A stretch of DNA of 64,000 bases. Source: Enteropsectra breve (lineage: Eukaryota; Microsporidia). Location of the stretch: NCBI GenBank assembly GCA_024243835.1, contig JALPMN010000640.1, positions 1 through 64,000 of the forward strand, read 5' to 3'. Shown in pieces: positions 1 to 64,000 of the stretch. Below the pieces are notes generated by a model, which saw nothing but the letters and a program-made list of their open reading frames with translations, ran no database searches and was not told the origin of the DNA. The translations under genes and the position numbers were made by a program. Position 1 is the stretch's first letter. Each line of letters starts with the position of its first letter.

Positions 1-153
1 TATTAATACTCAACAACTTAGTTAAATTTTTATTTTATATTAAAGTTTTTTCTTAAAATCTTATCCAAATATAATTTTGGTTTTTATTTAAACCGGTTAT
101 AAGGGACAAAAATTTTGGTCCCCAAAAATCCCTTATATGCGGATTTCACTGTA
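1..153 (-). mobile_element. End of a pogo/Tigger-like (Tc1/mariner superfamily) DNA transposon
   Basis: Read on the minus strand, the element appears to start at base 151 with CAGTGAAATCC directly after a TA dinucleotide (152-153). This is the usual CAGT-type end and TA target of pogo/Tigger-like elements. Just inside it is a perfect 9-bp inverted repeat (98-106 with 129-137, TATAAGGGA/TCCCTTATA). The insertion interrupts the reverse-transcriptase reading frame, whose stop codon (146-148) is supplied by the transposon end. The rest of the element lies beyond base 1, so no transposase or second end can be seen. The family assignment rests on the end sequence alone. Confidence 0.5.
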
Positions 154-1031
154 GTTGATTGTTGAAGGAAAATGCTGTTTTAGCCATTAAGATGTCATCT
201 AGTTCTATCTGATAGAATCCAGATTTAGCGTCTAGTATGGAGAAAAATCTTGTCTGTCCGAATTTATCTAAGATTTCATCGATTCGAAGAAGTGTATAAG
301 AATCTTTGATCGTGATGCTGTTCAGAGGCCTGTAATCTATGCATAACCGCATAGAGCCGTCCTTTTTCTTTATCGGAACTAGGCGTGAGCACCAGGGACT
401 ATTAAAGTTTTTGATTATGCCTTGTTCTAGTAAGCATGCGATTTTTTTAATCTCGTCTTTCCAATATAATGGAATACTGCTGGGCCTGCAGTTTCAAGGT
501 TTCCTATCGCCTGTGTCTATTGTATGTCTGCTTATATCGCATGTTGATTTATCATCAATCTTCTTGCTACAGAGTGGTTCAAATTGTTCTTGTATGCTTT
601 TTATTCCACTTATATTTAAATTATATTTTTGTTTTGAACCCTTCAATTTCGATAGTATATCCTTGCCGCATAATTTCATAATAAAGCGGCACCTAAGATA
701 GTATAGTTTAGAAGTTCATTCGTAACAATGAGACTATGAATATATGTCTTTCTGTTGATTGTGATCTGAATGTTCTTTGCAATTCTTCCTTTGGGAGGGT
801 TTTTCCTGTTGCTGTTTTAAGTGTTATAAAGCATGGTTCTATCTTCGTGTGACTAGGTAATTGCTTCTTGTTAGCTATTGACACATCTGCACCCATGTCG
901 AATAAAGCTATGTGCTTGATGTTATTATTGAAAACTATTTCGATTTTAAATGGATCAGTGCCTTGATAGAATGAATCGAATTTATTTTCTTTATAGTTGT
1001 TGTTTTCGATAGTATTTACTTTTGTGTTCAA
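154..1031 (-). mobile_element. Decayed Ty3/gypsy-like retrotransposon fragment (protease then RT)
   Basis: On the minus strand the order is protease, linker, reverse transcriptase. The protease segment (708-1031) has an ALFDMGADVSIA-type active-site region in which the catalytic DTG reads DMG, which should inactivate it. Around 494-679 is a linker in another frame. From about 490 to 154 there is clear RT sequence, with a WCSR-LVPIKKKDGSMR-type region followed by a CIDYRPLN motif and an FFSILDAKSGFYQI motif. The RT is cut off by the transposon at 151-153, well before the YxDD catalytic box. Frame breaks lie between the segments. A further short gag-like tail may extend to about 1260. This is a non-functional relic. 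Confidence 0.75.
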
Positions 1032-1301
1032 TTCTCTGAAGTCTTCAGTTTTATTATGCTTTTACAAAATGGTTTCTTTGAATATTGTTTCTAGCTGGTG
1101 CTATGGCTTTTTTTATAGCTTGTGATTCTGTTGAGGGTCTTATCGAGGAACGCCATTTAGGCTGATTCCTCCGCTCCTTTTAAAAATGTATTCCAATTTG
1201 GACTTGAGCCAGATAATTGAAATAGATAGGATTTGAAGCTCAAGTATGTAAAACTCATCAGCAAAAAACCGCATGAACCCCTCCTTTAGAGACCAAAAAA
1301 C

Positions 1302-1760
1302 TGGATCTTGTTCGTGATCTGACCGAAACCGGTCAGATCACGAATTACTAGAAATAAGTAATAATTTCATATTTAAGTGTCAGCTAAATGTTATTAGACT
1401 ATGTGCATATTATGATCAAAACTTTTTGTAGACCATGCAAACAGAAAAATCAACTAATATTTAAGACTTCAAGAGCATAATAAAATATAAAGCCAAAAAT
1501 ATATCCGATTTTTAAATGAAATAATTTTTTGTGATCATTTTCTATATTTCAATTCAAATATAAATATTGAAACCACCTATTTCATAAGTGTTTGCTATTT
1601 TAGAGCAAAATAAAAAATTTTTTTAGTATAATCTACCTTTAATTTTTATTAATTAACTACAATATTAATTGTGTTTATATAATGTTATCATATTATTTTT
1701 GGTTTTTATAGCATATTTGTTGTTTATTATTGTTTTCGGTCAGATCGCGAACTAGATCCA
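1302..1760. mobile_element. MITE-like non-coding element with 29-bp terminal inverted repeats
   Basis: Bases 1302-1330 and the reverse complement of 1732-1760 match at 26 of 29 positions (TGGATCT.GTTCG.GATCTGACCGAAA). The hexamer AAAAAC abuts both outer edges (1296-1301 and 1761-1766) and looks like a target-site duplication, although it is A-rich. The interior is about 400 bp of AT-rich DNA with no ORF. At the left end the TIR runs into a second, local palindrome (1311-1325 with 1330-1344, TTCGTGATCTGACCG and its complement). These are the marks of a miniature inverted-repeat element moved by a transposase encoded elsewhere. The TIR does not match the neighbouring IS1595-type element. Confidence 0.65.
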
Positions 1761-2003
1761 AAAAACTCAGAACAAATACAAAAACAACTAACTAAATTAC
1801 TAACAGGCTAATAAATAAGATAAAATTAAATATTTTTTACTTCAAACATAAAGTGCCACATAGTCCCCACGCACGCTTGATTTGTTCAGATGTTTGCTGG
1901 CGTAAATTCCTATATCCAGTGCCTTTCTTCTGTAGGAACTGCGTTCCCACACTTCTTTTTTAAACTTATATGGTACTAAGAATTTTAAAGACCTAAAAAT
2001 AAA

Positions 2004-2071
2004 GGTAACACTAAGGCAGACGAGGTAAAAAATTTACCCAACCCTTATTTTAAAATGTTAAAATTAAAAGA
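2004..2071 (+). repeat. Left terminal inverted repeat of the IS1595/Merlin-type element
   Basis: Begins GGTAACACTAAGGCA and continues through the transposase start region. It matches the reverse complement of 2948-3015 at 66 of 68 positions. Confidence 0.8.
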
Positions 2072-2073
2072 GT

Positions 2074-2964
2074 TTAAGGAAGAAGATTTATTTGACTGAG
2101 GAACTCAAATTTTTCACACGGGAGTTTTAAAGAGAGATTTTTCTCGATTGTGAAACGTTTAGCTGCTTTACATAAATAATTAAAATTATTAGAATTAGCG
2201 TATTTTTCTTTAAAGGTTTTCCACAACCGTTCAATATTTTGGGTATGAATTGTAGGATCATCTGGATCCACAAAGTGTTTTTTATGATTAATTGTATCAT
2301 GATTATATCCAAAATAGCTCAATTGTCCATAACCTTTCCAGCAATCAGTCATCACACGCGAAGATGTATCAATATTGGATCTTACAAAGTTAGAACAAAT
2401 AACAGAAGTCCTACGCCGAACAACCTGTAATGCTATATTTTTTGTTTCTCGGCATATTGCCCCAATTATCCAGTATCTTTCTCCGGCTAAAATTCTTCCT
2501 CTGTTATCTTTCCTAGAGACAATATGAGTCTCATCTACTTCAATAATAGCCTCAGGTCCTCCTAGTTTATCAAAAGTATAATTATAGTCATCCTCGTCGA
2601 TTTTTTTATAAAATATATTCACTATTGAATAAACTGCCTGCTCACTTACATTAAGCTCACTTGTGATGTACCTTACTTTTATTTCAAGACAATGCATATA
2701 AATAATTTGCATAATTATTGAAATTGAGAGTTTGGATTTCTCAAATATGGTGCCAATGAGGATTGATTTAGATTTACGACAACCTCCAGCACTGCATCTC
2801 CAGCGAGTATTAATTTTATTTCCATCAATCCGTTTTTCCAATTGCATTGATCTTCCACACAAACAAGTTTTTGAAGCCAAGTTAATTAACCCGCATTCAG
2901 AGGCAAGCTCAAGCGCACTTTGCTCATCTTGTGTTCGTATAAATAATTCTTTTAATTTTAACAT
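2074..2964 (-). CDS. IS1595/ISXO2-like (Merlin) DDE transposase
   Basis: About 296 residues. An N-terminal zinc-ribbon-like segment (CLCG near the start, then CSAGGCRKSKS) is followed by a helical region and an RNase-H-fold catalytic core. The likely catalytic acids are the D of IEVDETH, the D of MTDCWKGY and the E of NIERLWKTFKEK. The HTQNIERLW box is typical of the IS1595/IS1016 family. The open frame continues upstream to 3057, but that point lies outside the element. The Met at 2964 lies within the right inverted repeat and is the more sensible start, so the TIR itself encodes the first residues. The stop abuts the left TIR. No frame break is visible, so the enzyme may be active. Confidence 0.85.
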   Translation of the reverse strand: MLKLKELFIRTQDEQSALELASECGLINLASKTCLCGRSMQLEKRIDGNKINTRWRCSAGGCRKSKSILIGTIFEKSKLSISIIMQIIYMHCLEIKVRYITSELNVSEQAVYSIVNIFYKKIDEDDYNYTFDKLGGPEAIIEVDETHIVSRKDNRGRILAGERYWIIGAICRETKNIALQVVRRRTSVICSNFVRSNIDTSSRVMTDCWKGYGQLSYFGYNHDTINHKKHFVDPDDPTIHTQNIERLWKTFKEKYANSNNFNYLCKAAKRFTIEKNLSLKLPCEKFEFLSQINLLP

Positions 2965-3015
2965 TTTAAAATAAGGGTTGGGTAAATTTTTTACCCCGTT
3001 TGCCTTAGTGTTACC
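2948..3015 (-). repeat. Right terminal inverted repeat of the IS1595/Merlin-type element
   Basis: Mirror copy of 2004-2071 with two mismatches. It overlaps the start of the transposase gene and so doubles as coding sequence. Confidence 0.8.
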
Positions 3016-3260
3016 CAAATTTTTATAATCAATGTTGAATATTTCAATGATTCTCACTAATAACTGTTAATTAAAAAATATATTTTTGTAAATAGAGTTA
3101 CATTTATTCAAGCTTAAGGCGCAGAGAATAGTGCTTTCAACGTATTATTAATGAATACAAAACAAAACGCCCGTGCGTGAAATAGGGCTTAACAAAGCAA
3201 CCGGTTTATTTATATTTTAATATCAATTTTTGCTATAAAAACTTTATCACCAGTAATAGT

Positions 3261-4070
3261 ATGTATGCAACCAGTATTTTAGAGATCTTGATATATGTTT
3301 CAAGATCAGTAAGTGCTACTGATTCAGTGCCACGAGTAGAGCGCACTCTCATGAGTGTTAACGATATAGAAGACGAAATGCACACATTGAGCTTTAGCGG
3401 AAGTATTATGGAAAATAGAAGTTTTCAAAAAAAGATGGCATTTATAGAGAACAAACTTGATGTGTTGTATGATATACGAGATGTTTTCGTATTATTGCTC
3501 TGGGATAACGGTCATAAAATTTACACTGTTCTCGATAATATCATCGAAAAGTTTATAAACAAAAAGAAGCGCTGGTATTGTTGGAAACAAAAGAAGAAAT
3601 ATGTTTGTGAGAAAAGGCTACCAATCTTCGAACATGTCCCAGAGTTTTTCAGAATTGTTAAAACGATAAAGGAAGCAAAAACTGATGGAATCGCTGGTTC
3701 GGCGCTGAAAGTGCTCATTGAGATGGTAGAACTGGTTCCGTATTGCTTTGGCCTTACAGATGGGCTTTTAGAGATGTTCGATAAAGCTGAGAGTTGCGAT
3801 AAAGAAGAAAATGTTCTTGCTTATAAAATGTATTGCAGCTTTAAAAAGAGGCTGTATATAATGAAAGTGCAAATAACAAAGCTTAGAAGTGAAAACCTTC
3901 TCTTTTTTGAAGAGTTTTTTTGGCAATTTGGTATTGAACAATATTTCAAAAACACGGACGGATTCTTTGAAATGATGAACAAAGAGATTGATTCAGCGTA
4001 TGTTTCTATAAGCGCATTCATTGATGAATTTGAAAAAATCGATGAAAGAGATCTAATGTACAAAAATTAA
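3261..4070 (+). CDS. Lineage-specific, probably secreted helical protein, copy 1 of tandem pair
   Basis: 269 residues, unknown function. The first about 20 residues (MYATSILEILIYVSRSVSA) look like a signal peptide. The rest is charged and helical with no recognisable domain. It is clearly paralogous to the next gene downstream: shared blocks include YTVLDNII.K.INK, EK.LPI.EHV.EFF, YCSFK.RL and FKNTDGF.E, and spacing is conserved along the whole length. Cysteines are few and not conserved as a disulfide pattern. There is no strong CCC motif before the ATG. It lies next to mobile DNA, as expanding microsporidian secreted families often do. A host-directed role is only an inference. Confidence 0.7.
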   Translation: MYATSILEILIYVSRSVSATDSVPRVERTLMSVNDIEDEMHTLSFSGSIMENRSFQKKMAFIENKLDVLYDIRDVFVLLLWDNGHKIYTVLDNIIEKFINKKKRWYCWKQKKKYVCEKRLPIFEHVPEFFRIVKTIKEAKTDGIAGSALKVLIEMVELVPYCFGLTDGLLEMFDKAESCDKEENVLAYKMYCSFKKRLYIMKVQITKLRSENLLFFEEFFWQFGIEQYFKNTDGFFEMMNKEIDSAYVSISAFIDEFEKIDERDLMYKN

Positions 4071-4510
4071 ATTCTTTCGCGAACGAAATTGAGGCGCATT
4101 TATTTATCTTAAAAAGAAAAATTTTATGTTGTAAAAATTTTGCTATATTTTGCCAGGATTGGGTGTAAAAGCATAAAACCGCTTGCGCTTAAAAGTCTAA
4201 GCTCGGGCGCTTAAGCTAGTTGACTAATTAAGTGCTCTGCTTGCATAATTTTAAACCGTAATACTTCATTGATATTTGTCAATAGTAAAATTGATTTTTT
4301 AATTTATATCACTACAAGCTAATAATTAAAATTCACAAGTAGTGAAAATAAGTATTTTTTTGTGTTAGAACCCCTGTGCTAGTTTATGACACCATATTTC
4401 TAGTGAATAAAAAACAAATTCTTGGTTTTACACTCAAACAGCAATGCTGTAGATTCATGTACTCTTAGATAATAAAATTTTACTAAAAAAACCTTTTTCT
4501 GCAGAGCATT

Positions 4511-5314
4511 ATGTATCCAGCTTGTATTTTGAAGAGCATGCTGTATATTTCAAGATCAATTGCAGCTGCAACTTCAGATGCAGAATCTCTAGTTGAACTT
4601 ACTATTGAAGATACTCAAGAAATAGTAACCCGACCGCAAGAAAGCGCGGAAGAAAAGTCAATCCGCTTGGAAAGAATGGAATTTATAAAGACTAAGGGAC
4701 GAGTGTTACGCAGAGTCGAAGGCAAATTCAAGTTGTTATTTGAGGATAACGGTCTTAAGTTTTACACCGTTCTTGATAATATCATTGCAAAGTATATAAA
4801 CAAAAGGAGGGGCTGTTTCACGTGCAAGCAAAAAGAGTTATACGTTTATGAGAAAAAGCTACCGATTGAAGAACATGTCTCAGAGTTTTTCGGAATTATT
4901 AAAAGGATAAAGGAAGCCAAACTAAAGAATAATGCGCTTGCTGCCCTGAAAGTACTCGAAGACTTATTGTGGCTATTTCCACACTGCTTTGAATTAACAA
5001 AGGAGCTTTCAGAGATGGTTTATAAGGCCAAAAGCTCCGATGTAGAGGACATTAATCATGTGTATAAATTGTACTGCAGTTTTAAACAGAGGCTATTTAT
5101 AGCAAATGCAGACTTGAAAGAGCTGAGATGTAATAACGAGCTCTTTTATGCAAAGTATTTCGATTTCTTAGACGTGGAAAAGTTTTTTAAAAACACAGAC
5201 GGTTTCTATGAGCTACTGAAGAAAGAGCTTAATTCCGCATATGTTACGATAAATGCGTTCATCAATGAACTTATGAGAATCGACACAAATAATAAAAATG
5301 CTGAAATTAAATAA
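4511..5314 (+). CDS. Lineage-specific, probably secreted helical protein, copy 2 of tandem pair
   Basis: 267 residues, paralogue of the gene at 3261. It has a similar hydrophobic start (MYPACILKSMLYISRSIAAA) consistent with a signal peptide, followed by the same blocks: DNGLKFYTVLDNIIAKYINK, EKKLPIEEHVSEFFGI, YKLYCSFKQRL and FKNTDGFYEL. The region after the signal peptide, before the shared core, is the most divergent part. About 440 bp of AT-rich DNA separates the two copies. Function unknown; the duplication and divergence suggest a family under diversifying pressure. Confidence 0.7.
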   Translation: MYPACILKSMLYISRSIAAATSDAESLVELTIEDTQEIVTRPQESAEEKSIRLERMEFIKTKGRVLRRVEGKFKLLFEDNGLKFYTVLDNIIAKYINKRRGCFTCKQKELYVYEKKLPIEEHVSEFFGIIKRIKEAKLKNNALAALKVLEDLLWLFPHCFELTKELSEMVYKAKSSDVEDINHVYKLYCSFKQRLFIANADLKELRCNNELFYAKYFDFLDVEKFFKNTDGFYELLKKELNSAYVTINAFINELMRIDTNNKNAEIK

Positions 5315-5807
5315 TTATCGCATTCCCTTAAGATGGCATTCGTTATAAGAAATGCTTCAGTTTTATGTTGTTTTATCAAAATACAGGAGTATGTGCATTA
5401 ATGTACTTCAGTATCACATTAACAAGTGCTTTACAAAATTTAATATAGCCTATTGAAAGCTATTAAGGATGAAAACTGATCACCAATTTCTTCTTGGGCA
5501 TGTCAAACGCAACTAAAAGATCAAAAATAGAAATTTAAATTGTAAAATACTATTATTATAGCTATATTCACTATATTTCATGAATGTATATCGTGTATCA
5601 AAATGAGTGGCAACTGTATAATAAGAAAAGTAAAAAAATATTTAGACCTGACGCATTTTTACGCGGGAGCAGTTGCGACGGAAAGAATGCAAATGCATAT
5701 AGATTTTTGATCCTGTTTCATTGCAATATTTAGTAGTAAGTCTTTATAATATAAAGGTAAAATATTTGCTTGGCCGCGTATACAACACTTTCTTTAACAT
5801 ATTTTAG
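5315..5807. other. Intergenic region without a supported gene
   Basis: AT-rich. A 35-codon plus-strand frame starting near 5604 (MSGNCIIRKV...) has no motif, no CCC signal and no family resemblance, so I leave it unannotated. Confidence 0.5.
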
Positions 5808-6365
5808 TTAATCTTCCTTTTTACGGGTTGGCTCCTCTTCAAGTGTTTTGGCTGCTTCTCCCCATATCAATTCATGGAGTATTACCCTATGGAAGGGTCT
5901 CTTGAGATTGACCCCGTACAAATAGATCAAAGAGAGGGGATTGAATAAGATGTTTCTCACGAAATTAACAGCAACAAAAATCAGTGCGAAGCTGCCGAAA
6001 AAGTAGTACGCAATTGGGCAGATGACGAATACAAAAGGCAGAGTAATCATCAAATCGTATTTGCACTGAGTAGCGTCGTATTCTGCAGTGGTCATTTCAA
6101 CAGGTCTGCTCTCGTCAAGCCTGCCAAAGAATCCGTTTTTGAATGGGACTTTCACTTTGGTGTTGTCGTTCTTTTTCTTTATTAAAAAATAAATCAGTAG
6201 ATGCTGAGCAATACTCAGAGCAATAAATACGACAAACACTGCAAGAACACAGCCGGACAGGAGCAGCCTTCTAACCGGAGAGAAAGCTAGCGATTTAAAC
6301 ACTCCTATCCCAAGTATTGTGGTAACAAGGCAATCTAAATTTTCTAACGTGAAGTTCTGCAGCAT
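5808..6365 (-). CDS. PHO88/SND3-like ER membrane protein, divergent copy 1
   Basis: 185 residues with a hydrophobic segment near 35-60 and two more around 105-140. It shares the architecture of the PHO88/SND3 family: an early membrane segment, a basic loop, the acidic E-M-T-x-x-E-Y-D-x-x-Q motif (VEMTTAEYDATQC), then a hydrophobic hairpin and an LKRPFHR-type C-terminal block. Yeast Pho88/Snd3 is an ER protein of about 188 residues in the SRP-independent targeting pathway. This copy is the most divergent of four in the window but keeps the lysine-rich RKKED tail. The start follows GCACCC-ATG. Confidence 0.65.
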   Translation of the reverse strand: MLQNFTLENLDCLVTTILGIGVFKSLAFSPVRRLLLSGCVLAVFVVFIALSIAQHLLIYFLIKKKNDNTKVKVPFKNGFFGRLDESRPVEMTTAEYDATQCKYDLMITLPFVFVICPIAYYFFGSFALIFVAVNFVRNILFNPLSLIYLYGVNLKRPFHRVILHELIWGEAAKTLEEEPTRKKED

Positions 6366-6527
6366 GGGTGCAATCTAATTTAAAAATTTTAAGACAAAGT
6401 GATTTTTTTCTCTATCATAAAGTATCAAAGAACTAAGCTAAGAACGTTTGATTCTTGTAATACTAATCTATAATAATGTAAAACTAATAGAAAATAATCT
6501 GCCGTAGTAAAATATTTATTGCAACCA

Positions 6528-6791
6528 TTACTTGTCGGTCAGTTTGAGCTCTAACCCCTCAAATATCGTATTTCGAAACTTCTCAATATTGAATTTATGG
6601 TCTCCCTGTAGCAGTATAGACGGCTTTGTGGTATCTTTCACAACGCTTCCCCCGCAGCCAAATTTAGTGCGGCATGTCGAGAGTATTTTGTCTAGACGCT
6701 CCTTGGGGAGATTCTGTATGAGTGTTGTATAGCTGTTCTTAAATTTCTTGATGGTTATCTGTACTACATTTTCTGAAAAGTTAAGATCCAT
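6528..6791 (-). CDS. SUI1: SUI1-domain translation initiation factor, probably eIF1
   Basis: 87 residues forming almost exactly one SUI1 domain. Recognisable parts are the KNSYTTLIQNL strand (family TLTTVQGL), the FGCGGSVVKD core (family FACNGTV) and the ILLQGDH motif (family IQLQGDQ). eIF1 binds the 40S subunit near the P site and controls start-codon selection. The N-terminal tail is only about 9 residues, shorter than in yeast. DENR also carries a SUI1 domain, but that protein is longer with additional N-terminal parts, so eIF1 fits better. The ATG lies 3 bases after a CCC (TTGCCCATCTATG). Confidence 0.75.
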   Translation of the reverse strand: MDLNFSENVVQITIKKFKNSYTTLIQNLPKERLDKILSTCRTKFGCGGSVVKDTTKPSILLQGDHKFNIEKFRNTIFEGLELKLTDK

Positions 6792-7298
6792 AGATGGGCA
6801 AGAAAAAATATGACGAAAAATATTTTAAAGAAACGGGATAGAAAAAAACAGTAAAAAGGCACACACTCTAATGCAACCAGGGCAAAAATACTATATATTT
6901 AATACATAGGCATTGCAGTGCATTTAACTTTTGGTATTTGTTGGAGCTCATACGAGTCTAGGAAAAGCAATATCGCTGTTTATAACACAACATGAAACTA
7001 TAAAAGTTGTAAAATATCCATAAAAAGAATATTACTTAATTAAGCACCCTTCTTTTATGATTTATAATGTATATTCCAATTTGAATGTGAATTCGAATAC
7101 AAAAAGATAAGTAAATTATCACCAAGATTAACTTTTCAAAGGCAGTATTTTTATCCTATGTAGTATTTGATTGATTAACGGAATATGTTATTTTCATTAT
7201 GAATTCATGCTATAGGATGATTTCCTACAGCATAGTTTTTAATTTCATATTTTTTCTTCATCACTTTAATTTAAAAAAATTAAAATTTTAGACACCTC
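6792..7298. other. Intergenic region between divergent eIF1 and HIT genes
   Basis: About 500 bp of AT-rich DNA separating two divergently transcribed genes, so it must hold both promoters. I see no ORF, RNA gene or repeat. Confidence 0.5.
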
Positions 7299-7706
7299 AT
7301 GGGATGTCTTTTCTGCACGTTGAAAGACAATAAACGCAACATTATATTTGAGAACGAATACCTGTACGTGATTTTGGACAAGTTTCCAACAAGCAGCAGA
7401 CACTTCCTGCTGATAACAAAGGAGCATGTGGTAAAGCTGGGCGATTGCAGTGACGCTGTCTTGGAAAATGTACTCAAGGCTGCTAAGGATCTCGTCAGTT
7501 CATTTGGAATGAAAAGCTATAATATTTTACAGAACAATGAAAACGGGCAGCTGATCAAGCACTGTCATTTTCATTTGATAGAGGCAAATGAAACGGGAAG
7601 GCTGACGCTCAGTGATAAGCCCAATCTCAATCTCACTGATGAGCAGTATCTGCAAATGGTTGAGGAAGCAACGCAGCAATATGAAGATTCTCAAGCATCA
7701 AAGTAA
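7299..7706 (+). CDS. HIT-family nucleotide hydrolase (HINT-like)
   Basis: 135 residues. The histidine-triad motif HCHFHLI (His 88, 90, 92) is intact and preceded by the usual GQLIKH context. The N-terminal CLFC pair (Cys3, Cys6) matches the zinc-binding start of HINT-type proteins, and the FPTSSRHFLLITKEH stretch matches the substrate-binding region. HINT enzymes hydrolyse purine phosphoramidates and aminoacyl-AMPs. Length and motif order fit a complete cytosolic enzyme. The gene is divergent from eIF1. Confidence 0.85.
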   Translation: MGCLFCTLKDNKRNIIFENEYLYVILDKFPTSSRHFLLITKEHVVKLGDCSDAVLENVLKAAKDLVSSFGMKSYNILQNNENGQLIKHCHFHLIEANETGRLTLSDKPNLNLTDEQYLQMVEEATQQYEDSQASK

Positions 7707-7899
7707 ATGTTTAAAATAAAACTTTATCGTTCTTCGTGTTTTACAAGTAAATATGCTTTATTGAAATTTTAGAATAAAAACAGCTTCATTATTTTGCACA
7801 GCATCTGTAATTTTGAGTTATTGGCTACAAAGATCATCTTTTATAAAAATATATAAAATCAAAACCTGACTAATAAAAATGCAGCTATTAAATAAATGT

Positions 7900-8313
7900 T
7901 TATTCGTTAATCTTATCAACTATTTCACCGAGGATATCCTTTGCCTCCTTGGTAAGAATATTCTCCTCATTGTCGAAGTTGAACCATCCGATCTTCTTAA
8001 GCTCTTCAATGGCAGAGTGGTTTACAAAGTCAGATGCTCTAGCAAATTTGGTTGGTCTTACTCCACGGTTTTTTCTGATTCCGTATCTGTGGGCAAGTCC
8101 CTTACGGCTGACTGTTCCGAATCTCATGGCCTGTCTTACGATAGCTGCCATTCTGACATAGTACCAGTCTGGGTTTTCTGGAGAATACTGCTTTCCATGG
8201 CCTGTCTTTATAATATCGTGGTTTTCCGGAAGGGATATGTTTCCATTGGATTTGAGGGTGTCTACGATGGCATTTATCAATGGTTTTGGCTGAACTCTGA
8301 AGACGCTATCCAT
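7900..8313 (-). CDS. RPS19: Ribosomal protein eS19
   Basis: 137 residues, full-length for eS19. Diagnostic blocks are LPENHDIIKTGHGKQYSP, WYYVRMAAIVRQ, GLAHRYGIRKNRGVRPTK and the C-terminal ALEKIG-type block (ELKKIGWF). eS19 sits in the 40S head and is needed for 18S rRNA 3' maturation. The start codon is preceded by GCGCCCATATG, giving a CCC motif 3 bases from the ATG. No intron is apparent. Confidence 0.93.
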   Translation of the reverse strand: MDSVFRVQPKPLINAIVDTLKSNGNISLPENHDIIKTGHGKQYSPENPDWYYVRMAAIVRQAMRFGTVSRKGLAHRYGIRKNRGVRPTKFARASDFVNHSAIEELKKIGWFNFDNEENILTKEAKDILGEIVDKINE

Positions 8314-8664
8314 ATGGGCGCAAAATTTGTAAAAAATTTTTCTTGCTTGAGTAGAAGAAGCAGGAAAGTAAAGAGGAAGTAGTTTTTATTCTGATTGCTA
8401 ACCGAAGATTCTATAAGTATGTATTTTAAGGGCTTTGATAGCAGTTAGTGAATATCACCTTTTTATTTTAAGCATTGAAATATGTGGTCAAATGCTAACG
8501 CTGAGCCACATATTTTCTAATGTGGCTTGCCTCTAGTCATATATGAACTTGGTTCATCATATGGCTTTGTGCTTTAGTTTTTAGCTGATATAATAGTGGC
8601 TGTCTATATTTCAAGTGCATTTTTTCAAATTTGGTTTTAAACAACATCAAGAATAAACCCTGAA

Positions 8665-8714
8665 TATGCAATACTTATTGTACTACAATTATGCAATACT
8701 TATTGCACTACAAT
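8665..8714. repeat. Two tandem 25-bp units
   Basis: TATGCAATACTTATTG.ACTACAAT occurs twice in direct succession with one mismatch. It lies in the 500-bp gap between eS19 and the next PHO88-like gene. Confidence 0.7.
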
Positions 8715-8835
8715 TATGAAAATGCTACCTGAATTTAGTATTAGTATGTTAGAAATGTAAAAAAATGTACATGCATGCACAAAATTTATTTTCGATAAAC
8801 AGCTTTCTTAAAAACAGTAATATCATAGCATTAAT

Positions 8836-9414
8836 TTAATCCTCTTTCTTTCTCTTCTTGTCAATTTTCTGGACTGAGTCATTATCCTTTATCTCCTCAA
8901 CCTCAGGTCTCTTAGGCTCGTAAAGCTTAAACTTATTGTATGGGCGCACACTTGGAATGTTAAAAAGATATGCATGATAAAGAGAGTTGAAAGCCAGATT
9001 CTTGAAAAGAGTGATGATCTTCCCCACAAACATGTAATTGACATTCCACTTGTAGTGCATGAAAGCGATAGCAATTGGGTAGAAAATCAACACTATTGAG
9101 CTTAAAAGGGGACTGCACTGAGACGTTTCGTATTCGCAGACCGTCACCTCCCTCTCAGCAGCATCGGAACTATTGAAGTATCCCGTCCTTGGCAGTTTAA
9201 TAATTCTCTTGTCATTTATCTTTTTAATTCTGTAGAAGATGAACATAGACAGAGCGATTTCTACAAGACATGCTACTGCAAACATGATTCTTACCCAGCA
9301 TACTACATCTGGCCTCATAAGGAATGGGCTTTTGTTGATTTGCATGCTGAACATCTGGATTGTCATGTTTGTGAATTGCTCAAGAGACTGCAATGAGTTT
9401 CCGTACTCGAACAT
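8836..9414 (-). CDS. PHO88/SND3-like ER membrane protein, copy 2
   Basis: 192 residues. It has a membrane segment near 45-65 (VRIMFAVACLVEIALSMFIF), then KIIKLP-type basic residues, the VTVCEYETSQC motif and the FMHYKWNVNYMFVGKI block. This last matches the GFMHLYLKYTNPLFMQS region of Pho88/Snd3. It ends with the KKRKKED tail shared by all copies. The ATG directly follows TTTTACCC (plus-strand GGGTAAAA at 9415-9422). In yeast, Snd3 helps deliver proteins with central TM segments to the ER; the role here is inferred. Confidence 0.78.
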   Translation of the reverse strand: MFEYGNSLQSLEQFTNMTIQMFSMQINKSPFLMRPDVVCWVRIMFAVACLVEIALSMFIFYRIKKINDKRIIKLPRTGYFNSSDAAEREVTVCEYETSQCSPLLSSIVLIFYPIAIAFMHYKWNVNYMFVGKIITLFKNLAFNSLYHAYLFNIPSVRPYNKFKLYEPKRPEVEEIKDNDSVQKIDKKRKKED

Positions 9415-9422
9415 GGGTAAAA
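9415..9422 (-). promoter_or_regulatory. TTTTACCC start-proximal motif
   Basis: Minus-strand TTTTACCC abuts the ATG of the PHO88-like copy 2. The same motif abuts the starts at 10588 and 11695, and AATTTTACCC lies 3 bases before the ABCE1 ATG. This CCC-type element is the typical microsporidian initiator context. Confidence 0.6.
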
Positions 9423-9480
9423 TTTTTTAAAAAATCAAAATAGTTCGTAAATGCGTTTGAATTGTAACAGTATTATCATT

Positions 9481-9681
9481 TTAATATATCATTTGATCAT
9501 CATACGCTAAAAGATCATTATACTTCATTTCTATTAAAAGTCCATGTACAATTTTTTTCGCCCAGCGTGTAGTACTTTTTATTTTAAGTGAAGGTTTCTG
9601 AGAACTACAATATGCTAGCGTATCCCTGCTCTCAGCAATCATTTCCTGGGGCCAGATGTTTAATTTTTCAGCCAGTCCCAT
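9481..9681 (-). CDS. Small ORF of unknown function
   Basis: 66 residues, not recognised. A TTTTCCCTAA sequence lies roughly 20 bases before the ATG, weakly supporting a gene. The product is soluble, with two tryptophans and no cysteine pattern or signal peptide. It lies 67 bp upstream of the PHO88-like copy 2 on the same strand. It could be a chance frame. Confidence 0.35.
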   Translation of the reverse strand: MGLAEKLNIWPQEMIAESRDTLAYCSSQKPSLKIKSTTRWAKKIVHGLLIEMKYNDLLAYDDQMIY

Positions 9682-10018
9682 AAGTATTTTGAATTAGGGA
9701 AAATATTTTTTATTAAACATAAGCCATGCTATCATTGTGTTTTCTCAACTGTAATCAACATGCAACATTCTTTTGATATTTGATAGAAGTGAATATATTT
9801 TTAAAATCAGTTTCTGAAATAAAGAATAGAGCACTTGAGATCTACACATGACAGCTTCTGGTACAACAATGTAAACAGAAAAACTCCTTTTACTGTTCGA
9901 TAGAACAAAAGCCTAGCATCGCTACTGATGTTTCTTTATAAAGAAAGAATTTCTGGATTTAGCACTAGAAAAACTTTATTTTTTAGAAAACTAACACTAA
10001 ATGCATAATATAAAACGT
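9682..10018. other. Intergenic region
   Basis: AT-rich DNA between the small ORF and PHO88-like copy 3. No gene, repeat or RNA seen. Confidence 0.4.
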
Positions 10019-10588
10019 TTAATCCTCTTTCTTTCTCTTCTTGTCAATCTTCTGGACTGGCTCGTCATCGGTGATCTCTTCTACTTCAGGCTTCTCGGTA
10101 GTCTGGAAGAGCATATTTCTGTTGTATGGGCGTAAAATTGTCTTATTGAAAAGATAGGCATGGAACAGTGAGTTGAAAAGCAGATTCTTAATGAGAGAAG
10201 TGATCTGCAACACAAACGGGTGAATAACATTCCACTTATAGTGAACAAAAGCGACACCAATGGGATACAACACAGATGAGCTTAGTAGGGACTTGCACTG
10301 TGACAAATCATACTCACGAACAGTCATTTCAACCTCATCTGCATCGGCGCCTGACAGGATTCCCGACTGTGCAACTTTAATAACAGTCTTGTCATTTTTT
10401 TTATTGATCCTGTAGTAGATAAACAGGGACAGTGCGGCCTGGATCACGCTTGTTACTGCAAAAGTTACTCTTATCCAGAATAGCACATCTGGCCTCATCA
10501 TGAACGGCTTTTTGGTGATTTGCAGGCCTACGAGATGGAGTGCCATGCTAGCGAATTGCTCTATTGACTGCAATGAAATTTCAGCCAT
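10019..10588 (-). CDS. PHO88/SND3-like ER membrane protein, copy 3
   Basis: 189 residues from the Met at 10588. The frame opens further upstream to 10627, but the ATG at 10588 directly follows TTTTTTACCC, as in its sisters, and the preceding residues have no family match. Features are a TM segment (FWIRVTFAVTSVIQAALSLF), the DKTVIKV basic loop, the VEMTVREYDLSQC motif (family TVKDYDL), the FVHYKWNVIHPF block and ILRPYNR near the end. The tail KIDKKRKKED is identical to copy 2, and the last about 30 coding bases are nearly identical at DNA level. This indicates recent duplication or conversion. Confidence 0.8.
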   Translation of the reverse strand: MAEISLQSIEQFASMALHLVGLQITKKPFMMRPDVLFWIRVTFAVTSVIQAALSLFIYYRINKKNDKTVIKVAQSGILSGADADEVEMTVREYDLSQCKSLLSSSVLYPIGVAFVHYKWNVIHPFVLQITSLIKNLLFNSLFHAYLFNKTILRPYNRNMLFQTTEKPEVEEITDDEPVQKIDKKRKKED

Positions 10589-11125
10589 GGGTAAAAAATT
10601 TTTTACAAATAAACAATGAAAAAACAATAATTTAAAACGAGCAAGATTTTTATTCGCGAAGGCTTTAAAACATGTTTATAGCATGACTATACAATACAAT
10701 TGTTATATATGCTATAAATACTAGATAATATATATTTTCGAGGTCATGTGGGCCTTCTTATCATCCATCAATACCACTATTTTTTCATTTGCAATAAGGT
10801 CTCGCTTATAACTAGATTTTTATTTCAAGTTTTTATAAAGTTCAAAAGCCTTGGTGCTACATCTTTTATAAAATAAAGACCTATTCGGATTTCTAATATA
10901 AGCATAGCTATTTTTAAAGAATCCATTGAATTTCACATAATACAAGATTAATTTTCAAAACAACTGTATAAGTTAGGATCTAATCTGGGCTATCGAACAT
11001 TAAAAAAACAGTTCTTTCTTACTAGACACAATTTTATTGAAATTTAATCAGAACTCTGGTTGTGGCTTTTTCAACATCCCTAATGTCTATTGCTACGCAA
11101 TAACGTTTTTTAATTATAAAGCGCT
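10589..11125. other. Intergenic region between PHO88-like copies 3 and 4
   Basis: About 540 bp of AT-rich DNA with no supported gene. It contains the start-proximal TTTTTTACCC of copy 3 (10589-10598 on the plus strand as its complement). Confidence 0.45.
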
Positions 11126-11695
11126 TTAATCCTCTTTCTTTCTTTTTATGTCGTTCTTCTGGGCCATTTCATCATCCTTTATCTCATCAACTCCAGATGC
11201 TTCGGGTGCCTCAAAAAGCATATTTTTACTGTATGGCCGCAAAATTAGCTTGTTAAAAAGAAAAGCATGGTAAAGCGGGTTAAAAAGCAGATTCTTAAAG
11301 AGCGAAACAATTTGCATCACAAAAAAGTTCATAACACCCCATTTATAGTGCATTAAAGCAATAGCGATAGGAAACAACAATGCCCAGCGTATCTGGTTCT
11401 TTGCCTGTGACAAATCATACTCACTGACAGTCATTTCGACTGTTTCAGTATTTGGGATTACAAAGAGGCCAGTTTTTGGTACTTTAATAACAGTCTTGTC
11501 ATGGCTTTTTTTGACTCTAAAGTAGATGTAGAATACTATGATTGCTCGTACTAGGCACGATACAGTAAAAGATATTCTTATCCAGAATAGCACATCTGGC
11601 CTCATCAAATACGGCCTGTTCGCGATTTTTGCTCTTAGCAAGTTAAGAAATATATCCATTGACTGTTCCACTGTCTGAAAAGAAAGTTCTACCAT
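11126..11695 (-). CDS. PHO88/SND3-like ER membrane protein, copy 4
   Basis: 189 residues, closest to copy 3. It carries the TM segment FWIRISFTVSCLVRAIIVFY, the DKTVIKVPKTGLF loop, VEMTVSEYDLSQAK, the hydrophobic ALLFPIAIALMHYKWGV block, the KNLLFNPLYHAFLF helix and LILRPYSK. It ends KKRKKED-like (DIKRKKED). The ATG follows CTTACCC. With copies 1-3 it makes a four-member local family on one strand. Most fungi carry a single PHO88/SND3 gene, so the expansion is notable. Confidence 0.8.
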   Translation of the reverse strand: MVELSFQTVEQSMDIFLNLLRAKIANRPYLMRPDVLFWIRISFTVSCLVRAIIVFYIYFRVKKSHDKTVIKVPKTGLFVIPNTETVEMTVSEYDLSQAKNQIRWALLFPIAIALMHYKWGVMNFFVMQIVSLFKNLLFNPLYHAFLFNKLILRPYSKNMLFEAPEASGVDEIKDDEMAQKNDIKRKKED

Positions 11696-11961
11696 GGGTA
11701 AGAAAAATATGATTTTTTATAAATAAAATGCCCTTATCATGCACTCTATTAAGCTAACATTCCTTGTTAACATTCTGTTTATTGGAATAAAATTATTCTA
11801 CTAAAATTCAATTACCACCCGGCACAAGTCTGTAGTTTTACAATAGTAAATGATTTTATATGTGAAATAAATCAAAGTATTTCTGTTGTATAAGATATAG
11901 GCCCAATCTTTTGAACAAAATTAAAATTCGCTATTTTATTAATTTGATATTTATGTTCATT

Positions 11962-13056
11962 TCACTGCTCTTCCCCGAGGAACTTCCTTGTTCTGTGCTT
12001 CGCAATGTGGTATACAATCCGCGCTTCATTCTCTTCATTCTCAAACTGAATCCTGCAGAACTTGCTTGAAATAAATTGTAGCTTTTCCTTAAATTCAGCT
12101 CCATAAAAAACCAGTGGAACTGCATCTGCAATGCCCACATAGCTCAGATCAAAATCATTGCCATATGCATAGCTTTTGATTAGCCATATGATTTTTCTTA
12201 CCATGCTGTGCAGAAAGGAGCGTGCCTTTATGTCCATGCAGTACAGATCGTTCGATATCCTTGGCTCATTTTTGTTTCTTAGAGACGATTTGAAGCATCC
12301 TCTCATAAAAAACATGTCATCTTTACATAAATCGTCTGAAACGCTGTCTCTTGAATTTAAGCTTTGATCAATATCCTGTTTGTATTTAAAACATGAAAGC
12401 TCTCTATCGGTTGAGTATCCCTCTTCAACCTTCTCTATTGAAAGCATATCAATTGTTCTGTCATATACAGCACGCGGATTCGAATGCGTCGACAGATCGT
12501 AAAAATTAGTCATTTGCTTGATGCGGCTGGCTGCCTCGTGCATCCGTGGAATATCCATGCCATTTAGCACAAAATAGTATTTGTAGTGCCTTTGCGTGCA
12601 AGAATAGCGGGCTGAAAAGTCATCTGGGGCAGGCGCCCAGCCCGTTATGCGAATGTCCTTCGGCAGCTGCTGATTCAGAATCATATCGTATGGATACTCA
12701 TCTATGTCGGCGGGGGTTTGGCAGTAGCTTCTATTTGGCTCTGGGAATCGAGAAATCGCGCGGATACTGACGACCATGTCTACAGCGGACACACCAGCAT
12801 CGGTTCGCCCACAGAAAACCGGAGAGTGCCCGATTCCGGTGGCACTTAGTGCGCTGAGCAGCTCATTTCCAATGGATTTGATGTTCATGTGGGCCTGTAC
12901 GCCCAGATAGTTCCGGCCGTCGTAGCTCATCCTCAGCGCTATCGTGCGTTCAGAAGCACTGGGAAGTTTTCTCTTTGGCTTGGGAGGGCTGTATATCATT
13001 TTGATAAGCTGTTTCTTGTCCAGCGAGTGGAGATAGTCCAGATAGCTGTTGGCCAT
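11962..13056 (-). CDS. PUS3: tRNA pseudouridine synthase, PUS3/DEG1 type
   Basis: 364 residues of the TruA fold. The catalytic aspartate lies in FCGRTDAGVSAVD (Asp86). Flanking family blocks are LRMSYDGRNYLGVQ, LPKDIRITGWAPAPDDFSAR, YSCTQRHYKYYF and FLHSMVRKI. The wording LPKDIRI..WAP..DFSAR..C..R.YKY is closest to Deg1/PUS3, which modifies U38/U39 in tRNA anticodon stems, rather than PUS1. The start lies 5 bases after AATTTTACCTC. The segment around 225-265 is a lineage-specific insertion. Confidence 0.85.
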   Translation of the reverse strand: MANSYLDYLHSLDKKQLIKMIYSPPKPKRKLPSASERTIALRMSYDGRNYLGVQAHMNIKSIGNELLSALSATGIGHSPVFCGRTDAGVSAVDMVVSIRAISRFPEPNRSYCQTPADIDEYPYDMILNQQLPKDIRITGWAPAPDDFSARYSCTQRHYKYYFVLNGMDIPRMHEAASRIKQMTNFYDLSTHSNPRAVYDRTIDMLSIEKVEEGYSTDRELSCFKYKQDIDQSLNSRDSVSDDLCKDDMFFMRGCFKSSLRNKNEPRISNDLYCMDIKARSFLHSMVRKIIWLIKSYAYGNDFDLSYVGIADAVPLVFYGAEFKEKLQFISSKFCRIQFENEENEARIVYHIAKHRTRKFLGEEQ

Positions 13057-13302
13057 GCAGAGGTAAAATTTTCACTCGGAAAATGTAAAATAATCTATGG
13101 ATTTTCTGAGTAAAAGCCTATTGGAATTATTATTATATAAATTTAAATTCCTATTATAAAACAACAGGCTAAAGTAAAGGTTGTGAAACACACGGTAAAA
13201 CATGATAAAACCATAGTATTTTTTGTAAAGAGCCCTTGAATGAAGCCTTTCCTATTCTTAAAAGCTTTTTAACTCAAAAACATTTATTTTATTGGACCCA
13301 TA

Positions 13303-14118
13303 ATGGATGAGAAACACAAAATAAATGTAAATTCACCAGATACAACATTCCATTTAACACAAAATGACTCAATGATGCTGAATCCAAAGATAGCGATTGA
13401 GGACGAAGACGTCATAAACAGGCTTAAAGGAAAGACAAGAGAAAGATTCAGCAATACATATGACTTCTTGGAAAATAGAACAACAATTGACGCAGGTAAC
13501 AAAGCAAAGAGCGATCTTAAAAATAGCCTTAAGGCTTTTAATAGGGTTTTTAAGCCTTACTTATTGTATGGAGTTCTGTGTGGCATAATTGTTTGGCTTG
13601 TGATGAAGCCTTCAGGATATTCAGAACTCATAGACGAAATATCAATACTGAAGAGAGAGAAAAACATCCTTGAAAATACAAAATTATCGAGAAATGTGCT
13701 GAAGGCCACTGAAGGGGCCCGGGTAAGCGTGGACGAAGGGCAGCTGTACAGATATGGGCTGTTCAGGCAGTACACATCCAAGGTAACAAATATTATGGAA
13801 AGTACAAGCAAGTGCCTGGCTCTTAGTGGCACTCAGGGTGATATTAATATTGAGCTTGAAAAGCCAGTTGTGAATGGCAGAATTGCTATTTATCATCCTG
13901 TGGATGGCAATGAAAAGAGCGCATTGCGAGAGTTTGTCGTGTTTTCTGCTGAAGATATCACAGGAAAGGCCAAAGAGTATTCTTTTGAATACCAAGGCAA
14001 AGGCTATCAAGAATTTAAAATAGGAAGCATGCCTGAAAGCCTAAGAATTAAGATAAAAAACAATCACGGTGAAGAGAAATACACAGCCATATACAGAATA
14101 ATGATATTCAGTGAGTAG
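13303..14118 (+). CDS. SUN-domain nuclear envelope protein (Sad1/UNC84 type)
   Basis: 271 residues. Residues 1-85 are charged and would face the nucleoplasm. A single TM helix lies at about 86-103 (YLLYGVLCGIIVWLV), followed by a short coiled coil (about 108-130) and a compact SUN-type domain from about 145 to the end. Recognisable SUN elements are the GDINIELEKP strand, GRIAIYHPV, ALREFVVFSAED and the terminal YTAIYRIMIF strand (family Y.IRVH). SUN proteins cross the inner nuclear membrane and anchor the spindle pole or cytoskeleton. The ATG follows GGACCCATA. Confidence 0.75.
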   Translation: MDEKHKINVNSPDTTFHLTQNDSMMLNPKIAIEDEDVINRLKGKTRERFSNTYDFLENRTTIDAGNKAKSDLKNSLKAFNRVFKPYLLYGVLCGIIVWLVMKPSGYSELIDEISILKREKNILENTKLSRNVLKATEGARVSVDEGQLYRYGLFRQYTSKVTNIMESTSKCLALSGTQGDINIELEKPVVNGRIAIYHPVDGNEKSALREFVVFSAEDITGKAKEYSFEYQGKGYQEFKIGSMPESLRIKIKNNHGEEKYTAIYRIMIFSE

Positions 14119-14362
14119 AAATCTAAATAAATACGACAATATTTAAAAATGTGAAAATAAATGTGAGAATTTTGCTACAACATAAAAATAATTACGGATT
14201 TTTTGTATTATATATAGTCGCTTGACATTAAGGTGTTTATTTAAAAAGAATATAGTACATTATAGATTTTTAAAGAATATATTCCTATTAATAAAAGATG
14301 TGAGTGTCCAAAACTTCCATAAGTTTTAAGTTCTATTTAAAATTCATAAAAATTTTACCCAA

Positions 14363-16180
14363 ATGGCAAAAAACGATGATAAACAATCTCTCAAGAGACT
14401 TGCCATTGTGAATGAGGAGCTGTGCCGCCCGAAAGAATGCAACCTCGAGTGCAAAAAGGCGTGTCCGGTCAACAGAATCGGAAAGCAGTGCATCACGATA
14501 GGCAAAGTCTCCCAGATCAGCGAGACTCTATGTATTGGATGCTCCGCCTGTGAGAAGAAGTGCCCCTTCAAGGCAATTACCATTATAAATTTGCCAAACA
14601 ATCTGACGAAGGACTGTTCGCACCGCTACGGAGAGAATTCCTTCAAGCTGCACCGCCTTCCGGTGCCGAAAATTGGAAAAGTTCTGGGGCTGGTTGGCAC
14701 CAACGGTATCGGAAAATCCACGGCACTGAAGATCTTGGCTGGAAAACTCAAGCCTAATCTCGGCCAGTACGAGAAGGAGCCTGAGTGGGCAGAGATTCTT
14801 AAAAACTATAGAGGCAGCGAGCTGCATGGCTTCTTTACCAAGCTGCTTGAGGAAAAGGTGGCAACATCCAACAAAATACAGTACATTGACAAGATACCGA
14901 AGATTCTGCAGAAGCGCTTTGAAAATAAGGAAGTGACTGTCAAAGAAGTGATTGAGAAAATGGATGAGCGGGGAATGAAAGACTATTACATCAGCAAGTT
15001 TTATTTAAAAAATATTATGAGCCGTCAGCTGACTGAGCTTTCAGGGGGAGAGTTACAGAGATTTTGCATCGCAGTTGCCTGCATGAAAAATGCAGATCTC
15101 TATGTTTTTGACGAGCCCTCCTCGTATTTGGATGTAAAGCAGCGTTTGACAGCAGCAACTGAAATAAGAAAGCTGATAACTGACAACAAATATGTTTTAG
15201 TTGTTGAACACGACTTGGCCATCCTTGATCTCATGTGTGACTATGGGTGTGTTCTGTATGGTGCCAGTGGAGCTTATGGCGTAATAACTGCACCACAGAG
15301 CATCAAGGCAGCAATCAACATTTTTCTGGATGGCTTTATTCCCACTGAAAATATGCGCTTCAGATCCGTTGGTCTTAAGTTTAATATACAGGAGCCAGAA
15401 GAGGGGAAATCCAGCGAGGTCCAGCAGTTTACGTATCCAAAGATATCAAAGAGCTTCGAGAACTTCAAAATAGAAATATCAGAAGGAAGTTTCCGCAGCT
15501 CGGAAATTGTAGTATTTCTGGGAGAGAATGGAATGGGAAAGACAACATTTGTTAATATGATCGCAGGAAAGCTTGAAAATGACCAAAAGTTGGAGTGTTT
15601 CGGAATGTCTGTGAGCCTCAAGCCACAGAAGATTCTTCCGAAGTACAAAGGCACTGTACGAGACTTGTTTACTGCCAAAATAAGAGGCGCATTCTACGAC
15701 CAGGCGTTCTACACCGAAGTCATAAGGCCACTGAATATCGACTATATTTTGGATCAGCCAGTGGCAAATCTTTCGGGGGGAGAATTGCAAAGAGTGGCGA
15801 TCATCGTGTGTTTGGGAACAGATGCATCGGTGTATCTCTTGGATGAGCCCAGCGCGTACCTCGACTCAGACCAGCGTATTGCCATTGCAAAAATAATAAA
15901 GAAGTATATTTACAGCAAGAAAAAGGTAGCTTTTATCGTTGAGCATGATCTTATTGTTGGAACGTATCTGGCTGACAAGGTTATTGTGTTTGAGGGCGAG
16001 CCCGGAGTCCACAGCACAGCAAGTGCCCCAATGAAGCTTGCTGATGGAATGAACATATTCTTGAAGAACCTGGATGTCACTTTTAGAAGGGACTCGGACA
16101 ATTACAGACCGAGGGTTAACAAGCCTGAGAGCACGAAGGACAAGGAACAAAAGGCATCAAACAACTATTTTGGTGTGTAG
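14363..16180 (+). CDS. RLI1: ABCE1/RLI1 ribosome-recycling ATPase
   Basis: 605 residues, full length. The N-terminal Fe-S domain has both clusters of cysteines (CRPKECNLECKKACP and CIGCSACEKKCP). NBD1 has Walker A GTNGIGKST (about 112-120) and signature LSGGELQRF. NBD2 has GENGMGKTT and a second LSGGELQRV, with VFDEPSSYLD and LLDEPSAYLD as the Walker B/D-loop regions. ABCE1 splits post-termination ribosomes and needs its Fe-S clusters, making it a major client of the mitosomal iron-sulfur pathway. AATTTTACCC lies 3 bases before the ATG. The coding region is more GC-rich than its flanks. Confidence 0.96.
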   Translation: MAKNDDKQSLKRLAIVNEELCRPKECNLECKKACPVNRIGKQCITIGKVSQISETLCIGCSACEKKCPFKAITIINLPNNLTKDCSHRYGENSFKLHRLPVPKIGKVLGLVGTNGIGKSTALKILAGKLKPNLGQYEKEPEWAEILKNYRGSELHGFFTKLLEEKVATSNKIQYIDKIPKILQKRFENKEVTVKEVIEKMDERGMKDYYISKFYLKNIMSRQLTELSGGELQRFCIAVACMKNADLYVFDEPSSYLDVKQRLTAATEIRKLITDNKYVLVVEHDLAILDLMCDYGCVLYGASGAYGVITAPQSIKAAINIFLDGFIPTENMRFRSVGLKFNIQEPEEGKSSEVQQFTYPKISKSFENFKIEISEGSFRSSEIVVFLGENGMGKTTFVNMIAGKLENDQKLECFGMSVSLKPQKILPKYKGTVRDLFTAKIRGAFYDQAFYTEVIRPLNIDYILDQPVANLSGGELQRVAIIVCLGTDASVYLLDEPSAYLDSDQRIAIAKIIKKYIYSKKKVAFIVEHDLIVGTYLADKVIVFEGEPGVHSTASAPMKLADGMNIFLKNLDVTFRRDSDNYRPRVNKPESTKDKEQKASNNYFGV

Positions 16181-16387
16181 ATCCGTTGAAATAAACTCAA
16201 CCAACAAATAAAAATTAATATCGATTATCGTTAGTTTTCATAGTTATATTATAGCTATATTATAGTTATATTTTTCATTTTGTTGTGTATGTTGAAGGAG
16301 TTTATACTGAAAAGTAGAATTTATAATATTTTTTCAATTTATGGTGAAAGAAATCTCTTGTGTATTCTAATTTTTTAAAGTTTTTAT

Positions 16388-17368
16388 TTATAAGGCATGT
16401 ACAATCTGTTCGCTGTTCACATTTACGCCGCCTACCACTAAACCAGAGTGATTTTGGTTTGTTCGTGGAGTATCTATTTGCACCGAAACATGTGCAATTT
16501 CAAGTTCTTTCTTGAGATAGTTTGTGATATTAAGCATCAAGGTTTCGTATTCTGAGATCGATAGTCTGTCTGCCAGGACATTCAGCATTATAGCATGTTG
16601 GTTTACTGAGACGGACCATACTCTCATTGTATTGATCTTTATAACAGAGCCAAAACTCAACATCTTTTCCCGTATTTTATTCTGATCAATTTGCGCGGGT
16701 GCACCCTCAGCCAGAATGAAGATCGCATCTCTCAGAATGTAAATCGTTGTGCACAGCACTAATATTGCAAAGAAGAGTGTGCAAAACACATCTGCGATCA
16801 CAAGCTTGGGCCAGAAGTATATTATTCCTGATGCGATGATAACCCCTACCGACTGCACGATGTCTCCCACCACATGCACAATCGTTGCCCGCATATTCAG
16901 GTTCTTGTTGCGCATATCATGTGAATACTCTTCGTGGTGCAGCACATAGACACAAAGCAGGTTTACAAAGAAGCCCATTACAGAAATTCCAAAAAATGTA
17001 AAACCGTCTATCTCGGTGGGGTGCATGTATTTGTGGAAAGACTCAACAGCCAAATATCCTATAGCCGCCCAGATAAGCACAATCGAAAGCAGTGCTCCCA
17101 GGATCTCGGCACGCTGATAGCCGAATGTCATTTTGCTATTTTCGTGCCTCTTTGATATTTTTAAGGTTATTATACTCACAATGAATCCTGATAGATCTAC
17201 GAGCAGATGGAGTGCATCTGCAAGAAGACTGAGCGAATGCGTTTTGTAGTGCCCCCAGAGCTCTATCGCCATGAAGATGAGAATTATAAACAGCACTCGG
17301 GTTATTTTCTTGATGTCTGTATCGTGCGAGCATGTGTGATGTGAGCAATGCGCATGATCTTTTCCCAT
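16388..17368 (-). CDS. Cation diffusion facilitator zinc transporter (ZnT/Zrc1-like)
   Basis: 326 residues with about six TM helices and a cytosolic C-terminal domain. The N-terminus is His/Cys-rich (HAHCSHHTCSHD). The two zinc-site motifs are SLLADALHLLVD (TM2) and HVVGDIVQSVGV (TM5), giving the HxxxD pairs of ZnT-type transporters. FGYQRAEILGALL between TM2 and TM3 is a strong family mark. It should move Zn2+ out of the cytosol, into a vesicle or the Golgi. The usual long His-rich loop between TM4 and TM5 is reduced to a short HHEEYSHD. Confidence 0.9.
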   Translation of the reverse strand: MGKDHAHCSHHTCSHDTDIKKITRVLFIILIFMAIELWGHYKTHSLSLLADALHLLVDLSGFIVSIITLKISKRHENSKMTFGYQRAEILGALLSIVLIWAAIGYLAVESFHKYMHPTEIDGFTFFGISVMGFFVNLLCVYVLHHEEYSHDMRNKNLNMRATIVHVVGDIVQSVGVIIASGIIYFWPKLVIADVFCTLFFAILVLCTTIYILRDAIFILAEGAPAQIDQNKIREKMLSFGSVIKINTMRVWSVSVNQHAIMLNVLADRLSISEYETLMLNITNYLKKELEIAHVSVQIDTPRTNQNHSGLVVGGVNVNSEQIVHAL

Positions 17369-18096
17369 GTTTTATCATTCCGCAGCGCTTTTATTCTTGT
17401 TTTACTGTAAAACCACTTGTAAAACTCTTCAGCTGTTTTTCTGAAACGAAATGTGGATTTAGCCGGATGAGACAAGCAGCGAACCTGTACATAAAGATCT
17501 CAACATATACCACAGACTCTTAAAATATGTTTTGTTTGAAATTATACCATAATAAGATGAAGCGGCCAGTAGATTGCATTTATGGGAATAAAAAAGGATT
17601 TATTCAAGCATTATTTTTTTAAGTTCCTTATAAAGACTTCAAAAATAAAATCAAATAGAAAAGACCAGTATCATTTTAAAAATTTGTGCGTATTTTCATC
17701 AGAAAATACTTCGTATGTACCATACAGTAATTAGAAAACTGTATTAACATCTTCTTTGCGATATGGCAGGGTTAAAATTTTTACAAAATTTTCATGATAA
17801 AGAAATAACCAGAGCGAATAAGCTTTTGAGAGATGACAAAATAAAGTAGGAAGTCATGTATTTAATTATTGTGCTATTTGAGTTTAGACATAAATCAGTT
17901 TATATATAGTCTTATGTTATGTTCATTATTTATTTTTTTGATATGCAAAGGCACAGGATGCTAGTTAGGTATTCATAGTACGAGGTATATGTTTAAAGGA
18001 TTATCAAGAGAGTCAGGAGAGAATAACTTACAAGAACGGAAAGAGACTTAAAATGCAGTTTGACCATTTCTTAAATTAAAAAAAATAAAATCTATA
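17369..18096. other. Long intergenic region before tRNA-Cys
   Basis: About 730 bp, AT-rich. No ORF, repeat or further RNA gene is visible. Confidence 0.45.
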
Positions 18097-18168
18097 AGGA
18101 CGCAGCGGGAGTCGAACCTGCGACATACCGGGTTGCAGCCGGAGGCTCTACCACTGAGCTATACGTCC
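18097..18168 (-). tRNA. tRNA-Cys (anticodon GCA)
   Basis: 72 nt, intronless. The acceptor arms GGACGTA/TGCGTCC pair with one G-U; the D arm is GCTC-AGTGGTA-GAGC; the anticodon loop CTGCAAC gives GCA. The T loop is TTCGACT on a GCAGG/CCCGC stem with one A-C mismatch. The discriminator is U, as in eukaryotic tRNA-Cys. It marks the border of the small secreted protein cluster. Confidence 0.93.
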
Positions 18169-18403
18169 TCAAAAAATAAGATAGATAGCTTAAAGAATAG
18201 CTAAGCTGTGAATCTCACAATAACAAGCTCAATTCATTTTGTTGCCGGTCAATTGACAGTACGATGTTTACCGTAAAAATGACATTATAATAATAAAAAT
18301 AATTTTAGGTACTTAATCAGCAGGGCAATGAATCATTAAGATTCATGTTAGCGAAAAAAGACACATAAACGTATATAACTTATAATATTGCACTAAATAT
18401 TCA

Positions 18404-18637
18404 TTAAATAAAAAGCTCTTTTAACTTCTTCATTTTAACTACCTGCCAGCATATACGTTTCATTTTTCTGCAATATGCTGATTCCGTGCAACTGTGCACA
18501 TGCTCCTGGCAGTATTTAACCCAGCTATCCAAGTCTTTTTTCGGCGACACTGTCGGGGCTTCAAGTGCAAATACTATCGACGCAAATAATGCGATTAGTA
18601 AAAATGTGCAAAGCATCCTTTTTACGACGCTTTTCAT
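18404..18637 (-). CDS. Small secreted 4-Cys protein, family member 1
   Basis: 77 residues. A strong signal peptide (MKSVVKRMLCTFLLIALFASIVFA) is followed by a mature peptide of about 53 residues. The core is LDSWVKYCQEHVHSC then TESAYCRKMKRICW, which gives C-x6-C-x5-C-x6-C-W. The same spacing recurs exactly in seven neighbours. Four cysteines suggest two disulfides; the hydrophobic residue before the first Cys and the W after the last are also family marks. No known family recognised. Likely exported to the host interface, by inference. Confidence 0.75.
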   Translation of the reverse strand: MKSVVKRMLCTFLLIALFASIVFALEAPTVSPKKDLDSWVKYCQEHVHSCTESAYCRKMKRICWQVVKMKKLKELFI

Positions 18638-18783
18638 ACCTTTTTTGCGCTTTTGTTTATAAATAAAAAAATGATTGTTCTCATATAATTACGATCAAAG
18701 ACAAAGATGATATCAAATGCCAATAGGTGCGGTAAACTATAATAAAATAACTTCATTTTAGCTTTAAGCAGTTAATATTTTAT

Positions 18784-18984
18784 TCAGATGGGTAGCCAGC
18801 AGGGAGATCCGTTGGAATGCTCGCTGTTTTGATTAACACAGCCTTCCACTTTGATACTGTGGTATAGGCTCTTTGTCGTATTCATAAGTTTTTTCCTCTT
18901 GACAGCAATTACTTTTGCCTGCAAAAGACCCGCAAACAACAGTATGAGAATTATAACAATCAGGATCATGATTTGACGTTTCAT
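18784..18984 (-). CDS. Small secreted protein, divergent relative within the 4-Cys cluster
   Basis: 66 residues with an N-terminal hydrophobic signal or anchor (IMILIVIILILLFAGLLQA). The mature part is basic and has only two cysteines near the end (GC...SPCW), keeping a terminal CW but not the four-Cys core. Position, strand, size and secretion signal tie it to the cluster. It may be a diverged or partly decayed member, or an unrelated short secreted protein. Confidence 0.5.
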   Translation of the reverse strand: MKRQIMILIVIILILLFAGLLQAKVIAVKRKKLMNTTKSLYHSIKVEGCVNQNSEHSNGSPCWLPI

Positions 18985-19733
18985 TCCAATGTGGCTAAAA
19001 ATTTCTTTTATAATACTGAAATGATATCAGCGAAATAACTGTTGATAAAATTTCGCGTAAAACTGAAATATCCGCAGAAATGATGTGACTTTCCAATGAA
19101 ACCATTTCAGGATATCTTTTGAGTTTTATATTGATCTTTGAAAAGAGCCTGTACATATTTAATCACCTTCGAAAACTGTGCCAAGAGTAAAATTGCAATA
19201 CATTTTTTTTATTTGGCTGTTGATATTGCAGAAAGATTGAAAACTGGTAATATATCATATCAAATTAAACTCTATTTTTGATTTAGCATGGTAATAACTT
19301 AAAGACATAAAGTCTAAGAATATTTGAAAAATTCTGGCATATTCTCACAGACATAGAAAACGCCGCTTTATCAACTATCCGCTGTTGCTCAGACCTGCCG
19401 TAATTTCATTTTTATGCCTTAAAATGTGTGCTAAAGAAAGATTGCTGGCTTTTGTGAGAGTATCTTTGATTCATAATCAGAATTATTTGAAGAAATTCAG
19501 GTACAGTTGCTACCGTCGAATACTAAAGAAATAGCTTTAAATTTTTAAGCTATAAGATTTGTTTTGTGGGAAATATCTTTATGTGCTGCTAAATGATAAC
19601 GAGTGCATTATACAATGGCGTGCGTACCTACCGGTTGCAGAAGTCAGATATAAGATAGGAATAAATACAAAAAATTGTTGAAAAGCAATAGTTATTTGAA
19701 GCCTTTAATGCATTTAAGCTTCTATCAAATATT

Positions 19734-19964
19734 TCAGTCGGAAGGCTCGTTGGCTAAGTATCTTTGCGATATTTCTCTGCATCTCATTAAATATTTCAAG
19801 CATTCTGAGCTTCGCATGCAATCGTTTCTTAGATGCATGCATACGCCCTCCCAGTAAATCAAATCCTGAAAAATCTTTCGTGCAGCTTCAGACGTGCATA
19901 TAGCAGGTAGAACTAGCATCATGCAAATTCCAGCTATAAGTAAGGCACGATATATCCCTTTCAT
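19734..19964 (-). CDS. Small secreted 4-Cys protein, family member 2
   Basis: 76 residues. The signal peptide is about 1-27 (RALLIAGICMMLVLPAICTSEA). The mature core is EGVCMHLRNDC then MRSSECLKYLMRC, with the exact C-x6-C-x5-C-x6-C spacing. The aromatic residue after the fourth Cys is replaced by Arg, and the tail is longer than in sisters. The start follows AAGGGTA rather than a CCC motif. Confidence 0.72.
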   Translation of the reverse strand: MKGIYRALLIAGICMMLVLPAICTSEAARKIFQDLIYWEGVCMHLRNDCMRSSECLKYLMRCREISQRYLANEPSD

Positions 19965-20578
19965 TACCCTTCTTTCAAAATTTTTTATTAAAAACTTTAA
20001 TCTTTTAATAAATTAAAATTATGAGGTCAATTGGTATTAAACAAGAAGTTATTGTGGTTAAATACTCTATAGCAGTATGAATAATTAGCAGTATGATTTC
20101 TTAATCATGCAATTGATATATTTGTGCAAGCTAGCGACTATTAATCACGATTCCAGGATTGATCTTATCTTTCTTTGCACCTCAAGGTTTTTACACATGA
20201 AAAAGGAAAACTCGTGTATGCAGACAGGATACCATTACCATACTTTACTACACAGCATGCATAACGTACAACTCTAAGCAATGAAAATCACAATTTTCTT
20301 CAGAAATCAAAAAATATTTTTCGATAATATTCCTTAAAAACTCAGAGATTTTACTAAGTAGATCTATAAAAACTATTACTTAAGGCTTATTTCTATTATG
20401 AGGCATTTTTGCGCTTATTTAAAATGGATAGTATGCGACACTTTAAATGTTAAGAGAAGGCTAAACTAATGTGGGGTAAGAAAAATAACGCTAAGTTTAG
20501 CTAGATTATTGAAATTTACCTACTATAGAGCAAGATTCTGTGTAATGGCCAGAACAATACCCAAATTCTTGATTTTTA

Positions 20579-20809
20579 TCAGTCAGCGTATTCCTTTTTG
20601 AGCACTCTATTTGCTATTTTCCAACATGTCTGTTTGAAATGCTCACAGAATGCATCCTTTTGGCATTCGTCTTTTAAGTTTTTGCAAAAGGCACTCCAGT
20701 CCATCGATTCAAGTAGTCCCCCGTGTGTTTTGCCTTTTGATAGTACGAAGGGCAGAGTCGATAGTAGAAGCGCTGCTGCGAAAAGAATAATAAAAAATAT
20801 TCTCATCAT
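20579..20809 (-). CDS. Small secreted 4-Cys protein, family member 3
   Basis: 76 residues (start at the first or second Met). The signal peptide is MRIFFIILFAAALLLSTLPFVLS. The mature part has MDWSAFCKNLKDEC then QKDAFCEHFKQTCW, again C-x6-C-x5-C-x6-C-W, with the tryptophan four residues before the first Cys as in member 1. It ends with a short basic/acidic tail. Function unknown. Confidence 0.75.
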   Translation of the reverse strand: MMRIFFIILFAAALLLSTLPFVLSKGKTHGGLLESMDWSAFCKNLKDECQKDAFCEHFKQTCWKIANRVLKKEYAD

Positions 20810-21134
20810 CGCTGTTCTAATAGTAAGTTTTTATATCATTTAAATTAAAAATAATAAAACCGAATTCTTAATTAAATTTTAGTGATTAAAATATAACCAT
20901 ATTGATATAACAAAGAGAAATAAACATTAAAATTGAAAAGGTTTTATCACTGAAAGCTGCGAAAGGTATTTTAAATTAATATGAAGGTTTCTTCATCCAC
21001 TGACACAGGTTCGGTTTATTATGAATTTATAATCATTAATTTATAAGAGAATTTTAAAAATGCTGAAAAGATAACTCTTCAAAACGACGTATACTCTCTT
21101 TGCATGCGCAAAATTTGTTACCTTTATTATTTTA

Positions 21135-21347
21135 CTAATAACCTCGTATCATCCAGCAAATCATGTTAAGTATCTTACATTCTTCTGGGGATTCGCATTC
21201 ATAGCTCTTGTCATTGCATATTTCTACATAATCGTCCAAAAAGTGAGTATCCCCCTCTAGGGAAATCTTACAAGTAATGACTGAAATGCTAATCACGGCT
21301 AAGAGCAAGAGCAGCAATGGGATGGTTAATCTCAAGCAAAAATGCAT
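21135..21347 (-). CDS. Small secreted 4-Cys protein, family member 4
   Basis: 70 residues with signal peptide LTIPLLLLLLAVISISVITC. The mature core is LDDYVEICNDKSYEC then ESPEECKILNMICW, with invariant cysteine spacing. The net charge is acidic, unlike members 1 and 6, which illustrates how freely the residues between the cysteines vary. Confidence 0.75.
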   Translation of the reverse strand: MHFCLRLTIPLLLLLLAVISISVITCKISLEGDTHFLDDYVEICNDKSYECESPEECKILNMICWMIRGY

Positions 21348-21699
21348 AATTTTGCGAAAATATTAGTGTATTAAAATGTTCTAATCATAAAATTAAAATC
21401 ACAAAAATAAAAATCATAAATATTATTTTCCATATTTGGGCATTTGTGCTGGGAGAAATGGCATTGGTAATGCCAAAAGAATTTATTTCATATGACAAGG
21501 CTCTTGTAATCCTCTACATCTCAAGATGTTGCGCGTTTAAGCGAGCAGGAGAGGCTTTTTGAATATATTTTGTTCAAAACTCTACTTACTGTCACAATGG
21601 AGAGAAGGAAAGTTTTTTCAAAAAATTGTTAATAGCACATATTTATTCACTTAGAATGAATAAGTTCCTGATTCAGGTTAAGTTTAAAACTCATATTTG

Positions 21700-21875
21700 T
21701 CTCAAATATTTCATATATGCTTGCTGGGCCAATGATTATGGCTTTTCTTCGCAGCGCCATTTCACCACATTCTGCTATACACACTCAGCTCATTTAATAA
21801 GTCTCAAACTAGCAAAATTCCCGTTCAACAATGCAAAAACAAGAGTAATAATAATCAATACAATGCTATGCGTAT
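21700..21875 (-). pseudogene. Possible broken member of the small secreted family
   Basis: In the roughly 900-bp gap between members 4 and 5, one minus-strand frame reads a signal-peptide-like run (SIVLIIITLVFALLNGNFA) without a Met. It then continues through two stops with a VVKWRCEE stretch. Its position matches where another array member would be expected. No full cysteine core remains, so the link is tentative. Confidence 0.3.
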
Positions 21876-22247
21876 TAAATCGACAAATTAATCAGGTATT
21901 GAGAAGTATTTTGTATTTATACATGGACTTAAAATGGATATACTTAGCGAATATCAACTTCTTCATTAATCTTTTATTGTCTTGAAGTAGCAGGTGTTTC
22001 CATATACTAAAATTGCTCTCTTGCCACAATAACATTTTGCTTCTTCACCCATGATTTATCGCAAGATTTCTATTTTCGGTACACGCGCCAACAGGCTCCA
22101 AAATATTAATGCGAGTACGAAAGAAGACTCAAAGAAAACCAAAAGCCTATATATGTAGTAATAAGACAAGGTAATATGCACATTAGAATGGATTTAAGGA
22201 AAGCAGGATAAAATGCATTATTAAAGATAATTTATTTTTGCAACAAA

Positions 22248-22454
22248 CTAAATTCTGTCGCCAAAAAAATAGCATATCCTCTTTAAGAATCTACAGAATT
22301 CACTATCTTTGCACTCTATGCCATCTCCTTTGCATTGCTCAATGTAGTCGCTTAAATCAATAGATCCGTAGTCTTTCATCTTTGAAGCAGCTGACAGCGA
22401 AACAGCAGCAAGTAATAAGAGCATAATCAAACACATTTTTATCTCGCTGTGCAT
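22248..22454 (-). CDS. Small secreted 4-Cys protein, family member 5
   Basis: 68 residues with signal peptide IKMCLIMLLLLAAVSLSAAS. The mature core is LSDYIEQCKGDGIEC then KDSEFCRFLKRICYFF, with C-x6-C-x5-C-x6-C and Tyr in place of Trp after the last Cys. The FCRFLKRIC segment is very close to member 7's LCVKLKRIC and member 1's YCRKMKRIC. Confidence 0.75.
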   Translation of the reverse strand: MHSEIKMCLIMLLLLAAVSLSAASKMKDYGSIDLSDYIEQCKGDGIECKDSEFCRFLKRICYFFGDRI

Positions 22455-22768
22455 GAAGTATCATAAAATTCACATTATAAGCAATTGATTTTCTCAATAT
22501 TTGATTAAAATTAAATATTGATCAACATCAACTATTGTATTTTATAACGCACGTACGAGGACAGCACACGTTAACTTGCGCCATTTTCGCATCTCTTACG
22601 ATTATGACCTTTGAAAAAATATTTTTTTTGCTTCCAAAACCACTGCTGTAGGTATTATTCTTCCGATCAATAATTTTGGCAAGACCTTAAGCTTGCATGC
22701 CAAACTTGGTCAGCTTGAATAAATATTTAATAAAGTTATACTTGAATTCTTATTATAGTATAAATAAA

Positions 22769-22981
22769 TCATTCTTCTTTAAGCATCCAGCATATTCTGT
22801 CCCTCAGCTTACAATCCGCCACGTTATTGCACCTGTAGTAATCACTATTGCATCTCCTCTTCCATGTATGATAGAAATCCAAAGGCTCATGCCTTTCAAA
22901 CGCTCCGCTGTAAGATGCTAATGACAAGCCCACAAGCACCATAATTACAAGCACAATTAGTAGCTGCGTTACTCTTTTCAT
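22769..22981 (-). CDS. Small secreted 4-Cys protein, family member 6
   Basis: 70 residues. The signal peptide is QLLIVLVIMVLVGLSLA. The core is FYHTWKRRCNSDYYRC then NNVADCKLRDRICWML, with exact spacing. ACCC directly precedes the ATG, the clearest start-context match in this cluster. The mature peptide is strongly basic. Confidence 0.76.
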   Translation of the reverse strand: MKRVTQLLIVLVIMVLVGLSLASYSGAFERHEPLDFYHTWKRRCNSDYYRCNNVADCKLRDRICWMLKEE

Positions 22982-23345
22982 GGGTTTCTATTATAAAATA
23001 AATAAAAATTCCTAAATATCATTTTTTCATATATTTGAATTGAACATATCTCTCAATATTTTTGATTTTATTTCTCGTACATAGAATATAGAGTTAATAA
23101 ATGATTTAAACATATCTTAGTTGCTTTGAGTTGTATTTCAGGCGCTAGTAGTCCCGAAATTGTGATACGATGATCGTTTTAAAAAAAAGTTTTGTTTTTT
23201 CAAAGAAGGCGTGTTGGGGAAAGACGAATGATTTTTTTAAACACAATTTAAAAATATTGAAAGCGATTACTGCATTATACAGTTTAACAATATACTGGTC
23301 ATTAAAATGAATTTGATAAATTTGTTGCAGATTCATTTAATCCTT

Positions 23346-23507
23346 TCAAATATTGGGGCAGATCCCAAGTGTACGGCCAATTGCGCACTTTTGATACAAC
23401 GGGTCGGTGTCCTTTTTCACGCTATGAACTTTGAATGCTGTGCCCAGCGAGACAATGGACAAGAGTGCGATTACTACATATAAAAATAGCTTTTTTCCCG
23501 ATATCAT
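23346..23507 (-). CDS. Very short secreted peptide, truncated relative of the 4-Cys family
   Basis: 53 residues: a signal peptide (KKLFLYVVIALLSIVSLGTA) plus a mature segment of about 30 residues ending YQKCAIGRTLGICPNI, with only two cysteines. It sits in the array between members 6 and 7, same strand and similar spacing. It could be a family member that lost its second half through an early stop, or a separate peptide. Confidence 0.5.
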   Translation of the reverse strand: MISGKKLFLYVVIALLSIVSLGTAFKVHSVKKDTDPLYQKCAIGRTLGICPNI

Positions 23508-23843
23508 ATTCAAGGGTCGGCTAGAATATTTTTGTTTTTTAATCTTAATTAATTAAATCATGAAGACTTAAATTAAGAATCGATCTCATCTTACTATACT
23601 TATAATTTTTGTTTATTATTCAGCAAAGATAAGCATTCCTCATGTTCTTAGCTTTCTCTAGGACGCCTTTAATCCATACAGAGTCCTTTGAATAAACTGC
23701 ATTCAAAAATTCATCATACAATGCTTAAAGATGGGAGCATGAGGAAAATATGTATACATTTAGCAATCCTATACTCGTTTTACACTTCAACTGCGATAAA
23801 AACGAATTTAAAATGATTATATTTAAAGGCTTAGTTTAATATT

Positions 23844-24056
23844 TTAAATACCAAGCATAAAGAGGCATATCCTTTTCAATTTTACACAGAGTTCAGTATT
23901 ATCGCATATCTCACTAGTATTGTTACACACTTTATGGAGCTTGTCCAGATCGATTCTTTCTCTTCTGTCCATTATTACGGCCGCTGCTAGCGGAGAACAC
24001 AGGCCTACTAAAAATAGCAGTGCTACAACGAAAACAAAGCCTTTGGTTTCATACAT
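23844..24056 (-). CDS. Small secreted 4-Cys protein, family member 7
   Basis: 70 residues with signal peptide GFVFVVALLFLVGLCSPLAAA. The core is LDKLHKVCNNTSEIC then DNTELCVKLKRICLFM, with invariant spacing and Leu in the position of the usual Trp. It has one potential N-x-T sequon, though microsporidia largely lack N-glycosylation. Confidence 0.75.
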   Translation of the reverse strand: MYETKGFVFVVALLFLVGLCSPLAAAVIMDRRERIDLDKLHKVCNNTSEICDNTELCVKLKRICLFMLGI

Positions 24057-24622
24057 CAGGCTTCATTCCGAAGTGCCTATAAACAAATACACAAATCAAC
24101 TGATTACACCTCAATTTGATTAATTTTATTTTGGATATCATTTAAAGTGGCCAAAGCGACGTAGATACACTAAATAACTTAAACAATACATTATTTGTAA
24201 GGCAGCCGAATATTTAAAGCAATACATATAGTATTACGAGCTTTTGTGTTGAAATTCATGCATTTACTTGAAGAATAAGATTTGATTCTAAATGACCTGA
24301 AAATCTTCGCATTCTTAAGCTTTATTTATGTAAATCTTAAGCAATAAACAACGTTATTTTATACGCTAAAAGACAAGCATGGGCTTTCTGCATCAGGTTT
24401 CTTTTCTGTTCAACAGATAAAACAGATCATAGTTTTCTACAATGCGAAAACTGCACTTTGTAGTAGACATAAATGTTCGTAAAGTTAAGGATATCACTGG
24501 CATTTTATATGCGTTGAGCAGTTGCCGAAAATGTGAGAAATATTTTTGGATGGTATACCAGGAACATTTCATTTAAGCAAAAATAAATAATAAAAAGTAC
24601 ACAGTATAGCTTGAACAATCCT

Positions 24623-24838
24623 TTATTTTGTGTAACTCATAAACCAGCATACATTTCTCTTCATTATACAGTCCTTTTTAGTCTCGCAACGCCATCCAGG
24701 ATTGTTGCAGCGCTGTTGCCATTCATCCAGGCTTACTTTAGACTCGCTATGGTCTGGTCTTGCATACACTAAATAACTGCTGAGCAGTATCAGCAAGCTT
24801 ATCAGTATTATCATCCATATTTTATTACGTAATAACAT
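24623..24838 (-). CDS. Small secreted 4-Cys protein, family member 8
   Basis: 71 residues with signal peptide IWMIILISLLILLSSYLVYA. The core is LDEWQQRCNNPGWRC then ETKKDCIMKRNVCWFM, with exact C-x6-C-x5-C-x6-C-W and the LD.W lead-in shared with member 1. It is the last recognisable member on this side of the array. Confidence 0.75.
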   Translation of the reverse strand: MLLRNKIWMIILISLLILLSSYLVYARPDHSESKVSLDEWQQRCNNPGWRCETKKDCIMKRNVCWFMSYTK

Positions 24839-25373
24839 GTACGGTACATTTTATGAAAAAATTTATCAAAATTTTTGATAGGTGTAAGTAAAATAGGTAA
24901 CGTAAATAGTCCTTCAATAAAATGGACTTTTTTCTAAATCTTTGTTTATATGAATATAATAAGAAAGGATAGTGTGCATTTTTTATATTTGTAAACTATA
25001 TGCATGGAATCAAGGTTTTTCTTAACAGAATAGTTTGCCTGGTATCAATACGAACTAAGAAATATTATTTCTGGTCTGAATTGCAGGAAAATCACTTGAG
25101 TCTCAGGTTTTGTACTGCTGTATGAATTCTCGTAAGCATGTTGTTGTGGTTTGGGAAAAATTGAGTATATGAACAAATAATTTGTTGAATTCGCTTAACG
25201 CAAAGAATGGCCAGCAATACATTTTTTCTGAAGCTAATTTCAAAAATAGAAATGCTCTCGCATGATATTAGTAGACACAAGCCCACAACTAGCCACTATA
25301 AAAAATATTGGTCTCTTTTCCATGCTTATGGCTAGAAATATTAACACTAAAAATTTTGCCAAAAAGCCACCGT
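24839..25373. other. Intergenic region at the end of the 4-Cys array
   Basis: A minus-strand frame around 25092-25286 contains hydrophobic residues and a few cysteines but neither the family spacing nor a convincing start. I see no supported gene here. Confidence 0.4.
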
Positions 25374-25595
25374 ATGGAAGAAGAATACGGTGTTGTACAG
25401 CTGCCAAAAGACATAAAAATAGAAGATCTGCCCGCAGACATTGAAGTAGACAAAATTTTTGAGATAAACGGACAGAGGTATGTGCTCACCAAAGAAATAG
25501 AACGCGACATGCAAATCTGCACAGAGGTTGATGAAAACAAAACAGATGAGCCAAAGCCATGCCAATCGTACTTTATTATTAGCAAAGTAATGTAA
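25374..25595 (+). CDS. Small conserved-looking protein of unknown function
   Basis: 73 residues from the Met at 25374 (MEEEYGVVQLPKDIK). The frame is open further upstream, but those residues look non-coding and the ATG follows a GCCACCGT context. The product is acidic, soluble and Lys/Glu/Asp-rich, ending QSYFIISKVM. I do not recognise it; the regular strand-like pattern (EINGQRYVLTKEIE) suggests a genuine small folded protein. Confidence 0.5.
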   Translation: MEEEYGVVQLPKDIKIEDLPADIEVDKIFEINGQRYVLTKEIERDMQICTEVDENKTDEPKPCQSYFIISKVM

Positions 25596-25825
25596 GAACT
25601 GCACGTATAATTTTATAGCTGAGATTTAAAACAAGCGGATGTTAAGAGTTCCTTAGAAAGAATAAATTTTAAAAAAGGCAATAGTTGGTTTTAATTATCG
25701 CCTTACAAACCATCTCTATAAAAATATGTAATTTTTATAATGCAATAGCTTTCAGCGGTCATTTATTTTTCAAAGCTATTTTCCTTTAGCTTTCAGATTT
25801 TTTTCAAAAAAAGTGTGCTGGCTTG

Positions 25826-26857
25826 ATGTTTCTACAGGTCTCGAATGCGTATGGGGGAGAAATAGCCACTTTGCAAATTATAGATGATGGTGAGGTAGAA
25901 TACCAGCAGACAGAAGATAAAAATGCAAGAAACTTGAAAGCATGCGATAGAGCTTTATATCCACTGCGTGGCAAGAAACTCTCCCGTAAAAACGACCGCG
26001 AAAACAGAAAGGTCCAAATAAACGGATACATAGAGACAAACAATGTGAAAATGCTACACCTCACTTCATATTTCGTGGAAATAAAAGACTCCTTCTGTAT
26101 TAAGCTGCCAGCAAAGATCATCCCGTCCTTCAAGTCCCATAATTTCAGTGTGTATTACGAGTGTGTGTTTGCAACACCAAAGAAAGAAAAAATAAGAATA
26201 GAAATTTACAATGACAATATTTATATGTATGAAGAGAGGAGGTACGTCCTTTCTATATACAGTGACATTGGGGTTCTGCTTTCAAAGGGGGAGGCTATAA
26301 CTCATAAAACACCATCAGACGTTAAAGGAATTATTACAAAAAATAATAAGCCGTATTATGAGATGAAGAAAAAGGTTATTGATTTGCATTTAAACGAACA
26401 GTCTTTATCAAATGAAGAGCGTGACAGGCTATACGAAGCTTGTAAGGAGCTATATCCGATGTTCAGCAACCCAAATATTGTTTATAGGGCAAACCAAGAC
26501 ATAAAAGAAGTAATTGTGCTGCCTGTGTGGATAGACGGTGCAAGTATCGCCACGATTTCTATGCCACGATATGCTTTTCAGGATTTTGTCCTAAATATCA
26601 AGTTCAAAGAGAATATCAAAATAACAGAAGTGCTGCTTGACAAATATGAATATGAGGGCAGCAGTTTGGTCCATGCGGAGAATGTAATGAGAAAGCTGCT
26701 GGATACAGATATGGCTTTTGAGAGGACTGTTTATTTCAGTCTTCACGAATACACAGTAAGAAATTTTATTTTTAGAATCGAGTTTGTGCTTTTCATCAAG
26801 ATGGATGGAAATGAAATAAAAATACCAATTGAGATTATCGACAGCAAGGCTCTGTAA
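25826..26857 (+). CDS. Possible arrestin-fold trafficking protein (RGP1-like?), otherwise unknown
   Basis: 343 residues, soluble, rich in beta-strand patterning. The stretch SFCIKLPAKIIPSFKSHNFSVYYECVF resembles the LP..LPPSFKG..hVxYxh strand pair of arrestin-like proteins and of Rgp1, the Golgi Rab GEF partner. The segment DFVLNIKFKENIKITEVLLDKYEY has the alternating pattern expected in the second sandwich. There is no RGP1-specific signature I can be sure of, so the fold call is weak. The start is the first ATG; the sequence before it is a run of T and A with no CCC motif. Confidence 0.5.
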   Translation: MFLQVSNAYGGEIATLQIIDDGEVEYQQTEDKNARNLKACDRALYPLRGKKLSRKNDRENRKVQINGYIETNNVKMLHLTSYFVEIKDSFCIKLPAKIIPSFKSHNFSVYYECVFATPKKEKIRIEIYNDNIYMYEERRYVLSIYSDIGVLLSKGEAITHKTPSDVKGIITKNNKPYYEMKKKVIDLHLNEQSLSNEERDRLYEACKELYPMFSNPNIVYRANQDIKEVIVLPVWIDGASIATISMPRYAFQDFVLNIKFKENIKITEVLLDKYEYEGSSLVHAENVMRKLLDTDMAFERTVYFSLHEYTVRNFIFRIEFVLFIKMDGNEIKIPIEIIDSKAL

Positions 26858-27547
26858 TACAAGATCTATTCAGTCAAACTATTATTTAATTAGTTGAACA
26901 TTTCCTTAGAGTATTGCTGGCAGCTTAATGGGCCGTACAGTGCGTAAAGAATAATACCACTCAATAGTCTTTTTATGTGAATAAACACATAATTGATTTT
27001 GGGAAAAAGTCTAAGGTTAAATCAAAAATTTGCTATATTTGTTTTTTAGGCTGCAAAGTATAATTTAGTTTAATAATAACATCCTTAAAGACTATAACAA
27101 GCTGGTTTTAGTTTTCTCAAAAATAAAAACATGGTTTCCTAAATGCAGCTGTTTATACAATCTTATCAAAAAGTTTTGGATTGCTTTGAAAGAACACCCG
27201 AAATATTTCTAACATCCCGATGCAAATCGCACAAATTCAGATACTGCCATCCCTGGCCTGTAAATCTTTGCAATTTTTCACACGAACAAAGCCAAAAATA
27301 AGATATCTAAACTAGCGATGCACATCCCTATATTACTTTGCTATTATCGACTCTTTCTCGCTGAGTATTCAGAGGAAATACTCCAGAAAATAGGGTCATA
27401 AATTTATTTTCAAAAATTCTGAGCACAAATGCACTTAGTTAATTGGCCTGCTTGCTGTTCTTTTGATTTATTTAGTGCATTTTAATGTATTTTTTGATTT
27501 GTTAGATATGAAACCGTGACGCATTTATTTTACCTTCCGTCTCCGGC
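26858..27547. other. Intergenic region upstream of the 1227-residue gene
   Basis: About 690 bp of AT-rich DNA without a supported ORF, repeat or RNA. Confidence 0.45.
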
Positions 27548-30500
27548 ATGGCAAGCGCCGCTGAAGACATGGCTGTGCTTGCGCAAGCGGTGAAAAAATG
27601 TTATTCCTGTAAAAGTGTTACTAGGGAAATCGGTGCCCTTCAACACGAGCTTTCTAAGATAGCTAGCTCAACAGAAAACGGTGGATCTTTAAATATGCTT
27701 TTTTCCGTTACAGACAAAGTGATAAATCCCATACTTGCTTGCTTTAATCAGCCGAAACTATCGCATTCATTTCTAAATTTTCTGTTATTTGCCTTATCGT
27801 GTGGTTATTTCAGCAGCTCTCAAGCAAATTTCATTTTGCAGGCATTTTTGCAGCACATAAACAAAAATAAAATCGTGCAAGAGCACAGTGAGCATCACCT
27901 AAAGATGGTTCAGGTGGCACATTACTTACTACAGCACAACGTAGAGCTACAAGGCTTGCTCGAGATAGCTCTTTTCCTGTATTCATTTCCTGAAATACAG
28001 GATGTTACTACGCCTCTCTTATTAAAAATAACTCAAAAAATCATAAAGCATATTTCTATTGAAAAGGGAATATCAATGTATCCTAAATGTGATGTGTATT
28101 TGGTACAATCGAAAAATCGCACCTTTAAACTGGACTCAAATGCAGAAAATACAAAACATGAATTTTATAAAAAAGCTTTTTATAGCTGCAGTATGCAGTT
28201 GGGCAGCATTAGAAGATCTACGGGTGCAAATATTTCCACAGTCCTCCGAACTGTTTCTGAGTCAAAAATAGTGCCCTATTTTCTGTTTCCAGTTTTTTTT
28301 GAAAATTCCGCAATACTGAAAGAGTCAGTAGATTTTATAAAATTAAGGCTACTGCCACTCGTGGATCAATATTTAAAGAAAGATGGGAGAGATGCAGAAT
28401 GGATATATCGCACATTTAGATGCATAGAATATAACACGATTATTACGGCCAATGACGATGAAAAGACTATCCTGAAAAACGACATCGGAGAAAAAATTTA
28501 TAGAAAGCTCACGAAAAGTAAAATAAACAGCGAATTTTATTCTTTTGTAGCTCAAATAATCACCATCAGATCCAAGACAGGAATACTTAAGACTGATAAT
28601 ATTGAAAGAATTTTGGTAAATTTTGTTAAAATGACGTTTAAAGACCTGAAAAAGCACAAAGCGCTTAAAATGAGTTTTTTGACAGAAATTCTCGACGGTA
28701 CTGCCAGCATAGATATGAACAGCATCGAACTGAGTAAAATTATTGAAAATGCTGTAGAAAATGCTATTAAAGCGATGGACAATAGCGAAAACTGTAAAAA
28801 AGCTGTTTGCAGTATATTAAGATTTTCAAGTTTAAGGCTTGAAAGAGAATGTTATAGACGAATATTTTTAAACATAATACAAAATTATGATATAAAAATA
28901 ACGGCCATTCGCAACTATAATATGATTCTTAATCTCTGGCCATGTATTATGGAGAAATTTCAAATCAGCCAGGTATCAACAATTTTACATGAGCTGGACT
29001 TTGCAAATTTGAAGATTATTGCACAGAATGCAGACAACTATAGTATTGAAGTGCTTCTGAATGATAGCTTTGATCTTTTAATTGAGCAAAGAGAGATACT
29101 GTGGGTGCTGATGAATAAGATTAAAAACTTTGACTTTCTGAGAAGAATGCTAATAATCTACTATTCTAAACTGAGTAAGATACTAAAAGGCCTTAATGAT
29201 AAGAGAGAAACTGCCAAAGCGTCTATACATGATAATCATAATGAAGAGCTGATATCAAAGCCAATAGAGTGTTTATATAACTTTTTAGAATTTGAGATAG
29301 GAGATGTCTTGACTGACATTCTGATGTATATCGATCCAAACAGCATTTTTAACCATATTTACGCACTAACTGCAAGACTCGAGCATACGCCGACTAAATT
29401 AATAGAAGCACTCGTAGAAAAGCATCTGGCGAGTGTGGATGTCGAATATGTGCCATTTATCATCAACCAAGTAGGTGAAATGAGCAAAAGCTCGCGCAAA
29501 GAAGTGGTTTTGATTGCATTGTATCTTTTTGAGGAGATCGGAGAGTATTTGATAAGTATTTTAACGATGCAGCATCAGACAAATGCAAGCGGCAATAACC
29601 TGAAGGAGAATGAACAGGCAACAAATAAGCATGAGAAAAATGAACAAGCAACAAATAAACATTCAACAAAGCTATTGCTGGCGGAATTCTATCTGAAAGA
29701 AGCATTTGCGCTTCTTGGCAGTAAAGAGCTTTTTATTCAGGAGAATATTTCTAAAATTATACTTTACTTTATCAGCCAGCTCTGGGAGATAGTTAAGCCA
29801 GAAACTACTATTTACACTTTAGATAAAATATTAGCTGTTAGTGCTACGAATGCCATTAACGAGTCCATGGCTCAGTTTGTAAACTTGATAGAGCGCAGAG
29901 AGAACAAAAATTGTATTTTGGTACTACAGGTGATGAACAAATATCTGAATTTTCTGAATAGGAGCCGTCTTTTGACAAACAACACGGTGGAACAGATCGC
30001 AAATATACTGAGAAAGAGCTGTTCATCGTGTGAAGGCGAAAGGCTACAGGAGCTGCGGCCCTTTCTCCGCCATTGTGAAAGCAACTTTGATCCAATATTA
30101 AAATTAGATATAAAATTGAGAGATTTGACAGGTGGCCTTAAATATAAAAGCGCAGAAAATGGGAAGATTGAAATGGAGAGAATAGTGGATGAAAGTTCTC
30201 ATGATTACTACCAGGACAGCACAGAGACTGCGAACGAGTCAGGCGAAGTGGCTGTTGAAGCTCAGCATCCCATTTGCAGAAAAAATTACTATGATATAGT
30301 TGACACCTGTCTCAGAATCATCAATGAAAATCTTGATGTGGATATTTTGAAGATTCTGCAGGTATTCGTCTTTACAACAGAGGAGATTGTTGAGATTGCT
30401 GATTTTCTACACATGAAAATCTTGGAGCCACAGAGCCGGGTGCTTGAATTGTGCATGGCCCTGGAAAGTATTTGCGAAGTGTCTGATGAGCCAACCATGC

Positions 30501-31231
30501 CGCTCTACTTTTATTTAAAGTGGCTGGGATGCAAGGAAACAACTGCGGAGCCGAATGCAAGAGAGAAAGACGCTATTTTTTACGAAAGAATTAGGGCATT
30601 GCTAGCCTCCAAGAAAAAAGACAAATATGCTGTTTACACTGTTCAAGAGCTCGAGAAGTTGGCATCGCCCGATAATATTGAAAGCATCTTGCACGTGTTG
30701 TGTGCCTGGAACTGGGAGACAGGCCGTGAGTATTTTGCTGAATATTCAAAGGCAGCCTACAGCATTATTTCTAGCACAGTAAACATCAAGCTTAATAGGC
30801 AAAAAGAGCAGGATTATTTAGAGTTTATGGCATACTACTCCAAGGAACTACTGCATATAGACGAAAGTGATGTCCCCAACTACCTGAAAATATTTTTACT
30901 GTTTATAAAAACCAGATATAGCGAACTACGCAGATTCTCATATAATTTTCTATTTACGCACTATTCTTTGACCGCAGCTCTGTCACAAGAAGTTCTAGAC
31001 AAATTGTTCAATAAAATCATAAAACAGTACAGCATGAAAGGAGAGGCCCTCAATTACAACGTCTTATCTGATGTCAAGTACTGCCTCAAACTACTCTACA
31101 AGACAAATAACAAAGAGGCACTAAGTGGAAAAATGGTCGAAATGCTTGATCTGCTATCCATTCACGACAATGAGCTTGTCCACATTATCAAGCAAAACCT
31201 AAAGCTGATATTAATAAACAAAGAAGAATAG
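27548..31231 (+). CDS. Large helical-repeat protein, MON2/BIG (DCB-domain) like
   Basis: 1227 residues, almost entirely alpha-helical HEAT/ARM-like repeats. The first about 170 residues have the layout of a DCB domain: an amphipathic first helix, ILACFNQPKLSHSFLNFLLFALS, then LQHNVELQGLLEIALFLYSF. This parallels the start of MON2 and the Sec7-family large Arf GEFs. No Sec7 catalytic domain (FRLPGE type) is visible, which favours MON2, a Golgi/endosome scaffold without GEF activity. Two low-complexity repeats of NEQATNK lie near residues 690-705. The assignment is by pattern, not by a firm signature. Confidence 0.5.
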   Translation: MASAAEDMAVLAQAVKKCYSCKSVTREIGALQHELSKIASSTENGGSLNMLFSVTDKVINPILACFNQPKLSHSFLNFLLFALSCGYFSSSQANFILQAFLQHINKNKIVQEHSEHHLKMVQVAHYLLQHNVELQGLLEIALFLYSFPEIQDVTTPLLLKITQKIIKHISIEKGISMYPKCDVYLVQSKNRTFKLDSNAENTKHEFYKKAFYSCSMQLGSIRRSTGANISTVLRTVSESKIVPYFLFPVFFENSAILKESVDFIKLRLLPLVDQYLKKDGRDAEWIYRTFRCIEYNTIITANDDEKTILKNDIGEKIYRKLTKSKINSEFYSFVAQIITIRSKTGILKTDNIERILVNFVKMTFKDLKKHKALKMSFLTEILDGTASIDMNSIELSKIIENAVENAIKAMDNSENCKKAVCSILRFSSLRLERECYRRIFLNIIQNYDIKITAIRNYNMILNLWPCIMEKFQISQVSTILHELDFANLKIIAQNADNYSIEVLLNDSFDLLIEQREILWVLMNKIKNFDFLRRMLIIYYSKLSKILKGLNDKRETAKASIHDNHNEELISKPIECLYNFLEFEIGDVLTDILMYIDPNSIFNHIYALTARLEHTPTKLIEALVEKHLASVDVEYVPFIINQVGEMSKSSRKEVVLIALYLFEEIGEYLISILTMQHQTNASGNNLKENEQATNKHEKNEQATNKHSTKLLLAEFYLKEAFALLGSKELFIQENISKIILYFISQLWEIVKPETTIYTLDKILAVSATNAINESMAQFVNLIERRENKNCILVLQVMNKYLNFLNRSRLLTNNTVEQIANILRKSCSSCEGERLQELRPFLRHCESNFDPILKLDIKLRDLTGGLKYKSAENGKIEMERIVDESSHDYYQDSTETANESGEVAVEAQHPICRKNYYDIVDTCLRIINENLDVDILKILQVFVFTTEEIVEIADFLHMKILEPQSRVLELCMALESICEVSDEPTMPLYFYLKWLGCKETTAEPNAREKDAIFYERIRALLASKKKDKYAVYTVQELEKLASPDNIESILHVLCAWNWETGREYFAEYSKAAYSIISSTVNIKLNRQKEQDYLEFMAYYSKELLHIDESDVPNYLKIFLLFIKTRYSELRRFSYNFLFTHYSLTAALSQEVLDKLFNKIIKQYSMKGEALNYNVLSDVKYCLKLLYKTNNKEALSGKMVEMLDLLSIHDNELVHIIKQNLKLILINKEE

Positions 31232-31314
31232 ATATTTCACTTCTTTAGATGAAATATGCTTTCTAAGAGAGACTATCTTAGATATATAAATAAAACAGTT
31301 TTTATTTACATCCA

Positions 31315-31445
31315 GCACTAAAAAGCCTAACAAAATTTTATGATCCTCATTTTAGAGACTATTGTCTATGAATATGTTGGTGCACTAAAAAGCTTAACAA
31401 AATTTTATTATCCTCATTTTAATCTACTATATTGTTTATGAAGAT
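31315..31445. repeat. Imperfect tandem duplication, about 66-bp unit
   Basis: GCACTAAAAAGC.TAACAAAATTTTAT.ATCCTCATTTTA occurs at 31315 and again at about 31382, with shared downstream ATTGT.TATGAA.ATG. It lies between the MON2-like gene and the PER1-like gene and may duplicate promoter or 5' sequence. Confidence 0.65.
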
Positions 31446-31535
31446 GCCAGTTCCTATCATTTTTCTTCAATACTTTTCTATCAAACAGACTTCAAACAAA
31501 GGATTATTTTCTCCAAACAAAAAATGCAGTCCCAT

Positions 31536-32390
31536 ATGGAAAACTGCTTTATGTCCTGCAAGGACGCGGCAGAGAAAACAAGCGTTGTTAAGGGCTTTAT
31601 GGACACACTTTTACGGCGCCCACTGGACGAAAAAATGGACAACCACTGCCACATTCACTGCATCAAGAGCCTAGGCCAAAACTTCAAAAGGAACGACAGA
31701 TGGGGCTTTGTCCCGATTTTGGGAACAACAGAGTTTTTCTCGTCATTCCTTGCAATGCTAAACCTGGGAATCCATATTTATTCACATAACCGCAGACTGG
31801 CGAGGGTTCTCAAAAGGAGCCGTCTGTGGGGCATCGTAAAGACCCAGTACTGTGCCTGCAACGTGACAATGCTGGCAAGCATCATTTTTCATATGCGTGA
31901 TACCGCCTTTCTGCGGTACTTTGACTATTTTTCAGCATATCTCAGTATTATGGTCGGTGTGGTGAGTGCTGTCAGCCGCGTGCTGCTTTATTTCAATGTT
32001 GGAAATATCAGAAAGGGAACATGGCCTGTTCTCGCTCTGGGACTGCTTTACTTTATCTTTCATGTCCACAAAATGGCATTCGTGCACTTTGACAAGGCAT
32101 ACAACCGCCTGACATGCGGATTTATGTTCTTTATAATTTTTGTATGTGATTTTTTCCTTCTGCTGACAGCCAAGGGACGGAGCTACGGGCCCCACATTAC
32201 ACGATATTTGGGTGCCCTTGTTCTTGCAGGACTCTCTGAAATGCTCGATGTCTCGCCGGTGTTTCTTCTCTTCGACTCACATGCACTGTGGCATCTCTTC
32301 TTTGTAGTTTCAACGCCCTACTACATGGAGTTCGTTGCTGATTTCATTCTCTCGATTGAGCAGATTAAGGATGCCAAGTTTAATGAATAA
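31536..32390 (+). CDS. PER1: PER1/PGAP3-like GPI-lipid remodelling hydrolase
   Basis: 284 residues with seven likely TM helices. Family marks are WGFVPILGTTEFFSSF (PER1: WPF.R..G.QEP.SV.FS), SIIFHMRDT (family VFHTRD), LRYFDYFSA (family KLDYFSA), and near the end LDVSPVFLLFDSHALWHLFF. The H-x3-D and HALWH residues form the CREST-family catalytic site. PER1 removes the sn-2 acyl chain from GPI anchors in the ER. The chosen ATG follows AGTCCCAT; an earlier in-frame ATG is at 31524. The signal peptide usual for PER1 is absent from this frame. Confidence 0.85.
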   Translation: MENCFMSCKDAAEKTSVVKGFMDTLLRRPLDEKMDNHCHIHCIKSLGQNFKRNDRWGFVPILGTTEFFSSFLAMLNLGIHIYSHNRRLARVLKRSRLWGIVKTQYCACNVTMLASIIFHMRDTAFLRYFDYFSAYLSIMVGVVSAVSRVLLYFNVGNIRKGTWPVLALGLLYFIFHVHKMAFVHFDKAYNRLTCGFMFFIIFVCDFFLLLTAKGRSYGPHITRYLGALVLAGLSEMLDVSPVFLLFDSHALWHLFFVVSTPYYMEFVADFILSIEQIKDAKFNE

Positions 32391-32492
32391 ATTTTTAAAT
32401 AGAAAATCGCAATATTAACACCAGATTGCTTGTGTCGACACACCTCAAGTAGATTTTTGAAAATTTAATTAAATTACCCGTGTTAGGGCAAC

Positions 32493-32542
32493 AACCATCT
32501 AGCTTCTTCGTTAAGCGGAGAATCTGAAAGCGACAGATGGTT
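32493..32542. other. Strong nested inverted repeat, possible structured RNA
   Basis: AACCATCT (32493-32500) pairs perfectly with AGATGGTT (32535-32542). Inside, TTCTTCG (32504-32510) pairs with CGGAGAA (32516-32522) around a TTAAG loop, with one G-T pair. The result is a two-stem hairpin with an asymmetric internal loop. The local GC content is above that of the flanks. It matches no snRNA, 5S or SRP RNA that I can recall. It lies between two convergent genes. Confidence 0.35.
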
Positions 32543-32582
32543 TAAGGAAATATTTAATTGTTAAAACATAAGTGCCTAAGCA

Positions 32583-32640
32583 AACGCTGTTTATTGGCAC
32601 ATTGTTTATTAGCACACTATCTGTTGGCACACTATTGATT
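32583..32640. repeat. 15-bp minisatellite
   Basis: Units GGCACATTGTTTATT, AGCACACTATCTGTT and GGCACACTATTGATT follow each other, with a partial unit before. The repeat is 3' of the SPB4-like gene. Confidence 0.6.
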
Positions 32641-32688
32641 GATACTAAAAAAAATATAATTATTCAACAGTTATATAAAATTAATAAT

Positions 32689-34131
32689 TTATCTTCTCGT
32701 CTTTTTAAACCGTTTTGTATTTTTGTGTTCATCTTTTGTATTTTTAACATGTTCCTTTTTGCTCTTTTTAGTATTTTTGTTCTCATCCCTGGGCTTTTTA
32801 ATATGCTCATAATTCTTAAACTTAACATTCTGCAGCTCCTTCATTGAAGGTATTTTTTCAAGGAAGAAAAGCTCAGCCAGAGAGTCAAAGTCAAGCTCCT
32901 TCAAATCCAAAATGTAGTTGACAATGTGCTCTTTGTAGCTCCTGATGTATGAAACAAAGGCCTTTACACTCAGCTGTAAGATTTCTTCATTTATGAGCTC
33001 TTTGCATTTCATATAAATTAAATCTTCGCTATTTGATCTGTCAGTTAAAGTATCATCACTAGCTTTTTCTGCCATTTCAATTTTGTTAACCTTCAGGTAG
33101 TTGACATACGTCTTTTCATTGGGCATCAGGAACAGCAGGGACTCGCCCTCAGAGCCGTTACGGGCTGTCCGCCCACTACGATGCACAATATTCTGGTGGT
33201 CCTTTGGAACATCGAAATGCAGAACCATTTCGATGCCCTTGAAGTCAATTCCGCGCGCAGCAACATCTGTGCAGAGCAGAATACCGCCGTTCCTGTGAAA
33301 CGCCTCATAAATCAAGTTGCGTTCATCCTGTTCTAATTTTCCATGTATTTTGCTGATGTTCTTTTCTCCATTGAAGTATTTGCAGAGCAACTCGTAGTAA
33401 AAATCCACTTGTGCACATGTTGAGAAAAATACTATGCTGCGCTTGTCCTGCACGGTGTTTATCATATTGCGTATCTTATCGCGGGGTGTGGAGATTAAAA
33501 AGTTCAGAGCCAATTTTGACGGCATTTCTTCGTTGATTTTAATATCAACTGGATTTCTCATGGCCTTGATGCTGAGATTTCGCAGCTCGTCACTCACCGT
33601 GGCCGAGAAAAGCCCTGTTTGTCTGGCCTTGGGCAGCATGCTGATTATTTTCAAAAGCTTTGCCTCAAATCCAGCACTCAGCAGCTTGTCACTTTCGTCC
33701 AAAACCAAAAACTTTATTTTCTGAAAGGCCTTGGGGCTGTAGAGAATCAGCTCTAAAAGCCTTCCGGGTGTCGCAATGGCCAGAAGCGAGTTTAAACGCT
33801 CGTAGTCCTGCTCGATGGGCGATCCCCCGATGAAGCACTCCGAGGGCACCCCGAAGATCCGCGACACCTCCTGTATTTGCAGGGAAAGCTCGCGGGTGGG
33901 TGCTATTATTAGCGCCTGTGTGTTCTTTGCATCGAGAACCAGTCTCTGTAGAATCGGCACCAGAAATGCCAGGGTCTTTCCAGAGCCGGTCTGGCTTTGA
34001 ACAACCACATCCTTCCCGTCCAGAAATACAGGAATTACAGCCTCTTGAGTGGGTGTCAGCACTGTAAATTTATTTTCTATCAGAGCGTTCTTGATATAAT
34101 CTCTTACAGCCAAATCACTAAAATATTTCAT
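32689..34131 (-). CDS. SPB4: DEAD-box RNA helicase, SPB4/DDX55 type
   Basis: 480 residues. Helicase motifs run in order: Q motif TPTQEAVIP, motif I SQTGSGKT, Ia APTRELS, II LVLDESDKLL, III SAT, IV IVFFSTC, V CTDVAARGID, VI HRSGRTAR. After the core, the block ELINEEILQLSVKAFVSYIRSYKEH matches the C-terminal region typical of Spb4/Has1-type proteins and especially Spb4. The protein ends in a lysine-rich tail. Spb4 acts in 60S assembly. Motif II is D-E-S-D rather than D-E-A-D. The divergent RRP7-like gene next door is also a ribosome-biogenesis gene. Confidence 0.85.
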   Translation of the reverse strand: MKYFSDLAVRDYIKNALIENKFTVLTPTQEAVIPVFLDGKDVVVQSQTGSGKTLAFLVPILQRLVLDAKNTQALIIAPTRELSLQIQEVSRIFGVPSECFIGGSPIEQDYERLNSLLAIATPGRLLELILYSPKAFQKIKFLVLDESDKLLSAGFEAKLLKIISMLPKARQTGLFSATVSDELRNLSIKAMRNPVDIKINEEMPSKLALNFLISTPRDKIRNMINTVQDKRSIVFFSTCAQVDFYYELLCKYFNGEKNISKIHGKLEQDERNLIYEAFHRNGGILLCTDVAARGIDFKGIEMVLHFDVPKDHQNIVHRSGRTARNGSEGESLLFLMPNEKTYVNYLKVNKIEMAEKASDDTLTDRSNSEDLIYMKCKELINEEILQLSVKAFVSYIRSYKEHIVNYILDLKELDFDSLAELFFLEKIPSMKELQNVKFKNYEHIKKPRDENKNTKKSKKEHVKNTKDEHKNTKRFKKTRR

Positions 34132-34361
34132 GTGCTGGGCGTTTAAAAAATAAAATTTTCAAACGAGAAAAATGTTTCTATTAGCTAGTTTGGAATATGA
34201 GAGTCTAATTAAATATGAAAACTATAAAGGAAGGTTTATTACTCATTATTTAAATTTTAAAATTAACCATTTCATCACATGAGAGTCTAATCTAATATGA
34301 AAATAACAAAAGAGTTTAAATATTAGAATAAAACGCACATTTTAATATTTATACTCCTTTC

Positions 34362-34751
34362 CTAGTTTCTTCTATAGTATTTGTAGCCATCAGCATCCTC
34401 TACGAGTCTTTTAGCAGGGCGCTTTTCATTCTGCTCGTATTTCTTCATAAATTCGTTCATTTCATGCTCAATCCGCAGGGCATTGCCGTTTCTCAGACCA
34501 TACTCCACATTCAGCTCAGGATTCTCAACCCACTCAAGTGCCTCGTCAAGACTTACAAACTCAAAGACGTACAAAGATCCATGCGTTTTCTTCTTCAGCA
34601 TGAGCTTGGCCATTGGAATGCTCAGCTCAAGATCAAAGGGCAGTGCAAAAGATATGCATGCCATTTCCCGCTCTATTTCTGTTTCTATTATGCTGGTTCT
34701 TTCTTTTCCGTCAATGGTAAATGGAAACTTCATTAGAATTGATGAAGCCAT
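34362..34751 (-). CDS. RRP7-like ribosome-biogenesis protein
   Basis: 129 residues. The central region (HGSLYVFEFVSLDEALEWVE) looks like the last strand and helix of an RRM-like fold. The following LRIEHEMNEFMKKYEQNEKRP...EDADGYKYYRR matches the RRP7 pattern of an acidic helix ending VD.FM..YD, then DE.GW..V.R. RRP7 is a 90S/UTP-C component of small-subunit assembly. This version is about half the usual length and lacks the C-terminal RRP7 helix-rich domain. Confidence 0.5.
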   Translation of the reverse strand: MASSILMKFPFTIDGKERTSIIETEIEREMACISFALPFDLELSIPMAKLMLKKKTHGSLYVFEFVSLDEALEWVENPELNVEYGLRNGNALRIEHEMNEFMKKYEQNEKRPAKRLVEDADGYKYYRRN

Positions 34752-34894
34752 GGCTTAACACCAGAGAAAGTTTTTTTAAATTTTTCTGAAATAAACGCTG
34801 AGAATATTTAGCTTATGTGAAGGATCTTTAATGATAAATAGAGTAACGTGATTATTTAGCAGGCGCATTATTCTCTACTTATGAATAAAATACG

Positions 34895-35095
34895 CTACTC
34901 CAATGCACAATAGTGTTCTATTATCTCTTTTTTGGTGTATAGCCGAACGAGCGCATCAAATTCTTTCTTCACTTCGTCGTAGCTTCTGTGGTCATCATGC
35001 ATATCAAGCTTCCTCCTCTGCAGCATCTTCTTAACTTCCTCATATGCTTTTTCTAATGAATTGGTTGTGGCAAGGGCTTCAAAAAAGTACTCCAT
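34895..35095 (-). CDS. Small helical protein of unknown function
   Basis: 66 residues, predicted helical and highly charged (EKAYEEVKKMLQRRK, SYDEVKKEFDALVRLY). TTTTCTCCC lies 4 bases before the ATG, which supports a real gene. No family recognised. Confidence 0.5.
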   Translation of the reverse strand: MEYFFEALATTNSLEKAYEEVKKMLQRRKLDMHDDHRSYDEVKKEFDALVRLYTKKEIIEHYCALE

Positions 35096-35469
35096 CGAAG
35101 GGAGAAAATATTAGTGCATTCACAAATGAATCTCATTTCCTTTCTTATTCAAAGCATCTAAAGATCAGATAATAATGTGCATTCTGCAAGTGGAGCATAT
35201 TTAAAAAACTTACAAATACTTGATTCCGCTAGAAGACGCATCCAACAACCAATCAATTAGACTTCACAGTAGTTTAATGGCACATCTTTAAACAAAGCCC
35301 TCTAAGAAACTGTCTAATTTTATATATATTTTAATTTTGTAATATTTTAGTGTCTTAGTTAAAAGAATAGAATTATGCTCGAGAAGTTATTATTATCACA
35401 AGTATAAGTTTTTGAAAATAGAAAATTTAGTGCATAAAATAAAAGATCAAAAATTAAATTATAGAATTT
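35096..35469. other. Intergenic region
   Basis: AT-rich, no supported feature. Confidence 0.4.
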
Positions 35470-37110
35470 TTAAATAATTTCAATAGCCTGAAGTACTTCA
35501 CTCTGCATGCATGCTTGTTCTGACGACAAGATTTCTTTCCAGACTTCAGAAGAGACCCAAAACGCTAAGCGTGCGAATAATACTATAAAACCACATACTA
35601 GCCCTCCCATTAATAACGACCACTTAGAGATATGTCTGTACGGATTCTCCTTTCCGTTGCTCTCTTTTTGATGTTTTGGCATTTCTAATGTGAAAGAACT
35701 GATGCAACTGGAAGAGCTTGTAAATTTCTCTTTATTTGTGCCTGATTGCTCTAAAGTATTTATCTTGTTATCGTTTTTAAGCATATTTGAGTTTTCTATA
35801 CTACTTTCATTATCGCTACGTTTTGATTGCACAGGCTTATTATATTTGCGGAAGTACAACAAGTCTCTTTCACAAATCTCTTCTGTTAACGATTTATCCC
35901 GACCTTTATCTCTGCTTAGTATTTTTCTCCTTTTATTTTTTTTAATACTACGTATTTCTCTTCGTTTGTTAAATTTTTGATTCAAAGCACCAGCGACTGT
36001 TTGCAGCACATCATCGGCACTTGAAGACGCTTCATACACCGAAGAAGCACATGTATCTGTGTTAGTGCTGCTGCATCTCTCAAGACATTTTTGTGCGAAT
36101 CTTATTCGATTAATTGGTTTTTTATCTACTGGTGCATCACAGTCTTGATGTTTATCAGTTGGTACAGCTTTATCGTTTGTTAGAACTTTCTCTTTAATAA
36201 CTCTGAATCTAGTACTTTTCCCACCAGAATGCAAGTTCTCAAAGGCTTTTGGATTTTTCTTAGAATAATAATCAGAGAATTGTCTCACGGGTGCCATAAG
36301 GTCTGTTATAATGTCATTGTTTTTGCTATCACTGCTCACATACAATTTTCTGACCTTGTTAGGTATAGTTTTAATAAAACCTATTTCTCTGTCAAAATTA
36401 GATATGTCGTCTGCAATATCTTTTTGAAGCTCATCCAGTTCTTCTCTATTGGCAAACTCGTCATTTTTTTCAAGTTTGAAATCATTTTCCATTTTAATAT
36501 TAGCTTCATCATGTTTTACATCTTTCAACGCATTTAATTCTTTTTCTAAAATATTTAACTCTTCAAATTCCTCGTTCAGATCCGATAGCGACGTATCAAT
36601 CTTCGAAATCGTAATGTCGCTAAAACTAAGGTCTCCAATCGGATAAAATTCATTTTGTCCTGCAGTGGGTTTATCTTCCTGAAAAGTACTATTCAGCATA
36701 GTGTCGCTTGACCGCTCTTCTTTTTTGATAAATAGATTATTATTTTCGTCCATTGATGTGTCCGTTTTAAGCGCGTCCGAGTCAAGTTTTGGGCCTTTTC
36801 TCAATACAGCCGCCAATCTTTTAGATATTCTGTCCAATACATCATTTTTGCCTGCATTTTTGAAAAATACTCTTTCATTCTCTTGCCCTAAAGACTCTTC
36901 AAGTTGCAAGCCCTCATGCTCTTCTAATATTGCTTTCTGATCTTTCTTTGAAGAATTAGATGAAGAATTAGATTCATTTTGTTCATCGGCGGATAACTTT
37001 ATTCCATCTCCCCTTATTGGCCTGGCTGCCACATCCTTAACAGTTGTATTACATGTAGTAGAAGCATTGATATAGCTAACTCCATTACAGCATAAAGTAA
37101 GAATAAACAT
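35470..37110 (-). CDS. Large secretory-pathway protein with C-terminal TM helix, unknown function
   Basis: 546 residues. A hydrophobic start (MFILTLCCNGVSYINAS) may act as a signal peptide. The long middle is hydrophilic, low-complexity and rich in Asp, Glu, Lys, Ser, with a coiled-coil stretch near 175-245 (LNEEFEELNILEKELNALKDV). A basic segment (about 380-400, KKNKRRKIL) precedes a single TM helix near 497-518 (WSLLMGGLVCGFIVLFARLAFW) and a short tail. No domain recognised. The layout suggests a membrane-anchored protein with a large disordered face. A surface or envelope role is possible but unproven. Confidence 0.65.
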   Translation of the reverse strand: MFILTLCCNGVSYINASTTCNTTVKDVAARPIRGDGIKLSADEQNESNSSSNSSKKDQKAILEEHEGLQLEESLGQENERVFFKNAGKNDVLDRISKRLAAVLRKGPKLDSDALKTDTSMDENNNLFIKKEERSSDTMLNSTFQEDKPTAGQNEFYPIGDLSFSDITISKIDTSLSDLNEEFEELNILEKELNALKDVKHDEANIKMENDFKLEKNDEFANREELDELQKDIADDISNFDREIGFIKTIPNKVRKLYVSSDSKNNDIITDLMAPVRQFSDYYSKKNPKAFENLHSGGKSTRFRVIKEKVLTNDKAVPTDKHQDCDAPVDKKPINRIRFAQKCLERCSSTNTDTCASSVYEASSSADDVLQTVAGALNQKFNKRREIRSIKKNKRRKILSRDKGRDKSLTEEICERDLLYFRKYNKPVQSKRSDNESSIENSNMLKNDNKINTLEQSGTNKEKFTSSSSCISSFTLEMPKHQKESNGKENPYRHISKWSLLMGGLVCGFIVLFARLAFWVSSEVWKEILSSEQACMQSEVLQAIEII

Positions 37111-37368
37111 GCTGCATTAAATTTTATTTAATTTATACTTTAAATTAATTTTTTTTCCTATTTATTCTTTAAGGGAACATATTAAATTGTAATTAATCTA
37201 TACGATTCTCATAAATAAAATGAATGATAGCAGGAGCTAGATTAATTCTTTATTGTTATATAAAAATTACCTTGCTTTGTGGATATTCGCAACTAAAACA
37301 AGGATATTTCTACTAATTTATTTATGTTTCAGAAACACTCTTCCTGGATATAGCTTATAAACAAATAT

Positions 37369-37884
37369 ATGAAAATACTTCTCATCTCAACGCTGCTGGT
37401 TTCACTTCTTTCCCTGCTATTTTTCCCTGTGAATATCCTCGGGAGAATTGGAATGTTCCTCTGCTTCATTCTCAGTGCAATGGGGACAGCTGAGGGAATA
37501 TCAGCCATCGCCAAGTACGTAAGCGGCGCATCTATCAAAACACCCTCAGTCGGCACCAAGGCTATTCTTGGGACAGTTGTTTGCGAGGCCAATTTTCTTA
37601 CTGGAATTATCACCTGTGTGATGCTTGACAGTTCAATCAAAAAAAGCACCTCAAACAGCGCCAACTACATATATTTCGCCTCGGGACTCTTCGTAGGCCT
37701 GTGCAACTACTACTCTTCGCTTGCCACTGGCATTATCTGTGGGATTATCAGCATGGTCGATGCAAAAGATCCGACAGTATTTTTCAAGATAGTCATTCTG
37801 GAAATAATTCCTGCAAGTGTGGGGCTTGTTGGCTTTATAATGGGAATAGTGTTTAATTCTAAAACAGCAAGTTTTGAGATATAA
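37369..37884 (+). CDS. VMA16: V-ATPase proteolipid subunit c'' (VMA16 type)
   Basis: 171 residues with four to five TM helices. The first helix region plus SGASIKTPSVGTKAILGTVVCEANFLTGI carries the glutamate (CEANF) in the position of the proton-carrying Glu of c''. The second half (ANYIYFASGLFVGLCNYYSSLATGI, then DPTVFFKIVILEIIPASVGLVGFIMG) matches VMA16 more closely than VMA3/VMA11. The proton-translocating ring acidifies vacuole-like compartments. Confidence 0.88.
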   Translation: MKILLISTLLVSLLSLLFFPVNILGRIGMFLCFILSAMGTAEGISAIAKYVSGASIKTPSVGTKAILGTVVCEANFLTGIITCVMLDSSIKKSTSNSANYIYFASGLFVGLCNYYSSLATGIICGIISMVDAKDPTVFFKIVILEIIPASVGLVGFIMGIVFNSKTASFEI

Positions 37885-37939
37885 GGCTGTTATGCATTTC
37901 TTTAGACTTTCATGCAAGAGATAAGCCATGCCCATGGTT

Positions 37940-38050
37940 GAATCCATGCCCATGGGAATATAATGAATCCATGCCCATGGGAATATAATGAATCCATGTG
38001 AATATAATGAATCCATGTGATGTATAATCGAATCCATGCCCATGTGATAT
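37940..38050. repeat. 25-bp minisatellite
   Basis: GAATCCATGCCCATGGGAATATAAT occurs twice intact (37940, 37965), followed by shortened units. It lies 3' of the c'' gene and 100 bp before eL22, and the units contain ATGCCCATGGG palindromic cores. Confidence 0.75.
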
Positions 38051-38148
38051 TATTTAGTTTTGTACTCATTGATATGCCTATTATGCATTTTATATATCAT
38101 CCATATACTCTCTATGTAAAATAAAATTTTTTTAAAAATTTATCCCCA

Positions 38149-38475
38149 ATGGACGCAAAGAGAACTTTCAACATAAATATCGCTGACCAAGTAAATGACC
38201 AGCTGTTCACATCAAACGACATGCTCGACTACTTCCAGAACATCATCAAGGTGAGAAACTCCAAGATCATTGCTGCCAGAGAGCTTGAGTTCAGTGACAA
38301 CACCACATCCGTTGCCATCACCTGCAACAAGGATGATATCATTAAGAAGAACTTAAAGCTCTACATCAAGAGATATCTGAGATTTAAGTCTCTTGCCGAC
38401 TTCATAAAGGTCCATGGAGATTCTAAGGATGGTTTTACTCTTGAGTATATTAATAAAGTTGATGACGCTGAGTAA
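38149..38475 (+). CDS. RPL22: Ribosomal protein eL22
   Basis: 108 residues. Family blocks are FNINIADQVNDQLFTSNDMLDYFQ, KIIAARELEFSDN (eL22: VTVTSEIPFSKR), KNLKLYIKRYLRFKSLADFIKV (eL22: [21 protein letters not shown]) and an acidic tail. It is a component of the 60S subunit near the exit tunnel surface. AAATTTATCCCCA directly precedes the ATG, a textbook microsporidian start context. Confidence 0.92.
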   Translation: MDAKRTFNINIADQVNDQLFTSNDMLDYFQNIIKVRNSKIIAARELEFSDNTTSVAITCNKDDIIKKNLKLYIKRYLRFKSLADFIKVHGDSKDGFTLEYINKVDDAE

Positions 38476-38830
38476 ATAAATCATTTAGAGTTCAATAGTG
38501 TAAATAAAGCGTTTGACCAGGGGTTGAAAGTTTTATTAGGAATTTATTTTTTCATTTATAAAAGAAAAGTCTTGTCAATTCTTCTCCTACTTATAATAAT
38601 GTAATAAATGGTTTATAGTAAATTTGGTGGACAAAAATATATCTGTTTAACTAAATATAGATTTTTTCATGAGTTTAAATTTAGTCATCATCATACTCTA
38701 CAAATAGTACTCTTATAAAGTTGCAATGCGAGAAATACCACCACTACTGTTAGATATAGTAGGATAAAAATAGAATTGAAGGTTTTCCTGTTTATGCATG
38801 CAGGTAATAATCATAATGCTATTTATGCGA
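38476..38830. other. Intergenic region before the kinase gene
   Basis: AT-rich; no supported feature. Confidence 0.4.
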
Positions 38831-39742
38831 ATGGATAACTATAAATTCATAGAAAAGATAGGAAGCGGGACACACGGAACTACATACCTGCTAAGATCCA
38901 ATGACGAGCACAAATACGTTGTGTGCAAGTCGGTGGTGGAGAGGCACAGGCGCCATGCACAGAAGGAAATAGAACTGCTGAACAGACTTAATCATCGGAG
39001 GGTAGTGCGGCTGATAGATGGCATAGAAGTAAAAGAGTCTGTGTTTATAATACTGGAATATGCAAACTACGGCACACTGGAGAGCATGATCCAGTATTTC
39101 AGGAACAGCAAAGCAGTGCCGGGCATTTCTCTTGCATGGTCGGTTCTTGCGCAGATGGCCGATGCCCTCTACTACATCCATTCGAGAAAGATTGTTCATC
39201 GAGATATAAAGCCTGCAAATATCCTTATAAACAAGTTCTCAGTGAAGGGCCATGACTATTTGGAGTTTAAAATATGCGATTTTAGCCTTGCAACGACTTA
39301 CGAAAATCACAGTGAGCCCTTCCACGATGGAACAACAGTTGGCACTCCCTTTTATATGGCACCCGAGATGGTTTCTAAATGCAAATACGATGCAACAATC
39401 GATATCTGGGGGATGGGTGTGGTTCTTTACGAATTACTCCGGCTGAAAAGACCATTTACCGGCGAAAACAGGAATGATCTGTTTAATGAGATTCTTAACA
39501 GAAATATTTCAGAAGAGGAAATATGCATGGAAGAAGGCCTTTCCGAAATTATACTTTCATGCCTGAAAAAGAGCAGCAGGCCAACCTCGCGGATGATTGC
39601 AAAGCGAGAGAAAGTGCGTTTGAATCTGACTATGCTGGAACTGAAATACAGAGAAAGCAAAATAGAGGAGCTAGAAAATAAAATAAATGAATATGAGAAA
39701 AGGGAAGATGTGCTTAACATGCGCAAAAATAAAGTAAACTAG
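38831..39742 (+). CDS. NIMA/NEK-like Ser/Thr protein kinase
   Basis: 303 residues from the Met at 38831. Motifs are IGSGTHGTTYLL (glycine loop), VVCKSV (catalytic Lys), HRDIKPANIL (catalytic loop), KICDFSLA (DFG region), VGTPFYMAPEM and DIWGMGVVLYELL. The Gly of the DFG motif is Ser. The N-lobe and the C-terminal coiled coil (about 265-300) after a compact C-lobe are NEK-like; NEKs regulate mitotic entry and spindle-pole function. No CCC motif is seen before the ATG. Confidence 0.82.
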   Translation: MDNYKFIEKIGSGTHGTTYLLRSNDEHKYVVCKSVVERHRRHAQKEIELLNRLNHRRVVRLIDGIEVKESVFIILEYANYGTLESMIQYFRNSKAVPGISLAWSVLAQMADALYYIHSRKIVHRDIKPANILINKFSVKGHDYLEFKICDFSLATTYENHSEPFHDGTTVGTPFYMAPEMVSKCKYDATIDIWGMGVVLYELLRLKRPFTGENRNDLFNEILNRNISEEEICMEEGLSEIILSCLKKSSRPTSRMIAKREKVRLNLTMLELKYRESKIEELENKINEYEKREDVLNMRKNKVN

Positions 39743-39851
39743 TCAATTAGCACTCAAAATCTTATTCCCATCTTTTTTACAGAGTAGTCAAAGGCTTTAA
39801 AAAGTTCTTTATTGAGCATGCACTAATCCGGATTATAATTTTGTTTTATGT

Positions 39852-39975
39852 CTGATAATTCTAATTCTGATTATTCTATTCCTGATTATTCTAATTCTGG
39901 TGATTCTATTCCTGATTATTCTAATTCTGGTGATTCTATTCCTGATTATTGTAACTTTATTCCTGATTATTGTGT
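39852..39975. repeat. 30-bp minisatellite
   Basis: Units of TGATTCTATTCCTGATTATT plus CTAATTCTGG repeat three to four times with variants. It is intergenic, between the kinase and the convergent CUS1-like gene. Confidence 0.75.
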
Positions 39976-40169
39976 TGAGTGACCGATTCAAATTATCTAT
40001 GAAGAAATATTTTGATATAAAAGATAAAGCTTTAAAATAAGACTTTATTGTGGGTTTTGGATCATCACTGTATGTTATAGAAAACAATAGTCTTATAATA
40101 GCCGTATATTATTTGAAATTTTTAAAGATCTGAAAGTATGTATGCATCTTGTTAAGCTAAAAACACAGA

Positions 40170-41033
40170 TCATTCTTCTTCTTGCTGTTCGTCATCTTTC
40201 TTTTTGACTATCAGCTTTAGAAACTCACTATCCCTGCCTAGTGCTTCTTGTAGCTTATCACTGATAAATCCCTTTCTGCATCCTTTGATAAAATACTTCT
40301 CAGTTCCATCATATGTATTTTCTAAATTAAAGTTTATTTTATAGCTTAAATAACTTTTCTCTAGCTCGGCAATATCTATTTTGCTCTTGTATATTTTGGG
40401 CTTTATGTACTTTATGTTTCTTTTGTAGGCCCGTGTGCGCGACTCCATCAAGCCGCATTCGTGTATCCCCGGAGGCAGCACATATTCTTCAGAATAAATA
40501 TTTGAGGGTGTTTTCTGTTTCCAGTATGAGGGAACTGAGTATCTTGATAGCAAAGGGTCGTTTTTCATTTCTACATAAAGCTCTGGAAAGACGGCCTTCT
40601 CCGCCCCTTCAGGAATTTTAAAGACGGGGTATTTTGCTTTTAAGCTTTCTAGTACCTTACTTCTTTGTACTTTTTTCATTTCCTTTTTGCTTGTTGTTAG
40701 ATACTCATCAAGCTCATCAAACCCAGTTTCTACTTTTCTTTCCTTGTTCCTTTTACTTTTCTTATTACTTCTTTTTTTAATAATAACGCTCCTATCCTCC
40801 TTGTAGCTGCATTTTCCAACTTCATTAGTTTTAGAACACTGCTTATCTACTTTATTCATTTTGTTTTCTTTGGTTCTCTTGCAACTATTGTACTCTTTTA
40901 TGCCTTGCTTTTCAGCTATGTTCCTATGAATGAAACCTTCTTTTACGCTTTTATTGTTTGTTCTCTGTGTGTTTAAGTCTCTTTTGTCGCTCCAAGAAGA
41001 GTTTTTATTATTCTGTTTTGTACTGCTCTCCAT
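40170..41033 (-). CDS. Splicing factor 3B subunit 2-like (CUS1/SF3B2)
   Basis: 287 residues. The first about 120 are basic and low-complexity with an NLS-like KKRSNKKSKRNKERK. The conserved part starts at KAKYPVFKIP and continues with DPLLSRYSVPSYWKQK.....VLPPGI. This parallels the DUF382 block of SF3B2/Cus1 (DP.LLVYLK..RN.VPVP.HW..KR..L......LP.FI). A PSP-like ISDKLQEALGRD follows. SF3B2 stabilises U2 snRNP at the branch site. Its presence implies that this organism still splices some introns. Confidence 0.6.
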   Translation of the reverse strand: MESSTKQNNKNSSWSDKRDLNTQRTNNKSVKEGFIHRNIAEKQGIKEYNSCKRTKENKMNKVDKQCSKTNEVGKCSYKEDRSVIIKKRSNKKSKRNKERKVETGFDELDEYLTTSKKEMKKVQRSKVLESLKAKYPVFKIPEGAEKAVFPELYVEMKNDPLLSRYSVPSYWKQKTPSNIYSEEYVLPPGIHECGLMESRTRAYKRNIKYIKPKIYKSKIDIAELEKSYLSYKINFNLENTYDGTEKYFIKGCRKGFISDKLQEALGRDSEFLKLIVKKKDDEQQEEE

Positions 41034-41344
41034 ACTCTCGTAAGGATAATCTTAAAATAAAAAGGTAACCAAATATTCGCTCATTTGAATTATGAAAGAA
41101 CTAATGATAAATACCGTTTCTCATAATGCTTTCTAGCAAGCTAATACGTCAATCTACCTTTTTAATGAGTATTTACTTCAATTAAGCATCTGTTGCTTTT
41201 ATATTCGATATAAGAAGCCTGTTACCATTAATAGACATACTATAGAATTTAATAATATGGAAAAGGCTTTGCATCAAAACATGATATTAATATTATGTGA
41301 GATAAGAATATTGTTTAAATTAGGATTTATTCAACCTTTATTTC
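41034..41344. other. Intergenic region
   Basis: AT-rich; no supported feature. Confidence 0.4.
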
Positions 41345-41614
41345 TCATGAAGATGAAAAACTGCTTGATCTTCTACTATATGAATAGTTAGAACTTGATG
41401 GGTAGCCGCTACTGCTATAACTAAGTTTGTTTTTGGCCATCGCAGCTGCATTATTAGATGACATTTGTAAGGCATCTATCTCATTAAGATTCATACCCGC
41501 ATATGCCGTTCTGGTTTGGTTGTCGTAAAATTCTGGCTGTGTTGAAGTATAAAATCCTCTAATTCCAGAGATAAGTGTTGCTAGTCCTATTGCCAGTGCT
41601 TTGTATCCGCGCAT
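41345..41614 (-). CDS. Small secreted Ser/Tyr-rich protein
   Basis: 89 residues. The first about 22 residues (YKALAIGLATLISGIRG) form a short signal peptide or anchor. The C-terminal third is serine/tyrosine-rich (SYSSSGYPSSSNYSYSRR, then SSSFSSS). No cysteines and no known domain. The composition resembles structural extracellular proteins; a wall or coat role would be speculation. Confidence 0.5.
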   Translation of the reverse strand: MRGYKALAIGLATLISGIRGFYTSTQPEFYDNQTRTAYAGMNLNEIDALQMSSNNAAAMAKNKLSYSSSGYPSSSNYSYSRRSSSFSSS

Positions 41615-42056
41615 ATCAACTTGTATACAAAATGATTTTATATCTTTTTTCCACCAAATGCACCAATGATTTTTTGAATTTTGTGACAGAAATTCATTAT
41701 GAAACCCAAAAGAGGAACTCTATTTGCTGCCTTTAAGGGCAACTATTATGAAACTCTCAATTCATTTATATTTCAAAAATGCTATAGGCTGCAGATCACA
41801 ATCCGTTGACTCTAAAACGATTTTTTAAAACAACGACTACTCAAATGGTAGTACTACTTGTAATAACTAATTTTATACATCACTTTAGCAAAATCTTTGT
41901 GTCTAATAAAGAATTTAATTATATGTGTGGGAGAGATTAGGGGTTATAAAAAATGATATTTTATAGTGATATCAATTATATCACGATACTTTGAATAATA
42001 AAACAACACTTTAATCATAGAATATTTATTAAAAAAATTTCACTTTATTTTCAGGC
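41615..42056. other. Intergenic region
   Basis: 440 bp of AT-rich DNA without a supported feature. Confidence 0.4.
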
Positions 42057-42647
42057 TTACAAAACCTCAGCAACTCTCTCAGCAGCCTCCTTGGTTTTGC
42101 CAACGACTTTCTTTGCTGCTTCAGCGACACCAGAAACCTTCTCTCCGACTTTGTCCGTGAATTCAGAGGCCTTCTGTTTTCCCGTTTCCAACATCTCAGC
42201 GGCTTTATCCGTCAAGTTAGATGTCTTTTCCTCTACCTTCTCGGCTGCTTCTTGTACATTCTCCTTGATATCCTCAAACTTTTCAGCACCAGCATCGATT
42301 ATTTCCTGGGCGTTCTCAGCACCAGCATCGATAATATCCTGGGCATTCTCAGTGAATTCCTCCGCCACCTTACTATCAGAAACATCGGAAAAATCCATAT
42401 CGTGGTGCGACTTGGTGCACTGACTATCTTTGCAATTGTTTTGCTCCATCATCTGTTGGAGCATCTTCTGGAAGTGTTTTATGTCGAATACTTCCTTGCG
42501 CTTTTCCTCCTCGCCCTCTGCACCGGTTACCTCTTCGTATGCTGCCTCTCCGATGTCCTTAATATCCTGTGCAGCCTGTCCAACGACTTCACTGCACTTT
42601 GCTACTTCTAGTTTTGCAATCAAGTTCAGTAATGCAAATGGATACAT
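42057..42647 (-). CDS. Secreted amphipathic-helix (LEA/apolipoprotein-like) protein
   Basis: 196 residues from the Met at 42647, which follows TTTTACAGCCC. The frame opens upstream to 42722, but the shorter start gives a clean signal peptide (MYPFALLNLIAKLEVAKC). After a short Cys/His patch (NNCKDSQCTKSHH), the rest is long amphipathic helix built of 11-residue-like repeats, such as AENAQDIIDAGAENAQEIID, then EAAEKVEEKTSNLTDKAAEM and EKVSGVAEAAKKVVGKTKE. This is the pattern of LEA group 3 or apolipoprotein-like proteins, which bind membranes or stabilise dry states. The function in spores is an inference. Confidence 0.6.
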   Translation of the reverse strand: MYPFALLNLIAKLEVAKCSEVVGQAAQDIKDIGEAAYEEVTGAEGEEEKRKEVFDIKHFQKMLQQMMEQNNCKDSQCTKSHHDMDFSDVSDSKVAEEFTENAQDIIDAGAENAQEIIDAGAEKFEDIKENVQEAAEKVEEKTSNLTDKAAEMLETGKQKASEFTDKVGEKVSGVAEAAKKVVGKTKEAAERVAEVL

Positions 42648-42935
42648 GGGCTGTAAAAATTTCCTTAAAATATTTCCTAAAAATATTTCAAAACTAGGGG
42701 AAAATAAATTTTTATTCCACAAGACACTTCATTATACAATCTCACACCAAATGAATAGAGGTAAATAGATGGAAAAACAATTTTAGACAAACCATACAAA
42801 ATATCTAGTGAATATATCTAGTGAATATATCTACTGAAAATATCTTTGATAATATCTTTGAAAATATTTAATAAAAACTTAATCGATTTTACTATAAGTG
42901 CCCATGAATAATGTTACTCTACCTAATTGATGATA

Positions 42936-43046
42936 TTAACTCCTTAATTTCTTTTTACTGCTGTCTTTCTTGTTTATCTTCTTCAGATTATCATCATCTC
43001 CAGAATCAGCAGCCATCACACTCATCACTAACGATAGAAACAGCAT
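42936..43046 (-). CDS. Tiny secreted acidic/basic peptide
   Basis: 36 residues: a minimal hydrophobic start (MLFLSLVMSVMAA) then a charged segment DSGDDDNLKKINKKDSSKKK. It is short enough to be chance, but the layout is a signal peptide followed by a clean hydrophilic peptide. It lies between the LEA-like gene and HSP70. Confidence 0.3.
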   Translation of the reverse strand: MLFLSLVMSVMAADSGDDDNLKKINKKDSSKKKLRS

Positions 43047-43337
43047 TCTAATCAATAAAATCTAAGCTTCATTATTTACCCACTATGAAACAGTCTCACA
43101 TAACATCAGTATATTAGTTTCATATCCCATATCACCTGACCCATAAATAATACTATATTCATTATTATAAATACTATCTTTATTATAAACAATGCTATAA
43201 TCATTATAACTATTCATTTCAAATATAATACACTGAAATAAACTACCACTATAAATATAATACACTATAAATTATATCGAATATAATACACCATAAATAA
43301 ATAATTTTAATATATATATAATTAAGAATATTAAGAT

Positions 43338-45437
43338 TTAATTAACCTCAGTAACATCCGGATTGTTAGTGCTGCTCTCTCCACCCTGGAACATCTTTCC
43401 CATGTCCTCCATGAATGTCTTAAGCCTGTCGTTAATCATAGCAGATTCACTGTCCTTCTTCAGTCCCTTGAGCCATGACTCCTCCTCATCAAGCCTCTTG
43501 TTGATAGAGTCCTTGGTCTCTCCACTCAGCTTATCGCCCATCTTGTCCACCTGGTCCATGAACGTGTAGATGGTGTTCTGGTAGTTGTTGACAGCGTTTG
43601 TTGTCTCTAGGATCTTGGCATCAGCAGCCGCATGCTCCATGGCCTCGTTCTTCATTCTCTCGATGTCCTTGTCGGTGAGTTTGTTTGTCATGTTCTCCAC
43701 ATAAACCTGCTGGTTTCCAGTGGCCTTGTCACTGGCTGTTACCTTCAGGATGTTGTTCTTGTCCACTTCAAATGTTACCTCGATCTGAGCTGTTCCTCTT
43801 GGTGCAGCAGCGATGCCTGTCAGACTGAATCTTCCGATGGTCTCGTTGTCTGCACTCATTGGCCTGTTTCCCGATGTGATGACAATCTCGACACTCGTCT
43901 GGTTGTCAGATGCGGTTGAAAAGACCTGCTGTTTCTTCGCAGGGATGTGCGTTCGTGCCTCGATCAGCGGGGTGGCAACACCCCCGAAAGTCTCGATGTT
44001 CAGATTCAGAGGCACTTGGTCAATCAGAAGCAGATTTGGCCCACCGATATCCTCGGCATCCTTGGAAATGGCATTGGCGTAGTACCCGGCACCGTAGGCG
44101 ATGGCCTCGTCTGGATTCAGCGGGCTAACGACTTTCTTCCTGTCAGCACTGTCTCCAAAGAAGTCTCCAAGAATGGAATTCACCTTTGGGATTCTTGAGC
44201 TTCCGCCCACCATGATGACCCAGTTGATCGTGGCCTTTGCCTTCTCGATGATCGCATCGAGGGAGTCCCTCGCGTGTGTGTTGTTTCTCTTGGTGGCATC
44301 GGTGTTGAGCTTTCCATCATCGTAGTAAATTGGTGTTACGCCCTCAGAGGAGAGAAGCACCCCCTTGATCTTCTCAAGAAGCCTGTTGAACAGATCCCTG
44401 GCTGCTCTCTCGAACTGCACGCGTGTGATTTCGAAGGTGAGATCCTTGGTGCCCCTGTAGCAGCTGAGGTTGAACATCACCTTGACATTCGAGCTGAGGC
44501 TTGTCTTGCACTTGATGGCCTCCTGTCTGAGTCTCAGGTCAATCTTTTTTTTCTCGTCTTCATTAACTATATTTTCATCGTTTGGATGCATCTCGGCGAA
44601 CTTCTTCTTCGCCATCTCGATGATCACATTGTCAAAATCAGACCCGCCGAGGAAATTGTCTCCATCGGTAGAGGCAACAACCCCCACAGGCGTGTCACGC
44701 GAATAGGTAAAATCAAGAATGGAAACATCGTAGGTTCCTCCCCCAAGATCAAAAACAAGAATCCGCTCCTCATCATCATCCTTCACCTGCTTGTTCTTCA
44801 TCATCACTGATCCATAGGCTATGGCTGCTGCGGTGGGCTCAGCCAGCAGAGTGATTTTAATATCAACAGGGCTGTTGTTCTCATCCACCTTTCCAGCAAA
44901 GGCAATAGAAGCAGCATCCATCGTTCTCTTCTTGGCACCCTCCTGGAAATAGGCAGGGACGGTAATAACAACATCCCGGGGATATGAGCCGAGACGGACC
45001 TTAGAAGACTCAAGCAAATAGCTAAGCACGGCAGCAGAGACCTGGATGGGCTCGTAGGTACGGGGCTTTCCATTCTCCTGAACGATAATTCCAATGTTAT
45101 CAACAGCCTTGGAATCAGAGGCACCAGAAGTCTTAATCTCCTCAATCTTAAAGGGCCAGTACTTGATGGCCTTCTGAACATCCGTGTGGTGGAATCCCTT
45201 TCCAAACATCCTCTTCACCTCATAGACAAAGTTTCCTGGGGCAGTGGAGGCAGATGAAATTGCTGTTGTTCCCACAACTGGCATTCCCCCGTCCTTGTCA
45301 AAGCACACTACAGAAGGGGTGATTCTCTCCCCATCCCTGTTGTCTATAACGGTAAGCTCTCCAGATATTACTCCTGCCATGCAGGACATGGTTGTTCCCA
45401 AATCTATTCCTAGTGATTTACTCTTGGTTGCAGCCAT
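43338..45437 (-). CDS. Cytosolic-type HSP70 chaperone
   Basis: 699 residues. The nucleotide-binding domain opens with LGIDLGTTMSCM. It contains the family signatures VFDLGGGTYDVSILDF and VIMVGGSSRIPKV and the linker region LLLIDQVPLNLNIET. The substrate-binding domain and helical lid are complete. No N-terminal signal peptide is present, so this is the cytosolic form. The protein ends DVTEVN and lacks the EEVD tail that binds TPR co-chaperones. Coding GC is higher than in neighbours, as expected for a highly expressed gene. TTCTAGAA sites lie upstream. Confidence 0.93.
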   Translation of the reverse strand: MAATKSKSLGIDLGTTMSCMAGVISGELTVIDNRDGERITPSVVCFDKDGGMPVVGTTAISSASTAPGNFVYEVKRMFGKGFHHTDVQKAIKYWPFKIEEIKTSGASDSKAVDNIGIIVQENGKPRTYEPIQVSAAVLSYLLESSKVRLGSYPRDVVITVPAYFQEGAKKRTMDAASIAFAGKVDENNSPVDIKITLLAEPTAAAIAYGSVMMKNKQVKDDDEERILVFDLGGGTYDVSILDFTYSRDTPVGVVASTDGDNFLGGSDFDNVIIEMAKKKFAEMHPNDENIVNEDEKKKIDLRLRQEAIKCKTSLSSNVKVMFNLSCYRGTKDLTFEITRVQFERAARDLFNRLLEKIKGVLLSSEGVTPIYYDDGKLNTDATKRNNTHARDSLDAIIEKAKATINWVIMVGGSSRIPKVNSILGDFFGDSADRKKVVSPLNPDEAIAYGAGYYANAISKDAEDIGGPNLLLIDQVPLNLNIETFGGVATPLIEARTHIPAKKQQVFSTASDNQTSVEIVITSGNRPMSADNETIGRFSLTGIAAAPRGTAQIEVTFEVDKNNILKVTASDKATGNQQVYVENMTNKLTDKDIERMKNEAMEHAAADAKILETTNAVNNYQNTIYTFMDQVDKMGDKLSGETKDSINKRLDEEESWLKGLKKDSESAMINDRLKTFMEDMGKMFQGGESSTNNPDVTEVN

Positions 45438-45474
45438 TTATGCGGTTTGTAAAATTTTTTATTTTTATAGACGA

Positions 45475-45508
45475 GAACTTCTAGAAGGAATTTAGTAATA
45501 TTCTAGAA
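45475..45508 (-). promoter_or_regulatory. Heat-shock-element-like sites upstream of HSP70
   Basis: TTCTAGAA, the TTCnnGAA core of a heat-shock element, occurs at 45479-45486 and again at 45501-45508. An extra GAA precedes the first copy (GAACTTCTAGAAGGAA). The sites lie 42-71 bases before the HSP70 start codon and suggest control by a heat-shock factor. Confidence 0.6.
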
Positions 45509-45810
45509 GATAAATAAAAAATTTTTAGATAAAAAAAATTTTAGATAAAAAAATTTTAACAAGGTATTATATTCTTTTTATACTGCAGGAGCAGGCTATG
45601 AAGATGCTATTTGAAAATAATAATAATATCATTAAGATGGTGTTGTTGAGACATATTTTAGATGTTTAAATAGTATGAGTATCTTTTTATATTTGAAGAG
45701 AGTATGTTTAATGCTTACGTTAAATATAATATGCCACTATATATATAATTTTGTAGATAGTTATAATAAATTTGTAAAAAAGTTTTATAAAAGTATACGA
45801 CAATTATTAA

Positions 45811-48300
45811 TTATAAAGCGGTTGTGACAGTGAGGCGCTCAGAATCTTCTTCTGGAAAGATGCAATTATTGGTTTGTTGATAGCGATTGATAAGGCTTTC
45901 TTTAAAATCTTCATCAGATGTTAATCTTCTTTCTCCTATCAAATTAATCTCAATTTTACACTCCTTATTCTTGGCAAGGATATCGCCCAAAAAGAAGAAT
46001 AGGACGTATCTCAGGTGTAAGTCACAATCGCGCGGGTCTTTGATGATACGCTCAAACGCACGGGTTGGGTGGTGGAACACAAGCGTTCTTCTGCCACTGC
46101 ACAGCATAGTGAGTGTCAGTTCAGATCCGTACTCGAGTGGAAAATCACTGCTAAATGTACCTTCTTCACAGAAGAACTCAAGTTTTTTAAAATACCTGTT
46201 TTTTGCGATTATTTCAAAGAGATTGTTTGAAAAGGCATGGAGAAGTCCTTCGCTCTCCATATGGAGGCTCTTAAATCTCAGATTCTTGATGATATTCTTA
46301 AAATGCATCCAGTACTTATTGGCAGAATAATGAATTTTAAAGGGCTCAGGCAAGTCAAAGTAGTAGTTGCCGTTAGCGAGTTCTAATGTCTCTAATGTAT
46401 CTAAAATATCAAATGAAGATTCAAGGCTGTTTGGACTATTGTTTGGACTATTGTTTATACTGTTGTTTAGACTATTATTTGGACTATTATTTAGACTATT
46501 GTTTATACTGTTATTTATACTATTGTTTAGACTGTTGTTTAGACTATTATTTAGACTATTGTTTGGACTATTGTTTGGACTATTGTTTGGACTATTATTT
46601 AGACTATTGTTTATACTATTGTTTGGACTGTTATTAAGACTATTATTTAGACTGTTTAGAATTTGTGCCGCCTCTGACTCAATGAATCGCTCATGATTTG
46701 CAAACACTTTTTCTGGCACAATAATTCTTGCATGTCTGAACGTCTTTTTACCAATCTTGCGGAGCAAATAAATAAACAGTGCCATCTCACCCTCAAAGCA
46801 TTCCAATGATGTTTTAAGCTTATCATTTTTATCTAGCAAATACTTCAGCACGCCCTTGCCGGTGCCAGATACAAACGATGAGAGCCCTAGCTTTTTCAGA
46901 GGCAGCTCTCTTATTAAGTCGCACAGCTCAGTGCTGAGATTGTTGAACTTCATGATACTGAGTCCAGTTAATCTGCTGCCCATTAATTTATGTGCTGCTC
47001 CGAGAAACCTGAAAATATTGGAACTGTAAATCTCGTTATTAGTCCCATGAAGCATCGCATCGTAAAAAGGCATTGTAAACATATTGTAGTCGCCATCAAT
47101 GTAGATTTCAGAAAGATGGGGGCAGAATGCGATCAGATCCAAAATACTCTGTGTCTTAGCACTGCACTGGAGATCTTCCAGATTTATGTGGAGGGATACA
47201 ATTTTTTCGCACTTTAGAAGATTATGGTTTACCATGGCGAAGAGTTTTAGTCTTTTATTACTATCGTCATAATTTTCAGTAAGAGTTGAATATTTCTTAG
47301 GGTTGCAGGCCAAGATTGAGCCCTCTGGATGCGTTCTTATGATTTCAAATGACTGTTTGCTCTTGAAGTAAAAGTCAGGTGAATCATCTGGTATGGCAAT
47401 CTCGATATTGTCGATGGCATTACGTAGAAACGGGCTGCTATTTATAATCTCAGATGGAGAAATATCTGAGAATCTCTCATAACGGCTGTCTGATGCTAAG
47501 CGGTTATTTAGATACTCAATCAAATGATCTGACTTGCTAATACTCCTTGTATCAATATCACCTGGGGTTTTTATATCAATGGCCATAGCTTGGATGCCCA
47601 TTGTGAGTCCAACCAATAAGCCTTCTTTAACATCAGAAATTTCATCTTTGGTTGATTCATTACCTGAAAATATTGAATAGCCCCCTTTCTTTAAAAGATA
47701 GACAAAATTTATAGCAAACAGCATGTCTGCATCTAAAGAAAGATGAATGTCTCTAGACTCATAGTGAATGAAGATATCTGCAGTGCATTCCTTTTTAAAA
47801 GAAAGGAACTGCAGTTCCTTGAGTATTTCAAAGATAAGCATGTCATTCAAAGCAAAGTCAAGCTGATCGCGGTATTTAGTTCGCATGTCAAATATTATCT
47901 TCCATGTGCTAATCTTATATTCATTAAACTTCAGGATAACCTTATCTTCTTTGGTATCACTGCTGTATAATGGATTTTTCTCTCTCAGCATTTCTACCTC
48001 TGAATTTATCTTTTCATTGAATTCTTCCAGTGTTGAACAGCAATACGATTCTCGTGCCTCGCTGCATAGCGCAGCAATCCCTTTGATCCTCTGGAAAGCT
48101 GCAGTTTCAGACTCAGGGCGTTCTTCAACAAGACAAACCAGCGTATCAGAAGCGCAGATATCCAAGTAGTTGAAAGAATAAGTATCGCTGCCTGAATCCA
48201 GGGACACCTGAAGATACTCGTCCATAAGCTGTTTACGCGGTGCTGTGGAGTACTGGGCACATACTTGTAGAGCGATCTGAAGTATCATTCTAGCACTCAT
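45811..48300 (-). CDS. Secreted protein with leucine-rich-like body and (x-N-N-S)n repeat, unknown function
   Basis: 829 residues from the Met at 48300, which follows AATTCCCTA. The open frame starts earlier, at 48345, but the later start gives a signal peptide (MSARMILQIALQVCAQ). The middle has LRR-like strands (IVSLHINLEDLQCS, HLSEIYIDGDYNM, LTGLSIMKFNNLS). A run of about 18 four-residue x-N-N-S units (x = L, P or I) follows, encoded by a 12-bp minisatellite at 46424-46656. The C-terminal about 170 residues resemble the first part in style. Microsporidia have large LRR-containing secreted families, and this looks like one. NNS is a sequon, but N-glycosylation is generally lost in the group. 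Confidence 0.65.
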   Translation of the reverse strand: MSARMILQIALQVCAQYSTAPRKQLMDEYLQVSLDSGSDTYSFNYLDICASDTLVCLVEERPESETAAFQRIKGIAALCSEARESYCCSTLEEFNEKINSEVEMLREKNPLYSSDTKEDKVILKFNEYKISTWKIIFDMRTKYRDQLDFALNDMLIFEILKELQFLSFKKECTADIFIHYESRDIHLSLDADMLFAINFVYLLKKGGYSIFSGNESTKDEISDVKEGLLVGLTMGIQAMAIDIKTPGDIDTRSISKSDHLIEYLNNRLASDSRYERFSDISPSEIINSSPFLRNAIDNIEIAIPDDSPDFYFKSKQSFEIIRTHPEGSILACNPKKYSTLTENYDDSNKRLKLFAMVNHNLLKCEKIVSLHINLEDLQCSAKTQSILDLIAFCPHLSEIYIDGDYNMFTMPFYDAMLHGTNNEIYSSNIFRFLGAAHKLMGSRLTGLSIMKFNNLSTELCDLIRELPLKKLGLSSFVSGTGKGVLKYLLDKNDKLKTSLECFEGEMALFIYLLRKIGKKTFRHARIIVPEKVFANHERFIESEAAQILNSLNNSLNNSPNNSINNSLNNSPNNSPNNSPNNSLNNSLNNSLNNSINNSINNSLNNSPNNSLNNSINNSPNNSPNSLESSFDILDTLETLELANGNYYFDLPEPFKIHYSANKYWMHFKNIIKNLRFKSLHMESEGLLHAFSNNLFEIIAKNRYFKKLEFFCEEGTFSSDFPLEYGSELTLTMLCSGRRTLVFHHPTRAFERIIKDPRDCDLHLRYVLFFFLGDILAKNKECKIEINLIGERRLTSDEDFKESLINRYQQTNNCIFPEEDSERLTVTTAL
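46424..46656. repeat. 12-bp coding minisatellite
   Basis: The unit TTGTTTGGACTA and close variants repeat about 18 times, encoding x-N-N-S on the minus strand. Variation is mostly at the first codon (Leu, Pro, Ile). Confidence 0.85.
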
Positions 48301-48359
48301 TAGGGAATTAAAAATTTTAATTTTAATAATAAAGGTCTTCAACATTATTTTACACGCGT

Positions 48360-48555
48360 CTTATTTTATCTTATTATACACGAGTCTTGTTTTATCTTAT
48401 TATACACGAGTCTTGTTTTATATTATTATACATGTATCTTGTTTTATATTATTATACACGAGTCTTATTAAACATGTATCTTGTGTTATATTATTATACA
48501 CGAGTCTTATTTTATCTTATTATACATGTATCTTGTTTTATCTTATTATACATGA
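48360..48555. repeat. 26-bp minisatellite
   Basis: TTATTATACACGAGTCTTGTTTTATC and TACATGTATC variants repeat about seven times between the divergent secreted-protein and YKT6 genes, leaving little room for other promoter sequence. Confidence 0.75.
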
Positions 48556-48633
48556 ATCGTCTTCCTCCCGTATTCTAAAATAAATGCATTTTTATCCCAT
48601 TTTTAAAAGCTCTTTTATTTCATTCCCAAATAC

Positions 48634-49185
48634 ATGCCTGTCTACGCAATTATCAAAATAGACACAATAGAGTCAAGGAACATACAGGAAAAATTCAATC
48701 TCGACAAATACAGCATATTTTCACGCGGATCCATAAAAAACATCATACGGGTGATGGTGCATGAGCTCTCAGAGCGTGCGAATAGCGGTGGAATGGGAAC
48801 ATCCATGGGCATGATGGAGATACACGAGAAGCTCAATGCCATCGATGAAATAAAAATACTCACACAGAAAAAGGGATGCATCCGCGTTGTTGTCATTACC
48901 GATGGAGAGTACGATTCCTCCATAGCACACAAGCTGCTTATCGAGGCATTCACAGATGCAGACTACGACAGGCTCATCCAGGACTACCGTGTCTGGCAGG
49001 ACAAGGACACCATGCGGCAGATTGAAGAGGAGCTGGCCAAGTGCAAAGTAACGGTGGTGGAGGGCCTCTCGCAGATCCTCGAGCGGGGAGAAACTCTGTC
49101 GGATCTTGTTGATAAATCAAAATCCCTCAATATGCAAACAAAGATACTGTTTAAGACAGCCAAGAAGAAGAATCGATGCTGCTAG
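48634..49185 (+). CDS. YKT6: R-SNARE YKT6
   Basis: 183 residues: a longin domain (about 1-115, including YSIFSRGSIKNIIRVMVHEL), then an R-SNARE coiled coil (about 120-175) whose centre carries Arg in LSQILERGETLSDLV. YKT6 acts in several Golgi, vacuole and ER fusion steps without a TM helix, using lipid-modified C-terminal cysteines. Here the protein ends KKKNRCC: the palmitoylated and prenylated cysteines are kept, but the last three residues of the usual CCxxM box are gone. CCCAAATAC lies just before the ATG. Confidence 0.85.
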   Translation: MPVYAIIKIDTIESRNIQEKFNLDKYSIFSRGSIKNIIRVMVHELSERANSGGMGTSMGMMEIHEKLNAIDEIKILTQKKGCIRVVVITDGEYDSSIAHKLLIEAFTDADYDRLIQDYRVWQDKDTMRQIEEELAKCKVTVVEGLSQILERGETLSDLVDKSKSLNMQTKILFKTAKKKNRCC

Positions 49186-49223
49186 TAAATGCTAGAAAAT
49201 AATAAATGTTACAATTTTTATAC

Positions 49224-49390
49224 ATTTCTAATCAATAGAGTCATTTCTAATAAATAGTGTTATTTCTAATGCATAGAGTCATTTCTAATAAATAGAGATT
49301 GGCCTGTGCTCAGGTTTACTATAAACTGGAATACTTTATTAGGAGTACTGTATTAGGAATACTGTATTAGGAATAATACATATAGTGTAT
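49224..49390. repeat. Short degenerate repeats
   Basis: Units like ATTTCTAATAAATAGAGTC (49224-49300) are followed by GTATTAGGAATACT units (49340-49380). Intergenic, 3' of YKT6. Confidence 0.5.
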
Positions 49391-49496
49391 TAGCATTTAA
49401 TGGCTATTTTATCGTTATAATACCCTCCATTTATCGTGCAAGTTATAAAAAATGATTGTTTAATGAAATTGTTCCTAAGGATACATCTGCTTCTAT

Positions 49497-49622
49497 CTAC
49501 TGCGGCTCTCTACAGGGATTAACAGTAGACTTTTCATCAATCTCAGTGTAATTTCTTTCTTCGTTCATGCACTTGCTGAAACTCATCATTGCCAACACTA
49601 GAATAAGCTTTCCACGTAACAT
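49497..49622 (-). CDS. Very short secreted peptide
   Basis: 41 residues from the Met at 49622, which follows AATTTTTACCT, a good start context. The signal peptide is MLRGKLILVLAMMSFSKC; the mature part (MNEERNYTEIDEKSTVNPC) is acidic with one to two cysteines. It overlaps nothing and lies just downstream of the RhoGEF gene on the same strand. Confidence 0.45.
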   Translation of the reverse strand: MLRGKLILVLAMMSFSKCMNEERNYTEIDEKSTVNPCREPQ

Positions 49623-49811
49623 AGGTAAAAATTTGTCTAAATATTTTTCTAAAAATTTGTATACCAAAAAAATGAAACATACCTTGTTAATATCAGAAGG
49701 ATTATTCATAAGATGGGTATTTAATTAAATAAATTTAGAAAGTTATTAATCATTCAACATACCTAATAAGAATAAAACAACATCTTTATTGTTCTATACA
49801 TAAATACACTA

Positions 49812-52800
49812 TCATTCTTCCTTGTCTTTATATTCTCTCAGAATATCCCCTGTATTTACATTTCTCTTATCTCCTGTACCGCTGTGATTCTCCAGCAGTG
49901 CCAATATCTTCTGATTATTGTCATTATTATCCAGCTTTATCTTAAAGTCCTTGACCTCCCTTACATTAATGTTCTTATTTCTTATATCGCTATTTACGCA
50001 ATCAACAATATTTCTATTTTTCGCTTCTAAGAACTTTATGATATTTAAACCGCCATCATACTCTTCATTCACTGAGCCATCATACTCCTTATTCATTGAG
50101 CCATTGTTTCCATTACTAACTCTACTACCATATGTACTATTGCTTCCACCGCTATTACCACTATTGCCTCTACTATTATTTCCCATACAGTTATTATTAG
50201 CTATAGTATTATGGTCTTTGTTGCCTGATAGAGACTTGCTGTGAACATTCACTTTTAAAGAGCAGCCACCCTTCTTGTTTCCCTGCCGTGCAAATATTGA
50301 ATTTCCTGTCAGGTTGAATATATTCCTTAGTTTCTCCTTCTCCACGTATTTTGCATCTCTTATCCTCCACTCCTTCTTCATTTCTTCCATCCTCTCAATA
50401 TACTTCTCAGGTCTTATTTTCTTACGTTTTCTATATGCTGACTTGGAAATAAGCTTTATACACAGATCATCACTGTCCACCCTGCTGATATCTGCAATAT
50501 TGTTGTCTGCAGAGCTAATGGCATTTCCTATTCTTGATTCACTTCTTACATTTCTCATACCTTTTGTATCAATTGCAACTCTGCTTTCTGCTTTTGTAAG
50601 TTCTCGTCTCATCTCTTCTATCAGTGACAGTGTGTTGGTACTTGAGGTGCCTTTATCGCTATCGCTATCACTTAATTCAATATCAATATCACTTACCTCT
50701 TTAATAACACTTCCTTTAAGACTATTACTCCTGCTGGCTGATTCCTCATCCCCTAAATTAGCCACACGATAAATCTTCGTTCCCGAGTAGAGCAGTGGCT
50801 CTGTTGTCCCGTTTACAAATGCCAGCCTGGGAATATCCTCCAGATAAACACACTGCGCCGTATCCAAAGAAAACACCCCTATTGAGGTGTCAGAAAGGCA
50901 TATGACATGCCGTGCGTATATCTTGAATGCAGAGGCAGCCATGTCCCAGAAGAACACCAGGTGGTGGTGCTTGTAGGCACCCAGCGCATCCACATAGAAG
51001 CCCATTCCATCGAAGCAGAGCAGAAAAGTCTCTTTCTCAACCTGAAAAATAGACAGCGCCATGAGATTGGAAATGGCCTTGGAAACAAGAACCGTTGCTG
51101 GATCGAACGAGCCAAGAAGCGCCTGTGTCCTGAGCGTGTCAACATCCACAATCTCAAAGTCCTTGCATGAAATAACCATGCTGTTGTTCAGAAAAGAGAC
51201 ATTGGCAACGTTGTATCCAACATACATTTTTCTGTTGAAAAGAAGCTGCCACTCGTTTCCATCATCGATGAGATTCAGCAGGTAGATCATTGAGAAGGAG
51301 AATGATGAGTTGGCTGATACGGCAATAAAAATCTGGTTTCTGAATTCTCCATAGTAAAAGTCATCGATTTTACAGTCTATTTTTTCAGCGGATATTTCAT
51401 CCATAGAAAAGTTGTAGGAGGCGATGCAGAGGTTTTGGTCTGCAAGAAAAAACAGCAGTTCTCTTTTCTTGTCGTAGATTATTTTGTTTGCTGGGGTTTT
51501 TGAAATGAGTTTTAAGCTGCTGCTGTTCTTGGCGTATATTCCCAGGTTGGTGCTATAGAAGATGATTTTCTCTCTATTACTATCATTAGAACTTATATCA
51601 TTATTCTTATTACTATCATTAGAACTTATATCAGAACTATTACTATCAGAACTATTACTATTATCTTTGCTATCAGAACTGCTACTATCACTATTGTCAG
51701 AACTACTGTTTTTTGTATGCTTGTTTTTACCCTTAAAAATGACACTACCACTACTATTATCACTGTCAGAATCAGAACTACTGCTATTATTACTATTACT
51801 ACTATCATTACTATTAGAATTACTATTATCACTATTAGAATTACTATTATCACTATTAGAATTATTAATATTTAAGTGTGCTACTGCCCTGGTCTTTTTT
51901 ATCACGATTTTAGAGCTGTTTAAATCGTTAGAATTAAATAATTCTCTACAAAACCCCTGTTTATCTTCACTTAAAGTCTCCTCCTGACTTTCTCCCATGC
52001 TTTGCTCCAGAGATAATTTTCTGAGCATATTTTCAGGTGATGAATCATCTAATATTTCAGACCAGCCGATAGAATCAATAGATGATGTTTCAGAAAGACT
52101 TGAGGTATTTAGGTAGCTTTCAATGGAATATTCATTGACATTTGTTTTCTTATCTATTTTATTCTTATCAAATTTATTCTTATTTAACTTACTCTTATTT
52201 GTATCATCTGAATCACTATTTCTTTTATTACTATTTGTATCATTACTTCTATTACTCCTATTACTGTTTCTATCATTACTTTTATCTGAATCACTACTGA
52301 TATCACTAACAAAATCACTGTCACTCCTATTTATATCACTCCTATTTATATCATTTCTATTATCTTTTATACTACCATTTCTAATTATATCATCTGTATT
52401 ACTAGAAAGTGATATTAAACAAGACGAAAAATACACCGCCTCAGACTCATCAAAACACGCCGCTCTCAGGCGCTCATTTCCGATCTCATGGCTGCGTTCC
52501 AGTCCCACCGCTAAATTGAATTTTCTTCTTATTTTCACCTGAATGGATTTTATTTTGCTGTAGTAGAGATCCCTCGTTGCTGCATCTGAAAAATACAGCA
52601 CTACAAAAACACCCTCCGAGGGAAGAACAAGATAGATTTTCTGGTGGCTCTCCAAGTTCTCGTCATCCGTGAAGACATTGCCGGCCTTGTCCCGGGGAAG
52701 TGCCCTGCGCAGCACTTTTATTCGGCTCAGCGGAAGGGGCCTGAGAAGAATCTCAATCGGGTCGTAGGGACTGGTGATGGACTTGCAAATCACGATCTGC

Positions 52801-53921
52801 CGGTCAAAAATATAAATGTGGCGGTAGCAGGCAGGGGAGTGCTGGTCCAGCTTGATGATCAGCGGGCCGTCCTTCACGAGCTTCTTGCGGCTGAAAATAA
52901 GGCCCAGTGCTGTTGCACGGCTGATGCTGTCGCTCTTCAGGTCTCCGAGCTGCGTGGAGAACTGCATGAGATCGTTCAGCCGGTAGAGATTGAAGAGCTC
53001 TGAACGCGCCTTGAAAATACGGTCTATTTTTCTGGTGGCAGCCTTGATTTTGCTGATAAGCTGGTTGTACAACTCTGTCTGCTCATCGCTTGTGGTGCTT
53101 TTAAGAATCGCCTTGAGAAGCAGCGGATACCGCGCCATCTTTCCGGACGGGCGGTAGAAGAAGTGCTTCGGGCCGAGATTCGTCAGGCTGTGTCTCTCCA
53201 TCCAGGAGGTAACGCACTCGCTAAAGGCACTGTTTGTCGCCATCAGCACATTAAACTCATATTCAGCCTTTGGGAGCATTGCTGAGAAAGACTCGTAGAA
53301 AGAAACACATTCGAAGTATTTGAGAAAAATAGAGGCGTATTCGAGGGATGAGGTGTCTATTGACCCGTCCTTCTTGATGTAGAATTCGTTGAGTGGGTCA
53401 TCGCTATTCTCTTTGTACCAGTTGGCATTGATTCTTTTCAGAAGGTCGCTATCATTTCTATTGCTATCATTTCTATTATTTATGCTATTTATATTATTTC
53501 TACTATTATTTTTATTATTATTTATGCTATCATTTATGCTTTTACTGTTATTATTTTTACTGTTATTATTTATATTCCTATCGTTTATATTTTTGTTACT
53601 ACTTTTATCTTGCTGAGATGTGCGCCGTACGCTCGATATTATCGGATCTGTGGGACGCTCTATCTCTACGCCCTGGCTTTTAAGAAGGCGATGATTGGCA
53701 TCCTTCATCTCCGCAAATATCAGCTTGTGAAACTGGTAAATCTTGTTCATATTTGTGAATATTGAGTTGGAAATGCTGTATCTCGTTTTCGGAGGGATGC
53801 TCTCGATATTCAGGATATCAGCCCGGAGACCGACATGCCAGAGCTTCAGATCCTCCACATATGATTTCTCGCTGTAGAACAGCTCTGAAATGGCCTCTAT
53901 TCTCTTTCTGGGATTTCCCAT
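49812..53921 (-). CDS. Rho guanine-nucleotide exchange factor (ROM1/2-like: DH-PH-CNH)
   Basis: 1369 residues. A DH domain spans about 5-310 (AISELFYSEKSYVEDLKLW at the start, then HFFYRPSGKMARYPLLLKAIL) with an Asn/Ser-rich insertion near 100-160. A PH domain follows (about 345-475, RHIYIFDRQIVICKSI). Then come long Asn/Ser/Asp runs (about 515-600 and 690-790), a CNH-type beta-propeller (about 800-1060), and another disordered tail. DH-PH-CNH is the layout of yeast Rom1/Rom2, which activate Rho1 in cell-wall integrity signalling. The N-terminal DEP domain of Rom2 is missing. The DNA-level repeats inflate the length. Confidence 0.85.
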   Translation of the reverse strand: MGNPRKRIEAISELFYSEKSYVEDLKLWHVGLRADILNIESIPPKTRYSISNSIFTNMNKIYQFHKLIFAEMKDANHRLLKSQGVEIERPTDPIISSVRRTSQQDKSSNKNINDRNINNNSKNNNSKSINDSINNNKNNSRNNINSINNRNDSNRNDSDLLKRINANWYKENSDDPLNEFYIKKDGSIDTSSLEYASIFLKYFECVSFYESFSAMLPKAEYEFNVLMATNSAFSECVTSWMERHSLTNLGPKHFFYRPSGKMARYPLLLKAILKSTTSDEQTELYNQLISKIKAATRKIDRIFKARSELFNLYRLNDLMQFSTQLGDLKSDSISRATALGLIFSRKKLVKDGPLIIKLDQHSPACYRHIYIFDRQIVICKSITSPYDPIEILLRPLPLSRIKVLRRALPRDKAGNVFTDDENLESHQKIYLVLPSEGVFVVLYFSDAATRDLYYSKIKSIQVKIRRKFNLAVGLERSHEIGNERLRAACFDESEAVYFSSCLISLSSNTDDIIRNGSIKDNRNDINRSDINRSDSDFVSDISSDSDKSNDRNSNRSNRSNDTNSNKRNSDSDDTNKSKLNKNKFDKNKIDKKTNVNEYSIESYLNTSSLSETSSIDSIGWSEILDDSSPENMLRKLSLEQSMGESQEETLSEDKQGFCRELFNSNDLNSSKIVIKKTRAVAHLNINNSNSDNSNSNSDNSNSNSNDSSNSNNSSSSDSDSDNSSGSVIFKGKNKHTKNSSSDNSDSSSSDSKDNSNSSDSNSSDISSNDSNKNNDISSNDSNREKIIFYSTNLGIYAKNSSSLKLISKTPANKIIYDKKRELLFFLADQNLCIASYNFSMDEISAEKIDCKIDDFYYGEFRNQIFIAVSANSSFSFSMIYLLNLIDDGNEWQLLFNRKMYVGYNVANVSFLNNSMVISCKDFEIVDVDTLRTQALLGSFDPATVLVSKAISNLMALSIFQVEKETFLLCFDGMGFYVDALGAYKHHHLVFFWDMAASAFKIYARHVICLSDTSIGVFSLDTAQCVYLEDIPRLAFVNGTTEPLLYSGTKIYRVANLGDEESASRSNSLKGSVIKEVSDIDIELSDSDSDKGTSSTNTLSLIEEMRRELTKAESRVAIDTKGMRNVRSESRIGNAISSADNNIADISRVDSDDLCIKLISKSAYRKRKKIRPEKYIERMEEMKKEWRIRDAKYVEKEKLRNIFNLTGNSIFARQGNKKGGCSLKVNVHSKSLSGNKDHNTIANNNCMGNNSRGNSGNSGGSNSTYGSRVSNGNNGSMNKEYDGSVNEEYDGGLNIIKFLEAKNRNIVDCVNSDIRNKNINVREVKDFKIKLDNNDNNQKILALLENHSGTGDKRNVNTGDILREYKDKEE
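51560..51870. repeat. Trinucleotide-rich coding repeats (Ser/Asn/Asp)
   Basis: TCATTACTATTAGAA-type units encode serine, asparagine and aspartate runs in the RhoGEF linker. Similar tracts lie at about 52190-52380 and 53450-53600. Confidence 0.7.
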
Positions 53922-53999
53922 GGCGTGTTCTTCGCCACAGGTTTTATCATGGTGTTTTAGAAGCGTTTCACATATAAATTCACAGATTCGGAAATATTT

Positions 54000-54062
54000 A
54001 TAAAGTTTATAATAAAGCTTGTAATAAGGATTATAATAAAGTTTGTAATAAAGATTATAATA
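54000..54062. repeat. Short AT-rich tandem repeats
   Basis: TAAAGTTTATAATAAAGCTTGTAATAAGGAT-type units upstream of the RhoGEF start; period about 15-16 bp. Confidence 0.5.
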
Positions 54063-54214
54063 TATTTGTGCTTTAATATTTGTTCTTTAAAACTATACTG
54101 AATTAACATGACTCATAATATTTATTCATTGTAAATAAAAATTCAATTGAGATATTCATTAAATGGAGATATAGACAATAAATGTGTGGTCCACTTCTGA
54201 TATACTTTGTGCTT

Positions 54215-54556
54215 TTACTTCTCCTTCTGGCGCTCATAGACCCAGGGCTGAGTGTCCAGCGGACACACATTTTTGGAGTTAAGCCATTTGGAAATGCAGT
54301 GGGAGTGGAAGGCGTGCCCACACTTTCCCCGGTCGAAAGTACAGCCCTGTGGATCAACTAGCCCATTCTGGCACTCCACACACGTATCCATGATGTGGTT
54401 CCTGCAGATTGCGCATGTCTTGATCTGTATGTCCAGAGACCATAGCCCTACTATGTCCCATCCGAGTATCTTTATTTCTGGGATGTTGCTATTGATGCTA
54501 TTGCTATTGATGCTGTTTGTTGTTTTTATATCATTTTCTGTTGCATTTCCTTCCAT
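54215..54556 (-). CDS. RBX1: RING-H2 subunit of cullin ubiquitin ligases (RBX1/ROC1)
   Basis: 113 residues from the Met at 54556, which follows ACACCC directly. After a Ser/Asn-rich start, LWSLDIQIKTCAICRNHIMDTCVECQ is near-identical in pattern to RBX1 (LW.WDI....CAICRNHIMD.CIECQ). The rest of the RING-H2 is CTFDRGKCGHAFHSHCISKWLN and VCPLD. RBX1 docks E2 enzymes on cullin scaffolds. An earlier in-frame Met (54598) is not used on this reading. Confidence 0.93.
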   Translation of the reverse strand: MEGNATENDIKTTNSINSNSINSNIPEIKILGWDIVGLWSLDIQIKTCAICRNHIMDTCVECQNGLVDPQGCTFDRGKCGHAFHSHCISKWLNSKNVCPLDTQPWVYERQKEK

Positions 54557-54791
54557 GGGTGTATTTATCTTTTGAAATAAATAATCGGGTAAATACAAGC
54601 AAAGACAGCAAAATAAATATGGAGAACAATATTTTTTACACTAATAAAAAGGATTACAGGCAATAAATATTTTAAAAGCATTGTGACCAGACTTTTATTA
54701 TAATGAACGCATTGTGATTCAGATTTTTATTATAAAGTATATTTAAATATTTTTCTACTATTTCCTAGAGATGATGATAAATAGGCTTATT

Positions 54792-55991
54792 TTAATTCAT
54801 CTTGCTTTTTATGAATGCAATAAAATCAGAAATTGGCCCGGAGGAACACATCGTATCAACAAGCAACACAACCGTTACAAGAAATGCTATCGATGGAATA
54901 ACAACATTAAGACGCCTCTTTTCACTGTACATCCATCTCAGCTTGAAGAGTGCTACGAAGGTCAGGCAGTAAAAGAGCGACATAATTACACCGGTCTTTA
55001 TTATAAGCTTGTCAGCAGTATCGCCGAGAGCCAGGCAGCAGAGAACAGCAGCAAACAAAAAGTTAAATGCGTATTTCGGGGGCAGTTTGAAGCGCCTCTT
55101 GAGCCCATCGATAATCTCGCTGTAAACAAGATTGCAGCTGAAGATGGAGCCTGTGTACAGGGCCAGGTAAATGAACGCAGTGATGATGCTGTGGGCCCGC
55201 TTAGGGTAGGTCTCCAGGGTTTTGTTTAGAAGACTGAGAACAGCATTGTCCTCTGTTATTTTGGCACTGTCGAGCGATACCATAAAGCCAAGGGAATATG
55301 CCATGTAGATAACCGTGATGAGAAGCACCGAGGCGCTGTACGGAGCAAAGAGATCTGGCATTCTCGTTCCATCGTAGAAGTTGCATGTGTTGTATCCCGA
55401 GTAGTAAAATATCGTTTGAATCAGGCATTTTTTAAGATTTTTGATATTTGATATCGAGAAATTAAATTTTGTAAAGAGAAAGGAGGTGCTTCTGTTTGCA
55501 ACGAATTCGTGGTAGAAGCACGGCAGCAGGATGAGCATTGAGAGAAACTTGGCCAGCAGAAGAGCAGTGCAGATGAACGAGCGTATGGCCTCAGGGAAGT
55601 AGATGATCGACACTGATCCCACGCACAGTGCTATTTTCGCCGGCATATTTTCAAGTTCTAATTTCTGGAAGAGACTGGCGAGGCTGGAGGCTGATGATGC
55701 AGGCAGCACCACGGCTGCTGAAAAGCCAATACTCAGGAGCCCGAGATACTTGCTGAATGAAGCGGTGAGGTACGTGGCATCGCCACCGCCGCTGGGGATG
55801 ATCGCATGCAGCTCTGCATAGCAGCAGGAGCTGAGAATCGCGATGGCACCACCAACAACCCACACTGCCAGAACAGCCATGGAAGACTCCAAGTTGAGTG
55901 CAAAATTGCTGTGTGAGAAGAGTGCGCTGGCGCCTACCGTGGCGAGTACTGTGATTTTAACGACATCACTAAAGGAGTACTGTTTTTTCAT
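54792..55991 (-). CDS. Amino-acid permease (APC superfamily, LAT-like)
   Basis: 399 residues with about 11-12 TM helices. The first helix region (ASALFSHSNFALNL) and the TM3 region (GGAIAILSSCCYAELHAIIPSGGGDATYL) match the LAT/APC signature YAEL...P.SGG. FYYSGYNTCNFY fits the TM6 region of the family. It would import or exchange amino acids, which microsporidia take from the host. It is convergent with nothing nearby and lacks an obvious CCC motif. Confidence 0.85.
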   Translation of the reverse strand: MKKQYSFSDVVKITVLATVGASALFSHSNFALNLESSMAVLAVWVVGGAIAILSSCCYAELHAIIPSGGGDATYLTASFSKYLGLLSIGFSAAVVLPASSASSLASLFQKLELENMPAKIALCVGSVSIIYFPEAIRSFICTALLLAKFLSMLILLPCFYHEFVANRSTSFLFTKFNFSISNIKNLKKCLIQTIFYYSGYNTCNFYDGTRMPDLFAPYSASVLLITVIYMAYSLGFMVSLDSAKITEDNAVLSLLNKTLETYPKRAHSIITAFIYLALYTGSIFSCNLVYSEIIDGLKRRFKLPPKYAFNFLFAAVLCCLALGDTADKLIIKTGVIMSLFYCLTFVALFKLRWMYSEKRRLNVVIPSIAFLVTVVLLVDTMCSSGPISDFIAFIKSKMN

Positions 55992-56215
55992 AGGATAAAA
56001 AATAAAATTTTTATTTTTAGTGCAGCCAAAATAATTCTCTCAGCCACGATATTTATTTTGCTTATACATTCTTCATTACTATTCTTCAATATGATTCTTC
56101 AATACGATTATTCAATATGATTCTCTAATATAATATTGCTATCTTCAAGCATTTTGATTTTAAATTTATATGATTAAGAGCAGATTATGAAATACATTTT
56201 CTTGAGAAGCCATAC

Positions 56216-56911
56216 ATGGATATAATGGGAGACAACAAAAAAAGAGATAATAAAACAGGAGATAATAAAACAGGAGACGACAAAATAGGAGATAATAAAA
56301 TGGGAGTGAACAAAATGAAAGACAGCAAAGCAGGAGTTAACAAGACGGGAGACAATAAAGCAGGGGTTAACAAAAAAGAAGATAAAGCTAAGAATGAGGA
56401 TGGGAAAGGAGCTAAAAAAGAAGATAAAAAGAACGACAATAAAAAAGACGAAGATAAACGGGCGACAGATGGAACTGCCAAGGAAGATGAGAAAAAGGAG
56501 GACAAGCAGGACGATGACGAGTCATCCGGTGAGAATGCAAGCACATACTCAAACGAGTCAATGTACAGAATAAGAGAAGAAACAAAAATAGCCGAGGCAC
56601 TGAAGAACATGTCTCCGGAGGATGTGCAGCGCTATGGGACGTTCAGAAAGACAAACTTTTCCAAGGGAGCCATCAAGAAATTCATAAGTCTTTCAATCGG
56701 ACAGGCGGTGAATCCAAACATAGTGATTGGTGTGGCGGGAATAAGCAAAATATTCGTGTGTGAAATGGTTGAGGAGGCCAAAAGAGTGCAGAAGGAGCGC
56801 AAGGAACGGGGGCCGCTCCTTCCATCGCATATCCATGAGGCCTACCGCCGGATGTACAGAAAGATGCCAAATCTGCAGGTGTTCAAGAAGGAGCCATGGA
56901 ACCGCTGGTGA
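56216..56911 (+). CDS. TAF11: TFIID subunit TAF11
   Basis: 231 residues. The first about 110 residues are lysine/aspartate-rich, beginning with roughly ten five-residue units of the GDNKT type, then KKEDKK runs. The C-terminal 100 residues are the histone-fold TAF11 domain: DVQRYGTFRKTNFSKGAIKKFI, NPNIVIGVAGISKIFVCEMVEEA (family VVIAM.G..KVFVGE..E.A) and LLPSHIHEAYRRM. TAF11 pairs with TAF13 in TFIID. Confidence 0.88.
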   Translation: MDIMGDNKKRDNKTGDNKTGDDKIGDNKMGVNKMKDSKAGVNKTGDNKAGVNKKEDKAKNEDGKGAKKEDKKNDNKKDEDKRATDGTAKEDEKKEDKQDDDESSGENASTYSNESMYRIREETKIAEALKNMSPEDVQRYGTFRKTNFSKGAIKKFISLSIGQAVNPNIVIGVAGISKIFVCEMVEEAKRVQKERKERGPLLPSHIHEAYRRMYRKMPNLQVFKKEPWNRW

Positions 56912-57042
56912 AAGAAGAGTGATGCTCATTCCATTTTTAATAAATGCAGTTAAGGTTGATTTATTTTTATTAATAAAGGATTTTCAGATCGATTGGCTAA
57001 AGCTATGGTGAAGATGATGTCCAGAACAAAATTTGTAAAAAA

Positions 57043-57125
57043 TCTCCCAAGCCGGAGTCGAACCAGCGACCCGCTGATCACTACCAATTCTACAGTCAGC
57101 TGCTCTACCACTGAGCTATTGAGAG
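57043..57125 (-). tRNA. tRNA-Tyr (anticodon GUA) with an 11-nt intron
   Basis: 83 nt including an intron. The acceptor CTCTCAA/TTGGGAG has C1-G72 and discriminator A, the eukaryotic Tyr identity. The D arm is GCTC-AGTGGTA-GAGC; the anticodon stem GCTGA/TCAGC encloses CTGTAG, then AATTGGTAGTG, then A. Removing the 11 bases at 57079-57089, after position 37, leaves a normal 7-base loop and a 72-nt tRNA. The T arm is GCTGG-TTCGACT-CCGGC. Confidence 0.93.
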
Positions 57126-57393
57126 ATATAAATTAATAAAATAACTTATATTTATGAATCAATACAACTTAAAAGAGTAAAAATCAAATGAGACATTCAA
57201 GAATATTAACGCCATATCTATAATCATGCAGATCATAATTTTTATTAAAGGTGTTATAGCTAAATATTGGCTTTATTTATTCATCAAAGCACCATAATCT
57301 TAAAACTATAATATCCACTATGAACGCTAATATGAATATAACAATTGGGTCTAAGTCTATTCTTAAAATGTCAGAAAAGTATTTTTAATTGCT

Positions 57394-57496
57394 ATTATAT
57401 GATAGAGTTTATTATATGATAGAGTTTATTATACGATAGAGTTTATTGTATGATAGAGTTTGTTATATGATATGAGTTTATTGTATGATAGAATTT
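57394..57496. repeat. 17-bp minisatellite
   Basis: Six units of ATTATATGATAGAGTTT with small variants, just 3' of the Yip1-like gene. Confidence 0.8.
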
Positions 57497-57533
57497 ATTA
57501 TTCTATTAGACGTAAATAAACACAATTGACATT

Positions 57534-58145
57534 TTAGAACAGCACCATAAGAGTAAAACTAACATACGTAAGCAGCAGGGGATAAGACACCATGCCTATC
57601 TTGTCTTTGACATCCAGATCCTTGCATAGCACATACGATGCTGTGTATGCACACCAGACAGACACACAGAGACCAACAACCACCTGCATAAACAGTCCTG
57701 CATATCGCAGGAACAGATTGAGAAGAGAAAAGCCAATAAGCGGTGCAAGGGAGTAGCCGATGCTGTTGCAGCAGAGCACAAGGGAGGCCTTCTTTAAGCT
57801 GATTAGGTTCATAAGCATGTAGGTGAAGAGTGCGGATGAAAGGCTTATGAGGTAGATGTAGCCGAAATGGATTTTTCCGTGCAGGATAAGCGAGAGGGTG
57901 AAGAGTGCGAGAAACACCACTGGGCCCATGAGATCCTCTGTTTCAAATGATGCCCCGTGCTTCCTGAAGATCTGGATGCATCGTGTGCCCTCCCTGCGCA
58001 GAATCTTTGGATCGATTCCCAGCTCATCCATCAGCGGGCTCTCTCCCTCGAGACCCTCGAAAAAGGCCTTCCTAATTTCCATTTTGTTTGTGAATGTATT
58101 TTCTCTATTTACACCGGGGCTGCTGAAAGATTGTCCTCTGTTCAT
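57534..58145 (-). CDS. YIP1: Yip1-family Golgi membrane protein (YIPF5/Yip1 type)
   Basis: 203 residues from the Met at 58145, directly after AAGGCCC. Residues SPLMDELGIDPKILRR match the P.LLEELGI.....W motif. Then ETEDLMGPVVFLALFTLSLILHGKIHFGYIY matches the DLAGP..F.L.....LL.GK..FGYIYG block. Five TM helices follow. Yip1 proteins bind Rab GTPases and organise ER-to-Golgi vesicles, fitting with YKT6 elsewhere in the window. Confidence 0.9.
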   Translation of the reverse strand: MNRGQSFSSPGVNRENTFTNKMEIRKAFFEGLEGESPLMDELGIDPKILRREGTRCIQIFRKHGASFETEDLMGPVVFLALFTLSLILHGKIHFGYIYLISLSSALFTYMLMNLISLKKASLVLCCNSIGYSLAPLIGFSLLNLFLRYAGLFMQVVVGLCVSVWCAYTASYVLCKDLDVKDKIGMVSYPLLLTYVSFTLMVLF

Positions 58146-58427
58146 GGGCCTTTCCAAAAAGAAATATTTGAAGACACGATAAAAGAAATATGCTGCAAAT
58201 AATACATAGATATAATTTGATTAATAGAGCTAAATAAATATTTTCAAATATGTAAATAAAGGGTGCATTAGCCACTCTTTATTTATAAGCTGATTTATCA
58301 AATTATGCTTGTGTATTATTAAGTATTGTTCACCATTTTTTAAATAACTTTATCATGAATGTTAAGTGAAAATGATAGTATTTCAGCCTGTTCTTTACTT
58401 TTTTATAAAACTTTTGCCACCCTTCCA

Positions 58428-59924
58428 ATGCACAAGTATTGTTTTTCAAAAGAGAAGGAGTCTTCACAGCCCTTCACCCATGAAAACAAGACATTCAGAC
58501 TCTCTGTAACCCCAGGCTTTGTTTCTCTTGAGTATACCGATGAGTCTTATGGGCGGCTGTTTGTCAAGGCGGAGATAGAGATAATTGCGCGTGATGCAGA
58601 TCGATCAAAAGACAATACTGACAGTAAAAATAATAAAGATAATGATAGAGATAAAGATAATGGTAGTAATAATAAAGATAATGATAGTATTATTACTAGC
58701 ATTAAGAATGATGATACTACGGACAGAAAATGGTTCGTGTTTCAGTTCTCAAGATTCAGCAACGTCTTTTCGTTTCCCACAACAATCAGCAGCAAAAATA
58801 AGGAAATTACTTTGAATTTGTATCACTACGAGCCTGGGCAGAACAGGGCTGGTCTTGACAACTATGGAGCCACCTGCTATGCAAACAGCTTTATACAGAC
58901 ACTCTACAGCATTTCAGAGTTCAAGAAGTACATCTTTGGTGCTGAGGGGTACCATGCGATGCTGCTTAAGCGGCTGTTCTACCAGATGGATATTCTAAAC
59001 GGCATCAAATGCGCAACAGACGATCACAATGACAGAGATGAAAATAACAATGTGGCAGCCGACAAAACACTCCCTGGAAATATAGAAGAGAGGAAGAACA
59101 ATCATAATAATAAAGATGATGATAAATATGTTTTTAAAGATGATAACGGAAGCGACGAGGTTGTTGTGGACAACTCAGTAAACGGCGCTATGTACAGCCT
59201 GCTGAGAAATCTTTCATTCGTGGAGTCCCTCAACATCCACACGGACATCCACGAGTTTTCAAAGATTCTTTTTGACAAGCTTGAAAATGAGGACAGGGGA
59301 ATCAAGGCACTGATAGACGGAGAGCTGCTGAGTGTCTTGGAGTGTAGCTGTGGATGCAGAATGGAAAATACAGAGGTCTTTCAGGACATAACGGTGAACA
59401 TGGAGGACTCGGTGAATATCCTGGCATCGCTGGACAAGTTCTGTGGAGAAGACAAAATATCTGGCTACAAGTGCGATAAACACGGGTCGGTCGATGCAGT
59501 GAAAACCACGAGATTCAAAAAGCTGCCACCGGTGCTCTTCGTTCTCATCTCAAGATTTGCTGTTGACTGGAACAGTGGGGAGTATGTGAAGAGCAACAAA
59601 TACTACGAGTATTACGATGCACTGGATCTGTCAGCTTATTCACACGAGAAAATAGAAAATGACACGTACAGGCTGTACGCAGTGAACATTCACTCGGGGA
59701 CGGTGGACAAGGGACACTTTTACTGCTACATAGAGCTTGATGGGCATTTCTATAAATTTGATGATGAAACGGTATATGAAGTATCACGGGAAGAGGCTAT
59801 TCAGTGGAACTACGGGGGACAGCATCCAGGATCCAAGCGCAGCAAGAGGTTCAGTGGCTACTACCTCGTGTATCTGAGAGAGGATTTAGAGAACAGGCCA
59901 ATGTATGACATGCTAGCTGATTAA
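58428..59924 (+). CDS. Ubiquitin C-terminal hydrolase, USP7/Ubp15 type (catalytic part)
   Basis: 498 residues from the Met at 58428, which lies 5 bases after a CCC; an in-frame ATG at 58359 is the alternative. The first about 120 residues look like a MATH domain (KTFRLSVTPGFVSLEY, then KWFVFQFSRFSNVFSF) holding an Asp/Lys/Asn repeat insert. The catalytic domain has the Cys box AGLDNYGATCYANSFIQTL, a CSCGC zinc motif and the His box DKGHFYCYI. It ends YYLVYLREDLENRPMYDMLAD, where USP7 normally continues into UBL domains. Here those are encoded by the next gene. Confidence 0.88.
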   Translation: MHKYCFSKEKESSQPFTHENKTFRLSVTPGFVSLEYTDESYGRLFVKAEIEIIARDADRSKDNTDSKNNKDNDRDKDNGSNNKDNDSIITSIKNDDTTDRKWFVFQFSRFSNVFSFPTTISSKNKEITLNLYHYEPGQNRAGLDNYGATCYANSFIQTLYSISEFKKYIFGAEGYHAMLLKRLFYQMDILNGIKCATDDHNDRDENNNVAADKTLPGNIEERKNNHNNKDDDKYVFKDDNGSDEVVVDNSVNGAMYSLLRNLSFVESLNIHTDIHEFSKILFDKLENEDRGIKALIDGELLSVLECSCGCRMENTEVFQDITVNMEDSVNILASLDKFCGEDKISGYKCDKHGSVDAVKTTRFKKLPPVLFVLISRFAVDWNSGEYVKSNKYYEYYDALDLSAYSHEKIENDTYRLYAVNIHSGTVDKGHFYCYIELDGHFYKFDDETVYEVSREEAIQWNYGGQHPGSKRSKRFSGYYLVYLREDLENRPMYDMLAD

Positions 59925-60160
59925 TATCAATTTTAATATTGTTAATCACTTACTGATGGATATTAAACTATATCATTTTCTCTTATAAATAGTGAATTTA
60001 TTTACAACCATCAGTATTAAATTGAATAAATAGGCATTCATTAAAAATGTTTATAAAATATTAATACACTTCAGTGAATGCCTATTTATGTTGAAGTTTG
60101 CTTGACTAAGAATATTTAAAAATATTTAATTTGCTCCTCTGTAAGCAATATAACAGTCTG

Positions 60161-60288
60161 CTAGTATTATTGTAATTCTGCTAGTATTGTTGTAATTCTA
60201 CCAGTATTATTTTAAGCTAGTATTGTTGTAATTCTGCTAGTATTATTTCAAGCTAGTATTATTTCAAGCTAGTATTGTTGTAATTCTT
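60161..60288. repeat. 20-bp minisatellite between the two USP7-like genes
   Basis: CTAGTATTATTGTAATTCTG and shortened CTAGTATTATTTCAAG units repeat about seven times in the gap between the USP7 catalytic and UBL-like ORFs. Confidence 0.7.
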
Positions 60289-60331
60289 TATGAACTTTAT
60301 ATTTTTTGTTAGAGCACCCTCATTACCCAAC

Positions 60332-61831
60332 ATGATTGCAAATAAAGAATCTATTTTAGAGCAAGTGAAGGAAGTGGAGAAAGTAGTCTACTGCACCTTC
60401 ATCACGAACCAGAACATGGCGAACTACACAGGCCTGGGGCCATACAACACGAAGGATCATACGAAGCCTGCCATCCGCACACAGTCGATACGCTGCGGAT
60501 CGTTCGACAATATCTCCTGTTTGCTGAGGGGATACACAGTATTTGACTCTAAATGGAAAATAGTTGAAGAGACGCAAGTTGATCCGTCAGAAACGTACTT
60601 TGTGGCACCAAAGAAGCTTGGAAAGAATGAAAAGCTTATTTTCATCAAAATATTCAACAGCACCCGGTGGTGCCTCTATCCCGACAGTCTTATTAGCAGA
60701 GGCGCCTTTGCAGTCTCACAGCTCGAGGATATTCTTAATTTGAATGAGGTTGATGGCTACAGTGCCTTTGTGGAGTCGGCAGATGGCACATGCAGCACCT
60801 TAGAGCTTTTTAGTGATGAGAAAGCAAATAACAGCGGATGTGTTAAAAGCGGTGATAGTTTGTATGTTAAAGACCTGGATATTGACAAACAGCTGTATGT
60901 AAAAGATGTTAACACTGATGATAAGCTTTATATTAAAGATGTGAATGTTGAGGATAAGCTTTATATCAAAGATGAAAATACTGATATTAATGATAATAGT
61001 GTTGATAATGATTATAGTAGTAGTAATGATAATAGTGTTGGTAATAGTAGTAATAGTGATAATAGTATTGATAAGAATAAAAATGATGGAAAAAATAAAT
61101 GGGAAAGCCTTAAAAACGGAGACGTTGTTGTCTTCGCTGAGAGCAAAGAAAGCCTCAATGCATACATTTCAGAATACAAGTCCCTTGAAGTTCTGAACGT
61201 TTTTCTGGAAAATGGCGGATTTACGATGGTTGTTGAAAAGGGCCTGGATGATGCAGCACTGGAGAAGAAAATAGAAGATTTTGTGGGCAGTGCTGAGATA
61301 CAGCTGGTGGAGAGGAAGGAGAACAAGGTCTCCTGCTACATAAAGAGCGGGTTTGTGCTGTACGTGGGAATTGCGGCAGGGGTAGTTGACATAAACCACA
61401 TCAGCCATGTGCATCTCTTCCTTATCCAGGAAGACACGACAGGCGAAGATCTCCTTAAGAAATTCAGGACATCCAAATTCTCCTGCATGAGTGCCCTGCA
61501 GTTTGAAAAAGACCTGATGATTGTTGAAAGCTTTAAAGAGTCGGTGAATGTCAGAGAAGTTGCTCTGACCGAGACATTTGGGCAGAGAGGCAGTTTTGTG
61601 GTAATTCAGGAGCGTATTAAAAATCCAATGAGAGTTTGTTTCTACCGTGGGCTGTACAAACTAATGAACTATCCGTTCTTGGTGGAAAATCCAGGCACAA
61701 TCAGAGCACTCAGAAAAAAGTATTTCTTCAGCAACAAAATAGTAAGGTTTGATGGAACTGGATATTCTGAGTGTGATATCACTGATGAGATAAATTTAAG
61801 ATCCAATGAGATACTGCTGATAGAGGAATAA
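60332..61831 (+). CDS. Stand-alone USP7/Ubp15 C-terminal UBL-region protein
   Basis: 499 residues from the Met at 60332, which follows CATTACCCAAC. The protein has no catalytic motifs. Its order of blocks parallels the HUBL half of USP7: VVYCTFITNQNMANYTG (USP7 MQVQIVAEDQF...G), then LIFIKIFNSTRWCLYPDSLIS with a following DILNLNEVDGYSAFVE (USP7 LFLKMYDPKTRSL....GFIQDTSLILYEE), then LKNGDVVVFAE (USP7 LMDGDIIVFQK). The C-terminal about 130 residues end in NEILLIEE. A repeat of LYVKDVNTDDK-type units and an Asn/Asp/Ser run interrupt it at about 185-260. It begins where the neighbouring USP ends. Confidence 0.65.
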   Translation: MIANKESILEQVKEVEKVVYCTFITNQNMANYTGLGPYNTKDHTKPAIRTQSIRCGSFDNISCLLRGYTVFDSKWKIVEETQVDPSETYFVAPKKLGKNEKLIFIKIFNSTRWCLYPDSLISRGAFAVSQLEDILNLNEVDGYSAFVESADGTCSTLELFSDEKANNSGCVKSGDSLYVKDLDIDKQLYVKDVNTDDKLYIKDVNVEDKLYIKDENTDINDNSVDNDYSSSNDNSVGNSSNSDNSIDKNKNDGKNKWESLKNGDVVVFAESKESLNAYISEYKSLEVLNVFLENGGFTMVVEKGLDDAALEKKIEDFVGSAEIQLVERKENKVSCYIKSGFVLYVGIAAGVVDINHISHVHLFLIQEDTTGEDLLKKFRTSKFSCMSALQFEKDLMIVESFKESVNVREVALTETFGQRGSFVVIQERIKNPMRVCFYRGLYKLMNYPFLVENPGTIRALRKKYFFSNKIVRFDGTGYSECDITDEINLRSNEILLIEE

Positions 61832-62126
61832 ACATGTTTATCTTTAACTGTATGGTATCTATAAACTCATAATTAAATAACCTTTATCTCTGATTATACG
61901 TTTAATGGATTGTCCAACAATATCACTTGAATACACAGAAATTATTAAACCATTAATTTTTATTTAATGAGTGTTTTCCCCTTATGTTATTATTCTTCTT
62001 GATTTCTCCCTAAGATAAACTCATACGTATCACACTATGGCTAATATATGCCTGTATTTTTATAGGTAGCTCCATCTCTGCGCAATATTATTAAACCATA
62101 GATTTAAATTTTATTTAGTGTGCCCT

Positions 62127-62282
62127 ATGAAATGCAATGAAATTCTTGGCTCAATCAAAAAGACCATCGATAAGTACGGAGTAACAGGAGATATTAAGTT
62201 AAAGACTGCTGAAGAGCGGATAGAATTCATAAAATGTCCACAGAGTTTCAAGGAGGATGATTTCGTTGAGATGAGGCTATAG
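62127..62282 (+). CDS. Short conserved-looking ORF, unknown function
   Basis: 51 residues (MKCNEILGSIKKTIDKYGVT, then GDIKLKTAEERIEF and FKEDDFVEMRL). TGTGCCCT directly precedes the ATG, matching the start context of real genes here. It is soluble and charged with no signal peptide. I do not recognise it. Confidence 0.5.
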   Translation: MKCNEILGSIKKTIDKYGVTGDIKLKTAEERIEFIKCPQSFKEDDFVEMRL

Positions 62283-62311
62283 TTTTGGCAGGAAAGTGTT
62301 TTTTCTTAAGA

Positions 62312-62437
62312 ATATTATGGAAAAAAGTGAGAATTTTACTTATGTCTTTATAATAAAGCTGGCATTAGCTTTTCTAACGGATATTATGGAAAAAAGTGAG
62401 AATTTTACTTGTGTCTTTATAATAAGGCTCATATTAG
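62312..62437. repeat. Tandem duplication, 69-bp unit
   Basis: ATATTATGGAAAAAAGTGAG and the following about 40 bases occur twice in tandem (62312 and 62381) with few changes, directly upstream of the 6PGD gene. Confidence 0.75.
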
Positions 62438-62515
62438 TTAATTAAATATGTTAAATATTTATATTTTTTTAATGCTGGATGACAAGCTCTCTTTAAAATT
62501 TTACGTTTGACCCAT

Positions 62516-63880
62516 ATGAAACAAATAGGGGTTATTGGGCTGGGCACCATGGGAAAGGCACTTGCACTCAACTTGGCTGATAGGGGCTATGAAGTGCATG
62601 TGTTCAATCGCACGCAGTCAAAGGTGGACGACCTGGTCGAAGAGTGCAGTGATATCACTGGCCACCAGTCAGTGGAGGGGCTTGTGAATGCATTGTCTTC
62701 TACACGTATTATTCTCGTTATGGTAACTGCTGGCTTTGCTTTAGATAAATTTCTTAAGCAGCTGAACAGCCTTGTTGACAAAGATGATATTGTTATCGAT
62801 GGAGGAAACAGCGACTACAAGGAAACCATTCTGAGGGAGAAAGAGTATAAATTCAGGTTCGTCGGCTGTGGGATATCAGGCGGGGAGTACGGGGCCAGGC
62901 ACGGGCCATCCATGATGGTTGGGTGCAAAGAAGAGATTTACAGCGAGGTTTCCCCGGTGCTTGAGTCTATTTCCGCAAAATATGAGGGAAGGCCGTGCTG
63001 TGGCTGGGTGGGAACCAACGGTGCCGGGCATTTTGTGAAAATGGTCCATAACGGGATTGAGTACTGCATTATGCAGATACTCCAGGAAATGTTCTATCTC
63101 AGCCCAAACAGAAATATTTTCGAAAAAGTAAAAAAAGCAAACAGCTGCTCTATGGATGGATACCTGGTGGATATCTGCAGCAAAATAGCAGTTAAGCGGG
63201 GCGAGGATGACGGTCTAATAATCGATAAGATAATTGACAAGGTGGAACAGAAGGGAACTGGGAAAAACTGTGTGCTAACGGCAGTGGAAACAAACTCTGA
63301 TTGCAATATGATGAGTGATTCGGTTATGGCCAGGTTCTTAACCTTAAATTCTAAGAGGCGAGAAGAAATATCATCAAAATTAAATACTCAAGATAGCAAT
63401 GTACAAGAAATGGATTCTATGGACGAGCATATAATAAAAGCGTTCGAAATTGCGGTGCACTGCAGCTTTGTTCAGGGATTTTATCTGCTGAAAAACGGTG
63501 GAGAGAAGTACGGCTGGAAATTCAGCATACAGGATATCTGTGCCATATGGAGAGACGGGTGTATTTTAAGAATGGATCTGCTTGGAGAGCTGGCAAAATA
63601 TGCGAATGAGGAAGTTTTGGAGGCAAGTGATGTTTTTTCTGGAGTGTTCAAAAGATGCCATGAAAGCCTGAAGAAGCTTGTGCTCCATGCTCTGGAGAGG
63701 GAATTATACACACCTGCGCTGAGCGGATGTTTAATGTGGCTGAATGGGCTTAAAATGGGAAAGAAAAATGGTGTCATGATACAGGCAATGCGAGACTATT
63801 TTGGAGAGCATGGAGTTTGGATTAAGAATGATAAAGGAGAGGAAGAACTTGTTTTTATTAACTGGCAAAATGATAAATGA
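62516..63880 (+). CDS. GND1: 6-phosphogluconate dehydrogenase (decarboxylating)
   Basis: 454 residues from the ATG at 62516, which follows TTGACCCAT. The N-terminal NADP-binding motif is GVIGLGTMGKALALNLADRG, followed by FNRTQSK. The signature VIDGGNSDYKET, the substrate loop GCGISGGEYGARHGPSMMVG and the catalytic FVKMVHNGIEYCIMQ block are intact. It catalyses the oxidative decarboxylation step of the pentose phosphate pathway, giving NADPH and ribulose 5-phosphate. It is slightly shorter than the usual 470-490 residues, with divergence around residues 285-310. Confidence 0.95.
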   Translation: MKQIGVIGLGTMGKALALNLADRGYEVHVFNRTQSKVDDLVEECSDITGHQSVEGLVNALSSTRIILVMVTAGFALDKFLKQLNSLVDKDDIVIDGGNSDYKETILREKEYKFRFVGCGISGGEYGARHGPSMMVGCKEEIYSEVSPVLESISAKYEGRPCCGWVGTNGAGHFVKMVHNGIEYCIMQILQEMFYLSPNRNIFEKVKKANSCSMDGYLVDICSKIAVKRGEDDGLIIDKIIDKVEQKGTGKNCVLTAVETNSDCNMMSDSVMARFLTLNSKRREEISSKLNTQDSNVQEMDSMDEHIIKAFEIAVHCSFVQGFYLLKNGGEKYGWKFSIQDICAIWRDGCILRMDLLGELAKYANEEVLEASDVFSGVFKRCHESLKKLVLHALERELYTPALSGCLMWLNGLKMGKKNGVMIQAMRDYFGEHGVWIKNDKGEEELVFINWQNDK

Positions 63881-64000
63881 TGTCTCATTCGAGGCATTGC
63901 TTTTATTGGGATAAGTTTAATTTGTGATAAGGAAGCTTTAGTTTAAGTATCAGAATAAATATTTATTTCTCCATAACTTCTGATAAACTATGCCTGTTAT

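What the first reader, a model, noticed from the sequence alone, without database searches (positions are those of the whole stretch)
18404..24838. Tandem cluster of at least eight tiny secreted proteins with invariant C-x6-C-x5-C-x6-C spacing
Eight minus-strand ORFs of 68-77 residues (18404, 19734, 20579, 21135, 22248, 22769, 23844, 24623) each have a strong signal peptide. Each mature peptide of about 45 residues has exactly the same four-cysteine spacing, usually preceded by LD.W/Y and followed by W. Residues between the cysteines vary freely and net charge swings from acidic to basic. No gene of another type interrupts the array for 6.4 kb. I know of no microsporidian or fungal family with this spacing. 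Exact spacing with free sequence points to a disulfide-stabilised scaffold under diversifying selection, as expected of host-exposed effectors or ligands.
Basis: partly seen in the sequence, partly recalled or inferred. Interest (0 to 1): 0.88.

Follow-up and report, generated by a model that had tools for sequence, protein, structure and literature searches.

The report
Hidden family of tiny secreted peptides
A microsporidian parasite carries a tandem array of eight tiny secreted-looking peptides sharing a four-cysteine, probably two-helix scaffold, plus a dozen scattered relatives, in a size range that gene annotation can throw away.

Summary
Eight minus-strand ORFs of 68-77 aa carry C-x6-C-x5-C-x6-C; the motif occurs nowhere else in the window, and 30 simulated windows held two in all. 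All eight have a hydrophobic, signal-like N-terminus.

New here: 12 related genes on seven other contigs, so at least 20 members. The spacing is not family-wide: gaps are 6/7, 5/6/8 and always 6. AlphaFold2 predicts the same two helices in two members, at moderate confidence.

Diversifying selection is not supported: 5 of 6 recent paralogue pairs show purifying selection, one does not reject neutrality. The array itself is too diverged to test.

No known family matched. But the protein search missed even this genome's own array members, so its negative says little. A survey of related microsporidia dropped proteins under 100 aa lacking database hits, a plausible reason such families go unseen.

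Best reading: a lineage-specific secreted "large gene family" in miniature, probably host-exposed, on a disulfide-stapled helical scaffold. Secretion, disulfides and function are inferred.

The parts
18404..18637 (-). array member 1, 77 aa, signal-like N-terminus, C-x6-C-x5-C-x6-C
   Evidence: AlphaFold2 model
19734..19964 (-). array member 2, 76 aa, same spacing
20579..20809 (-). array member 3, 76 aa, same spacing
21135..21347 (-). array member 4, 70 aa, same spacing, mature part net -6
22248..22454 (-). array member 5, 68 aa, same spacing
22769..22981 (-). array member 6, 70 aa, same spacing
23844..24056 (-). array member 7, 70 aa, same spacing
24623..24838 (-). array member 8, 71 aa, same spacing
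   Evidence: AlphaFold2 model of the mature part

Best explanation
The eight genes are the tandem core of a lineage-specific family of at least 20 tiny secreted peptides. Each is made with a cleavable signal peptide, enters the ER, and folds into a two-helix hairpin held by two disulfides: helix 1 is roughly LDxWxxxC, a loop carries the second Cys, and helix 2 is CxxLxxIC. The scaffold frees the surface to vary, and local duplication, segmental duplication and divergence give each copy a different surface. The peptides leave the parasite and most likely act on host-cell proteins, as members of the secreted 'large gene families' of other microsporidia are thought to do. Shown: ORFs, cysteine pattern, relatedness within the array, the wider family (weaker), purifying selection in 5 of 6 recent paralogue pairs. 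Predicted: signal peptides, two helices. Inferred: disulfides and their pairing, secretion, host exposure, binding role.
For: Motif 8 of 8, absent elsewhere in the window. Signal-like N-terminus 8 of 8 against 3 of 48 control ORFs. Relatedness beyond Cys spacing. Twelve relatives on seven other contigs. Four Cys in 20 of 20 at 16% mean non-Cys identity within the array, with synonymous TGC/TGT switching at Cys codons (19/1, 19/1, 10/10, 17/3 over the 20), so the residue is kept, not just recently copied; part of the set was picked by a four-Cys filter. Between C89 and C153 the matches over the three genes are the ORFs plus about 47-64 nt upstream, with three other short matches elsewhere. Nonsynonymous divergence lies below flanking divergence in two duplicated blocks (p 0.0012 and 5e-6). 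Two AlphaFold2 models of different members, made from the same eight sequences, give the same two helices. A targeting signal, large family size and clade restriction are the three properties enriched in host-exposed proteins of Nematocida (PMC5423893, passages).
Against: No transcript or peptide evidence. Selection measured in relatives is purifying or neutral, not diversifying. pTM is only 0.45-0.51, and disulfide pairing could not be read. With cysteines masked, no array-array pair reaches E<1e-3 and no array-dispersed pair reaches E<1e-2, so kinship of array and dispersed members leans on the Cys pattern: 4 of 72 pairs at E<1e-3 against at most 2 in 20 shuffles. Clade restriction is not established.
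Confidence: 0.58

Rival explanations
1. Structural peptides of the spore wall or polar tube: small secreted proteins whose cysteines form inter-chain disulfides and so help harden the spore.
For: Signal-like N-terminus and four conserved cysteines; a microsporidian spore wall protein with four conserved cysteines is reported (PMC5697631, listing and abstract start only); purifying selection in 5 of 6 tested pairs.
Against: A wall component would hardly need 20 paralogues with array surfaces from -6 to +6 net charge; two helices with cysteines at fixed spacing suggest intra-chain bonds (inference).
Confidence: 0.17
2. Antimicrobial or anti-competitor peptides released in the host (gut or tissue), acting like plant alpha-hairpinins or defensins.
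For: Small, secreted-looking, cysteine-bearing helical peptides; 6 of 8 array members have net positive mature parts.
Against: Two of eight are net negative (-6, -2), four are only +1, and one reaches +6. The only antimicrobial-type Pfam family listed for the 20 scanned members is AtDEF-like, at E 0.008 for one member.
Confidence: 0.09
3. Peptide signals between parasite cells (density or stage signals), each copy with its own receptor.
For: Tiny secreted-looking peptides with one scaffold and many surfaces; no direct evidence.
Against: No candidate receptor family was looked for; an intracellular parasite with a reduced genome is an unlikely place for 20 ligand-receptor pairs (general knowledge).
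Confidence: 0.04
4. Non-functional ORFs or relics that happen to keep a signal-like N-terminus and cysteines.
For: No expression data; low coding density in the stretch; two signal-like two-cysteine ORFs lie among the members; the C89/C153 pair does not reject neutral change.
Against: dN below dS in 5 of 6 pairs, coding conserved above flanks; Cys kept with synonymous codon switching. Open frames were required for listing, so their intactness is not independent evidence.
Confidence: 0.02

Closest known systems
Microsporidian secreted large gene families (NemLGF1, NemLGF5, PanLGF1, EbrLGF1 and others; PMC5423893, PMC10393165)
   Same: Ten or more paralogues in one genome, N-terminal targeting signals (for the secreted ones), local duplication, mostly no recognised domain, apparent clade restriction.
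   Different: Members here are 68-77 aa with a four-cysteine scaffold. The word cysteine has 0 hits in the main text of either paper; the 2023 survey discarded proteins under 100 aa without a UniRef90 or Pfam hit.
Alpha-hairpinins (plant two-helix peptides, recalled)
   Same: Small secreted peptide, two helices, four cysteines, two presumed disulfides.
Twin CX9C / CHCH proteins (recalled)
   Same: Helical hairpin with two pairs of cysteines.
   Different: Nine-residue spacing and mitochondrial location without a signal peptide (recalled); here six or seven and a signal-like N-terminus.
Nodule-specific cysteine-rich and defensin-like peptide arrays of plants (recalled; Arabidopsis LURE cluster in PMC3525529, listing only)
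   Same: Species-specific families of tiny secreted cysteine peptides with variable surfaces, often clustered.
   Different: Different organisms, spacing and (for defensins) a beta-sheet fold; an analogy of working only.
Ricin-B-lectin-like clusters of Spraguea and Nosema (PMC3749934, passages; PMC9224602, listing)
   Same: Clusters of secreted proteins proposed as effectors.
   Different: A recognised lectin domain; no Pfam lectin match in the peptides.

Membership tests
Microsporidian large gene family (definition in PMC5423893 / PMC10393165) | at least 10 members in one genome | tested here: met
   20 members, 17 if three near-copies are dropped; a lower bound. The eight array members alone would not suffice, so this rests on kinship with the dispersed genes
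Microsporidian large gene family (definition in PMC5423893 / PMC10393165) | at least 50% with signal peptide or transmembrane segment | tested here: inconclusive
   20 of 20 have an N-terminal hydrophobic core, but hydropathy stands in for SignalP, and the neighbour scan that found group C at C89 and C153 selected for it
Microsporidian large gene family (definition in PMC5423893 / PMC10393165) | clade-specific | tested here: inconclusive
   none of 579 and 413 word-sharing candidates from about 5.8 billion proteins scored E<=10 with profiles of 8 and of 20, but the window's own members were not returned either
Microsporidian large gene family (definition in PMC5423893 / PMC10393165) | host-exposed (expected trait of such families) | not testable with these tools
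   needs proteomics of infected host
Alpha-hairpinin | CxxxC-Xn-CxxxC motif (recalled) | tested here: not met
   gaps 6/7, 5/6/8, 6 in 20 of 20
Alpha-hairpinin | two antiparallel helices | tested here: inconclusive
   two helices in both models; packing not read out, pTM 0.45-0.51
Alpha-hairpinin | C1-C4, C2-C3 disulfides (recalled) | not testable with these tools
   coordinates were not returned; needs mapping
Twin CX9C / CHCH | CX9C twin motif (recalled) | tested here: not met
Defensin (CS-alpha-beta) | helix plus beta-sheet with a CxxxC pair (recalled) | tested here: not met
   no strand in either model; no CxxxC among the four conserved Cys; one weak AtDEF-like match, E 0.008, 1 of 20 members
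Ricin-B-lectin-like effectors | ricin B lectin domain | tested here: not met
   no lectin family among the 14 Pfam families listed at E<=1 for the 20 members

The most novel reading that the evidence does not exclude
Microsporidia of this clade hold a whole layer of disulfide-stapled mini-proteins under 80 aa, sent into the host as a diverse binder library, that annotation rules have hidden. The four tandem Pho88/SND3-like genes 6.7 kb from the array reflect an enlarged SRP-independent ER entry route suited to such short cargo.
Probability: 0.1. Interest if true: 0.8.

Novelty: new variant of a known kind. Interest (0 to 1): 0.55.

Why it matters
Which microsporidian proteins act inside the host is largely open, and candidate lists start from annotated proteins. 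Here a family of at least 20 secreted-looking peptides seems absent from a protein collection that does hold the neighbouring ABCE1 of the same contig, and a survey that includes close relatives states a filter that would remove such genes. If the peptides are expressed, effector catalogues are missing a size class, and the fix is cheap: rescan existing assemblies without the 100-aa filter. The four-cysteine scaffold also gives small, synthesisable proteins for direct binding and structure work.

Tried and rejected
Diversifying selection in the array: not testable, since mean non-Cys identity is 16%; tested in dispersed paralogues instead and not found.

Subtelomeric location: eight loci lie near contig ends somewhat more than chance (Fisher p 0.031), but no TTAGG array was seen at the 12 ends looked at (one of which was unreadable), and contigs may break at repeats. 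Left open.

Family tree: 1 of 17 inner branches starred and long branches meet, so whether the array is one clade is unresolved. Rfam scan of the 14 fetched contig pieces (112,180 bases): no match.

ORFs 18784-18984 and 23346-23507: considered as degenerate members; neither linked to the family at E<=0.05 in the all-against-all comparison, so left out.

Organism: not named by any tool. ABCE1 places it near Glugoides and Pancytospora. Enteropsectra breve was considered because it is not listed under its own name among the 120 rows shown, but this was not tested.

Print: paper searches showed 20 of 111, 20 of 163, 20 of 84, 4 of 4, 20 of 97 and 3 of 3 papers; none of the titles or abstract starts shown describes this spacing or family. 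I read passages of PMC3749934, PMC5423893, PMC10393165 (also its sections 6 and 8), PMC4759460 and PMC8745461; no supplements, no whole paper.
Full report
WHAT IS THERE. The window is bases 1-64000 of a 70,560-base contig (C145) in an unnamed 3.96 Mb, 155-contig genome. Eight minus-strand ORFs of 68-77 aa lie at the stated coordinates, and each has C-x6-C-x5-C-x6-C. No other open frame on either strand of the window has the pattern; 30 Markov-1 simulations gave two in all. The first-ATG protein of each has a hydrophobic N-terminal core (best 13-residue mean 2.92-3.56), 8 of 8 at 2.8 or more against 3 of 48 other 60-85 aa ORFs; 3 of those 48 have four or more cysteines after residue 26, and none has both. 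The flanking genes are ordinary: ABCE1 (14363-16180 +), a cation-efflux transporter (16388-17368 -), a tRNA-Cys (18096-18169 -), then after the array a 343-aa protein without a Pfam match at E<=0.01 (25826-26857 +).

ORGANISM. ABCE1 of the window is 76% identical to Glugoides intestinalis, 76% to Pancytospora philotis and 73% to P. epiphaga, with other microsporidia following among the 120 rows shown. PMC10393165 (section 6) places Pancytospora and Enteropsectra in the Enterocytozoonida clade beside Vittaforma. The species itself is not known to me.

A WIDER FAMILY. The own genome can be searched by single proteins. Eleven such queries were run, seven of the eight array members (not 21135) and four relatives, and pieces of eight contigs were scanned for signal-like cysteine ORFs. 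The chain of weak hits runs: 18404 finds C34 (E 2.9e-4); C34 finds C89 and C103 (8e-6) and C153 (0.0015); neighbours of these give groups B and C; group C finds C108, C87 and C19 (2e-10 to 5e-8). Result: 12 more genes on seven contigs. Group A: C34, C89, C103, C153; gaps 7-5-6. Group B: C89, C103 (7-6-6) and C153 (7-5-6). Group C: C89, C153, C108, C87, C19; gaps 7-8-6. On C89 and C153 one gene of each group stands in a row on one strand. In all 20 the last gap is 6 and the four cysteines are invariant, though the neighbour scan itself required four cysteines. One search counts one TGA inside each of the two B matches on C103 and C89: it is their own terminal stop, reached because the C153 query is longer. 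So the array's exact spacing is one variant of a family pattern C-x6/7-C-x5/6/8-C-x6-C. Counts are lower bounds, as the tool states.

IS IT ONE FAMILY? On mature parts only, 19 of 28 array-array pairs reach E<1e-3. With cysteines fixed and all other residues shuffled, 20 trials gave at most 3. For array against dispersed members (three near-copies dropped, 72 pairs) 4 reach E<1e-3 and 11 reach E<1e-2, against at most 2 and 4 in shuffles. With cysteines masked no array-array pair reaches 1e-3 and no array-dispersed pair reaches 1e-2. Array kinship is thus well supported. Kinship of array and dispersed groups is supported but leans on the cysteine pattern. A tree does not resolve the groups.

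SELECTION. In pairs recent enough to test (NG86; Fisher tests on rounded counts, uncorrected), nonsynonymous change is below synonymous change in 5 of 6: A89/A153 mature pS 0.53, pN 0.13, p 2.8e-5; B89/B153 mature 0.54 and 0.21, p 0.0014; B89/B103 mature 0.26 and 0.03, p 0.0007; C87/C19 mature 0.13 and 0.009, p 0.007; A89/A103 whole gene 0.08 and 0.008, p 0.015. C89/C153 mature does not differ (0.37 and 0.25, p 0.25), nor do the signal parts of A89/A153 and B89/B153 (p 0.57, 0.26). Wider pairs are near or at saturation. Duplicated blocks C89/C103 (3,973 aligned bases, 92.5%) and C87/C19 (1,479, 87.8%) let coding be compared with flanks: nonsynonymous divergence is lower than flanking divergence (genes A and B pooled, p 0.0012; C87/C19, p 5e-6). 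Against this reading, gene B as a whole differs between C89 and C103 at 17 of 207 sites, above the flanks' 6.5%; most of that is synonymous. Between C89 and C153 the matches over the three genes are the ORFs plus about 47-64 nt upstream, with three further short matches outside. These are therefore most likely functional coding genes under constraint. Diversifying selection was not found where it could be tested and could not be tested in the array.

MECHANISM. Most likely: signal peptide, ER entry, oxidative folding into a helical hairpin, secretion, and action on host partners through the variable surface. The first steps are predicted or inferred from sequence; the last is inferred from what is known of microsporidian families with the same traits: proteins exposed to the host in Nematocida are enriched in targeting signals, large gene families and clade-specific proteins (PMC5423893, passages). 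A structural role in the spore is the main rival.

WHY UNSEEN. Profiles of 8 and of 20 members found nothing at E<=10 in a collection of about 5.8 billion proteins, where only 579 and 413 word-sharing candidates were scored. The same collection does hold the window's ABCE1 on a 70,560-base contig, yet the array's own proteins were not returned, which suggests they were never called as genes. The methods of PMC10393165 (passage) state that proteins under 100 aa were kept only with a UniRef90 or Pfam hit. An orphan family of 70-aa peptides would fail that rule. So absence elsewhere is not shown.

NOVELTY. The kind, secreted lineage-specific gene families of microsporidia, is known (PMC5423893 passages; PMC10393165 section 8). 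A family of sub-80-aa peptides on a four-cysteine, probably two-helix scaffold did not appear in the listings of six paper searches (the longer listings were capped at 20). I rate it a new variant of a known kind.

A NEIGHBOUR WORTH NOTING. Four tandem Pho88/SND3-like genes lie at 5808-11695 (all above Pfam's cut-off). [quoted passage not shown] that passage assigns short cargo to the GET route). A link to the peptides is speculation. One search for Pho88/SND3 with microsporidia listed no paper on it.

Noticed in passing
window 5808-6365, 8836-9414, 10019-10588, 11126-11695, all minus strand: Four tandem genes matching Pho88/SND3 (PF10032, E 4e-12 to 6e-30), the other three 26-29% identical to the first; a fourfold set of an ER-targeting receptor subunit in a compact genome is odd.
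   Followed up: partly
window 18784-18984 (-) and 23346-23507 (-): Two further ORFs with a strong signal-like N-terminus and only two cysteines, lying among the array members; the second has a GACCCTT stretch just before its ATG like gene C89. Not linked to the family by sequence.
   Followed up: partly
window 18096-18169 (-): A tRNA-Cys gene (GCA) directly beside the cysteine-rich array; probably chance.
   Followed up: no
window 2074-2964 (-): ISXO2-like transposase domain protein (PF12762, E 8e-13) near the contig end.
   Followed up: no
window 3261-4070 (+) and 4499-5314 (+): A tandem pair of similar-looking 269-271 aa proteins without a Pfam match at E<=0.01; their likeness was seen by eye, not scored.
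   Followed up: no
C89:6892-10835 and C103:2251-6205 (L039, L040); L056:5630-7083 (C87) and L058:8035-9500 (C19): Duplicated blocks at 92.5% over 4 kb and 88% over 1.5 kb that carry peptide genes; could be recent duplications or separately assembled homologous copies.
   Followed up: partly
upstream of the peptide genes, within about 50 nt of ATG: AAATTT-like runs in many, and CC/CCC just before ATG in several, of the 20 genes; similar to promoter signals recalled for microsporidia, not tested against a control.
   Followed up: partly
L014:1625-1894 (+): An ORF with a CCHC zinc-knuckle-like motif beside the C34 peptide gene, possibly a retroelement fragment.
   Followed up: no
C145:70051-70249 and L054:4841-5041 (C108): A 201-base match at 79% between the far end of the window's contig and C108, possibly a dispersed repeat.
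   Followed up: no
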